Below the pieces are notes generated by a model that worked only from the letters and a program-made list of their open reading frames with translations, searched no databases and had not been told where the DNA came from. From Clavelina lepadiformis (Eukaryota; Chordata; Ascidiacea; Aplousobranchia; Clavelinidae), in contig NC_135244.1 in assembly GCF_947623445.1 (NCBI RefSeq), forward strand, positions 21,204,860 to 21,268,859: a stretch of DNA of 64,000 bases. Direction: 5' to 3'. The position numbers and the translations under genes are program-made. Shown piece by piece: positions 1 through 64,000 of this stretch. Position 1 is the stretch's first letter, and each line of letters begins with the position of its first letter.

Positions 1-3000
1 ATAGTGAAGTGACTGTTGGCAGTGTGAATGTTTATTTGCTATTCTAAGCCACAGGTCTGTGCCTGGTAGATACGGAAGCAAACATGAAATTATGGTGCCA
101 TATTGCTATCAGCAGTCATTTCTGTTTATTGTTGACTTCACAACAGTGTCTCAAGCAGGTTGATCAGTAAGTACTAGTCTAGTCAACTATATTAACAGCT
201 TGTTACTATCAACATAGCGTGTAGCAGCAATATTGTATAAACGCAAAACAAAACCATAGGACCCTGAAAAATAGTAGTTAAAAAAATTAGTTAATAACCA
301 GCGAATATAAAAAACTGTATGTTTAAATTGTTCATTGGCGACAGCTATATAAATGCAGATTAGAAACTTAAAACACGTACCATCGTATGCAGGAGGAGAC
401 CTGTCAGTGGTTGAAGCAAGTTGAGTATTTTCTGAAATCGATCCTAAGTGATTGTTTCCTCCTAAATTATCTCCCGATCCATTTTCTTCCAACTTCATGT
501 TACTCACATCGGGCGAATCCTTCTCTGAGATTGTTTCCATGACCGTGGGAAGTTTTGAAATCTTTCTGCCAAAACCAGGCTGTCCGTTGACCTCCGTGAC
601 CATTTGTGGTGCTTGCTTTTGCCGGTCCTCTGAAAACGTGTTGAATTTTTTTTGGTTAACTTCAATATAATGAGTGAAATGCATAGTTGTCTCCACAAAC
701 TGTGAAAATTGTGAAACTGTGCAAATTGAAATTGAAAATATTGAAATTAAATGCAAACTAGTTCCGCTTCTTTGTCAATATTTTACCTTCAATTGCTTGA
801 AAAGACTTCCGTAGACGTCTGACCACAATAAATTGTATGAGGAGTGCTACCACCAACCCAATAGCAGCTGATATTGCCACGTCAGCAAGTGGAGATAGTT
901 GATTGAAACCAAGCACTAACACAGATAACAGAGCTGTGTTAAGATAAGCTGAATACTGCAATGAACATGATATAACGACAGTATTCTAGGAAATATAAGA
1001 AGCAAATATAACAATTTCAAAAGCTGCAATTGCAGTATAACATACTACACATAACATACATACACATTTTTACTCACGCGGTGCACCAGAAAAGAAGACA
1101 GAGAAACAATTGATTGCAATAGTAAAACCATACATAATTGGTAGTGCTATGAGACCAGGACGAACGGGTTCATCCTAATAAGAAAACTACAGAAATTACA
1201 TAACATGACAATTGCTGCTTTTAACACTTGTTTTGTGACTTGTGAGTCAAACTTCAGCAAGAAGCCATTGACCCTGGTTATATTTGGAAAAATGCAATTA
1301 TATAACCTACGCTAAATATCGAGTTAAATATAAAAGCAGGCATGCATAATTACTTGGTCGATGCTAATTGGTAATGCTTAAAACTTGAAGTAAATTGCAA
1401 ATTACTTTTTGAAAAATAAGGATCCTGAGCATAAAGTAGAACCCGGCTGCCATCAATCCAGCCAGAACTGGCGACAAAAACCAAGACCCAACTGGAAAAT
1501 ACAAATAATAATAGATATATATAGTTTCACAGACCAATAATTAATATAACAGATGGCAAGAACACTAAAGGCTATTTGTGAAAACAAACAACTTAACGAC
1601 TACAGGCAATAATTAACAAGCGCTTGCTACAAAAATGCTGACACATGAAATTTCTTCAGTTCAGTCATATACCAGCAGCTAAAAGTTATTCTATTTTTAT
1701 CATTCTACCTTTGCAAATCTCAAACAGTGGCTTATAGTAAAATCATTCGCATAAAAAATGAACAATTTTAAGTTCCAGCAAAGAATTACCAAGTATAGCA
1801 GCTTACTGCAATATAACAAAATATTCAGTAACAATAGAAAATAAACCTATTAAGCCCATCTTTTTCCAGTTGACTCCAACAGCTCCTTTAGCAACGAGTG
1901 AAAATCCGATTGTTGCTCCCACTATGCTGTGAGTACCAGAGACTGGTAGTTTTAAAAATGTAGCTATCAATTGCCACAAACCAGAAGCTGAAAATAAAAA
2001 AGAAACATAAATGTATACTACAGTGCAAATATAAATGCATGTATAGCTGTATTTGCTGTTAGCAAACTGACAGAGAAAAAAAATCGTCATTCGTCGTCAC
2101 AATTGTAAAATGCAAAATACTTACCCAACATGGCACTGACTTCCCCAATCATAAGAAGTGATTCATCTCCGGTGTAAATTCCCACTTCAACGATACCTTT
2201 TCTAATTGTTTGTCCTACTTTGGCACCAAGCAAAATGGCACCAAGTGTCTCGAATATTGATCCCAGAATGCATGCCTGCAAAATACAAATAATGTAAAAA
2301 AGGTTTGAGACAAATTTTTCAAAAATTCCTCCGCTGCAATTAGATAACTGATGACTCGTAGATAAGTGAATAAACAGTAACATTATTTTGGAATATTTTT
2401 ATATTACATATTTATTTACATTTTTATACATTTAATGCATTTTTATTTACATATTTTTATAACACAAAAAATATCATATTCATTTTATATAAGAACTAAA
2501 CAGCTATCAGTGCTTTAACCAACTTATTTTTTAAGACTCGAGTCGCATCAAGTCATTTGGGAAGTTGACTTAAGTCGAGTTGAGTCAGACTATTAATTGG
2601 CTTAAGTCAAGCTAAAATATAATGCAAGTCTAATTAAGTCATGCCATTGGTTATATGTTTAACTGACTATTTGCAACGTAATCAAATATCTGTAATTCAG
2701 TTGGTCAATAAATTAACAACTAACTTGCGTCAAAGTTACTTTCCCGAGACTCGAGTCAAATCAAGTCATTTCAAGCATTGACTCGAGTCAAATAAATTAA
2801 AAACGTGACTAGAGTCGATTCGAGTCAATTCATTGACTTGAGTCATTACAACATTGACAACCATAGCCAAAAATGCTGCCAATAGGCCACAAACGTTTAG
2901 CGCGTTACACAACAAACTAAGTTCCATTCAGGCACAATTTAAAACAACGATTTTGGTCACCTGCTTCAGTGTTAAAGTCCCAGAACCAACAGTTGTTCCA

Positions 3001-3176
3001 AAGCTGTTTGCGACATCATTAGCACCGACGGCAAAGGCAAGAACAAATGCGATAATAAAACCAACGATCAATATCCAGAGCACAGATGCTTGAAAATCTT
3101 TAACTGCTATTGTAACACTTGTTGTTAGAATAGTTGCAACAGTTGAAAGAACTTCAGCAGCTACTGTGGTTGCCAT
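1..3176 (-). CDS. SLC20A: Sodium-dependent phosphate transporter, SLC20 (PiT) family, 5' part only
   Basis: This gene encodes a PiT-type sodium-phosphate cotransporter of the plasma membrane. The start is the ATG at 3176. Exons that I can splice by GT-AG sites are about 2961-3176, 2125-2275, 1847-1987, 1406-1491, 1078-1174, 787-955 and 381-659; the rest lies beyond the left edge. The first exon carries the family signature [20 protein letters not shown], the second continues with [20 protein letters not shown], and the third has [20 protein letters not shown], all hallmark PiT segments. The exon at 381-659 is polar and corresponds to the large intracellular loop of the family. Intron 1 (2276-2960) contains a degenerate CGAGTC-rich repeat. 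I cannot say whether it is orthologous to SLC20A1 or SLC20A2. Confidence 0.93.
2537..2850. repeat. Degenerate GACTCGAGTC-rich repeat in SLC20 intron 1
   Basis: Many copies of short palindromic words such as ACTCGAGTC, TTGACTTAAGTC and AATCAAGTCATTT alternate in both orientations. It lies inside an intron. It looks like a low-complexity or foldback repeat insertion; no coding potential and no clear terminal repeats or target duplication were found. Confidence 0.55.
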
Positions 3177-5043
3177 AGTGTCTGATTGCAATTAAAGAAA
3201 CAAAACCACCAAATGGCAGAACGGTGAAAGCAGTTTGGTGAAATCACAATTGACAACGTTTTTAATAATAATATGGTTATAGCTTAAACATTCATGTTTT
3301 TTCTCCTAAAACAGATAAGAATCTTACATTGTTTGCAATGTTATACTAGACATAGAAATAATTACTGAAGCAGATTGGAAAGTAGAGCAGTTTTTGGGAT
3401 GACGTCGAGTATAAAAAATCAAAATAAAAAAAATTTTTGGAGTGATTGCGTGCACAAAAGCCTCAATTTATTGTTTATTTGTTTTAAATTGGAGTTTCAA
3501 CAACCAACTTTCCATGGTTTGTTTATGTTAACTTGTAAAAGTTCAACATTCATGCTGACTAGACTTTTGCAGGCATGCGCCACACCTTGCGCTACGATTG
3601 CTGGACTACACTAAAAACAAGTGTGCCACTGTGCCTTGTCCTCTTCAAGTGACACCTGACTTAAACAGTTTAGCGCAAATGGAAAACCGTATCAAAGTGG
3701 TTGCCTAACAATCGATTAGCAAAGGTCAATCCACTAACAGTTTAAAATAAAAATTAACTAGGCTAGTCGAATTTTTTTATTTACATTAAAGTATTAAACC
3801 CACAATCTATAACTTCGTCAGATTTAAACTGGAAAAGTCAATTTTTAAAAACACAACTTTGGCTCCACTTGTTGGCTGGTAATAATACCAAAACTCAATG
3901 TATTTTATCGCTTAAAATCATTTTTAATACACTTGCTCTAAATTTACTAAATCTTTCTTCCCTTACAGAGCCAACAAAAGAATTAGCTTTCTAATTACGC
4001 GGTAAAAACATGATCAACACGCGCCAGTACCACGAGGGTAATGCGCTCGAAGACTATCACACCAAATGTCACGCTTCAGAGAGTTCAAGGATCACGCGAA
4101 TGAAGCATTTATTACGTCACCATACACACGCCACTAGGCTAATTTCACGCTTTTGAAATGTCGATATTAGCGGAATACGGCATGATCGATATGCATAGCT
4201 ATTATATTTGCAAAGGACCTGTAGTGTCATGCAGGGTAATAAGTTACACACGTATTCTGCCAAGAATATTCCCATTGATGAGTTGAAATCATTTTAAGTA
4301 TATGCGATTGGCTGCCCCTATTTTACCTGAAAAAAATCGTGCGTTTGAAACTATTTTTTACTGTTTCTTGCTAACCTAAATTAAATGTTATAACGCAGTA
4401 AACTAAACTTAACCTAAATCTACCACCGAACCTAAATCTAACTCCAATAAAACCTTAAATAGCTAAAATCAACCTTTTGCATACCAATTCTCTTAGCCTA
4501 ACCGCCTATCTTTAACAACGGGCTGCGTGACCTCGTCCTGCAACCTACATACGATGAAATAGCCACTTGAAATAGCGATTAGGGTTACCACACGAGAATG
4601 CTCAAAATTAAATTGGTTATAGTTTAAAGTTTAAACTTTAAACTGTAAAGACTAACACTGATATTGCAATAGCCTGATATCATAATCATATCTGCAAAGG
4701 GCAATATTGTTAACAAAAGTACTTGAATTCATACGAAAACCAAAAACACTGGAAGCTTTTAATTTGACCATCTCAAAGAAATAACAAATAAAATATTTAT
4801 GGTTACAGAAAGCAATGATAACAACAAATGTGTTAGAGAGAAAACTCGTTGATGTGTGAATGATTTTAGTCTTTCAGTATAAATCAATACAATATTCTTT
4901 TGCTAGAAAAATTTTGGATGCTCAGCGATAATTAAATATAATAGCTGTGTATAAGCATTATAAATTATGTAACTAAATAATAATATAATGAAAATCTTAA
5001 TTTCTTAAGGATCTAAATAGAAATATACAAGGTGATGAGTATT
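3177..5043. other. Intergenic, no gene seen
   Basis: This stretch is the upstream region of the SLC20 gene and the downstream region of the sulfotransferase gene. It is AT-rich with only short chance reading frames. A run of CCTAAATCTA-like words around 4375-4510 is a weak low-complexity repeat. I see no RNA gene or mobile element that I can support. Confidence 0.4.
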
Positions 5044-8000
5044 TTAAATAGGGCATCCACCGTGGTTGTCAACCATATATCTTGCCAGGTCGTGTTGGAG
5101 TTTCTTATCACTTTGTTTTGGCAGTTTTCGCTGTAAAACTTTCACCAGAAGTGTTTCACTAGAAGTCTTGGGAATAATATTGAAGAATGTCTGACTATAA
5201 AACTGATTTCTTTCAAAATTGCGTTTGGCTTCTGACGAATTTATCACTTGTTTAATTGCTCTTAATTTCCTGAGTTCAGTGAGATCTTTGTTCATTTCTT
5301 CCCGTCCATACTCATCCACTTTCCTCCAGAAGGTGGCGTTAAAGTGATGATATAAAAATATATCCTAAATAAAAATGAACATGCAGGTTTAAAAACACTA
5401 AACATTTTCTTACGAACACTAGTAATTAAATAATTTTAGATAGTTGTTATGTGGATGCCACTGAGAAAAGTGAGAGCGTCTAATATAATGAGTAATAGAT
5501 TACTCTAAGGGGATTTTGCATTCATACCAGCTTGAACATTTTTTCAAATTTAGCCAGTCTTTCCGGGTAATTTTCCAAACTATGTTGAGAATAACTTCGA
5601 ACTTTGTCGTCTTCTTGTGAAAGATCGTCCCAGGTCATGTTCAATAAACTCTGAAAACATTTGGTTTAAAAAGTTTTATTACCTGTACCGAATAAGACTC
5701 GGTCCCTTATAAGGCCCATTGCTCATATTTCGCAAACCCGTGCAAATAAATAAAAGATTTTGTCCCTACATAAAAACTAATATAAATTCATGATGGTTTA
5801 CCAGATTTCATCCTTGTCACGTAATCAACCGATTCGCTAGAGCACAACAAAAATTTGATATTTGCAGTTAAGGTGGTTTTGTTAATTTAGAAAAAAAGTA
5901 AGTGAGAATTTGGCCGGTTAAATGAACTGTTGTCTGCCGGCTGAAGTTTTCATGTAACAACCAACTTAGTATTGAAAAGGATAATGCACTTTTTTTTTGC
6001 TAAAATTTTTCTGATGATAAAAATGTGACGTTTTTTTCGTGGATGCCACATGCGTCTAATAAGGCCCATGCAAGATGCCTGGCTAACTGATGTCCAGACT
6101 TCAAGAGTGGTTCCAGTCATCAGTTGGCAAATTGTTGCAGTTACTTTGTTGCGCCTAGTGGAATCTTTTTAAATGTTTGTACAACTTAAAATGTGAAATT
6201 TCTAATAATGTTATATGTTGTCTATTACTATGTTTTGAATCAAAATACTCACAAAATTGGTGGGCCTTATTAGGAGCCTATGCTCCTAATAAGGCCCATT
6301 TTTTGGAATTTTTAATTTCTTTATAAAAAATTTTTGGGGGGTTGTCAGGTATTGTGGTTTTAATATGTTGTAATCATATACCCTCACTAATAGAATGCGA
6401 TTTTTCAGTCTATTCTCATTTATGGTTCTTGAGTTATTTTCAAAAAAGTGTTAGGTGGGCCTTATTCGGTACAGGTACCTAGCATATAGCGTATAGCTGG
6501 ATTTTAACACTGTAGAAACTCTTTCATGTGTTTTAAGCCAGGCAATTAATGATGTGATGTAGTTCTTTGTGGAAAAGAAAGGAAAAAAAATGCTAAAATG
6601 GATTAAACCTGTGATAAGCTATTAGGCCTATGTCTGCATTTAGAGCTAAATTGGCATTTCAGAAATATTTAATCAAACTGATTAAATATATTTTTTATAA
6701 CAGATATTTCCGCTAAAATTGTAGAAACTAGAAACAAAACTGTTTTTTAAAGTCTATTTACCTCCTGTGCTTAAGAGAAAAGAGCAGTAAGCTTCCCATC
6801 ATAAACTAACTGTAGAAGTAGCTTACCTTTAATAAGATGAGCGATTCGTCCATGTACTCATTTATCATTACTAGATCCATTCCAGCGTCGAGCTTCTCAA
6901 TCTCCCTTTTAATTTCCTCCTCGTCTTCCGTGTTTGGATCAACTCCCAAGTCAAACGCTTGTGGATTTTTACTTCTGTTTCAACGAACAATTTTATTCGT
7001 TGACATTTTGCACGTAGCGAGCAGTCTCTCTAACGTTTTTTCAAGATGTTTATGATGTATCTATTTGAATTCAGGGTCGCAAGAAAAGTGAGCTAACTAG
7101 GCCCAACTAACCTGAAGAAAAAAGGAATTTGTGGGTTCAGGTTCTCGTAGACTAGATCCAAATACTCCAACACGTCGATATTTCGTCCTGAAGCTATGTA
7201 CAAGTATGGGTAGATAAAACAATTATCTCCTAACGAAAAACCAAGCCGCCATGCTTCTTCAAATAGCCAAGCATAGAAGAAATTAAAAGAAGATTGAAAT
7301 TGTCCCCAGGGATTTCGAATGATGGTGAAAACTCTGTAAAAGATTGGCTGAAATGTAATACTGGAGATTCAAAGATAATTTAGAGCTTAAATTAGTTGGC
7401 TAAGCGTTTAGAATCGACAAAAGAAACGCAACTTCATGTAAAAATAGGACATAGGCTACTCCAGAAGGAAATAAAATTATAATAAGTTATTTGGCCCAAT
7501 GCCGATTGCATACAGACCTTGTTCTCCTCGGCATAACTTCTTTGATTAGGGTGAGATTTAAACGGCTATGAGCGTTTATAACCACGTCGTTACATGGATC
7601 CGACGTGTTCGTTCTGTTGTTAAGATAGTACATGAACTTGAGTTGCATTCGACCCGGGAATCCCCCAACATAAGATGACAAAAATTGAGGTTCCTGGGTT
7701 GACAAAACATATTTTGATGATCGAAAACAGGCAACTTTTCAAACAAAATCTCAAGATATATAGAACCTTTAGTGTAGTGAAAAATTATTCCAGTACAAAG
7801 TTTTGAACTATGGTTATGAACTTCACACATAAAAACGTTTACCTTCTTTAAATTATGTCTCTCAATGTAGCGCTCAGTAATCCATCTCACAGTTGTGCTG
7901 CCCGTCTTATGGGTTTTTATAAACACAAACGGTCTCCAATTGGGGCATTTATCGGTCTAAATGTACAGCGCCAAAATTTATTATTATTCAGCTACTTCCA

Positions 8001-8317
8001 CCTGGGTTCTTGCTCTTAATTTGGTGAAAACTTACAGCTTATTCTACTGAACAGCAGCACATTGTTCCTTGCTTGGTTATCAGTAAACTTACGTTTTCAT
8101 CTTCATTGAATGAATCCCCGGCATAGACATCTCTACGAAATATGTCTTTAGACATATGCGCCTTCATATTGAAGTCTGCTTCTATCCCTGCAATTTGGGG
8201 AGTTTTTCCATTCCAATAGCAAAAGAAAATGACGTAGGTTCCAAAAGTTAACATCAACAATTTGTAGGTTGATCTCGAGCGCCGCCTTCTGCAACACTGC
8301 ATGAGAAATTTCTTCAT
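5044..8317 (-). CDS. GAL3ST: Galactose-3-O-sulfotransferase (Gal3ST / cerebroside sulfotransferase family)
   Basis: This is a Golgi type II membrane sulfotransferase that transfers sulfate from PAPS to galactose on glycolipids or glycans. Seven exons (8093-8317, 7843-7956, 7518-7693, 7112-7333, 6827-6974, 5528-5650, 5044-5364) sum to 1329 nt, so the frame closes at about 442 residues, close to the family's usual length. A short basic N-terminus (CCRRRRSRS) is followed by one hydrophobic anchor (LLMLTFGTYVIFFCYW). The PAPS 5'-phosphosulfate loop is FIKTHKTGSTT in exon 2, and the 3'-phosphate site is VFTIIRNPWGQFQSSF in exon 4. Family blocks NEYMDESLILLK and HFNATFWRKVDEYGREEM appear near the C-terminus. 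The start is the first ATG before the basic tail. Acceptor specificity cannot be read from the sequence. Confidence 0.94.
5682..6475. mobile_element. MITE in a Gal3ST intron, TA target duplication (Tc1/mariner-like)
   Basis: The ends are 15-bp inverted repeats CCTGTACCGAATAAG and its complement, flanked by TA on both sides. The word CTAATAAGGCCCAT recurs internally in both orientations, and 6264-6299 holds a perfect 16-bp hairpin (GGGCCTTATTAGGAGC, 4-nt loop, complement). No transposase frame is seen, so it is non-autonomous. The mariner-type assignment rests only on the TA duplication and is tentative. Confidence 0.7.
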
Positions 8318-10545
8318 TTTGAAACGAAACAATACGCAAGGCTTGCAGTATATGCGCTCTATCTACAGCATAAGTTGGGTTTTAATTTAACCTATATGGG
8401 AAGTGCTAGTAATAAAGTTGTAAACAAAATCAAAAATCATAAGTATTTCAATAGTAAAAAGTTAATTGCGGTGGAGTTTTTAATAGAGAGTTTTAATAGA
8501 ATAAAGTTTTTAATAAAAGTTTTTCCAAGTACATCGTTGTAGTATAAAATAATATTGACAGAGAAAGGAAACATATCGATATATATTTCGAGATACATTT
8601 ATATTGTAACATTAAAACATGTCGCTTTTTTTACAGTATGACATAGGCTTTTTAGTTAGTGAAACTGTTTGTCATAATTTTATAAAATAGCTTTTATTTT
8701 GGCAACAGTGCAATATTATCTGACTGTTAGAAATGCGTTATCAGAAATACTTTGGCCACAGGATGCTGATAGAGCGCAAATGAGATAGCAGTCTGCTTTA
8801 AGTTCAATGAATCAGCGCTGGCTACAACATAGCAAACAGTAAAACGTTAGGGTAAATAACTGTCAGTCAACTTGATACAACAACTTCGACTAAAGCGAAG
8901 ACATTCACTCGACAGATAAAACTTTAAAGTTACCTAAATTGACCCATGCTTAGGTGTAAACTACAACAAATTGCATGTATTTGTATGTGATTAACAAACA
9001 TCAACATTTCGTTACAATATCACAGTAAAAAAAATTTTAGGTCTAAGGAAAAATTGAAAGTTTCCATTTAAAATAATATCTATTAACCTCTACACTAGAG
9101 TGTATATAGGCTAATATTTAATATACGCATATAAAAATTATTTGATGAGAAAGTTGTATGTCCAAAGAATTCCTGAAATTATAATAACGTCAGCTGACAG
9201 AGAATCATTTTGTAGCAGACCAGGAGATCACCGATTCAGCGAAGCGTGAAGCGACCAGAGTCATCAATCACGCAAAACCGCGGTGAAACAAAAGATAGCT
9301 AAAAGATAGACAAAAGATAGCTACTGCTTTTAAACGGTCTTGCAAGAAATGAGCAACCTTTGTTAAAATGGAAATATATGATTGATTAACCACATATATG
9401 AATACGTTTAAAAACATTTTGAAATGATGCTTTTAGGCAAGAAAAAGCGAGTGATGTAGCGATATAGCACTTAACTAGAAATCGTTGTCAAACGTCGATC
9501 TTAGAAACAAACTACCTGAAAAATTCTGTCACTGAAAAATCTAAATAGTATGAGGGTCAAGCAGGTTACATACTTTTAAGGTTTTTTCAATCCTTTTACT
9601 CTGTAAATCTAAGCTCTGTCTTTAACAACGCGCTTCCCCACAGCTGGTCAGTGAAGTGAATCGAAATATTACCCCAGGCCGTTGCCCTCCGGCAATACAA
9701 CTGTTTGCCGGTACCACTTTGCTCTGAGGTTGTTGGAATTTATTTGATTATGTATAACTATGAATAAAGTTACTATGAGTACCTAAAAGATTTTTTAAGG
9801 TCAATCTGTTATGAGGTCGCAAATGTGGCCAGTTGCTATAGCCACACTAGTAATTATGACACTAAAAGTAATTTGTTCGATTATTATAGGTATTTTTTAT
9901 GCAACACCACTTCGGTACGCACAAAAGCAAAGCAACTAATTGTACGTCGTGTACTAGCGCGAATTTTGGATTGAAAATCGGCTTAGTTAAAAGTTATAAC
10001 AAGACTTTCCTAGAATACTCTTATCCAGAAGAGACAGAATGTAAACAAAAACTTCAAAGTATCTTCCACGATTCTAAAAGTAGCTTTGTTAGATTTTACT
10101 ACAACCATTCAAAATACCAAAATGTAGTTACAGTGTAAAGACAAAAAGATGTAACTTCTATAATAAAGGCGGTAACGAAAAATACAATTCTCTATTCTTA
10201 TAAAAACGAATTTTTCTCATGACCACGATGTGCAGTCAGTCAAGGCTTTTAATTGCATTTCTACGATACTCAATATTGCACTTTTAGAAATAAATTAACG
10301 ATTATACCGAATTACAGCGCCATTACCACTAACGTTTTACAGACATTTGTACGAGAATTCAAATCACAGTTAGTAGTCAGTAACAATAACTCTGATAATT
10401 AATAGCACAGTCAGTGAAAACAGTGTTCAACTTACTGACAACAGAGACACGGAAACTATAAACACTGTACTTCACTCACAGAAACGTTTGAGAGCAGAGT
10501 GCATTTGACATTCGACATTCGACAAAGATCTTTTACTTTAATCTT
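8318..10545. other. Intergenic, no convincing gene
   Basis: This region separates the sulfotransferase 5' end from the helicase 3' end. The longest frame (9899-10138, + strand, 79 codons) resembles nothing I know and has no splice context. The sequence is AT-rich and otherwise unremarkable. Confidence 0.4.
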
Positions 10546-13500
10546 CTACTGGACAATGCATTGCGCATCTGCACCGGCTTCCCTGTTTGTGACGTAATCT
10601 GACGCTTTACGGTATACAAACGCCATATCACGTGCCGCTTGCGTCAGTACGTCACTGTCATCAACTTCGTCGTTTGATTTCGGATCTTCTGACGACGTTT
10701 CTCCACCGGTACGCTTTGTTCTTTCAATTTGAAAACTTTTTGGATGTGCTTTTGAGTTGTGTGAGCCTACTTGATCGGCCTCGCTGTGTGTAGTTGTTAG
10801 TGATTTGGGCGTGGATTGGACTCGGCGTTGGGAATGGAGATTCAAATCGGCGTCTGGTTCAGCAGCCTGACGCGCAGCTTGCTTGCGCCATTTGGCGGCC
10901 AATTTTAAAAGATAGTCTTTGCCCTCGTGCTGAGGAAGGTTGGCAAGGTAACTTTGCGGGGATATCTCCGCTATCCTAATTTAAAAGTGAATAGTTAATC
11001 ATAAAAGATGTTTATTTACTGCAATTTTACGATTGCTGTATGAAGTCAAATTATTTGCTGTGTATATGAATATAGCTATTTCTATTCGTTTTCAAAAGAG
11101 CGGTATCGCTTACAACAGAGAAAATTTGAAAAATTTTTCTACCAAAACGGTCGAACTCCGCAAACAGTAGAAATGCAGCTGTTTTCACTGAGAAGGAATT
11201 CATCGTACAACACCCAATCCGACTTAGTATCCACAAGTGACGTTGGTTCCAACCTGGCCACGTGCTTGTCTCGAATTATGAGAAAATTTCCACAGCCATC
11301 AACATCTCGAGCAACCTGAGCCGAGTCTTACGTAAATACGTACTTACGTAACGTAACACAATACGTAAATACGTACTTACGTTTACAAACCAATCCAACA
11401 TTAGGGCAACAATTTTTGTGAGAAACATTGCCAAAATAATATTTTTTTACCTAGCACAAAGCTTTAAGCCATATGCTTTAGCTTATAAGCTTATATGCTT
11501 TAAGCTTTATGCTCACCTGCATAAAGAATCCAGCCAGCAAGGCTCGTTTCACGCTGGTTTCGAGAATATCGGCGTCTTGCACGGCCTCGCTGATTGGGAG
11601 TTCAAGGCCTTCCAAGACTGAGAGTAAATCTATCCGAACCTTCTCCGCTTGTTTCAAGGCGTTTACGTTTATATAGTTCTTTGAACACCAAGACTCTGAG
11701 CGCTTGTCTGAACAATTGACAAAAGATTTGTGATAAAAGTTACTGCATGAAGATAATGTTAAAAGCTGCATATTATAAAACAGTCCTTCACTTCAAAATA
11801 CCATTTGCGAGTTTTGCTACCAAGTTAGCGTCCGTTCAAATGGCAACTGTAGTGTTTAGTGACTTACGGTTTATATATTGCTGGTAAACGTTCAGCAAAG
11901 TGAAGTGACCACCGTACTTATGCGCCAGTGCTTTGTGCAGGCCACGTGCTTCTTTTTCGAAACCTCGAGGATTCAATCGCCAAGAAGGTGAAACAATCAT
12001 GGCAATAATGGATAAAACTTCCTGAATATAAACAATAACGTATCATAAAAAACATTAATCTCAAAGAATCGAATATTTTCGGAAATACAAGCGAAAAAAT
12101 TTTTATTTCATAAAGCTGATAACAAACTTTACGAAGACTAATCACAAAGCTTGCATTGCAACCTTCCTGCACACAACGCACCTGCACACAATCTTCCCCG
12201 CAGCTTGCAATGACTGCTTTGGTTTGCGGCATCGTTAAAGGAAATTCACTCATAACGGCGCCAAGGTCGGACAAGTTGCCGTTTTCGTCAAGTGCCCCAT
12301 GATAGTCCAACTCTTCCAGCGCAAGCATGTACGCTTCTGGGGCTATGGTTATATGGTTTTAAACGCAAAGATGTAAATGGCCGTTACACTAGAAATACTC
12401 GAGTAAAATTTAACTACATTTATAGATGCCAGTCTTTTTGGCGAACAGTCTCGGCAAACTCATTACCTGGCGGCTCTATGAAGTGGCAATGAGAAAAGTT
12501 CATATTCAATCTTTGTAACAATCTTTTAAGAAGAAGCACATGAGTTGTCAGCTCCATTCGCCTGATGCACGGTGTTGTGCTATCTTTCATGCGCTAAAAA
12601 GTTCATGCAATAAATATGGCAACCATTAAAAAAGTCGTGTGCACGACGCGCTCAGCAAGACGACGGCATACCGTGAAAACATCTTCGGAATAAATTCGAT
12701 AAATTTTTCCACCTATGTTGCATCTGTCCGTCCGTGCGAGGGCGCTGTCGCGCGAAATCCACGTCAAATTTCTGGAGCGTGTTCGAGTGCGGCAATTATA
12801 CACCTTCAAGTTGAATTGAATTGAATTCAATTAAATTCGAAAATATAGATTAATAGAGGAAAACAGTGATAGACGCTGCGCCTATAAATGATGCAGAGAC
12901 CAACTTCTTCCTCTTTCAGTCCGGAGTCTATCACGACCCGGATGTAATCAGTGGAGAAGGAAGATTCGGTGATTTCATCTGAGACAATAATCCGGCGCTT
13001 TTTGCTTTCTTCATCCACCTTTTCAATATTCTCGTATATTGCCTATATTTAGAAAATATACTCGTGTTCTTTACGACAATTCAACTCTATTCTGCAACTT
13101 TTGCTTCACACCGTTGAAAGGTGTTCCTCCCACCTGCTGTGCGCCATGACCAAGCTTTTTGTGGACCGCTATCACGCTCACCTCCTCACATCCATCACGG
13201 AGCGACTCGATAGCGACATCTCGCGTGATCTGTTCACACGCTTCTTCAATATCCTGCAAATGAGATGGCGTTTGAAAAAAGTAGCACAGCATAAGTTGCT
13301 CGAAATTACAGTGAGTTTTGATCCGTTTTACAAAACGATGCACTCACAAGCATTCAGCTCAATTCACCTCAGCGGTCGGCAAATAAACAAGAAAAGCTCC
13401 TTCTGCGCTTGGATCACAATGCAGTCGTACGGCAAGCGAAACAACCTCTTGTAAGTGGGAACCGGTTTCAACCGGCCTGTAGTTGATCTCCAGTTTATTT

Positions 13501-15140
13501 AAACGTTCAGCTTCGGCCTTTGCTCTTCTATGTTCCTCTTTTAGGTTCTCGGATCCATCTGTAATTTGCTCTTCGAGAAAATGAAGATCGACTATCGGCA
13601 CCTCCTCAAAGAAATCCTCCAGTTTCGGCATTTCATACGACTGGCTGATGATGATAATCCGAAGATCATCACGTGAGTTTTGGATCACCCTGCAAGGTAT
13701 AAAGTAGTGTATCATGCAGCAAGTTAATAGTCGTGTTATATGTAACCTGCTTTATTTTTAGAACAGTTACTTGAACAGGGCAAGTAAGATGTCTATGGAT
13801 ATGCTTCTTTCCTGCACTTCATCGATAACAACAAAGTTATATTTGTGCAAGAGCGGATCGTCGGCCATTTCGCGCAGAAGAACGTCATCGGTGCAAAATC
13901 TGTAGCAAAACGGAAAGGAGGCTTAGTCTGTTGTGGACCTACTTATGATGTCCAAAAGAAAATACTTACTGTAACACCGTGTCTTGGTTGGTGCAGTTCG
14001 TTTGTGGAATTTTGTATCCAACTTCATTGCCTACTTCTGTTAAATCCATTTCGCGAGCCACCTGAAGAAACAAACAAAGCTTAGGCCATATCTTTTAAAC
14101 ACCAATGTTACTGGGAACTCTTTCTGGTGCCATTGTTAAGTTAGTTTCTTTCCAGTTTAGATTTTCCTTCTTACCTGGATAGCTAACGACATAGCAACTT
14201 GCGCGTGCGGTTGAGCGCAAACGACTGTACCAAATCCAAAGTTAGACTCGCGAGCAAATTGCACGCACCATTGCGGAACCTGTTGATGCGTCACAAATAT
14301 GATTATTTACGTTATTCCATGCGGCATATGGACGATACAATAAAAAAAGCTCCCGCACATGTACAAACGAAAATTCGTTCAGTACACTATCGGTTTCTGG
14401 TATCACCTGAGTGCTTTTTCCGCTACCGGCTCGTCCTGTTATCAGTACTATCGGGCTATCGTCTACTGCCAACACAAAATCGTCCTTTGCTTTCCATATT
14501 GGAAGCGACTGCCGTTTCTTCAATAGCTCATAGTACATCGACGAATAGGGTAAACCATCGAAAGGGTTTACTTCTATACTCTCAGCGGTAGAGAGTTCGT
14601 CGTCTTCACCAACAATCAAGTCCCCTAATAATCCGTTTGCGTGGGCTTCATCTACTTGGCTACTGGACTCTTCGTCCGAGCTAGGCAAGTAGTCGATTTC
14701 ATGAAAGTCGCTCTGTTCCTGTCGCCCAAATCCGGTACTTTTCCCGTCGTAGGGAATGAAGTGCTTTTCAAGACTATCGAAATCTAAAGAGTCGTCATTG
14801 GTGTAACGCCAGAACTGTAGTTGGTCATTGTTTTAAAGATTAACGCATGTTACATTGTTGCTTCTAACGTTGCTAGTAAGTTTAATTTTACCTTCATTGT
14901 CGGGGTGTGGACTTGTCGAGGTAACTATCTCCTCGTCTTCTAAAGACCAGTCGTGGACAAGGCCTGCACCAAATGTATCCATCCGATTTGCATACTTTGA
15001 CCCTTTGGACTTTGCGTTAGTTCAGCATGGTTAAATCTATTAGTTATTAACGAAAATACCTATGCTGTATTTCCTTTAAAAAAATAAATATCACCTTCCA
15101 TTGGCAAATAATCTTTTAAAACTTCCCAAACTGGTTCCAT
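10546..15140 (-). CDS. DQX1: DQX1/DHX32-type DEAH-related helicase-like protein with degenerate motifs
   Basis: The gene is multi-exon on the minus strand. A first exon ending near 15098 ([14 protein letters not shown]) splices in phase to [18 protein letters not shown], although that join is the least certain. Next come an acidic linker and the family block [19 protein letters not shown]. The P-loop is intact ([10 protein letters not shown], then VPQWC). Motif II reads DEVQERS near 13815 in place of DEAH. Motif VI is not QRAGRAGR: the exon at 12650-12810 reads [10 protein letters not shown]...[25 protein letters not shown]. The winged-helix and ratchet part has [22 protein letters not shown], followed by the OB-fold region ([18 protein letters not shown]). 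The C-terminus ends CIVQ, like the CVLQ and CTLQ ends I recall for human DQX1 and DHX32. VIDSGL near 12930 and the Q of motif II favour DQX1 over DHX32, but in one copy it may represent the ancestor of both. RNA unwinding is doubtful; ATPase activity is possible. Confidence 0.88.
11327..11394. repeat. Short TACGTA-rich repeat in a helicase intron
   Basis: The words TACGTAAATACGTACTTACG recur twice around CGTAACACAA, each nearly palindromic. It is a short tandem or foldback repeat inside an intron, with no sign of function. Confidence 0.6.
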
Positions 15141-18100
15141 CTTTGCTGCATTCGACACGTGGCCTATGTACCGCGTATACGTAAAGCTTCTGTACATGCG
15201 CCGCAGCAGTTACTTATGTGTTCATCAAGTACTTATTGTCTCAATGCGATGATGTATCTTGTAATGCTGGTCCAATCCCCGTGAGAGATCAGGAAAGCTT
15301 GCGGCTGTATCAAAGTATAAGTGACAGTATATACGTGTTCAGGGCCAAATCGCTTCGACAAGTTCCAGCTTATTATAACTTGGCTATTGTGTCGTCTTTC
15401 CCTTTTCTAAACGCAGGATTTAGCATGTACGTTGCCGTAATCACGTTCAAAAGAGATGCTCCGTTTCCGTTACCAATTATCTAATTTAAGAATAATGCCT
15501 ACAATAAGCAGTGGTTATCCAACGGCACTTGTGCAGTACAGTACTTACACCGGCTTATGTTAGTTTAAACTCAGAGGACGTATGGGGTGGCTTGTTAATT
15601 TTGTTAACAGTACAACGGTTTAAAAAATTACACGTTGCAAAATGAATCCACGTCTCAGTTGTTCCCAAAACACTTTGTGACAATCATTTTAGTCGAAAAT
15701 AGCAATTGTTGAACACTTATATGCACTATACACTTTCGCTAAGACAACACTTAAGGCTGTCATACCATCAATAAGCTCCAGAAATTTAATTTACAAACAT
15801 GGTTTCGTTTTGTGTAACGCATGCAACTCCAAGCTGCTGGCTTGTCACTAATATTATCAACCGATCTAACCTAACCTATATAGGGTTCGAATACGCTCAC
15901 ATCTGACAGGTAACTCAAGATGGTTTAAAAAACGTGATTTTTTGCCCTTAACAACATCTCCGTGAATGTATGGTCACTACTAATACTAGAAAAGTATTTC
16001 GTCCAAACCTACACTTACGACTTTGAGAGCCCTTTATCTATGCCAAGCGGTATGATAACAATCGTGTATACCAAAGTAAACGAACTTCTTCTAGTCGAGC
16101 GGTCGCGCTATACACGGGCAGGGTCGTATTTCGGCCTTATTGTCCGTATGACGTTCTGTGATTGTTTAATGTGTAACGACCGTGCTCACGTGATCACTAC
16201 GTATGAAAAGCACACTTCAGTTGGTGACACTCAATCGCTTGTTGTCATACTCTTATAATATCGCGTCGGCCTCTTGACATCATAGCTTTGCACGACCATT
16301 TTAAGGATTTGCTTGATCTATGTTATTTGCCGTACATCGGACTAGCATCGGATACCCTGTTAGGCTGACACAAGTGATGACAAAGCCGGCTTCTGCATTA
16401 AAGAGATAATTTTACTACGGTTAATTACAGCAATTACAAATAACCGATTCTATCAAAATTCTCCGACACAGAAGTCCCAAAAACAGACCGCTTCTACTGT
16501 CCACTAATCCTGCTTTCTCTTTAAGGCTTAGGCATACGTGGAAATCAAGTAGACCTAGCGTCACAATTTATACTGAGGATACCGCATGGTGCCGGGTATG
16601 CCCCTTGCTGTGCTAAAGTTTTTACAAGGGTAGCAAATAGCAAGGGCGTGTTCGCATGCAGATACAATTTCATTTAAGCTTTGTTGTTAGGCTGTTTTTG
16701 CACGTGACGGTAAAACCAGCGTAATTCGCATAAAATGTTGATTCTTATTTATTCAAGCGTTCTTATTCTATTTACTTCATTTATCAAATCATTTATGCGG
16801 TATAAAAGCTTATTTGCTTCTTATCTTGATAAACATTATAACTTTTCTGACGTAACACGCGTACGCATAAGCAGATGAATTTACAGACAATGACATACGA
16901 TACTCACGATGAACTCAGCCCACGGCCTGTCCACAATGTACCTTTGCACGGCCGACCCCTCGGTCGGATATCGACAATCCAGTCCAAATTTGAACTTATC
17001 ACACGAACAAGATGGCGAGTCCATTGCTCTGTGCTTAGATATTCACTGCTATTTGTCCCCTCAAACAAGCACTAGATGTTAATAGTGCAAGCCAATCAGC
17101 TGAATTTCACTTTCTTTTCTTCACACCGCTAATAAGCTGTTCGTTATACTAGTTTTCAATGAATGGCTTTATTAAAAAATACCGGCCTTTACCAAAAACG
17201 TAACAAAATACTTAGTTAGGTAAGAAATACTAGTTGTTCGTGTCTTCATAACGGCTGCCTAATATGCAATCGTTAAACTGGAATTTACTTTAGGCCACAT
17301 GAGTATATCTTAAATTGTAATTACCATAATGCGACGCTCCTGAGAACAAGCGAATAAACACTTTGACCCGGCTTCGTTTTTCTTTGTACAAACAACAACT
17401 AACCCCTCGGTCAAGCTTAAACGCGAGCGAGATGTGCATTCAGCTCTTCAACTTTACTCTATCGTGTCAGTACTAAACCTATTGCAAACCTTTATTGTGC
17501 TGGCAATGACTTAAATAATTTGTCGTAATTGATGATACTGTGACAAGAGTCCTAGTCAGCACCACACTCAAGATGACGATCTTTGCTTTTCGTAGCTTTC
17601 CGTTGCTCTGGAATTCCGTCACTGAAGAGCAACAAAAATCGTGAAGCGGGATGGAGATGGCAGCTCCGCTATGGAAGTCATTGTTTCATTTCATTCAATG
17701 CTCAGTCCTATTCGTGTGTGACTTCATCAATGTGATTATCAACAGATACATTTTAATCGCCATGCTCTGCTGCATGAAGGATGCTTCTTACACTCTTTCT
17801 TCTCGTCCGATTCTTCAAAATGAACAGGAAAATCTAAGATTGGTGTTTAGTATGTTATCTTCATTTTACATATTCTCATATCACTTGGCATTTACATATC
17901 TTTACCTGACTACTACACTTGCCTCCAGTCTGTGATGACGTGATGTTGGGCATATCTGGAGACCTGTCCCTTTCTTCTACTCAATAAATAAATAAATTAA
18001 TTAATAAATAAAAAAATAAAAAATTACTATAAGTATATCCTATAATATGATACTTGAACTGCATCAACTCACCGTTCATTTTGTTTGGAGTATGCCTTTG

Positions 18101-18900
18101 GTTGGATATTATTCTGAGAAATGTTACTACAGTATATCGTTTTGGCGGGGCATTGTCCTTTTGCAAGTTAGATGAATCTTTGATACTGTCATATTTTCCT
18201 TCATTTATTTTATCCAATAAAAGCGTTGTTTTGTTTGGTAAATCAGACATTTCTCGTAATTGTTTTACCCGCACTAACCTACCTTTTTCACGACCGCAGC
18301 CTATCTTCGTGTAGAAGAATCTTTAATAAAAAACTTTCGTTATTCAAATGAATTTATGAGCACAGAAGTTTATTTATCCATCTGCTACATTCGACATTAA
18401 CGGGTTAAACTTAGATAAGACACGTTACTGTTTATTTTCTATTTAGCTGATTAAAGTCGCACAAAGATTTGCAAATAAACCTTTTTGCCGATATTGATTT
18501 CCGCGTCCAATTTAATATTCAATTTCTGATTGCAAATCTTCAGTTGAAAGTGTTTCAAGCAATTACAGTACAGCTACTATAGCAAACTGTGGTTTACTGC
18601 TTTAACATTTTTAAATTTAAAGCTTGTTATTAAACGTATATTCAACCGGTTCAAATTACTGTAATGTACAGCCATGCACATGTACGTCATAATTGGAATC
18701 GCTATGAAAATTGCAGTTCGCTAGCGGTCAAAATAAGTGAAGCTACATTCCTAAGTGCGCCTTAACAAACGGAAAACGTAATAAACATTACAAAACGCTT
18801 TGATCATTGCAATTTGACAGAATTAGTTGTTACCATTGGCAAGAATGGGACATTTGGTTATAAGGAAATTTTCAAAATTTTTGCTTGTTTCTTGAACTAA
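15141..18900. other. Gene-poor stretch, no supported gene
   Basis: No reading frame over 100 codons and no splice-linked series of exons was recognised here. Base composition from 15200 to 17950 is visibly less AT-rich than the flanks. At about 17930-18030 a segment ends in an AATAAATA-type tail, which may be the 3' end of a decayed SINE or LINE. A minus-strand frame at 18050-18274 (RVKQLREMSDLPNKTTLLLD) has protein-like composition but I cannot place it in a family. Confidence 0.35.
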
Positions 18901-18904
18901 ACAT

Positions 18905-19640
18905 CTTCACGAAATCATATCTCGCATCAGGAATCTGAGCACGTGTTCACAAGCCGAGCCCGGTTCGTCAAAGCAATGGCGAGTTTGTTGGTTTTCTAAT
19001 AGCTCCATGTTATCGTGTAGTGGTAAAATGTAATCACAAAAATTTAATATCATTATAGTGACGCAACAAAGATAAGATCCAGCTTATTGTGAGAGGCACA
19101 TGAATTGTTTTGTCGTTGGACGCATTTGAAAGTGCAAGTTGATGCAATTTTGTTTTTGTTGCTACATTTCATTTCCATGTCATTTGGCAAAGTTAGCGGT
19201 GGGCATTCTGCATTAGAATACGTAATAATGCAATAATCTGTAAACAGTAATGTTCAATATGTACTTCATAATTTTTTGATTCAAACTTTGTAATAACTTT
19301 GTGTTATTGATACAGCTGTTACTTCTCAAGTTAATATGACTTTAAGCAACTGTATTGATAAACAGAAACAATAATTTTCTAATCGTTGCGTATAGATGCT
19401 TTTTCTCCTTCAGTTAATTTTTTAACTTACCTTTCAATTTACAACTAGGAACTTTTGAAGATCAAAAGTTTGTATGTTCGCAAGCCATGTTTGAATTAAT
19501 CTATTAAAAAGTTTGAATAAACTTGTTGCTGTGTAGACATTCTAACTAAACCATCTATCTGGTTGGTAGTGCCGGCTTACTCGAAGTATTTGTCCACCAG
19601 TGCAAGCAAAGCTATACAAACTGATCAAATGTTTTTCGCA
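18905..19640 (-). pseudogene. Relic of a further gene B (sushi and cysteine-rich parts only)
   Basis: Four pieces match exons of gene B in the right order and strand. Near 18910-18990 a frame reads GSACEHVLRFLMRDM, equivalent to GSCEHALSYLVREMN of the last B exon, then stops early. Near 19110-19220 lies the counterpart of the second sushi first-half exon, with shifts. Near 19430-19500 is the counterpart of the first sushi second-half exon. Near 19580-19640 is part of the first sushi first-half exon. The membrane, kinase, gene C and caspase parts expected beyond it are missing; sequence jumps directly to the start of unit 1 near 19665. It is best read as the eroded remainder of a unit to the left. 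Confidence 0.75.
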
Positions 19641-19664
19641 TGTGTACATTGTATTTATGCCTTT

Positions 19665-20815
19665 CGAAAATAACTCGATAATCTCGGTTTAAGAAAAATG
19701 TGAAGACATTTTCGAAAGTTCTTCATAACAAGAAGCATAAAGTTTACCAAAGTAAGTTGGTAAGTTAAAAGTTATCAATAAAGTAAAGTTGGTAAGTTAC
19801 TTTAAAGTAAGTAAATTTAGAATTACCAACATTTACAAATCACGATAACACTATATAGCTAGTGTATAATACATTTTTGCAACAATTTAAACAATAGAAT
19901 GTTTCAGTACAATAGATTAACATCAAAGTTGTGCTAATTACAATAATTTACTACTACTTTGTATCAAAAAAAAATTTACGTATTCAAAATCATTGCGACG
20001 TGCGAGTAAGCACAAAGAATAGCACCAAGGACGTACAAAGTAGTGACGCGAAAAAAAATTCAAAAACGTTTTTAAATCTTTAACAAAACGTTTGCATAAC
20101 AAAGTACAGCAGAAATAGATTGAACAATAGCGTTGGATGAGGTTGCATTATGACGTGCGTTTCTTAGCAAAATCGGTCAGGCGTGTCTCGCAGAATATCA
20201 GGATACTCCGAGCTCATTTATATCTGGCGTAGCGTGCAATCATTTGCTTAAAAGGGAACCGCTTCATTTTAAGTTGTTTTAGGCATGGTAAGACAATTCA
20301 TATTGCAATGACGTTACATACAAAACGTCATATCGAGGTCAATCCTATTTTGCATCTTTTTGATTTCTTAAAAAATATTTCTTTCGTTTTAATAAACTGG
20401 GTTAACGCAGTAGAATTCGACGCGTATGTTTGTCAATTTACAAAAATGGAAGATACATAGATTGCAGATAGTAGAGATTTTTTTATCATTTTGCAAAAAC
20501 CAATATAAATTGGAAGAAATTTTAAAAGATTAGCCGAGGCAAAAATATTCTTGTTTTGCAGTTTCAATTTCATTCCGTCAATAGTTATATGTTAGTTAAT
20601 ATTAATATTAATAGTTAATATTAACTTATTTAAAGAAAATGTCAAGCAGAGGCAAAAATCAACACGGAGTATTTACTCTACGTGCCAGTAAGGGAACAAA
20701 TGATAGTATCAGTAGCTTGTTAGATCTAGGAAGATAACAATTAATCAATTGTAATAAGTGACAGGTGCTAAAGTTCTGTAAACACATTAATTCATCGTTT
20801 CTTCTGCTGGTTTTT
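19665..20815. repeat. Unit 1 leader region, start of tandem unit
   Basis: From about 19665 the sequence matches the starts of unit 2 (36350) and unit 3 (51745) closely up to gene A. It includes a minisatellite-like run of AGTTGGTAAGTTAAAAGTTA words. Copy number is lower here than in units 2 and 3. No gene is seen; it is probably the promoter side of gene A. Confidence 0.75.
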
Positions 20816-22586
20816 ATGCTTTGTTCAGGTTTTCAACAGGACCAATGCGATGAAACTTCGCCTCGACATGAACAAATAGAACTTACTCTATCGCCAGCAT
20901 ATGACCGCCAGCAGACTGCATCCTCCCTACCAGATATACACTCCAAGAACAATCCGTTGGTTCTGTCACAGTCGAAAGACAATCAACTGCTTCTGTCAGG
21001 TTTAAACAAAAAATATAATGCGTTGATATTTTCCTTAGAATTTTTGCTTACAACAAGTTTTACATGAATTGTTCCCCCATAGATACCGATAAAGTGAAAA
21101 GTGAAGAGCAATTGTTTGATACAAGTAAGCATCCCAGAAACTGCTGCCATGGAATTATTGATAAATGGAAAGGTATGAATGAATGTTTAATAGCATTTAA
21201 ATAAGCGTTCTTGAAACGTGAATGAAGGGATCAAAGTGCATACACTGCTTTAATTAGAATTATCTGGACTTAAAAAATTTCTAATTATTGGATGGCCTCT
21301 TGTACTCCTCGGTCTTGCATCTTTGTCAGCATATCTTATTCCACTCTTACAACGTCAGGATACATCAGGTAAGTACACTTATTACAAAATTGTCTGATTT
21401 CGAAAAGGAGCTTCAATGCATTAGGCTTATACAATGACTGCAGTAATCAAATATCTTATAAATTACTAATAAAAAAAGGAATAACTTAATTTATACCAAA
21501 CTTTTATGTCTTGTTTTGAAACTGATTTATCAAATCCCGGTCAGGTTGACTTCTAATTTAAAGCCTATTTTTTTTCCGAATACTTCCACTTGAATTTAAC
21601 CGATGGACTTTCAATAGAATGCACAGATATAATTAAGACAGGACCTGTTTGTAGCCTGAGTTGTATCTTTAACAAAACACCATTTCTTAGAATGCCCTGT
21701 GTTAACTTTGAAAAATGACTTGAAGATGGAATGCAGCAATGGTGACAAGATTGGGTCAATTTGCACATTTACTTGCACAGGACACAAGAAAATTCTGGTA
21801 AATATAACATAACTTATAACTATTCATATTTTACTTAAGAATTGTTCGATATTTATTTCAAAACGAAATAATTGATATGAACCATTGTCGGTTTGCATAT
21901 TTGTTTCTAGAAACATTTCAGAAAACGATTAGGAGTTTTTGTAACTCCATAAAAGATTTTATTGATATCTATAAGTTATGTAGGCCTAACTTTATATTTA
22001 ACAGGGAGAAGGTAACATTTCATGTAACGAATCAAGTCTTTGGTCATCAGCAGCTCCAAGTTGTAAGTACTACACCGTATATACCAAAAAAAGACATAAA
22101 CAAAACTATACCAAAGTAATAAAGTAATAGTTGGCAATATATATTTTAAATTTAATATTTGTTTGTCTTGGCTTTAAAAATCAGGTTGCCTGTCTTGGAA
22201 ATCTTTAATGGATAGTATGAACGTGCTGCCCTACACTAACTTTCACGTAAGTTTCGCTCAGCAACAGTTGTAAGACATCTCTTCAGAAGCAAACCAGAAT
22301 CTCAGAAAACCATTTTTATTGCACGCAGGTGAAGTATGGTGATGCGAACGTTAAATGCTATACAAAGATAAGTTTCAACAACTTGGAGCTTAACTACAAT
22401 TGCAACTGCAGGGACGTTTCGACAGAACGTTCTCAAACATGTCATTTCCGGAGATCTTCCTCCGGTTCATGCGAACACGCGCTCAGTTTCCTGGTAAGAG
22501 ATATGAACAAGATTGATCCTGCCAGATACCTCAGCCCTTGTGACCCAGAGAACATGAAGAAAGAATGTGATAGATCTCTAACTTAA
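20816..22586 (+). CDS. Gene A, unit 1: type II membrane protein with one sushi domain, no kinase
   Basis: Seven exons (20816-20999, 21083-21172, 21258-21368, 21691-21797, 22005-22062, 22185-22246, 22329-22586) sum to 870 nt, giving about 289 residues. Order: polar cytoplasmic tail (EQIELTLSPAYDRQQ), linker ending IIDKWKE, membrane segment (LIIGWPLVLLGLASLSAYLI), one six-cysteine sushi domain (ECPVLTLKNDLKMEC...ISCNESSLWSSAAPSC), then the cysteine-rich C-terminal domain ending GSCEHALSFLVRDMNKIDPA. Lysines before the membrane segment support N-in topology. The start is uncertain: the ATG used sits inside a pyrimidine-rich stretch ending TTCAG that looks like a splice acceptor, in the same phase as the intron joining the kinase to the tail in gene B, so an upstream exon may exist. 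Function is unknown; a decoy or co-receptor role is inference. Confidence 0.75.
21590..21690 (+). pseudogene. Intronic fossil of a second sushi half-exon in gene A
   Basis: The intron before the gene A sushi exon contains a segment reading LNLTDGLSIECTDIIKTGPVCSLSC, homologous to the first sushi exon of genes B and C. Its leading Cys-Pro is gone and its second half-exon is absent. Splicing from the membrane exon straight to 21691 keeps frame, so the segment now reads as intron. The same fossil occurs near 38565 and 54095. Confidence 0.65.
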
Positions 22587-22961
22587 CAACGTTGCAGAAA
22601 TTTCGTATATTAGTATCTTCATGGAGTAATTTTACTTGTAATTATCTGATTGTGATTGTATAAATATATCAATGTAGACTGTGCTGGACTAAAATTTACT
22701 TAAAGTACTTATATACTCACTCACTCATTTACTTACTCACGGCTTCTTATATGAAGTTGCGGTAAAGAAACCGAGTCTTAATAGACCGAACTATGCTATG
22801 AAGTCAGTGTTTTAAATTAAACATTTATGGCTTGACACCATCTGACTACAGATAGTGAATGCTAGCCAGGCTAAAGCTCGCTCATATAGCTTCTATATCT
22901 GAATTTCATCAAAACACTCTAGATAAAGAAGGTTTAGAGTCTAGATAAAGAAGGTTTAAAG

Positions 22962-23481
22962 CAGTGCTTCTCAAACCGGGCCACTTGGCTCACTAAAGGG
23001 GGAATTTTTAATTCCAGGGAGGAAATTTCCTCTAGGGAGGAATTGGGGAGGAAAAACTGTATATGAAAAAAACTTTAATTTTATTTGTAGCAGAAAAATC
23101 CTCTCGAAGAGATTGTTTAGATGTTTACAATAATGCGGTGATGTAAAAAAGAGGAACACACGATATTTGCGGAGACCGTCGAGCAAAACTCACACGCTTT
23201 TCTCCTGGATTTTCTTTCTTGACTTCTCAACATGAGGCTCACGGTTCTCACTAACAATGAGCAACGATTTGTTTGTAAATTTGTTTGGTTATTTTGTTAG
23301 AGCGTTCTTTTGCAATTTTTAATTTTATTCCTGAGATAAATCTTCAAAAGACATCATCCAGGGACAATATTCAGGTAGTGTCAAATTTTGGAAATTATTT
23401 TTTGTGATTTTTTGGGGGGGAGGAATTGACGGTGTTCTGGTTGGTAAGGGAGGAATCGGAAAAAAACTTTGAGAACCACTG
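22962..23481. mobile_element. hAT-like MITE, unit 1 only
   Basis: The ends CAGTGCTTCTCAAACC and TTTGAGAACCACTG form short inverted repeats typical of hAT elements. The flanks GTTTAAAG and GTCTAGAG match at 6 of 8 positions, an aged 8-bp target duplication. Units 2 and 3 lack it at the matching site. No transposase frame is present. Confidence 0.8.
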
Positions 23482-23689
23482 GTCTAGAGTCAAAGGTCAA
23501 AGGTCAAAGTCTGAAATTAGAACTGAAAGTGACAAGACAAACGTAGATGCTGAGGCAGAGCATTTATTTCTCCTTGACTCGAAAGCGTCAACTAGCGACA
23601 AGAAGAATACCATTCAACGGCCGGTATACGCCAGTATCATTCCTTTATAGCATGCAATTGTTAGAAATGTCTGGATTTCGGTTTTTCAG

Positions 23690-23897
23690 CGATGCGAAAA
23701 TATCTCGACCAGGATTTATGCCGTCTCGAGCAGTTGAAAACGGAAGGCAGAACTAATAGATTATTCAAAACTAGAAAATCGATGAGAAATGATATGCAAA
23801 GAACAAAGGCCTTCAATGGACGTTACAATAATATGACTATACCACTGACAGATTGCGTTTTTCAAGATATAGGCAATTGGAGTAACAGAAAAGTCAG
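23690..23897 (+). CDS. Orphan conserved exon, unit 1
   Basis: An open stretch of 208 nt is bounded by a good acceptor (GGTTTTTCAG) and a strong donor (AGTCAG then GTAAGC). It reads MRKYLDQDLCRLEQLKTEGR... ending DCVFQDIGNWSNRKV. The same exon, with few amino-acid changes, is present in units 2 and 3. I do not recognise the family and cannot find the partner exons. It lies between gene A and gene B, on the A strand, and the LTR element of unit 1 is inserted a few bases after its donor. It could be an alternative 3' exon of gene A or a fragment carried along by the duplication. Confidence 0.45.
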
Positions 23898-23905
23898 GTA
23901 AGCAG

Positions 23906-25558
23906 TGTCACGGACTTTGTTCCCACATGTTGTTACTTATCATCGTATTTTCGTTTGAAGCGAGCGTTTTTACCAATCAGCACCGTGTACGCGTTTGTTG
24001 AACTATTTTAATCACGTGTCTTGGCACCCTGGTTGTATATAAAGATTGTGCGATTTTAGGAGAGGTGAGTCTGAGTCGGCGTCTGGCTGAGACCAATAAA
24101 ATGTGGCTTTTCGAGGATCGTCGGTTTGGTTTATTAGCGTGATAACGCTACTAAGTTTCACAGTGGAAAGTGACTCACAGTTATTGGTGTCGCGGTTCAC
24201 CGTAAGCGTGAAATTAAAACCTGGCTAACTGAGCGATAAAATAATCGTTACAATTGGCGAGCGCGTCAGGATTCCACAACCGCTGAGAAGAAGTTACCTG
24301 AGAAATCATGGACCCAAGACTGTTTTTGCCACGACCATTTTACCAAAGAGGCGACGATTTGGAAAGGTTTATTTACCTGTTCAAGTCATATTGTCGCCTT
24401 ACCAACTTTCCTGAAGAAGAGAAAAAAGCATTTTTATTAGCTTCTATAGAAGAAACCTTACTTCTAGAGCTAGATGACACCGCTGTCAGGAAAGGCGACT
24501 TTGATGATCTCGTTTATCTTATCGAGCTAGCGGTGGACAGACAAAGCGCTGTGTTTAGAATGCGAAGATCCTTTTTTCGCACATGTCAGCTAGATCATGA
24601 ATCTGCTTGTGACTTTGTTTCAAAAGTGAAGACTTTGGGAAAACGAGCTTATCCTGCTGAAGATGATGAACAGGTCCTCAATTTCTTGATGTTCCTTTGC
24701 GTGGTGAAGGGCTTACGTGACCCGCAGCAAGTCATGCAACTCCCCGATCGAGTGTTCGACGAAAAAGATTTTGACGCACTTTGCAAATTCTTAATAACCC
24801 CGCAGACAGCGCTCCTAAAGTCGAACACGCCTGACTCTGAATTGACCACACAAATTAACGACGAAGATATTACAACTGAGATAGCCGACGTACTTCCTGC
24901 TAAACAAGAACTGAACCTTGCGTTGAAGTATCCAAATTCAGCGCTCTTAGTTTCTCACCCCGGATTTCCGGACAGCGTACACCAAGTTCTAGAAGACAAC
25001 GCTACAAGCTGGGAAGTGGTCGTAGCCAACGTCGTTTCCGGCAAAATGATAAGGCTTTCACTCACTACATGGAATTCACCTACCGTTGACAGTTTCGTTG
25101 ATGTTTTTCAATCATTGAGCACTTGCTGTTACCAGTTCTCTGCACTTCACCTGAGTGGAACGACTTTGAGAGACTTATCTTGGGATGTTGGGTAAAAATT
25201 ACCCAGGTGGGTAAATATTTAAGGTGGGGGGAGTGTAACGAAATTATGTCACGCGTTATTCACACTATTTTGTATTTTACCGTTTTTGTGAGTTTGTTCT
25301 CTAGCGCGTTGATTGGTTGCAATTACCGTTGTTTGTCTCACGTTTTGTGCACTTTTATCTTATCACTAATTTGGCGCCTTGCCTTTTGTGCCCTATAAAA
25401 GCCGTTCGTTAAGTGATTTGAGCAGGTCGGTTTTGGTTTTGGGTCGTAGAGGCTGTTGAATAAAATGAGTTGATTTCTTGGGTTTTACTGGTGGTGTCGC
25501 GGTTCACCGTGAATGTGGAAACTGAGCCTGGCTACACGAAAGAAAAAGTTCTGTTACA
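23906..25558 (+). mobile_element. LTR retroelement, gag only, unit 1
   Basis: Two TG...CA terminal repeats (23906-24252 and 25234-25558) are flanked by the 5-bp duplication AGCAG. Next to the left LTR is a primer-binding-like ATTGGCGAGCGCGTCAGGAT, and before the right LTR a purine tract (AGGTGGGGGGAG). One open frame (24308-25195) reads as a Gag-like protein; no protease, reverse transcriptase or integrase is present, so it depended on a partner. The two LTRs are clearly different from each other except near their 3' ends. The empty site is visible in units 2 and 3, so it inserted after they separated from unit 1. Confidence 0.88.
24308..25195 (+). CDS. Gag-like protein of the unit 1 LTR element
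   Basis: A 295-codon open frame starting MDPRLFLPRPFYQRGDDLER has the helical capsid-like composition of Ty3/Gypsy-type Gag (FIYLFKSYCRLTNFPEEEKK, then DHESACDFVSKVKTLGKRAY). No zinc knuckle is evident. It is a fossil virus-like frame, not a host gene. Confidence 0.7.
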   Translation: MDPRLFLPRPFYQRGDDLERFIYLFKSYCRLTNFPEEEKKAFLLASIEETLLLELDDTAVRKGDFDDLVYLIELAVDRQSAVFRMRRSFFRTCQLDHESACDFVSKVKTLGKRAYPAEDDEQVLNFLMFLCVVKGLRDPQQVMQLPDRVFDEKDFDALCKFLITPQTALLKSNTPDSELTTQINDEDITTEIADVLPAKQELNLALKYPNSALLVSHPGFPDSVHQVLEDNATSWEVVVANVVSGKMIRLSLTTWNSPTVDSFVDVFQSLSTCCYQFSALHLSGTTLRDLSWDVG

Positions 25559-26886
25559 AGCAGCTTACTTAATTTCGTTAACAAAGTTTGGTTGAAACTT
25601 AATTGCACTCTCTCGAAAGACTTGAAACCACTCTTAAGGTGGTTGCATAAGTTGATAAAGTAACTTTCGGGTAAAGCTTGTTCATTTGACGATCCAGAAT
25701 ACTATGAGTAAGATTAGTCTAGTTATGGAAAAAAGTTTTAGTGGTTGTGACATCATGAGTCAATCAAAACTATAACAGGGCCTAGTTAAGCCACATGAAC
25801 TTTATTCTTCAACAAATCAAAGCAAAGCACATGAAGTTTCTACAGTTTCGAACTAAGAACGCTTCCTCCACAGAGGAATGACGTAAGCAACGATGAAACA
25901 GCTACAAACAGATTACGATTCATGCAAGAGAAAACAGCATTTAAGAATTTATATTTAGTGAAAAGAAAGCATTTAAAAAAGCATCACCGACATGACTGTG
26001 AGATTGTATGGAATTGGTGCTAAATTGTGGACAAGTTATTAGTTTGAACTATGTGACGGAATAACTTAAATATTGATGTTTAATAACAATATTTTGATTT
26101 TGCTTATTGAACAATCGTTTGGATTGTTTTATTAAAAACATTCAAACATTTTGCTTTCATGGTCACATTTTTACATGGTCACATGGTCATGGTCATGGCA
26201 CATGGTTTTTTCATGGTCATATTTACATATTTTAACACAATCTCTATTATTTATTTTTCGAAGAGTGATTGCGTTCCAGTATGTGTTCTTTTATTGCTGA
26301 CTCATTCTAAAAGTTGTTTAATTTTTTCTCCATCACTCCTTTTTAAAAGCGGAATCTTACCGATTTAATAACGTTAAGTAAGATAATTAAATACAACTTA
26401 CCGATTTAATTATGCAATATTTATTGAGCTTATGTTTCATTTTTGTAGCACGATAGATAATTCCTGATATCGCTTTAGCAATTTCTCTTTGCTTGTATAA
26501 GATATTAGTTATATATTGTTTTTTTATCTTTCATCTCGGGCTGCTGACAGATCAAAATTTGCTGTATTATGTAATCGCTTTTGATAAAACTATAAGCTAG
26601 CAGCTAAAAATGTAACTTGTAGTAATTACTTATTCTACCATAGCAGTTTCTGAGTGCACGTCTTTTGCTTCGTTCTTCTCAGAAAATATTTCATTGAAAC
26701 TGTATGTATTTTTGTAGAAAATGACAAATAAAAACGTGGAAACACGTTGTGAAAAAGTTGCCCACGAAATATAGCGAGAAAGTTGCTGGAAAACCAGTTT
26801 CATATTCTCAAAAAGAGGCAAAAAACGCATTGAATGTCCCAAAGCGGTAAAAAATTCAAACTTTTGCAGAGCAATAAATTTAGGAA
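25559..26886. other. Region between gene A and gene B of unit 1, no gene seen
   Basis: It carries the empty Mutator-like site (near 25685, CATTTGACGATCC), a short CATGGTCA simple repeat near 26160-26220, and the likely 3' UTR of gene B. No supported coding sequence. Confidence 0.5.
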
Positions 26887-29800
26887 TTATTTATCACATT
26901 TCTTATGCATGCTTTCTGGGTCACAAGGCATTGGATATCTGCTGGGATCAATCCTGTTCATTTCTCGCACCAGGTAGCTGAGCGCATGTTCGCAAGATTC
27001 GGTGATGGAAGCCCAGAAATGGCAAATGTAAAGATTATCCGATAAAAGATCCCGACACTCACAATTAAAAACAAATTCCAAATTGACAAACTTCAGTAAG
27101 GGTTTGCATTTTATATTTGCTTCGTAGTACTTCACCTGCGTTTGATAAACCACAGTAAAAGCGTGTTGTCAAAACCACATAAGTCTATGATAATGACTGT
27201 TTTTAAATGGATATAAAAGTCTTTTAACTCACGTTGAATGACACGTAAGGATTTACGTTCAATCTGTGGATAAAAGGTCTCCATGATATGCAACCTGAAA
27301 AAAGAAGCCAAGATAGATTTATTTTGAAAATTTACGTAATAAGCTGTAACTATTTACTGGTTTGAATTTATGAGGTTTTTGCTATTTCGTGCACATTTTG
27401 CTAAAGTTTACCTTTTTTACAAGTTGGAGTTCTTGTTGACCAAAGACTTGTTTCATTACATCTTGTTTTGCTTGAACCCTGTTAAAGAGCAAGTTATTTT
27501 GAAATTGTTGTGGTCTTGTATAACCGTAAAAATCTTATTACTAGAAATTCGGTTTCGTTACACATAATATTCTAAGATTGGAACCATAATTGTGGTCACA
27601 TACATCAATTATTTTGTCTCCAGTGCATGAAAAATTGCAAACTGATCCAATTTTGTTATCGTCGCTGCATTTCATTTCCATGTCGTCTGGCAAAGTTATT
27701 ACAGAACATTCTGTGATAAAGGTAAAATATTATGATAAAAAATCGCATTTGTTTTACGTCAATGCAAACTATGTTATATTTTTTCAGTTTTAATTCGGCC
27801 ACTATATCTATTTTACGAAAGTATGTGTTTAAATTTTGCTGCTTTGTTTATGCATGCCAATAGAACTTATGTTACTGTTGATTTAATAAGATAAACCTAA
27901 ACAAACTTTTTAATCTAAAACGTATAACTGTAGTTTAATAGTTTGCTGACCTGAGATTGTTTGCGGTCAACATCGAGCCTTACCTTTCTTTTTGCAGCTA
28001 GGAATTCCGGAAGACCAAAGATTACCTCTTTCGCATGTTATTTCGCTAACACCCTGTTAAAAATATGACGAAACATTTTTGCTTTTTGTTACATCAAGTA
28101 AGTTTAATTATTTCGAACAACATAGCTCACTGAATACGCTTGCTTACTTGAAGTAGTGCGTTGCCGGTGCAAGCAAAGTCACAAACAGATCCAGTCTTGT
28201 AACCATTTACACATTTCATTTTCAGCCCTTGGGTTAGGTTCAAAGTTGGGCATTCTGTGAACAAATGGGATGGAAAACTGTCATTAAGGATAGCGGTGTA
28301 AGATGTAGAATATTGTTTGCTTGGATGAAGACAACGATACCGTGCGAATTTGAAATGAAAATTGGTATCATAGCAGCAGCAACTAAGAGAAACAATGGCA
28401 CCCCGATAATAAACCATCTTTGAAGGCCAGAAAATTCTAGAAAAATATTATTGCGTATTGAAAAGTGAAGTGTAACGTGTTATATAAAATAGCATGGGAA
28501 AATGGTAAGACATAAGTACTCTTAAAAACGCTTCAACTCCTACCTTTCCATTTATTATAAATTCCACGACAAAAGATGTCAGGACATTTACTAGTTCCAA
28601 AAATGTTTCCGCCACCTTTTATTTCCGCATCTATTTCAACCGAAATTTTGATAAAACTTGATTCGAATGACAATGATTTGAATATGATTAACTACGATAT
28701 GGGTCTGAGTTCAGTTAGTTGAAGCAAACTGATGTTTATAATTGGTTTTCAAGTTTATCAAAATGTTAAAACCTGACAAGAGTCGTTGATCGTCTTCTGG
28801 CAAGGATGGCCCATCTGCGTTGTTCAAGGAATATTCGCTGTTCGGTGGATAATCAATTTCTATCTGCTGGTTATCTTCACGTGGAAGCTGGGTAAGTTCT
28901 ATTTGCCCATTGTCAGTCGAGGCGCCGTTAACTGATGTGTTTACACATCCTGAGAGTTATATGGTTGGTTAATTGCAATTGTAAGTAAGAAATGTTGAAC
29001 GTAATCGATCTATAATGCGTTCAGGAGTTCTGTTGTTTAAATATGGCTTTGTCAGACAGTACCAACGTGTAAATAGTGGCGCACAAACTGATATGGGCAC
29101 AATTAATTTTAAGTTTATCTTTCAAAATGCACAAGGGAACGCTTTTTATTATTCTTTTATAATACTACATCACACTTTTGTAATCATGTAGCAATATCGG
29201 ATATAATAAGACTTGTTGACATACCTGGACATGGAAGAAGAACTTTTTCAAACGGATGCTCAAATGAGTCCAAACCAACTTTAATGCTGCTTGATTGTGT
29301 GTCTAAACGTTTTAAAACGTTTTTCTTGAAATCTCGAATTTCGTTGTTGTGAGATATTGTCGTGGTTTCTTGTATCACCATCAGTCTCTCGTGTAGTTTT
29401 TCTTTTACTGGATAAAACAGAAACGTTTGCACAATTTTCTTTTGAGTGTCATTACAACTTTTGAAAGTTATATGAAGAAATGTTTTTGGTCTACTAATTG
29501 CTAATATATGCTTATGCTATACTCTGTCTCATCACTGGACGTTTTTCTGGATTGAAGTCGTAGCATTTTTCCATCCACATTTTCAAATCCTTAAAGATCT
29601 CCAAGTTTATTTCGTTTTCTCTTTGCTTCAGCGCTAAGTCAATTTCGTCCACTTTTCTCAGGTTAGGTTTTTGTCCCCGAGATTTAATAAGCTCAACAAT
29701 GGCTGCAGATGGATTGCCACCAAATCCATTAGTTCTTGTAATGATATTAAACAAAACGATTCCAAAGCTGTGAAAATAATAGAAAGCATAAAAAACTACA

Positions 29801-30685
29801 AAATCCCACCCATAACGCTTTACTTTCAACCTAAAGTTGTGATTGTGGAACGGGTATATAGATATCAAATAATCGTGATAAACTTAAGATGAACTGTAAC
29901 AAACCTGTACACATCAGATGAAGGATCTCGTTTAGCGTTTGGATTCTTCAAAACTTCTGGCGCTGAATATAACTCTGTATGCTGTGTCGTGTGTGAGAGG
30001 AACAAAGAATCGGTTGTCGCGTTGTGCTTTGAAAAGACGTGAGTGGAGCCAAAGTCGACTATTTTTATATCCAGTTCCTCTGACAGAAGAATGTTCTGCG
30101 GTTTCAAGTCGCTGTGGATGTAAGCTCTCTTTGGATCGTGATCGTGCAAATAAAAGAGACCGTCAGCTATTTCACAGGAAAATTTAAGTCGGGGTAGCCA
30201 AGGTATGACTATCCTAGTGTCGGCCAACAAATTGTCCAAAGTGCCAGCACTTGGATATTCCAGGATAATTCCATGGCCGTGATCCCATTGAGTGAAGCCA
30301 ATATAACTGACAATGTTTGGATGATGTAGTCGCTTTAATACCTCTGTTTCCCTTTCAACGCTATGAGCAAATGAGATTAACAGTTTTTTGTTACACAACA
30401 TATAGCATTATAGATAAACACTTGTAATATAATTCCTTTCGAGCATTTACTTTTAGTTTTATGCTATAGCGTTACTCATACTTTACGCGCTTACTTTTGC
30501 AAAGCTTTGTTCGAATCACCGTTGATTGGTTTAAGGTGATAACACTTTACAGCAACCGTTTTACGAATCTTTTCAAAATAACATCTTCGCACTGTTGCGT
30601 AGCTCCCACATCCTAAAAGATCGCTCGTGTCTGAACTTGTACGAAGAGTCGATGCTTCATGTAGACTTTCTTTTTTTGTTGACAT
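26887..30685 (-). CDS. Gene B, unit 1: type II receptor kinase with sushi ectodomain
   Basis: Thirteen exons (30495-30685, 29905-30360, 29523-29767, 29225-29407, 28773-28949, 28544-28630, 28341-28436, 28148-28254, 27984-28053, 27604-27710, 27412-27478, 27233-27294, 26887-27135) sum to 2097 nt, about 698 residues, every junction in phase. Residues about 20-270 are a protein kinase: glycine loop GCGSYATV, lysine in VAVKC, IHSDLKPQN as catalytic loop (H146-S147-D148), DFG near 166-168, APE near 197-199, and PEKRP near the end. A juxtamembrane stretch and a polar tail (GQIELTQLPREDNQQIEID) follow, then the membrane segment WFIIGVPLFLLVAAAMIPIF near 450, two six-cysteine sushi domains (about 479-595), and a cysteine-rich domain to the C-terminus. 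Basic residues before the membrane segment place the kinase inside. Ligand and substrates are unknown. The start is the ATG of MSTKKESLHEAS. Confidence 0.85.
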
Positions 30686-32321
30686 TTGAAATACTTATGC
30701 CTACTGTATGTTGTCTATGTTTGTACCTATCATCTAAAAAAGAGGGCGCTGATATGATAGCACTTGTTAATGAATATGACGTGATATCAACTCACTGCAT
30801 ACTCAAAACAGGTTAAGAAATTTTAAACGATGCTTCTTATAGCTAAACCAGCAATAGTTAATCTATATTGTATCCACTGACTTAATTTTGCTTCTCTCTT
30901 TGTGGACATGATTCTTCTTAGAAATTCGAAACTTATGCTTGTCTTTATAGTCCATCTAACAATTACAAAATCGTTATCTGCTGACAGATAAACGTAGCCA
31001 GTCAAACTATTCCAATCAATTATATCTCAGTAAAAATGTCTTTTGCTTTCAGTCGTAGGCTATAAAGTGAACCGAACAAGGCAAATGAACGTGTTTGCAT
31101 CAACAATCCGGTGACAAATTTCGAGAAAAGATTTAGCTAAAAATGTGACAAGATAAAACACCCGCTGCAAGGTGAAACTTGAACCAGTGGTCTTTTGTTC
31201 AAATTGTTTTCAGTTGACCTGTTATTTAATGAAGCTCAAGTGTGACGTCGTTAGATTTTCAATAAAGGGGTTTTCAGCGTTTTTAACGTCACGGTTAAAT
31301 CTCTCATTCAGTCGTCAATCGTCAAATTTAAACGAAGTCAAATTTTCTTGCTCTGTTGTTTCCGTTAATGCTGTTTATCACTAAACCAAATCTTTATCAT
31401 CATCTAAATAACTTTTGAACCACATCTCTCGTGCATACAAAATCAGTTTCTTATATGTCTCTATTGGGCGATTTGTATCAAACCTGACACGTGACAAACA
31501 TGTGAAACAATATCTTATTACGTAAATAGAATACGCCCTCACTTCGAATAATAAAATCGGTAAAATTTTATTTTAATCCAAACGCTAATTTTTTTCCGAA
31601 ATGGTCCTTGTCAAGAATGATAGATTAAAAGTCCAACAATTGATCAAAAAACAAAACTTATATTCCGTCGATGTTTGTACACAATGAAAAAGGGCGAATG
31701 ACTGAAGATTCCACAAACAGTGAAATGTTAGCATCATTGTCACAACAACAAAATTAACAACAAAAATTGGCTGATGTTTAGCATGCAAGAAGCTCATGCA
31801 ATTTATTCAAATTCGCTTTGTTTGCAAAGATAAGACCAAAAAGAAAAACTACCCTATAAATTATTTGTTGATCTTTTCTTTCGAATAAAATAGGAACTGG
31901 AAATAACGAAACCTTTTAAAAGAGGTGGAACAACAGACTGGGGAAATTTTGATGATCTTAAAAGACAACAGCGTTGCACTTGTTTCGACTCATTCACCAA
32001 CTACAAAGCTCTAAACAAAGGCAACAGACTGGAACTAACCGAATAACAGCAAGGTCTATCAGATTGCATCTTGATTTGCGTTTCTTTGCAAAATAATTCA
32101 AACGCGCCTCACCATGAAACTCGTGAAACGTTTTTATCTTGCTTCAATTGAGTTAGACCGTTCACAGAACGTCAAATATAACAAAAGAAAATTATTGAAC
32201 GTAATATCAGTGAGATTGTTTCTGGTAAGTTTCTCGGACAGGCTTAAATTAAGCTTTCTTTGATCAGCAGTTCAATTGGAAAAAAACTCTAGTCTAAAAA
32301 GTAGATGAACAGTTCTGAGTG
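30686..32321. promoter_or_regulatory. Head-to-head intergenic region between genes B and C, unit 1
   Basis: Gene B starts leftward at 30685 and gene C rightward at 32322, so this 1.6 kb is their shared upstream region. The sequence is matched at 46104-47707 in unit 2. No core promoter element can be named with confidence. A short frame at 30850-30916 (-) resembles the start of gene B but its ATG is lost in unit 2. Confidence 0.4.
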
Positions 32322-34537
32322 ATGGCTCAAACGGAACCAATAGAACTGATTCAGCTACCACACAATAAGAAGCAACAGGAAGAAATTTACTCCCAGGGAC
32401 ACAGCGAAAATGTTGTGAAAACCCCAAGGACACAATCTGAATCAAGCGACGATGAACGACTTCTGTCAGGTTTTACCCGTTCAGTTATGACGATAAATTT
32501 TCTTCATCTCGATCCAGTAACGTTCTTATCACAGAAAATGCAATTCACTCGCCAACTTTGTACTTTTCTATAAATATTTGCTATATAACATTTTCTTTCT
32601 ATATAATTATTAGTTAGAAGCTGACATCAAATTTTGTTTCAAAAGATTCCGACCAATTTGAATGTTATCGAAAATTCTTTAATACGATTCGATGTTCTGA
32701 AATCAGTTGTCGTGGAGTTAGTCTTGCATGGAAAGGTTCGACGACACTGTCATATTTGCTATAGGTTTAAATACTGTACACTTTATAGAGAGCCTAAACA
32801 TATAGTTTTATCAGGACCATTTCAGCATCAGAAAGGTCTAATAATAATTGGAGGGATTCTTCTCTTTTTGGCTGTGGCTTCTTTGTCAGCCGTTTTTACT
32901 TCAATTTCATATCGTAGCGGTCTAAAAGGCAAGTGACATTTATAGCAGAAAAACATCTTTCGATTATTGTATGCTGGTATTGAAAAATAAAAGCAATGAT
33001 AGTTATTGTTATTGACCGTAACATTTGTCCATGTAAGCTTCTGTTCTACAAAATCTATAACCATAAATTTGATTCTGTTATCTACAAATTCGTGTTTAGT
33101 CACAGAACGTTGCCCGATGTTAAATTTAACCGACGGACTCAATGTGCAATGCACGAACGCCAACAAGATGGAATCAGTTTGCTACTTTGCATGCACAAAT
33201 GGCAAAAAACTTTCTGTAAGTGCATGGTTTGCTGCTGAATCAAATCCATTCAACATGAATAATGAAGCCATTTAAACCTTGTTGTTAAAGCAAAGACAAA
33301 TATTAAATGACAACTGGTCTACGTTAACAGGGTGGTACTCATTCGGTGTGCAACCATTCTAACCTTTGGTCGTCGGAAATTCCTTATTGTACGATAAGAG
33401 GTAAGATACATAAAAGGTAGAAAGAGAATAAGTAAGACCTAAAAAGTTTCAAAACTATGGTATCAATCAATTAATCGATTAATCAATAAATATTAAACAA
33501 TTAATCGATAAAGTGACCAGCCGAATGCTGTTCCATATAATGTAGCTATTAAAATTGTCAGGCAAAATACGACAAAATCTTTCAAATTTCACGGAAACGT
33601 TTTGAAACAAGAAAGGTTTCATACAGAAATAAAACAAACAAACCGTAAAAAGTTCCAGTTTTCAGCATGATTAGTGGCAATATTCTCACTGTAGATTGCC
33701 CGTCATTGACTTTGCCAGATGACATGGAAATAAAATGCAGCAACGACAACAAAGTAGGATCAACTTGCACTTTTGCGTGCACTGGAGACAAAATAATTGA
33801 AGTTGGTTGGAAAAAATTTTGACTTACATCTTGTTGAAGATTAAGACCTTTCTGTTATAGCAAATCATCCGGAAGAGATGGAAAAAAACCTTTGTAAAAT
33901 AACTTTTGTTAACAAACTTTAAATAAGTTTTTATTTCACAGGGAAAAACTTACACTTCGTGCAATGAATCAAATCATTGGACATCTGCACCTCCACGATG
34001 TACGCTTAAAATGTCATTAAAAATTGTATAAATGCAAGAAATATTAAACAATATCTAAAGCACTTAAGTAATGTTTTGCGACATTTTTAATCATAGATTT
34101 ATATTTCTTGACATTTTATTTATCAGGTTGCATATCATGGAAATCTTTAATGGATGACCTAAGCGTAATTCCTTTCACGACGTTAAAGGCGAGTCAAAGA
34201 TAATATGAACTGTAAAATACTTCAGTATAAACTAACAAAGCTCACGCTAAAAAAACGCGTTTTTTGTCACATGCAGGTGGATTACGCCGAAGCGCATATC
34301 AATTGCAATGTAAAGCTTATTTTCAACAACTTCGAAATTAAATATGAATGCACCTGTAAAGATGTTTTAATAGATCATTCTCAAACATGTCATTACTGGA
34401 ATTCCCCGCTAGGCTCTTGCAAGCACGCGCTCAGCTTCCTGGTGAGGGATATGAACAAGATTGATCCAGATAGGTTCCCAGTCCCTTGCGACCCAGAGAA
34501 CATGGACAAGCGATGCGACAGATCTCTTGATAAGTAA
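32322..34537 (+). CDS. Gene C, unit 1: type II membrane protein with two sushi domains, no kinase
   Basis: Nine exons (32322-32469, 32646-32735, 32815-32928, 33106-33215, 33331-33400, 33695-33801, 33942-33999, 34127-34188, 34277-34537) sum to 1020 nt, about 339 residues. Order: cytoplasmic tail MAQTEPIELIQLPHNKKQQE, linker ending SLAWKG, membrane segment LIIIGGILLFLAVASLSAVF, two sushi domains (RCPMLNLTDGLNVQC... and DCPSLTLPDDMEIKC...), and the cysteine-rich domain with GSCKHALSFLVRDMNKIDPD. Two introns appear to use GC rather than GT donors (after 32928, GCAAGT, and after 34188, GCGAGT). Exon sizes match gene B exon by exon in the ectodomain. ATG at 32322 follows GAGTG, itself acceptor-like, so an upstream exon is possible. 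Function unknown; a kinase-less partner or decoy for gene B is inference. Confidence 0.8.
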
Positions 34538-34609
34538 CTTTGTGAACATTTTACAAATCTTTCCTTTCATTGTCTTCGTGTCTAACGTTTTGTCACTGAA
34601 TGGAATTCT

Positions 34610-34705
34610 TGCATGAAATGATCATTATTTTTATGACAATGATGTTGATGATCATGATTTTTATGACAATGATGATGATGATCCCGATCTTTATGACAAT
34701 TGCGT
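34610..34705. repeat. Tandem ATGATGATC/TTTTTATGACAAT repeat after gene C
   Basis: Three copies of a unit of about 33 bp built from TTTTTATGACAATGATG and GATGATCATGA follow the gene C stop, probably in its 3' UTR. The same run follows gene C of unit 2 near 50020-50095. Confidence 0.7.
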
Positions 34706-35470
34706 AAACGTTGCTGATTTTATGTTTGTTACTTGGTTTAATAATTGTCGAAAGTTTGTAAATATTACGGTGGAATATCTTATTACAGTTTAGCGTCTAT
34801 ACTCTATAACGAATGTTTATAAACGATATAGTGGAATGCTGATATCTATTTATTGGTGACGTAATAAAACAGAAATTTTGATTTTCATCAATATAATTGC
34901 TGCTCATTCACGACATATCTTTCAAAGCGTCTGCAGGCAATAAACTCCAATTCCAAACGAATTCCTGAAATAGCCTACTAAGCTACTATTTTGTTGGTCA
35001 TTCACAGTATGCCAATGACGCATACTGACGTCACACATTAGTAGTTTGAAATGACCTTGATAAAGAATCGATGCTTAGTGGAGGCACTAAATTCTATAAC
35101 AAAGACGTCATATAATTGATTTTTTTGTCGAAGTAATGCTCGTCGTGGCGCCGCATGGGAAGCTTTAACGTCAACAGAACATCAAACTGAGCATGATGTC
35201 CGACCTTTGATATCACAGCTTTGCTTCAGCTTTCTTTGGGCACCAATCAACTTCTGTACATTAACGTCCGTTAATGAAAAACTTCTTGCCTGTGATTGGG
35301 CGACCAAGATCCAATTTTAACAGACAAGGCCGCAATAAAGAAAATAAAATTATAAAGCGTCAAAAATGACCGCTGGTCTTTCCAATGTTAAGAAGCATTT
35401 ATGACGTAACGCGACTACATGAAATGCGTAGTACGGAAATCTGTAAATCTAATGTTGAGCCATTTTCCAA

Positions 35471-35700
35471 TTGAGAGGTCTCAATTACGATGTCAGCAGA
35501 ATGCCTCAGGAAAGAATTTTAAACCAAGTCATGCTTGCTACACCAAGTGGTAGAAGATCAATGGGCCAACCAGACACCAAGTGGTATACACATATATTAC
35601 TGACCTGGCCTGGTCACGACTGGGTATTCCTTTGGCCGAACCGACAGACGTGGCGATAAAATTAATAGATTTGCAAAATTTGATTGTACGTTATAATATA
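35471..35700 (+). mobile_element. LINE 3' end fragment, unit 1
   Basis: The frame DVSRMPQERILNQVMLATPS...GRRSMGQP matches the C-terminal tail of LINE ORF2 proteins (RMPxxRI, then GRRxxGRPxxxW). The following bases, in another frame, continue LGIPLAEPTDVAIKLIDLQN, so there is a frameshift. Only the last few hundred bases of the element remain. The same fragment lies at 50867 in unit 2, so it predates that duplication. Confidence 0.65.
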
Positions 35701-36030
35701 CACAGCATTACTTGTATAAATTTCACAACATAAACTAAATTAAATATTTTGTTTGCTTGGTTACACCGATGTTTAAAATTCTTTGCCAATAAAATTTATA
35801 GTCGCTGTCAAGCCGTTTGTTAGTGATTAGGCCTACATAGAAAGATTTTTGGGGAAAAACAGTATTTTCTTGGAAAGAGTGTGTGTGACTTCAGTCATTT
35901 GTTCTTGCTCATCACTTCCCCTCTTCCTCATCACGACGCTATTGACCTAAAATTCAGCGGTTCAGTTTGTCTTGTTTTGCTATTGTAAGACATGTTGTTT
36001 AAAAATAACTGATAAATTCATAAAGTACAA

Positions 36031-36342
36031 TTAGCCTATTAGAATACTGTTAAAGAACCAATGTTTTGCCTTGGTCAGGATCGACAATAGATCTTCGTCT
36101 TTGGCTTCTTCCATCAAGACTTTGCACAGTGACGTTGTGAACCAAGAACCATTCACTTCATCACGATAAGCCGAGTTACCTACAACAATCGTAAAGAAAT
36201 TCATTGCACAGATCCCAATCACAAGTACAAAATAGTTTGGGCTTGATTAACAGACCTGAAGCAGTTGCAAAAGCAAGAAGCATATCAGCATTGTCCTTGG
36301 CATTTCCCTCGCCATCAGCTTGTGCCTCATTCTTGAGCCAAT
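36031..36342 (-). pseudogene. Caspase p10-like fragment, unit 1
   Basis: Two exons (36256-36342 and about 36040-36179) splice in phase to read DWLKNEAQADGEGN...ADMLLAFATASG then NSAYRDEVNGSWFTTSLCKV and EDLLSILTK. This is the caspase small subunit, with the conserved GSWF and the AFAT strand. The large subunit with the catalytic His and Cys should lie at higher coordinates, but there the sequence changes into the start of unit 2. No exon for the last strands of p10 is seen either; the frame runs into a stop at 36031. It is a fragment and probably not a working protease. It recurs at 51425-51736. Confidence 0.8.
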
Positions 36343-36349
36343 CTGAAAG

Positions 36350-37456
36350 AAAATAACTCGTAAATCTCGGTTTAAGAAAAATGTGAAGATATTTTCGAAA
36401 GTTTAGCAAAGTAAGTTGATAAGTTAAAAATTACCAATAAAGTAAAGTTGGTAAGTTAAAATTTACCAATAAAGTAAAGTTGGTAAGTTAAAAGTTATCA
36501 ATAAAGTAAAGTTGGTAAGTTACTTTAAAGTAAGTAAATTTAGAATTACCAACATTTACAAATCACGATAACACTATATAGCTACTGTATAATAAATTTT
36601 TGTAAAAATTTAAATAATAGAATGTTTCAGTAGAATAGATTAACATCAAAGTTGTGCTAATTAGAATAATTTACTACTATTTTGTATCAAAAAAAAAGTT
36701 ACGTATTCAAAATCATTGCGACTTGCGAGTCAGCACAAACAAAAGCACCAAGGACGTACAAAGTACTGACGCGGAAAAAAACTCAAAAACGTTTTTAAAT
36801 CTTTAACAAAACGTTTGCATAACAAAGTACAGCAGAAATAGATTGAACAACAGAGTTGGATGAGGTTGCATTATGACGTGCGCTTCTTAGCAAAATCGGT
36901 CAGGCGTGTCCGGCAGAATATCAGGATACTCCTAGCTCATTTATATCTGGCGTAGCGTGCAATCATTTGCTTAAAAGGGAACCGCTTCATTTTAAGTTGT
37001 TTTAGGCATGATGAGACAATTCATATTGCAATGACGTTACATACAAAACGTCATATCGAGGTCAATCTTGTTTTGCACCTTCTTGATTTCTTAAAAATAT
37101 TTCTTTCGTTTTAATATACTGGGTTAACGCAGTAGAATTCGACGCGTATGTTTGTCAATTTACAAAAATGGAAGATACAGAGATTGCACATAGTAGAGAT
37201 TTTTTTATCATTTTGCAAAAACCTATATAACTTGCAAGAAATTTAAAAAGATTAGCCAAGGCACAAGTATTCTTGTTTTGCAGTTTCAATTTTATTCAGT
37301 CAATAGTTATATGTTAGTTAATATTAGCATTAATAGTTAATATTAACTTAGTTAAAGAAAATGTCAAGCAGAGGCAAGAATCAACACGGAGTATTTAGTC
37401 TACGTGCCAGTAAGGGAACAAATGATAGTATCAGTAGCTTGTTGTTAGATCTAGGA
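36350..37456. repeat. Unit 2 leader region with 32-bp minisatellite
   Basis: It matches the unit 1 leader from 19665. Three copies of a unit of about 32 bp (GTAAGTTAAAATTTACCAAT then AAAGTAAAGTTG) lie at 36405-36530. No gene is seen before gene A. Confidence 0.75.
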
Positions 37457-37684
37457 CAGCGGTTCCCAAACTGGGGTCCGCGGACCAACTGGGGCCCGTA
37501 AAGAAGTTTCAGAGGGTCCGATGATCCGATGAGTCCGGTCCGATGAGTTTTTGATTTTTCTTTTATTTGTGTGGTTTTTGCAATTTACTTATACCATTCT
37601 TTGATTTTGATAGGGCCACGAAATATCAAAATAATTGCAAAGGGTCCGCCAGGCAAAATTTTTAGAAAAGTTTGGGAACCGCTG
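37457..37684. mobile_element. hAT-like MITE, unit 2
   Basis: Ends CAGCGGTTCCCAAAC and GTTTGGGAACCGCTG are perfect inverted repeats with a perfect 8-bp target duplication ATCTAGGA. Unit 1 has the empty site (near 20725). The matching copy in unit 3 is 52857-53215 and differs in length. Confidence 0.9.
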
Positions 37685-37791
37685 ATCTAGGAAGATAACA
37701 ATTAGTCAATTGTAATAAGTGATAGGTGCTAAGGTTCGGTACAAACTCTATCCCTAAACACATTAATTCATTTTTACTTCTGCTGGTTTTT

Positions 37792-39654
37792 ATGACTTGT
37801 TCAGGTTTTCAACAGGACCAATGCGATGAAACTTTGCGTCGACATGAACAAATAGAACTTACTCTGTCGCCAGCATATGACCGCCAGCAGACTGCATCCT
37901 CCCTACCAGATATACACTCCAAGAACAATCCGTTGGTTCTGTCACAGTCGAAAGGCGATCAACTGCTTCTGTCAGGTTTAAACAAAAAACATAATGCGTT
38001 GATATTTTCCTTAGAATTGTTGTTTACAGAAAGTTTTACATGAATTGTTCCCCCATAGATACCGATAAAGTGAAAAGTGAAGAGCAATTGTTTGATACAG
38101 CTCAGCATTCCAGAAACTGCTGCCATGGAATTATTGAAAAATGGAAAGGTATGAATGAACGTTTAATAGCATTTAAATAAGCGTTCTTCAAACGTGAATG
38201 AAGGCATCAAAGTGCATACATTGCTTTAATTAGAATTATCTGGACTTAAAAAATTTCTAATTATTGGATGGCCTCTTGTACTCCTCGGTCTTGTATCTTT
38301 GTCAGTATATCTTATTCCACTCTTACAACGTCCGGATACATCAGGTAAGTACACTTATTACAAAATTGTCTGATTTCGAAAAGGAGCTTAATGCATTAGG
38401 CTTGTACAATGACTGTAGTGGTGAAATATCTTATAAATTACTAATAAAAAAAGGAATAACTTAATTTATACCAAACTTTTATGTCTTGTATTGAAACTGG
38501 TTTATCAAACTCTGGTCAGGTTGACTTCTAATTTAAAGCCTATTTATTTTCCGAAAACTTTCACTTGAATTTAACCGATGGACTTTCAATAGAATGCACA
38601 GATATAATTAAGACAGGACCTGTTTGTAGCCTGAGTTGTATCTTTAACAAAACACCATTTCTTAGAATGCCCTGTGTTAACTTTGAAAAATGACTTGAAG
38701 ATGGAATGCAGCAATGGTGACAAGATTGGGTCAATTTGCACATTTACATGCACAAGAGACAAGAAAGTTCTGGTAAATATGACATTCTTAAGTAAAATAT
38801 GAATAGTTATAAATTGCATGAATAGTCAATTTGCACATTTACATGCACAGGACACAAGAAAGTTCTGGTAAATATGACATAACTTATAACTATTCATATT
38901 TTACTTAAGAATGGTTCGATATTTGTTTCAAAACGAAATAATTGATATAAACCATGGTCGGTTTGCATATTTGTTTCTAGAAACATTTCAGAAAACGATT
39001 AGGAGTTTTTGTAACTCCATAAAAGATTTTATTGATATCTATAAGTTATGTAACTTTATATTTAACAGGGAGAAGGTAACATTTCATGTAACGAATCAAG
39101 TCTTTGGTCATCAGCAGCTCCAAATTGTAAGTACTACACTGTATATACCAAAAAAAGACATAAACAAAACTATACCAAAGTAATAAAGTAATAGTTGGCA
39201 ATATATATTTTAAATTTAATTTTTGTTTGTCTTGGCTTTAAAAATCAGGTTGCCTGTCTTGGAAGTCTTTAATGGATAGTCTGAATGTGCTAGTACCCTA
39301 CACTAACTTTCACGTAAGTTTCGCTCAGCAACAGTTGTAAGACATCTCTTCAGAAGCAAACCAGATTCTCAGAAATCCATTTTTATTGCACGCAGGTGAA
39401 GTATGGTGATGCGAACGTTAAATGCTATACAAAGATAAGTTTCAAAAACTTGGAGCTTAACTACAATTGCAACTGCAGGGACGTTTCGACAGAACGTTCT
39501 CAAACATGTCATTTCCGGAGATCTTCCTCCGGTTCATGCTAACACGCGCTCAGTTTCCTGGTAAGAGATATGAACAAGATTGATCCTGCCAGATACCCCA
39601 GTCCTTGTGACCCAGAGAACATGAAGAAAGAATGTGATAGATCTCTAACTTAAC
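37792..39654 (+). pseudogene. Gene A, unit 2: disrupted copy
   Basis: All seven exons of gene A are recognisable in the same order with the same splice sites. The last exon carries an in-frame TAA at 39540 right after GSC of the GSCEHALSF block, which would remove the last 37 or so residues of the cysteine-rich domain. The intron after the sushi exon carries a foldback duplication near 38769-38870. The sixth exon has three extra bases (one codon). It may be a pseudogene, or a shortened protein. Confidence 0.75.
38769..38880. repeat. Local foldback duplication in gene A of unit 2
   Basis: The 3' end of the sushi exon and its donor (GTCAATTTGCACATTTACAT to GGTAAATATGACA) occur twice, about 90 bp apart. 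Between the two lies TTCTTAAGTAAAATATGAAT, the reverse complement of intron sequence downstream. Units 1 and 3 have a single copy. It looks like a templated insertion from repair or replication switching. Confidence 0.85.
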
Positions 39655-40206
39655 AACGTTGCAGAAATTTCGTATATTAGTATCTTCATGGAGTAATTTT
39701 ACTTGTAATTATCTGATTGTGATTGTATAAATATATCAATGCAGACTGTGCTGGACTGAAATTTACTTAAAGTACTTACATACTCACTCACTCATTTACT
39801 TACTTACGGCTTCTTATATGGAGTTGCGGTAAAGACACTGAGTCTTACTAGACCGCACTATGCTATGAAGTCAGTGTCTTAAATTAAACATTTATTGCTT
39901 GACTCCATCTGACTACAGATAGTGAATGCTTGCCAGGCTAAAGCTCGCTCATATAGACTCTATATCTGAATTTCATCAAAACACTCTAGATAAAGAAGGT
40001 CTAGAGCCAAAGGTCAAAGGTCAAAGTCTGAAATTAGAACTGAAAGTGACAAGACAAACGTAGATGCTGAGGCAGAGCATTTATTTCCCCTTGACTCGAG
40101 AGCGTCAACTAGCGACAAGAAGAATACCATTCAACGGTCGGTATACGCCAGTATCATTCCTTTATAGCATGCAATTGTTAGAAATGTCTGGATTTCGGTT
40201 TTTCAG

Positions 40207-40414
40207 CGATGCGAAAAATTCTCGACCAGGGTTTATGCCGTTTCGAGCAGTTGCAAACAACAGACAGAACTAATAGATTATACAAGAAGAGAAAATCGAT
40301 GAGAAATGATATGCAAAGAACAAAGGCCTTCAATGGACGTTACAATAATATGACTATACCACTGACAGATTGCGTTTTTCAAGATATAGGCAATTGGAGT
40401 AACAGAAACGTCAG
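40207..40414 (+). CDS. Orphan conserved exon, unit 2
   Basis: It is the counterpart of 23690-23897, reading MRKILDQGLCRFEQLQTTDR... to DIGNWSNRNV, with acceptor and donor kept. Family unknown. The open frame is kept in all three units, which hints at selection or merely recent duplication. Confidence 0.4.
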
Positions 40415-40550
40415 GTAAGCAGCTTACTTAATTTCGTTAACAAAGTTTGGTTGAAACTTAACTGCACTCTCTCGAAAGACATGAAACCACACTTAAGGTG
40501 GTTATATAAGTTGATAAAGTAACTTTCGGGCAATGCTTGTTCATTTGAAG

Positions 40551-41503
40551 GGTAGTTGATCAGCTGAGTGACATTTCATTTGAGTGACAGCTCATTTGAG
40601 TGACACATTCTTTTAACGTTCATTTGAGTGACAAATAATTCATGCTCAACTGAGTGACAGTTCATTTGAGTGACAGTTCATTTCAATTTAAAGATCAGAA
40701 CATTGTTTGCGCTAAGCTTCTTAGAGGCTGACGCAATACCATCTGCATTTGCAGTTCTTTCACAAGACGCTTCATCAAATGAGGCAAAAATTTTCAGATA
40801 TTTCGAAGAAGTGTACGTTTTAGGCCGCCCAATCCAAACCGCAACGCGCCGAGGAGGACGACCAATCAACCGTCGCCCTACAAATCGACACCTACCCCTC
40901 TTCCCACCTGATTTTTGGAGTGTCAGCCAACTCCAACAATCGGGTCTTGCACGTACAAATAACATCCCGAAGGCCTGGCATCACCCTTTCAATGCAATTG
41001 TTAACAGATACCACCGAAGTATTTTCAAAATAATTGAAGAGTTTCAAAGCGAGCATCATAGAGTTTCCCAAGAACTCTTTCGCCTTGAATTTGGTGCATC
41101 GACACCATTGCGCCGATCGCGTATGACAAGGCAAAAAGAAACCCGCATTGGAAATTTGTTTTCCTAGCAAGAAGACCTTCCACAGGAAGTATTCCTCCGC
41201 CGAATTGCGCGTAATTTGAAGATCGGACCAACTGCGGAACTAACAGAAGAATTCGACGAGATGGTTGAGGATTCTTAGTTGTTTTTTCTCTAAACTTGTC
41301 TTGTGTGTGTTGTCATCTGTGCATTTACTAATTAACAGCAACTGCAACTTAATCAACAAATGTCAATCTGTCACTCAAATGAATTTCACTGTCCTTATCA
41401 ATGTGTCACTCAAATGAATTAAACAGTACTTATCAATGTGTCACTCAAATGAACTGCAATTATGTCACTGTCAAATAAACTGTCACTCAGCTGATATACA
41501 ACC
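40551..41503 (+). mobile_element. Mutator-like DNA element with subterminal repeats, unit 2
   Basis: Ends GGTAGTTGATCAGCTGAGTG and its imperfect complement are flanked by a perfect 9-bp duplication CATTTGAAG. TCATTTGAGTGACA recurs several times inside both ends, in inverted orientation. The inner frame (40670-41167) encodes a piece like the C-terminus of MULE transposases (FPPDFWSVSQLQQSGLARTN, then the AWHHPFNAIVNRYH region) and stops early compared with unit 3 (TAG where unit 3 has CAG). The catalytic domain is absent, so it cannot move itself. Confidence 0.85.
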
Positions 41504-42296
41504 CATTTGAAGATCCAGAATACTGTTAGTATAAGATTAGTCTAGTTATGGAAACAAGTTTTAATTGTTGTGACATAAGTTAATCAAAACTATAACAGCG
41601 CCTAGTTAAACCATATGAACTTAATTCTTCAACAAATCAAAGCAAAGCACATGAAGTTTTTACAGTTTCGAAATAACAACGTTTCCTCCTCGGTTGTGTG
41701 ACGTAAATGGGTTCTTTTATTGGTGACTCATTCTAAAAGTAGTTTAATTTTTTTCTCCATCACTCGTTTTTAAAAGCGCGATCTTACCAATTTAATAACG
41801 TCAATTAAGATAATTAAATACAACTTACCGATTTAATTATGCAATATTTATTGAGCTTATGCTTCATTTTGTTTGCGCGATAGATAATTCCTGATATTGC
41901 TTTAACAATTTCTCTTTGCTTGTATAAGATATTAATTATTGTTTCTTTATCTTTCATCTCGGGCTGCTGACAGATCAAAAGTTGCGGTATTGTGTAATCA
42001 GTTTTGATAAAATTGTAAGCTTGCAGCTAAATATGCAACGTGTAGTGATGACTTACTATAGCAGTTTCTGAGTGCGCGTCTTTTGCCTCGTTCTTCTCAA
42101 AAAATTTTCCATTGAAACTGTATATATTTTTGTAGAAAATGACAAATAAAAATGTGGAAACACTTTGTGAAAAAGTTGCCAACAAAATATAGTAAGAAAG
42201 TTGCTGCAAGCCAGTTTCATATTATCTAAGAGAGGTAAAAATCGCATGGAATGTCCCAAAGCGGTAAAAAATTCAAACTTTTGCAAAGCAATAAAT

Positions 42297-45200
42297 TTAG
42301 GAATTATCACATTTCTTATGCATGCTTTCTGGGTCACAAGGCATTGGATATCTGCTGGGATCAATCCTGTTCATTTCTCGCACCAGGTAGCTGAGCGCAT
42401 GTTCGCAAGATCCGCTGGGGGAAGCCCAGAAATGGCAAATGTAAAGATTATCCGATAAAAGATCCCGGCACTCACAATAAGAAACAAATTGCAAATTGAC
42501 CAATCTCAGTGAGGATCTACATTTTATATTTGCTTCGTAGTACTTCACCTGCGTTTGATAAACCACAGTAAAAGCGTGTTGTCAAAACCACATAAGTCTA
42601 TGATAATGACTGTTTTTAAATGGATATAAAAGTCTTTTAACTCACGTTGAATGACACGTAAGGATTTACATCAAATCTGTGGATAAAAGGTCTCCATGAT
42701 ATGCAACCTGAAAAAAGAAGCCAAGATAGATTTATTTTGAAAATTTACGTAATAAGCTGTAACTATTTACTGGTTTGAGCTTATAAGGTTTTTACTGTTT
42801 CGTGCACATTTTGTTAAAGTTTACCTTTTTTACAAGTTGGAGTTCTTGTTGACCAAAGACTTGTTTCATTACATCTAGTTTTGCTTGAACCCTGTTAAAG
42901 AGCAAGTTATTTTGAAATTGTTGTGGTCTTGTATAACCGTAAAAATCTTATTACTAGAAATTCGGTTTTGTTATACATAATATTCTAACATTGGAACCAT
43001 AGTTGTGGTCACATACCTCAATTATTTTGTCTCCAGTGCATGAAAAATTGCAAATTGATCCAACTTTGTTATCGTCGCTGCATTTCATTTCCATGTCGTC
43101 TGGCAAAGTTATTACAGAACATTCTGTGATAAAGGTAAAAAATTATGATAAAAAATCGCATTTGTTTTACGTCAATGCAAACTATGTTATATTTTTTCAG
43201 GTTTAATTCGGCCACCATATCTATTTTACGAAAGTATGTGTTTAAATTTTGCTGCTTTGTTTATGCATGCCAATAGAACTGATGTTACTGTTGATTTAAT
43301 CAGATACACCTAAGTAAACTTTTTAATCTAAAACATATAACTGTAGTTTAATAGTTTGCTGACCTGAGATTGTTTGCGGTCAGCATCGGGCCTTACCTTT
43401 CCTTTTACAGCTAGGAATTCCGGAAGACCAAAGATTACTTCCTTCGCATGTTATCTCGCTAACACCCTGTTAAAAGAATGACGTAACATTTTTGCTTTTT
43501 GTCAATTTCAGTAAGTTTAATTACTTCAACCAACATAGCTCACTGAATACGCTTGCTTACTTGAAGTAGTGCGTTGCCGGTGCAAGCAAAGTCACAAACA
43601 GATCCAGTCTTGTAACCATTTACACATTTCATTTTCAGCCCTTGGGTTAGGTTCAAAGTTGGGCATTCTGTGAACAAATGGGATGGAAAACTGTCATTAA
43701 GGATAGCAGTGTAAGATGTTAAATATTGTTTGCTTGGATGAAGACAACGATACCGTGCGAATTTGAAATGAAAATTGGTATCATAGCAGCAGCAACTAAG
43801 AGAAACAATGGCACCCCGATAATAAACCATCTTTGAAGGCCAGAAAATTCTAGAAAAATATTTATGCGTATTGAAAAGTGAAGTGTAACGTGTTATATAA
43901 AATAGCATGGGAAAATGGTAAGACATAAATACTCTTAAAAACGCTTCAACTCCTACCTTTCCATTTATTATAAATTCCACGACAAAAGATGTCAGGACAT
44001 TTACTAGTTCCAAAAATGTTTCCGCCACCTTTCATTTCCGCATCTATTTCAACCGAAATTTTGATAAAACTTGATTCGAATGACAATGATTTAAATATGA
44101 TTAACTACGATATGGGTCTGAGTTCAGTTAGTTGAAGCAAACTGATGTTTATAATTGGTTTTCAAGTTTATCAAAATGTTCAAACCTGCCAAGAGTCCTT
44201 GATCGTCTTCTGGCAAGGATGGTCCATCTGCGTTGTTCAATGAATATTCGTTGTTCGGTGGGCATTCAATTTCTATCTGCTGGTTATCTTCACGTGGGAG
44301 CTGGGTAAGTTCTATTTGCCCATTGTCAGTCGAGGCGTCGTCAACTGATGTGGTTACATACCCTGAGAGTTATATTGTTGGTGAATGGCAATTGTAAGTA
44401 AGAAATGATGAACGTAATCAATCTATAATGCGTTCAGGAATTCTGTTGTTTAAATATGTCAGGCTTTATCAGACAGTACCAATGTGTAAATAGTGGCGCA
44501 CAAACTGATATGGCCACAATTAATTTTAAATTTATCTTTCAAAATGCACAAGGGAACGCTTTTTATTATTCTTTTGTAATACTACATCACACTTTTTCAA
44601 TCATGTAGCAATATCGGATATAACAAGACTGGTTGACATACCTGGACATGGAAGAAAAACTTTTTCAAACGGATGCTCAAATGAGTCCAAACCAACCTTA
44701 ATGCTGCTTGATTGTGTGTCTAAACGTTTTAAAACGTTTTTCTTGAAATCGCGAGTTTCGTTGTTGAGAGATATTGTTGTGGTTTCTTGTATCAGCATCA
44801 GTCTCTCGTGTAGTTTTTCTTTTACTGGATAAAACAGAAACGTTTGCACAATTTTCTTTTGAGTGTCATTAAGACTTTTGAAAGTTATATAAAGAAATGT
44901 TTTTGGTCTACTAATTGCTAATATATGCTTATGCTATACTCTGTCTCATCACTGGACGTTTTTCTGGATTGAAGTCGTAGCATTTTTCCATCCACATTTT
45001 CAAATCCTTAAAGATCTTCAAGTTTATTTCATTTTTTCTTTGCTTCAGCGCCAAGTCGATTTCGTCCACTTTTCTCAGGTTAGGTTTTTGTCCCCGAGAT
45101 TTAATGAGCTCAACAATGGCTGCGGATGGATTGCCACCGAATCCATTAGTTCTTGTAATGATATTAAACATAACGATTCCAAAGCTGTGAAAATAATTGA

Positions 45201-46103
45201 AAGCATAAAAAACTACAAAATCCCACCCATAACACTTTACTTTCAACCTAAAGTTGTGATTGTTGAACGGGTATATAGATATCATATAATCGTGATAAAC
45301 TTAAGATGAACTGTAACAAACCTGTACACATCAGATGAAGGATCTCGTTTAGCGTTTGGATTCTTCAAAACTTCAGGTGCTGAATATAACTCTGTATGCT
45401 GTGTCGTGTGTGAGAGGAACAAAGAATCGGTTGTCGCGTTGTGCTTTGAAAAGACGTGGGTGGAGCCAAAGTCGACTATTTTTATATCCAGTTCCTCTGA
45501 CAGAAGAATGTTCTGCGGTTTCAAGTCACTGTGGATGTAAGCTCTCTTTGGATCGTGGTCGTGCAAATAAAAGAGACCGTCAGCTATTTCACAGGAAAAT
45601 TTAAGTCGGGGTAGCCAAGGTATGACTATCCTAGTGTCGGCCAACAAGTTGTCCAAAGTGCCTGCACTTGGATATTCCAGGATAATTCCGTGGCCATGAT
45701 CCCATTGAGTAAAGCCGATATAACTGACGATGTTTGGATGATTCAGTCGCTTTAGTACCTCTGTTTCCCTTTCAACGCTATGAACAAATGAGATTAACAG
45801 TTTTTTGTTACACAACATATACATATAGCTTAACGCTTGTAATAGAATTCCTTTCAAGTATTTACTTTTAGTTTTATACTATAGTCTTACTTATACTTTA
45901 GTACGCACTTACTTTTGCAAAGCTTTGTTCGGATCACCGTTGATTGGTTTAAGGTGATAACACTTTACAGCAACCGTTTTTCGAATCTTTTCAAAATAAC
46001 ATCTTCGTACTGTTGCGTAGCTCCCACAGCCTAAAAGATCGCTCGTGTCTGAACTTGTACGAAGAGTCGATGCTTCATGAAGACTTTCTTTTTTTGTTGA
46101 CAT
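42297..46103 (-). CDS. Gene B, unit 2: type II receptor kinase with sushi ectodomain
   Basis: It has the same thirteen-exon layout as 26887-30685 with intact frames and splice sites where I checked them. Kinase features are kept: GCGSYATV, VAVKC, IHSDLKPQN, DFG and APE. Differences from unit 1 are scattered, for example KRLNHPN for KRLHHPN, and SPSGSCEHALSY in the last exon where unit 1 reads SITESCEHALSY. The C-terminus ends KKCDNS rather than KKCDK. The first donor is the consensus GTAAGTG. It looks intact and is probably expressed like unit 1. Confidence 0.83.
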
Positions 46104-47707
46104 TTGAAATACTTATGCCTACTGTATGTTGTCTATGTTTGTACCTGTCATCTAAAAAGAGGGCGCTTATATAATAGCACTTGTTAATGAATATGACCTG
46201 ATGACGATGCTTCTAAAATAACGATGCTAAACCAGCAATAGTTAATCTATATCGGATCCACTGACTTAATTTTGCTTCTCTCTTTGTACTCATAAATCTT
46301 CTTAGAAATTCGAAACTTATGCTGGTCTTTATAGTCCATCCAACAATATCAAAATCGTTATCTGCTGACAGATAAACGTAGCCAGTCAAACTATTCCAAT
46401 CAAATATATCTCAGTAAAAATGCCTTTTGCTTTCAGTTGTAGGCTATAAAGTGAGCCGAACAAGGCAAATGAACGTGTTTGCATCAACAATCCGGTGACA
46501 AATTTCGAGAAAAGTTTTAGCTAAAAATGTGACAAGATAAAACACCCGCTGCAACGCGAAACTTGAACCAGTGCGTTTTTGTTCAAATTGTTTTCAGTTG
46601 ACCTGTTATTGAATGAAGCTCGAGTGTGACGTCGTTAGATTTTCAATAAAGGGGTTTTCAGCGGTTTTTTACGTCAGAGTTAAATCTCGCATTCAGTCGT
46701 CAATCGTCAAATTTAAACGAAGTCAAATTTTTCTTGCTCTGTTGTTTCCGTTAATGCTGTTAATCACTAAACCAAATCTTTATCATCATCTACATAACTT
46801 TTGAACCACATCTCTCGTGCATACAAAATCAATTTCTTATATGTCTCTATTGGGCGATTTGTATCAAACCTGACACGTGACAAACATGTGAAACAATATC
46901 TTATTACGTAAAAGGAATACAACCTAACTTCGAATAATAAAATCGGTAAACTTTTATTTTAATCCAAACGCTAATTTCTTTCCGAAATGGTCCTTGTCAA
47001 GAATGATAGATTAAAAGTCCAAAAATTGATCAAAAAACAAAACTTTTATTCCGTCGATATTTGTACACACTGATAATGGGCGAATGACTGAAGATTCCAC
47101 AAACAGTGAAATGTTAACATCATTGTCACAACAGCAAAATTAACAACAAAATTGGCTGATGTTTAGCATGCAAGAAGCTCATGCAATTTATTCAAATTCT
47201 CTTCGTTTGCAAAGATAAGACCAAAAAGAAAAACTACCCTATAAAATATTTGTTAATCTTTTGTTTCGAATAAAATAGGAACTGGAAATAACCAAACCTT
47301 TTAAAAGAGGTGGAACAACAGACTGGGGAAATTTTGGTGATCTTAAAAGACAACAGCGTTGCACTTGTTTCCACTCATTCACCAACTACAAAGCTCTAAA
47401 CAAAGGCAACAGACTGGAACTAACCGAATAACAGAAAGGTCTATCAGATTGCATCTTAATTTGCGTTTCTTTGCAAAATAATTCAAACGCGCCTGAAAAT
47501 GTAAGCTTGTGAAACGTTTTTATCTCGCTTCAATTGAGTTAGACCGTTCACAGAACGTCAAATATAACAAAAGAAAATTATTGAACGGAATATCAGTGAG
47601 ATTGTTTCTTGTAAGTTTCTAGGACAGGCTTAAATTAAGCTTTCTTTGATCAGCAGTTCAATTGGAAAAAAACTCTAGTCTAAAAAGTAGATGAACAGTC
47701 CTCAGTG
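46104..47707. promoter_or_regulatory. Head-to-head intergenic region between genes B and C, unit 2
   Basis: It corresponds to 30686-32321 and is closely similar throughout. No gene or named regulatory element is supported. Confidence 0.4.
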
Positions 47708-49932
47708 ATGGCTCAAACGAAACCAATAGAACTGATTCAGCTACCACGCAATAAGAAGCAACAGGAAGAAATTTACTCCCATGGACACAGCGAAAATGTT
47801 GTGAAAACCCCAAGAACACAATCCGAATCAAACGATGACGAACGACTTTTGTCAGGTTTCGTCCGTTCGGTTATGACGATAAATTTTCTTTATCTCGATC
47901 CAGTAACGTTCTTGTCACAGAAAATGCAATTCACTCGCCAATTTTGTATTTTTCTATAAATATTTATTATAAAACATTAATTTCTATAAATATTAGTTAA
48001 AAACTGACATCAAATTTTGTTTCAAAAGATTCCGACCAGTTCGAATGTTACCGAAAATTCTTTAATACGATTCGATGCCCCAAAATCGGTTGTCGTGGAG
48101 TTAGTCTTGCATGGAAAGGTTCGACGACACTGTCATATTTGCTATAGGTTTAAATACTGTACACTTTATAGAGAGCCTAAACAAATAGTTTTATCAGGAC
48201 CATTTCAGCATAAGAAAAGTCTAATAATAATTGGAGGGATTCTTGTCTTTTTGGCTGTGGCTTCTTTGTCAGCCGTTTTTACTTCAATTTCATATCGTAG
48301 CGGTCTAAAAGGCAAGTGACATTTAGAGCAGAAAAACATCTTTCGATTATTGTATGCTGGTATTGAAAAATAAAAGCAATGATAGTTATTGTTATTGACC
48401 GTAACGTTTGTCCATGTAAGCTTCTGTTCTACAAAATCTATAACCATTAATTTGATTCTGTTATCTACAAATTCGTGTTTTAGTCACAGAACGTTGCCCG
48501 ATGTTAAATTTAACCGACGGACTCAATGTGCAATGCACGAACGCCAACAAGAGGGAATCAGTTTGCTACTTTGCATGCACAAATGGCAAAAAACTTTATG
48601 TAAGTGCATGGTTTGCTGCTGAATCAAATCCATTCAACATGAATAATGAAGCCATTTAAACCTTGTTGTTAAAGTAAAGACAAGTATTAAATGACAACTG
48701 GTCTACGTTAACAGGGTGGTGCTCACTCGGTGTGCAACAATTCCAACCTTTGGTTGTCGGAAATTCCTTATTGTACGATAAGAGGTAAGATACATGAAAG
48801 GTAGAAAGAGAATAAGTAAGATCTAAAAAGTTTCAAAACTAAGGTATCAATCAATTAATCGATTAATCAATAAATATTAAACAATTAATCGATAAAGTGA
48901 CCAGCCGAATGCTGTTCCATATAATGTAGCTATTAAAATTGTCAGCCAAAATACGACAAAATCTTTCAAATTTCACGGAAACGTATTGAAACAAGAAAGG
49001 TTTCATACAGAAATAAGATAAACAAACCGTAAAAAAGTTCCAGTTTTCAGCATGATTAGTGGTAATATTCTCACTGTAGATTGCCCGTCATTGTCTTTGC
49101 CAGATGACATGGAAATAAAATGCAGCCACGACAAAAAAGTAGGATCAACTTGCACTTTTGCGTGCACTGGAGACAAAATAATTGAAGTTAGTTTAACAAA
49201 ATATTGCCTCACATCTTGCTGAAGATTAAGACCTTTCTGTTATAGCAAATCATCGCAAATCGAAAAGATGGAAATAAAAAACCTTTGTAATATAACTTTT
49301 GTTAACAAACTTTAAATAAGTTTTTATTTCACAGGGAAAAAGTTACACTTCATGCAATGAATCAAATCATTGGACATCTACACCTCCACGATGTACGCTT
49401 AAAATATGATTAAAAATTGTATAAATGCAAGAAATATTAGACAATATCTAAAGCACTTAAGTAATGTTTTGCGACATTTTTAATCATAGATTTATATTTC
49501 TTGACATTTTATTTATCAGGTTGCATATCATGGAAATCTTTAATGGATGACCTAAGCGTAATTCCTTTCACGACGTTAAAGGCGAGTCAAAGTTAATATG
49601 AACTGTACGATACTTCAGTATAAACTAACAAAGCTCACGCTAAAAAAAACGCGTTTTTTTGTCACATGCAGGTGGATTACGCCGAAGCGCATATCAATTG
49701 CAATGCAAAGCTAATTTTCAACAACTTCATAATTAAATACGAATGCACCTGTAAAGATGCTTTAATAGATCATTCTCAAACATGTCATTACTGGAATTCC
49801 CCACTAGGCTCTTGCAAGCACGCGCTCAGCTTCCTGGTGAGGGATATGAACAAGATTGATCCAGATAGGTTCCCAGTCCCTTGCGACCCAGAGAACATGG
49901 AAAAGCGATGCGACAGATCTCTAGATAAGTAA
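47708..49932 (+). CDS. Gene C, unit 2: type II membrane protein with two sushi domains
   Basis: It has the same nine-exon layout as unit 1 gene C. The tail begins MAQTKPIELIQLPRNKKQQE, the membrane exon reads LIIIGGILVFLAVASLSAVF, and the last exon keeps all cysteines and GSCKHALSFLVRDMNKIDPD. Both GC donor introns of unit 1 are kept. It appears intact. Confidence 0.8.
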
Positions 49933-50866
49933 CTTTGTGAACATTTTACAAATCTTTCCTTTCATTGTCTCCGTGTCTAACGTTTTGTCACTGAATGGAA
50001 TTCTTGCATGAAATGATCATTATTTTTATGACAATGATGTTGATGATCATGATTTTTATGACAATGATGATGATGATCCCGATCTTTATGACAATTGCGT
50101 AAACGTTGCTGATTTTATGTTTGTTACTTGGTTTAATGATTGACGAAAGTTTGTAAATATTACGGTGGAATATCTTATTACAGTTTAGCGTCTATACTAT
50201 ATAACGAACGTTTATAAACGATATAGTGGAATGCTGATATCTATTTATTGGTGACGTAATAAAACAAAAATTATGATTTTCATTAATGTAATTGCTGCTC
50301 ATTCACGACATATTTTTTAAGGCGTCTGCAGGCAGTAAACTCCAATTCCAAACGAATTCCTGAAATAGCCTACTAAGCTACTATTTTGTTGGTCATTCAC
50401 ATTATGCCAATGACGCATACCGACGTCACATATTAATAGTCTGAAATGACCTTGATAAAGAATCGCTGCTTAGTGGAGGCACTAAATTCTATAACAAAGA
50501 CATCATATAATTGATTTTTTTGTCGAAGTAATGCTCGTCGTGGCGCCGCATGGGAAGCTTTAACGTGAACAGTACATCAAACTGAGCATGATGTCCGACC
50601 TTTGATATCACAGCTTTGCTTCAGCTTTCTTTGGGCACCAATCAACTTCTGTACATTAACGTCCGTTAATGAAAAACTTCTTGCCTGTGAGTTGGGCGAC
50701 CAAGATCCAATTTTAACAGACAAGGCCGCAATAAAGAAAATAAAATTATAAAGCGTCAAAAATGACCGCTGGTCTTTCCAATGTTAAGAAGCATTTATGA
50801 CGTAACGCGACTACATGAAATGCGTAGTACAGAAATCTGTAAATCTAATGTTGAGCCATTTTCCAA

Positions 50867-51090
50867 TTGAGAGGTCTCAACTACGATGTCAGCAGAATGC
50901 CTCAGGAAAGAATTTTAAACCAAGTCATGCTTGCTACACCAAGTGGTAGAAGATCAATGGGCCAACCAGACACCAGGTGGTATACACATATATTGCTGAC
51001 CTGGCCTGGTCACGACTGGGTATTCCTTTGGTCGAACCGACAAACGTGGCGATAAAATTAATAGATTTGCAAAATTTGATTGTACGTTAT
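50867..51090 (+). mobile_element. LINE 3' end fragment, unit 2
   Basis: It is the copy of 35471-35700 with the same frame break, showing that the LINE fragment was already present and decayed before unit duplication. Confidence 0.65.
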
Positions 51091-51424
51091 AATATACACA
51101 GCATTACTTGTATAAATTTCACAACATAAACTAAATTAAATATTTTGTTTGCTTGGTTACACCGATGGTTAAAATTCTTTGCCGATAAAATTTATAGTCG
51201 CTGTCAAGCCGTTTGTTAGTGATTAGGCCTACATAGAAAGATTTTTGGGGAAAAACAGTATTTTCTTGGAAAGAGTGTGTGTGACTTCAGTCATTTGTTC
51301 TTGCTCATCACTTCCCCTCTTCTTCATCACGGCGCTATTGACCTAAATTTGCGGTTCAGTTTGTCTTGTTTTGCTATTGTAAGACATGTTGTTTAAAAAT
51401 AACTGATAAATTCATAAAGTACAA

Positions 51425-51736
51425 TTAGCCTATTAGAATACTGTTAAAGAACCAATGTTTTGCCTTGGTCAGCATCGACAATAGATCTTCGTCTTTGGCT
51501 TCTTCCATCAAGACTTTGCTCAGTGACGTTGTGAACCAAGAACCATTCACTTCATCACGATAAGCCGAGTTACCTACAACAATCGTAAAGAAATTCATTG
51601 CACAGATCCCAATCACAAGTACAAAATAGTTTGGGCTTGATTAACAGACCTGAAGCAGTTGCAAAAGCAAAAAGCATATCAGCATTGTCCTTGGCATTTC
51701 CCTCGCCATCAGCTTGTGCCTCATTCCTGAGCCAAT
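51425..51736 (-). pseudogene. Caspase p10-like fragment, unit 2
   Basis: Same two-exon fragment as 36031-36342 (DWLRNEAQADGEGN...ADMLFAFATASG, then NSAYRDEVNGSWFTTSLSKV). The cysteine of SLCKV is serine here. Large subunit absent. Confidence 0.78.
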
Positions 51737-51744
51737 CTGAAAGA

Positions 51745-52856
51745 AAATAACTCGATAATCTCGGTTTAAGAAAAATGTGAAGATATTTTCGAAAGTTTAG
51801 CAAAGTAAGTTGATAAGTTAAAAATTACCAATAAAGTAAAGTTGGTAAGTTAAAAATTACCAATAAAGTAAAGTTGGTAAGTTAAAAGTTATCAATAAAT
51901 TAAAGTTGGTAAGTTACTTTAAAGTAAGTAAATTTAGAATTACCAACATTTACAAATCACGATAACACTATATAGCTACTGTATAATAAATTTTTGTAAA
52001 AATTTAAACGATAGAATGTTTCAGTAGAATAGATTAACATCAAAGTTGTGCTAATTAGAATAATTTACTACTATTTTGTATCAAAAAAAAATTTACGTAT
52101 TCAAAATCATTGCGACGTGCGAGTCAGCACAAAGAATAGCACCAAGGACGTACAAAGTACTGACGCGGAAAAAAACTCGTTTTTAAAAACGTTTTTAAAT
52201 CTTTAACAAAACGTTTGCATAACAAAGTACAGCAGAAATAGATTGAACAATAGAGTTGGATGAGGTTGCACCACGACGTGCGCTTCTTAGCAAAATCGGT
52301 CAGGCGTGTCCGGCAGAATATCAGGATACTCCTAGCTCATTTATATCTGGCGTAGCGTGCAATCATTTGCTTAAAAGGGAACCGCTTCATTTTAAGTTGT
52401 TTTATGCATAGTAAGACAATTCATATTGCAATGACGTTACATACAAAACGTCATATCGAGGTCAATCCTATTTTGCATCTTTTTGATTTCTTAAAAAATA
52501 TTTCTTTCATTTTAATATACTGGGTTAACGCAGTAGAATTCGACGCGTATGTTTGTCAATTTACAAAAATGGAAGATACAGAGATTGCACATAGTAGAGA
52601 TTTTTTTATCATTTTGCAAAAACCTATATAATTTGCAAGAAATTTAAAAAGTTAGCCAAGGCACAAGTATTCTTGTTTTGCAGTTTCAATTTCATTCCGT
52701 CCATAGTTATATGTTAGTTAATATTAATATTAATAGTTAATATTAACTTATTTAAAGAAAATGTCAAGCAGAGGCAAGAATCAACACGGAGTATTTAGTC
52801 TACGTGCCAGTAAGGGAACAAATGATAGTATCAGTAGCTTGTTGTTAGATCTAGGA
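51745..52856. repeat. Unit 3 leader region with 32-bp minisatellite
   Basis: It matches the unit 2 leader nearly base for base, including three copies of the 32-bp repeat at about 51805-51920. No gene is seen. Confidence 0.75.
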
Positions 52857-53215
52857 CAACGGTTCCCAAGCTGGGGTCCGCGGACCAACTGGGGTCCGTA
52901 AAGAAGTTTCAGAGGGTCCGCAATGAGAATTAGTCTTTAAAGCTTTAAAGCAGTTTCAGAGGGTGGATATAGTACACGACATGAGAGTTGCGCTATCCAA
53001 AACCAAACCAAACATTGATGAGTTAATTGCAGCAAAACAAGTGCACCCATCCCATTAAACGCTTATCGTATTTGATAGTTTTTGATTTTTCTTATATTTG
53101 TGTGGTTTTTGCAATTTACTTATACCATTCTTTGATTTTGATAGGGCCACTAAATATCAAAATAATTGCAAAGGGTCCGCCAGGAAAAATTTTTAGAAAA
53201 GTTTGGGAACCGCTG
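52857..53215. mobile_element. hAT-like MITE, unit 3
   Basis: Same insertion site and ATCTAGGA duplication as 37457-37684 but longer in the middle. The left end reads CAACGGTTCCCAAG, slightly diverged. The unit 2 copy is probably an internal deletion of this form. Confidence 0.85.
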
Positions 53216-53322
53216 ATCTAGGAAGATAACAATTAGTCAATTGTAATAAGTGATAGGTGCTAAGGTTCGGTACAAACTCTATCCCTAAACACATTAACTC
53301 ATTTTTACTTCTGCTGGTTTTT

Positions 53323-55087
53323 ATGCTTTGTTCAGGTTTTCAACAGGACCAATGCGATGAAACTTTGCGTCGACATGAACAAATAGAACTTACTCTGTCG
53401 CCAGCATATGACCGCCAGCAGACTGCATCCTCCCTACCAGATATACACTCCAAGAACAATCCGTTGGTTCTGTCACAGTCGAAAGACAATCAACTGCTTC
53501 TGTCAGGTTTAAACAAAAAACATAATGCGTTGATCTTTTCCTTAGAATTGTTGTTTACAGAAAGTTTTACATGAATTGTTCCCCCATAGATACCGATAAA
53601 GTGAAAAGTGAAGAGCAATTGTTTGATACAGCTCAGCATTCCAGAAACTGCTGCCATGGAATTATTGAAAAATGGAAAGGTATGAATGAACGTTTAATAG
53701 CATTTAAATAAGCGTTCTTGAAACGTGAATGAAGGCATCAAAGTGCATACATTGCTTTAATTAGAATTATCTGGACTTAAAAAATTTCTAATTATTGGAT
53801 GGCCTCTTGTACTCCTCGGTCTTGTATCTTTGTCAGTATATCTTATTCCACTCTTACAACGTCCGGATACATCAGGTAAGTACACTTATTACAAAATTGT
53901 CTGATTTCGAAAAGGAGCTTAATGCATTAGGCTTGTACAATGACTGTAGTGGTGAAATATCTGATAAATTACTAATAAAAAAAGGAATAACTTAATTTAT
54001 ACCAAACTTTTATGTCTTGTATTGAAACTGGTTTATCAAACTCTAGTCAGGTTGACTTCTAATTTAAAGCCTATTTATTTTCCGAAAACTTTCACTTGAA
54101 TTTAACCGATGGACTTTCAATAGAATGCACAGATATAATTAAGACAGGACCTGTTTGTAGCCTGAGTTGTATCTTTAACAAAACACCATTTCTTAGAATG
54201 CCCTGTGTTAACTTTGAAAAATGACTTGAAGATGGAATGCAGCAATGGTGACAAGATTGGGTCAATTTGCACATTTACATGCACAGGAGACAAGAAAGTT
54301 CTGGTAAATATGACATAACTTATAACTATTCATATTTTACTTAAGAATGGTTCGATATTTGTTTCAAAACGAAATAATTGATATAAACCATGGTCGGTTT
54401 GCATATTTGTTTCTAGAAACATTTCAGAAAGCGATTAGGAGTTTTTGCAACTCCACAAAAGATTTTATTGATATCTATAAGTTATGTAACTTTATATTTA
54501 ACAGGGAGAAGGTAACATTTCATGTAACGAATCAAGTCTTTGGTCATCAGCAGCTCCAAATTGTAAGTACTATACTGTATATACCAAAAAAAAGACATAA
54601 ACAAAACTATACCAAAGTAATAAAGTAATAGTTGGCAATATATATTTTAAATTTAATTTTTGTTTGTCTTGGCTTTAAAAATCAGGTTGCCTGTCTTGGA
54701 AATCTTTAATGGATAGTCTGAACGTGCTACCCTACACTAACTTTCACGTAAGTTTCGCTCAGCAACAGTTGTAAGACATCTCTTCAGAAGCAAACCAGAT
54801 TCTCAGAAAACCATTTTTATTGCACGCAGGTGAAGTATGGTGATGCGAACGTTAAATGCTATACAAAGATAAGTTTCATCAACTTGGAGCTTAACTACAA
54901 TTGCAACTGCAAGGACGTTTCGACAGAACGTTCTCAAACATGTCATTTCCGGAGATCTTCCTCCGGTTCATGCGAACACGCGCTCAGTTTCCTGGTAAGG
55001 GATATGAACAAGATTGATCCTGCCAGATACCCCAGTCCTTGTGACCCAGAGAACATAAAGAAAGAATGTGATAGATCTTTAACTTAA
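53323..55087 (+). CDS. Gene A, unit 3: type II membrane protein with one sushi domain
   Basis: Same seven-exon layout as unit 1 gene A. The last exon is open (GSCEHALSFLVRDMNKIDPA), unlike unit 2. The tail reads CDETLRRHEQIELTLSPAYD. The start is uncertain for the same reason as in unit 1. Confidence 0.75.
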
Positions 55088-55439
55088 CAACGTTGCAGAA
55101 ATTTCGTATATTAGTATCTTCATGGAGTAATTTTACTTGTAATTATCTGATTGTGATTGTATAAATATATCAATGCAGACTGTGCTAGACTGAAATTTAC
55201 TTAAAGTACTTACATACTCACTTACTCATTTACTTACTTACGGCTTCTTATATGGAGTTACGGTAAAGACACTGAGTCTTACTAGACCGCACTATGCAAT
55301 GAAGTCAGTGTCTTAAATTAAACATTTATTGCTTGACTCCATCTGACTACAGATGGTGAGTGCTTGCCAGGCTAAAGCTCGCTCATATAGACTCTATATC
55401 TGAATTTCATCAAAACACTCTAGATAAAGAAGGTTTAGA

Positions 55440-55515
55440 CTCTAGAGTCAAAGGTCAAAAGTCAAGAGTCAAAAGTCAAAAGTCAAAAGTCAAAAGTCAA
55501 AAGTCAAAGGTCAAA
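55440..55515. repeat. (AAAAGTC)n short tandem repeat
   Basis: About nine copies of a 7-bp unit AAAAGTC or AAAGGTC. Units 1 and 2 have only two or three copies at the matching place, so it expanded in unit 3. Confidence 0.9.
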
Positions 55516-55696
55516 GTCTGAAATTAGAACTGAAAGTGACAAGACAAACGTAGATGCTGAGGCAGAGCATTTATTTCTCCTTGACTCGAGAGCGTCAACT
55601 AGCGACAAGAAGAATACCATTCAACGGTCGGTATACGCCAGTATCATTCCTTTATAGCATGCAATTGTTAGAAATGTCTGGATTTCGGTTTTTCAG

Positions 55697-55904
55697 CGAT
55701 GCGAAAAATTCTCGACCAGGGTTTATGCCGTTACGAGCAGTTGCAAACAACAGACAGAACTAATAGATTATACAAGAAGAGAAAATCGATGAGAAATGAT
55801 ATGCAAAGAACAAAGGCCTTCAATGGACGTTACAATAATATGACTATACCACTGACAGATTGCGTTTTTCAAGATATAGGCAATTGGAGTAAAAAAAAAG
55901 TCAG
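55697..55904 (+). CDS. Orphan conserved exon, unit 3
   Basis: Counterpart of 23690-23897 and 40207-40414, open throughout, with acceptor and donor kept. Family unknown. Confidence 0.4.
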
Positions 55905-56040
55905 GTAAGCAGCTTACTTAATTTCGTTAACAAAATTTGGCTGAAACTTAACTGCACTCTCTCGAAAGACTTGAAACCACACTTAAGGTGGTTATATAAG
56001 TTGATAAAGTAACTTTCGGGCAATGCTTGTTCATTTGAAG

Positions 56041-57007
56041 GGTAGTTGATCAGCTGAGTGACATTTCATTTGAGTGACAGCTCATTTGAGTGACACATTC
56101 TTTTAACGTTCATTTGAGTGACAAATAATTCATGCTCAACTGAGTGACAGTTCATTTGAGTGACAGTTCATTTCAATTTAAAGATCAGAACATTGTTTGC
56201 GCTAAGCTTCTTAGAGGCTGACGCAATACCATCTGCATTTGCAGTTCTTTCACAAGACGCTTCATCAAATGAGGCAGAAATTTTCAGATATTTCGAAGAA
56301 GTGTACGTTTTAGGCCGCCCAATCCAAACCGCAACGCGCCGAGGAGGACGACCAATCAACCGTCGCCCTACAAATCGACACCTACCCCTCTTCCCACCTG
56401 ATTTTTGGAGTGTCAGCCAACTCCAACAATCGGGTCTTGCACGTACAAATAACATCCCGAAGGCCTGGCATCACCCTTTCAATGCAATTGTTAACAGATA
56501 CCACCAAAGCATTTTCAAAATAATTGAAGAGTTTCAAAGCGAGCATCATAGAGTTTCCCAAGAACTCTTTGGCCTTGAATTTGGTGCATCGACACCATTG
56601 CGCCGATCGCGTATGACAAGGCAAAAAGAAACCCGCATTGGAAATTTGTTTTCCCAGCAAGAAGACCTTCCACAGAAAGTATTTCTCCGCCGAATTGCGC
56701 GTAATTTGAAGATCGGACCAACTGCGGAACTAACAGAAGAATTCGACGAGATGGTTGAGGATTCTTAGTTGTTTTTTCTCTAAACTTGTCTTGTGTGTGT
56801 TGTCATCTGTGCATTTACTAATTAACAGCAACTGTAACTTAATCAACAAATGTCAATCTGTCACTCAAATGAATTTCACTGTCCTTATCAATGTGTCACT
56901 CAAATGAATTAAACAGTACTTATCAATGTGTCACTCAAATGAACTGCAATTATGTCACTCAAATGAACTGTCACTCAAATAAACTGTCACTCAGCTGATA
57001 TACAACC
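56041..57007 (+). mobile_element. Mutator-like DNA element with subterminal repeats, unit 3
   Basis: Same insertion as 40551-41503, with the CATTTGAAG 9-bp duplication. The inner frame (56160-56768, 202 codons) is longer than in unit 2 and reaches ELTEEFDEMVEDS. It carries the MULE-type C-terminal block LARTNNIPKAWHHPFNAIVN but no catalytic core. Repeats TCATTTGAGTGACA (left) and TGTCACTCAAATGA (right) occupy both ends. Confidence 0.85.
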
Positions 57008-57821
57008 CATTTGAAGATCCAGAATACTATTAATATAAGATTAGTCTAGTTATGGAAACAAGTTTTAGTGGTTGTGACATAAGTTAATCAAAACTATAAC
57101 AGCGCCTAGTTAAACCATATGAACTTAATTCTTCAATTAAATCAAAGCAAAGCACATGAAGTTTTTACAGTTTCGAAATAGCAACGTTTCCTCCTCGGTT
57201 GTGTGACGTAATATGGGTTCTTTTATTGGTGACTCATTCTAAAAGTAGTTTAATTTTTTTCTCCATCACTCGTTTTTAAAAGCGCGATCTTACCAATTTA
57301 ATAACGTCAATTAAGATAATTAAATACAACTTAGCGATTTAGTTATGCAATATTTATTGAGCTTATGCTTCATTTTGTTTGCGCGATAGATAATTCCTGA
57401 TATTGCTTTAACAATTTCTCTTTGCTTGTATAAGATATTAATTATTGTTTCTTTATCTTTCATCTCGGGCTGCTGACAGATCAAAAGTTGCGGTATTGTG
57501 TAATCAGTTTTGATAAAATTGTAAGCTTGCAGCTAAATATGCAACGTGTAGTGATGACTTACTATAGCAGTTTCTGAGTGCACGTCTTTTGCCTCGTTCT
57601 TCTCAAAAAATTTTCCATTGAAACTGTATATATTTTTGTAGAAAATGACAAATAAAATGTGGAAACACTTTGTGAAAAAGTTGCCAACAAAATATAGTAA
57701 GAAAGTTGCTGCAAGCCAGTTTCATAAGTAGTATAGTGTTGGGGCCTCACGAGTCCCCCCGTCGGAGCTCCGTCGGCGCACTGTCGGCGCCGGCGCACCA
57801 GCGCCATCCACCGGTCGACTT

Positions 57822-57925
57822 TTTAGAAATGTATCATTTTTTTGCGGTCGAGTTTTTCAAATGTATCATTTTTTTGCGGTCGAGTTTTTCAAATGTATCA
57901 TTTTTTTGCGGTCGAGTTTTTCAAA
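57822..57925. repeat. 32-bp tandem repeat in the left TIR
   Basis: Three copies of a unit AAATGTATCATTTTTTTGCG then GTCGAGTTTTTC. The right TIR has a single copy. Confidence 0.85.
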
Positions 57926-58854
57926 TGTATGATTCTTTGTGACATCAGAAACTTGAACATCTTTTATGGATATGTAATGAAAAAAAATAGTTAGGTCATA
58001 GTTTCAAAAGCGTAATACCGTGTATTGCACCACGCATACAAGAATAGTGAAATGGTGAAACTTATGATTGCTAAAGTGAAATATCGGTTTTTTGTGGATA
58101 TACAAGTAATGAAAGAATCAGTCATGTCATAGTGTGTGGTAGAAAAGAAAAGTGATGTCATAGTGATGTCATAGTGATACGTATTATTTCTAAAGGGTGA
58201 ACATCTTTGGTGAATATCTAATGAAAAAGTTAGTTACGTCATAGTTTCAGAAGCATAATACCTTGTGAACCAATTGGATTCATCTAGATAATAATACCAT
58301 GTGAACCAATTGGATTCATCTAGAGAATGTGAACATTATATTTACAAGTCCAGGCCTGCCCGCGTAATCTATCCTAATTTGTTTTGGTTATAGCAAAACA
58401 GCTTATTGACAACAATTGGTTATAAAATCTATCACGTTTTGAGTTGGTGACAGGAAGTCGTAATCTATACTAATTTGTTTTGGTTATAGCAAAACAGCTT
58501 GTTGACAACAGTTGGTTATAAAATCTGTCACGTTTTTGAGCTAGTGACAGGAAGTCACTTGCATCCGGATACATATTTTACTTGAGTGACAGGTTAAAAA
58601 GTAAATGATTACACAGTTGTGATGCAATGAGGTGATTCGGGTACGTTACAATGCGAAATAAACCGGATATAATACTGTCCCGAGTACTATCACGTTTCGA
58701 GAAAAAAGCTGGTGTCGGGATATAATTGAACAGGCAAGCTAGCATATGTTACTATTGTTATAATCTTATGGTGTAATCAATTAAAATCAGTGTGAGCAAA
58801 CTTATTTCACATCAATAATGAATAATATTGGATCTTACTATACTATATTACTAT

Positions 58855-60699
58855 TGTAACCAAACTTTCTTTGACCAGGAATCTTCCCGCTCTAACGGCT
58901 AGTCACTTAGCCGGTTTTGCCTTGTTAACTTTTAATGGCATTTTACTTAATAAAAACGATCATCTCTCACTGAAACCGAAACGTAACTGCCCACAACCGT
59001 CGCCCAGCCGCGCACAGTACTACACCAAACAAATTCCACGCGATGAAGGAATCAACGTGGAACGTAAAACACGATACTAATTTAGCCTTTGGGGTAACTA
59101 CGTGAGACGTCACAAGAGATTTGATAAAAACAGGTGTACAAGAACAAGTAAAAGAACATAAACAAGTAAAATACGGCAGACCGTGAACATGCATAAAAAC
59201 AACACAATGCAAAGAAAAGACGGTGTATAATGTGGTGTCTACAAAACAGGTGCATAAAATAATCTCGTGACATCGCCCCCCCGTTCAGTTCTTTTTCGTC
59301 CCCGGAAAAGTTATTCAATATCCGGGTAAACGACCATCGTTCGTAGCTCTAATCGTTTGGCGCTCCGTTGTTGATGAGCACCCCGCAACCCAAACCGACC
59401 GTCCAGCTTGGTGAACATCCGTCCCCTGGTGTCGCTGACGACTCCACTGCACAAAAATCACTCGATTGGCTCACTTCGTGATCGTACCGAGACAAACTTA
59501 CGCCCCTAATGAGCTGCTTGCTGGCTGGAGCAGACTCAGCGGCCTGCTCTACGGGAGCGGGAGTTTCAACAGCTTGTTGTGCTGAAGCTGACTCAGCGGC
59601 CTGCTCTTCGGGAGCGGGAGTCTCGGCAGCTTCTTCGGCTGGAGCGGACTCAGCGGCCTGCTCTTCGGGAGCGGGAGTTTCGATAGCTTCTTCAGCTGGA
59701 GCAGACTCAGCAGACTGCTCTTCGGGAGCGGGAGTTTCAATAGCTTCTTCAGCTGGAGCAGACTCAGCAGACTGCTCTTCGGGAGCGGGAGTTTCAATAG
59801 CTTCTTCAGCTGGAGCAGACTCAGCAGACTGCTCTTCGGGAGCGGGAGTTTCAATAGCTTCTACCGCACATATACGTTTTCGGACAGCGAAAGCCAATGA
59901 AGATATTGCTCTGTCGGCATCGAATTGAGTCCCCTTTAATACTCGACATTTGTTACTTTCCGTAGAACAAATGGGCGGCCTCGCTTCGGTACCTCTTTTC
60001 ACCAACTCATCGTACTCCAAGTCGAAAAGCGACAAGTCTCTGCCTCGTACATCCCAGCTTAAATCTTCATCCAAGCTGTTAATTAAAAGATGTTTCCTTA
60101 AAGCGGGATTCGCTTCAATCATCGTACAAAAAGCGTCGAAGCGGTTGAAGAAGCTTAGGAAATCTTCGTTGGGCTCATATTTTGGCGGCGGAATAGCAAA
60201 GTAGATGCTGGACATCGTGAAACTTCCAAACGTTTATGGGAATAGTTTCGTTGACTGCGGGATCCTGGCGCGCTCGCCAATTGTAACCAAACTTTCTTTG
60301 ACCAGGAATCTTCCCGCTCTAACGGCTAGTCACTTAGCCGGTTTTGCCTTGTTAACTTTTAATGGCATTTTACTTAATAAAAACGATCATCTCTCACTGA
60401 AACCGAAACGTAACTGCCCACAACCGTCGCCCAGCCGCGCACAGTACTACACCAAACAAATTCCACGCGATGAAGGAATCAACGTGGAACGTAAAACACG
60501 ATACTAATTTAGCCTTTGGGGTAACTACGTGAGACGTCACAAGAGATTTGATAAAAACAGGTGTACAAGAACAAGTAAAAGAACATAAACAAGTAAAATA
60601 CGGCAGACCGTGAACATGCATAAAAACAACACAATGCAAAGAAAAGACGGTGTATAATGTGGTGTCTACAAAACAGGTGCATAAAATAATCTCGTGACA
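58855..60699 (-). mobile_element. Young LTR retroelement, gag only, nested in the long-TIR element
   Basis: Two 418-bp LTRs (58855-59272 and 60282-60699) read as identical, with TG...CA ends on the minus strand and a 4-bp CTAT duplication. A primer-binding-like TTGGCGAGCGCGCCAGGATC follows the 5' LTR and a G-rich tract precedes the 3' LTR. One Gag-like frame (59349-60215) is open; there is no pol. Identical LTRs mean a recent insertion, and the element looks whole as a non-autonomous form. Confidence 0.92.
59349..60215 (-). CDS. Gag-like protein with 19-residue repeats in the young LTR element
   Basis: The 288-codon frame begins MSSIYFAIPPPKYEPNEDFL, like a Gag N-terminus. Its middle is about six copies of EAIETPAPEEQSAESAPAE, a proline- and glutamate-rich 57-bp tandem repeat. 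No zinc knuckle or protease is seen. The opposite-strand frames over the repeat are shadows. Confidence 0.75.
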   Translation of the reverse strand: MSSIYFAIPPPKYEPNEDFLSFFNRFDAFCTMIEANPALRKHLLINSLDEDLSWDVRGRDLSLFDLEYDELVKRGTEARPPICSTESNKCRVLKGTQFDADRAISSLAFAVRKRICAVEAIETPAPEEQSAESAPAEEAIETPAPEEQSAESAPAEEAIETPAPEEQSAESAPAEEAIETPAPEEQAAESAPAEEAAETPAPEEQAAESASAQQAVETPAPVEQAAESAPASKQLIRGVSLSRYDHEVSQSSDFCAVESSATPGDGCSPSWTVGLGCGVLINNGAPND

Positions 60700-61184
60700 C
60701 TATTACTTCTATTCTATATTACTATGCTAGAACAGTCTATATTTATATATGATAGGTTGCTTAGAGAAATGCCTTGTGTTACGTATCAATTTAATGTTTA
60801 TGATAAACAATTTATTATATTCTATATCTATAACTTAAAAAGACACAGCAAGAATCACAATGACATTCGATTTCTCTGTAAACTATATGATAAAATAATA
60901 GAGTTTGAGATATAAATCTATACTGAACACGTGTAATTGGTTAATGCGAAGAAATCTTAAAGCATATGGAATAAAACTAAGGCTGTGTTTCGTTAGGTAT
61001 AGAAAAAACTATACAAATTTTTCTTACTATGGTTGAAATATTTAAGTCATTTAAACTTATTCCACTGATCATATTCATACATTCTCGACTTTCTTAAGAA
61101 AAGAATGCATTCAAACCGAAAGAAATGATTTCTACTCATTTTTCCTAAGTCAACTTAGCTTATAAGTTGCGTTTTAACAAAAAT

Positions 61185-62000
61185 CATTAAAATAAACATA
61201 TTTTTCCTAAATAATATTTGGTATGATACATTTTATAATCTTTGGTGTTAAAATTTTGTCAAATCAAATCCTAAATGAATATGAAAAGTTTCATGGTTTA
61301 TCGTGTTTACACCGTAAAATGTTAAAATTTTATCAAATTAACAAATTCTATACACCAAAGTGAAAAAATGACATACTTCAATACGTTACAACTCATTGAA
61401 AATAAACGTATATTTCCTAAACACTGTTTGGTATGATACATTTTATAATATTTGTATTCTGTGTAATACGTTAAATCCAAGAAAAAATTGTAGAATAGGC
61501 ATAAATCAATATGAAACGTGTCATGGTTTGTCGTATTATATCCACAAAGCGTTAAAATTTTGTCAAATTACAAAATTCTATCAATCAATTAGTTATAGTG
61601 AAGTTCTTGTGGTAACCAACACTGTTTGGTATGAAACAATTTATAATCTTTTTATTCTGTGTAATTTAAACGTTAAATCTAAGGAAAAAGTATAAAACAG
61701 ACATAAATCAATATGAAAAGTTTCACGGTTTATCGTATTTACACCATAAAATGTTAAAATTTTGTAAAATTAGCAAATTCTATTTACCAAAGTACAAACT
61801 GAAATACTTCAACATGTTAAAACTCATTAACAATAAAGATATTTTTCCTAAACACTATTTGGTTTGATACATTTTATAATCTTTGTGTTATATATTTAAC
61901 AATTTAAACGTTAAAACCATAAGGAAAAAGTGTAGAACCGACATAAATTAATATGAAATGTGTCACGGTTTATCGTGTTTACACCATAAACTGTTAAAAT
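61185..62000. repeat. Tandem repeat of about 220 bp inside the long-TIR element
   Basis: About four imperfect copies carry the words TTTTCCTAAACACT, TTTGGTATGATACATTTTAT, AATATGAAAAGTTTCA and GTTAAAATTTTGTCAAATTA. Copies are AT-rich and diverged. They fill most of the inner part right of the LTR insertion. Confidence 0.75.
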
Positions 62001-62616
62001 TTTGTCAAAATTTTAACAAAACTAAAACAAATTAGGATAGATTACGCGGGTAAGTCAGGACTTGTTAATGTTCACATTCTCTAGATGAATCCAATTGGTT
62101 CACATGGTATTATGCTTCTGAAACTATGACGTAACTAACTTTTCATTCGATATTCACCAAAGATGTTCACCCTTTAGAAATAATACGTATCACTATGACA
62201 TCACTTTTCTTTTCTACCATACACTATGACATGACTGATTCTTTCATTACTTGTATATCCACAAAAAACCGATATTTCACTTTAGCAATCATAAGTTTCA
62301 CCATTTCACTATTCTTGTATGCGTAGTGCAATACACGGTATTACGCTTTTGAAACTATGATGTAACTAACTTTTTCATTACATAAAAGATATTCAAGTTT
62401 CTGATGTCACAAAAATTCATACATTTGAAAAACTCGACCGGCGGATGGCGCTGGTGCGCCGGCACCGACATAAAATGGAGGTAAAATGGAGGTAAAATGG
62501 AGGGGGGACTCCTGAGGCGTCAAGACTATACTACTTTCATATTATCTAAGAGAGGTAAAAATCGCATGGAATGTCCCAAAGCGGTAAAAAATTCAAACTT
62601 TTGCAAAGCAATAAAT

Positions 62617-64000
62617 TTAGGAATTATCACATTTCTTATGCATGCTTTCTGGGTCACAAGGCATTGGATATCTGCTGGGATCAATCCTGTTCATTTCTCG
62701 CACCAGGTAGCTGAGCGTATGTTCGCAAGATCCGCTGGGGGAAGCCCAGAAATGGCAAATGTAAAGATTATCCGATAAAAGATCCCGGCACTCACAGTAA
62801 GAAACAAATTGCAAATTGACCAATCTCAGTGAGGATCTACATTTTATATTTGCTTCGTAGTACTTCACCTGCGTTTGATAAACCACAGTAAAAGCGTGTT
62901 GTCAAAACCACATAAGTCTATGATAATGACTGTTTTTAAATGGATATAAAAGTGTTTTAACTCACGTTGAATGACACGTAAGGATTTACATCAAATCTGT
63001 GGATAAAAGGTCTCCATGATATGCAACCTGAAAAAAGAAGCCAAGATAGATTTATTTTGAAAATTTACGTAATAAGCGGTAACTATTTACTGGTTTGAGC
63101 TTATAAGGTTTTTGCTATTTCGTGCACATTTTGTTAAAGTTTACCTTTTTTACAAGTTGGAGTTCTTGTTGACCAAAGACTTGTTTCATTACATCTAGTT
63201 TTGCTTGAACCCTGTTAAAGAACAAGTTATTTTGAAATTTTTGTGGTTTTGTATAACCGTAAAAATCTTATTACTAGAAATTCGGTTTCGTTACACATAA
63301 TATTCTAAGATTGGAACCATAGCTGTGGTCATATACCTCAATTATTTTATCTCCAGTGCATGAAAAATTGCAAATTGATCCAACTTTGTTATCGTCGCTG
63401 CATTTCATTTCCATGTCGTCTGGCAAAGTTATTACAGAACATTCTGTGATAAAGGTAAAAAATTATGATAAAAAATCGCATTTGTTTTACGTTAATGCAA
63501 ACTATGTTATATTTTTTCAGGTTTAATTCGGTCACGATATCTATTTTACGAAAGTATGTGTTTAAATTTTGCTGCTTTGTTTATGTATGCCAATAGAACT
63601 GATGTTACTGTTGATTTAATAAGATAAACTTAAGTAAACTTTTTAATCTAAAACATATAACTGTAGTTTAATAGCTTGCTGACCTGAGATTTTTTGCGGT
63701 CAGCATCGCGCCTTACCTTTCCTTTTGCAGCTAGGAATTCCGGAAGACCAAAGATTACTTCCTTCGCATGTTATTTCGCTAACACCCTGTTAAAAATATG
63801 ACGTAACGTCATTAGTTTTTGTCACATCTAGTAAGTTAAATTATTTCAAACAACATAGCTCACTGAATACGCTTCCTTACTTGAAGTAGTGCGTTGCCGG
63901 TGCAAGCAAAGTCACAAACAGATCCAGTCTTGTATCCATTTACACATTTCAGTTTTAGCCCTTGGGTTAGGTTCAAAGTTGGGCATTCTGTGAACAAATG
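62617..64000 (-). CDS. Gene B, unit 3: C-terminal part, cut by the window end
   Basis: It contains the exons for both sushi domains and the cysteine-rich domain, matching unit 2 closely (GSCEHTLSYLVREMNRIDPS, then KKCDNS). The long-TIR element is inserted just downstream of its stop, in the likely 3' UTR, so the coding region is untouched. Membrane and kinase exons should lie beyond 64000. Confidence 0.82.

Follow-up and report, generated by a model that had tools for sequence, protein, structure and literature searches.

A 64,000-nucleotide stretch of chromosome 5 (C5, 24.62 Mb) of the ascidian Clavelina lepadiformis, referred to here as the window, contains a gene (gene A) whose product, judging from the sequence, is probably a single type II membrane protein: a RIP-like N-terminal kinase continues into a membrane anchor and an ectodomain, an order that would have come about by replacement of the kinase's partner domain. 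Support for a common frame of the kinase, membrane and sushi parts comes from the four near copies of this gene, A included, and from five diverged loci that show this order, too, on one strand. On balance, and with less assurance, we are inclined towards a broader claim, namely that these genes represent a new class of animal receptors, type II in orientation, with a RIP-like cytosolic kinase and a sushi/Cys-rich sensor, arranged with kinase-less partners in tandem units to form a paired recognition system; in this class kinase and sensor may have been joined more than once, and its membrane plan is PASTA-like. The join between kinase and sushi parts was judged from related gene copies in the same genome, of which 209 Mb in 95 contigs were searched (the published assembly comprises 210.1 Mb in 102 scaffolds according to PMC10884593).

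Organisation of gene A

Gene A lies on the minus strand (30685..26887), and its exons form one frame of 2010 nt including the stop codon (669 aa), with matching phases, GT-AG borders in 11 of 11 introns and 0 internal stops. The original prediction had counted thirteen exons; there are twelve, lying between the same outer ends, and its statement that the phases match and the total is an exact multiple of three stands. The parts of the gene are as follows.

30495..30685, minus strand: exon 1, with the start ATG, the P-loop GCGSYATV and VAVK; the Pfam kinase begins at residue 21
29905..30360, minus strand: exon 2, kinase core with the catalytic loop HSDLKPQN, DFG and APE
29523..29767, minus strand: exon 3, kinase C-lobe
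29225..29407, minus strand: exon 4, post-kinase tail ending in VGLDSFEHPFEKVLLPCPG, phase-1 donor; similar tails occur in the TIR- and Kelch-linked sister kinases
28950..29224, minus strand: intron 4, 275 bp, phase 1, the disputed junction of kinase and membrane parts
28773..28949, minus strand: exon 5, linker, with the acidic di-leucine DDQRLL ahead of the membrane segment; a similar exon occurs in the kinase-less genes
28341..28436, minus strand: exon 6, membrane segment, peak hydropathy 2.72
27984..28254, minus strand: exons 7-8 (28254-28148, 28053-27984), sushi domain 1
27412..27710, minus strand: exons 9-10 (27710-27604, 27478-27412), sushi domain 2
26887..27294, minus strand: exons 11-12 (27294-27233, 27135-26887), Cys-rich C-terminal part, stop at 26887

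From the N- to the C-terminus the encoded protein comprises the kinase with its tail, a linker, the membrane segment, a pair of sushi domains and the Cys-rich end. In the Pfam search of the spliced protein, which had been proposed as a check, Pkinase (residues 21-300, E 3.1e-44, 151.8 bits against a cut-off of 31.7) and Sushi (two stretches, E 2.6e-07, 31.4 bits against a cut-off of 20.7) both scored above the cut-off. Hydropathy above 1.4 in 19-residue windows is reached at residues 419-451 only, between kinase and sushi; the same scan found no hydrophobic start at the N-terminus, and the first ATG sits in the kinase exon. The catalytic residues can be recognised by eye (GCGSYATV, VAVK, VERETE, HSDLKPQN, DFG, APE), the catalytic loop containing HSD instead of HRD.

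Tandem units and kinase-less genes

Gene A has three near copies, B, C (C5:21271261-21267476) and D (C5:21640091-21636293), in which the 12 exons, their phases and the splice signals are all kept (GT-AG at 44 of 44 introns of A-D together); the stop of B, C and D lies one codon beyond that of gene A. Each full gene belongs to a unit composed of a first kinase-less gene (type I, plus strand), the full gene (minus strand) and a second kinase-less gene (type II, plus strand). Three such units are contained in the window or extend past its end, the fourth is 0.37 Mb away, and besides gene A the window holds the following members.

20639..22586, plus strand: kinase-less type I, unit 1, a kinase-like start exon followed by linker, membrane segment, sushi and Cys-rich end
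30686..32321, no strand: spacer of 1.6 kb separating the start codon of gene A from that of its kinase-less type II partner
32322..34537, plus strand: kinase-less type II, unit 1, arranged head-to-head with gene A and starting at an ATG within its own linker exon
37361..39641, plus strand: kinase-less type I, unit 2, with a stop codon within the Cys-rich exon, probably damaged
42297..46103, minus strand: gene B, the second full copy, 12 exons in frame
47708..49917, plus strand: kinase-less type II, unit 2
52761..55075, plus strand: kinase-less type I, unit 3
62617..63987, minus strand: exons 7-12 of gene C, the third full copy, the remainder of which lies outside the window (L009)

The start codons of the full gene and the type II gene stand head-to-head, 1.5-1.6 kb apart, in all four units, an arrangement that could permit shared expression. 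Type II genes carry their own ATG in the linker exon (4/4 units), and type I genes begin with an exon like the start exon of the kinase (likewise 4/4; MSSRGKNQHGVFTLRASKGTND in unit 1); in unit 1, the only one modelled in this respect, this exon joins the linker in phase. In 5000 shuffles the match score of this start exon was attained 0 times, a flattering figure, as the match was first found by a search at E 0.27.

Other features of the window include a 297-aa open frame between a kinase-less gene and gene A (24302-25195, plus strand), which by eye is Gag-like as in retroelements, and a 294-aa open frame (59349-60233, minus strand) built of a repeated APEEQSAESAPAEEAIETP unit. The stretches 17343-19208 and 2808-2969 (both minus strand) hold sushi-like fragments with no kinase match nearby and a weak Cys-rich match (E 0.091, stop inside), perhaps the remains of another copy.

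Diverged loci with the same order

Matches to the last exon of gene A occur in at least 19 places of the genome up to E 10; a count of 18 loci is used below, omitting a match on C8 (E 1.12, stop inside). In half of these (9/18) the last exon is preceded by a kinase on its strand, namely in A-D and in the loci E, F, C2a, C2b and C2c. Eight of the 18 are genes on the plus strand within the same cluster, for which a kinase was not found, and one (C5:20617252) was assigned to neither group.

In E, F, C2a, C2b and C2c the kinase, sushi and Cys-rich parts follow each other in that order on one strand, and a membrane segment is clear in four of the five, F being the locus in which none was clearly found. 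The hand-built model of C2c comprises 17 exons (2706 nt, 901 aa) with consistent phases and a single frame from the start ATG, running through kinase, linker, membrane segment, four sushi-like parts and the Cys-rich end. Pfam recognises its kinase (E 4.2e-45) and three sushi stretches (44.2 bits against a cut-off of 20.7), and only 76 of 289 residues (26%) are identical between its kinase and that of gene A. No hydrophobic start is visible by eye at the N-terminus of C2c, and the first ATG lies in the kinase exon. The model of C2b is similar and less certain; both have a phase-1 junction before the membrane exon, and in neither is the VAVK lysine clear by eye. The kinase of C2a was recovered only in pieces; E contains kinase, tail, linker, membrane segment and three sushi domains, followed by a damaged last exon. 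In C2b a long repeat array translating as FHDVVMMFHDIVMM lies between a CxxC exon and the last exon (L022, about 6300-4756, minus strand).

With three further in-frame copies and the same order in the diverged loci, the arrangement of gene A is more than a product of chance. The near copies and the diverged loci also support the original prediction that a full kinase, a membrane segment and a sushi part are encoded in one frame.

One gene or two

Kinase and membrane parts meet at intron 4, and the most serious alternative is that two adjoining genes, one for a soluble kinase and one for a type II sushi protein, perhaps combined in an operon with trans-splicing, have been misread as one. Operons and trans-splicing are known in tunicates, and in the kinase-less type II genes it is the corresponding linker exon that holds the start, so that a split gene can be imagined, above all for D, the copy with one in-frame Met in its linker exon. 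Furthermore, intron 4 contains an AATAAA in A, B and D (C has none), making a kinase-only form possible. However, A, B and C contain no Met from the start of the linker to the membrane segment, the linker frame of gene A (ORF 28711..28956) opens after a stop and without an ATG, and intron 4 measures only 268-279 bp across the copies. In two sister kinase genes on chromosome 3, the same kind of tail runs, by a phase-1 splice as in gene A, into a TIR (E 1.7e-20) or a Kelch (E 7e-08) partner, showing that such a tail exon can run on into a partner, and the order of the parts persists even in a gene whose kinase is 26% identical. We therefore regard two separate genes as improbable.

Somewhat less probable still is that the joined protein is real and only a minor alternative product of a locus making mostly a soluble kinase and a kinase-less receptor. 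The AATAAA of intron 4 would fit such an output, as would the number of kinase-less receptors, which at 8 of the 18 last-exon loci (with 1 further locus in neither group) are about as numerous as the full genes; yet the exons identified contain no separate start for the sushi half of A-C, and the order is kept in nine loci.

Conservation among the near copies bears on whether the joined gene is functional. Across A-D, dN/dS is 0.13 for the kinase, 0.53 for the tail, 0.43 for the sushi domains, 0.49 for exon 11, 0.77 for the Cys-rich end and 0.35 for the whole gene; the linker has 1.19, a value not established as exceeding 1. In the membrane exon dN/dS is 0, with 9 silent and 0 non-synonymous differences summed over the six pairs, which, together with the low value of the kinase, indicates that both halves have been kept. 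The linker exon is conserved no better than the introns (identity to A of 0.898-0.921 versus 0.885-0.970), and we read it as coding because it is 43-49% identical to the exon of the kinase-less genes and its frame is free of gaps in four copies. A recent accident, that is, a chance fusion now decaying without function, would agree with the tandem amplification and with the damaged relatives (kinase-less type I of unit 2 and the end of E), but is very unlikely given these dN/dS values, the unchanged membrane exon and the intact diverged member C2c.

Relationship of the kinases

RIP kinases (RIPK1, RIPK2 and RIPK3, of the TKL group) begin with the kinase, followed by a linker and a C-terminal partner. 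For C2c a RIP-like label is clear, as RIPK1 (E 2.4e-36) and RIPK2 stand well ahead of the others among the best 60 of 78 matches, leaving out the top row, an EGFR chain without any stretch passing on its own. RIPK2 also comes first for the kinase of the TIR-linked sister (8.4e-24). For gene A the label is weaker: its kinase alone matches JAK (8.2e-25), ULK3 and the plant CTR1 (about 4e-24) and RIPK3 (7.8e-24) with scores that are alike, which weakens an assignment as plainly RIP-type. A profile of five C5-type kinases retrieved JAK first (2.3e-38), followed by RIPK2 and RIPK1, and gave no match under 1e-40. We nevertheless infer a RIP ancestry for the kinase of gene A. A RIP-like kinase, a likeness that the original prediction had overlooked, normally comes first in its protein, and the inverted order would then be expected if its partner had been replaced by a membrane anchor and an ectodomain.

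The tree of 16 kinases sets the C2 pair apart (100/100) and leaves 7 of 13 inner branches open; a single clade of all six membrane-sushi kinases is compatible with the data (p-AU 0.216). Since the same ectodomain module is found on two well-separated kinase lineages, kinase and sensor may have combined more than once.

The sister kinases on chromosome 3 are followed by a TIR domain (L027, C3:23.152 Mb), by Kelch motifs (L025, C3:22.478 Mb) or, as a candidate join, by a winged-helix (HTH_69) unit (L028, C3:23.163 Mb), and together they look like a family with exchangeable C-terminal partners. At a further locus (L029, about 3424-3182, minus strand; C4:23.943 Mb) the frame of the kinase tail enters a hydrophobic stretch and then meets a stop; a tail-anchored form is conceivable, or else the exon ends before the hydrophobic stretch.

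Linker, membrane topology and Cys-rich end

An acidic di-leucine precedes the membrane segment in A-D, in both kinase-less types (unit 1), in one of the two linker exons of E and in the C2a piece; it is absent from the linkers of C2b and C2c, and it arises in 12-24% of shuffled linkers. The motif suggests regulated endocytosis. Lys and Arg are more frequent before than after the membrane segment in nine of the ten segments scored, with one tie, where A-D count as four and some flanks were typed by eye; in gene A itself the bias is only 1 to 0. The predicted topology is type II.

The Cys-rich end, which the original prediction had called novel, indeed gave no Pfam match up to E 10 in seven family members, in a search where the HMMER filters drop most matches above 0.1. 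Alignment of 16 of the 18 members (E and the kinase-less type I of unit 2 are left out) yields 13 invariant columns. AlphaFold models exon 12 as beta-beta-beta-alpha (pLDDT 86.8 and pTM 0.76 in the best model, pLDDT 76.2-86.8 over five models), and Foldseek found 0 matches to this model in the PDB at E <= 0.001, the best having E 0.13. Many of the best 50 Foldseek rows are dsRNA-binding domains and PTP1B, which we rejected as chance likeness of a small fold. SWIM zinc fingers follow the pattern CxCx(n)CxH. The Cys-rich end appears to resemble this CxC...CxH arrangement, with C25-x-C27 and C48 invariant in the 16 members and H50 present in at least 90%, and has no Pfam match.

Proposed function

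In the favoured reading as one membrane protein, a cytosolic RIP-like kinase would be followed by a conserved tail, a di-leucine linker, a single membrane segment, a pair of sushi domains and a Cys-rich end outside the cell, the ancestral kinase having presumably gained the membrane anchor and ectodomain at the place where a partner domain normally follows. Binding of a ligand to the ectodomain would cluster the receptors, so that their kinases meet and phosphorylate each other as well as downstream partners, and the output may be innate-immune or recognition signalling. The kinase-less proteins from the same units may tune the receptor, as co-receptors or decoys. Sequence comparison supports the gene structure, the order of the parts, their frame, the domain assignments and the conservation; topology, clustering, signalling, the class of ligand and the role in recognition, which the original prediction likewise offered as no more than a suggestion, are presumed in this scheme.

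If the scheme is true, this family, with its reversed order and its innate-immune type of kinase, would show that an adaptor kinase of the cytosol can turn into a receptor itself and dispense with the division into receptor and adaptor. The occurrence of kinase-bearing and kinase-less tandem receptors in a colonial chordate invites a direct test of whether they serve self/non-self or microbial recognition, and the wide spacing among family members makes the origin of the join datable.

Comparison with known systems

Textbooks present animal receptor kinases as type I proteins. Gene A shares with them (RTKs, TGF-beta receptors) an ectodomain, one membrane segment and a kinase, but the order is opposite, with the kinase first and no hydrophobic start. 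The order of kinase first and partner after is that of the RIP kinases, which the kinase of C2c (RIPK1/RIPK2) and that of the TIR-linked sister (RIPK2) match best. Known RIPKs are cytosolic and carry death, CARD or ankyrin parts, whereas here sushi domains and a Cys-rich part, preceded by a membrane segment, stand in the partner's place; Pfam found no death, CARD or ankyrin domains in the proteins of gene A and C2c.

In bacterial PASTA kinases (PknB/Stk1) an N-terminal cytosolic kinase, one membrane segment and a C-terminal ectodomain follow each other, which is the membrane plan predicted for gene A. In contrast to these kinases, gene A contains no PASTA repeats in Pfam, and the NCBIfam model PknB_PASTA_kin matches its kinase part alone, with 97.3 bits against a cut-off of 450; the likeness is an analogy of plan, not kinship.

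Judging by titles and the openings of abstracts, we found no animal receptor kinase that is type II or sushi-bearing in the open-licence literature of PubMed Central, which is weak evidence of absence, and a lancelet paper (PMC12373286) yielded nothing bearing on this gene family. The tunicate receptors of the Botryllus fester family and the fester co-receptors bear sushi domains, and their genes form neighbouring pairs within variable multigene clusters; they are type I proteins with a signal sequence and Ig domains, and the co-receptors signal via tyrosine motifs (PMC12065747). They are like the proteins discussed here in being sushi-bearing tunicate receptors that occur as neighbouring pairs in a multigene cluster, and unlike gene A, which has a predicted type II orientation, a built-in kinase, no Ig domain in Pfam and no hydrophobic N-terminus. 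The parts of the proposed receptor are already known from other proteins; their combination and order are new to us.
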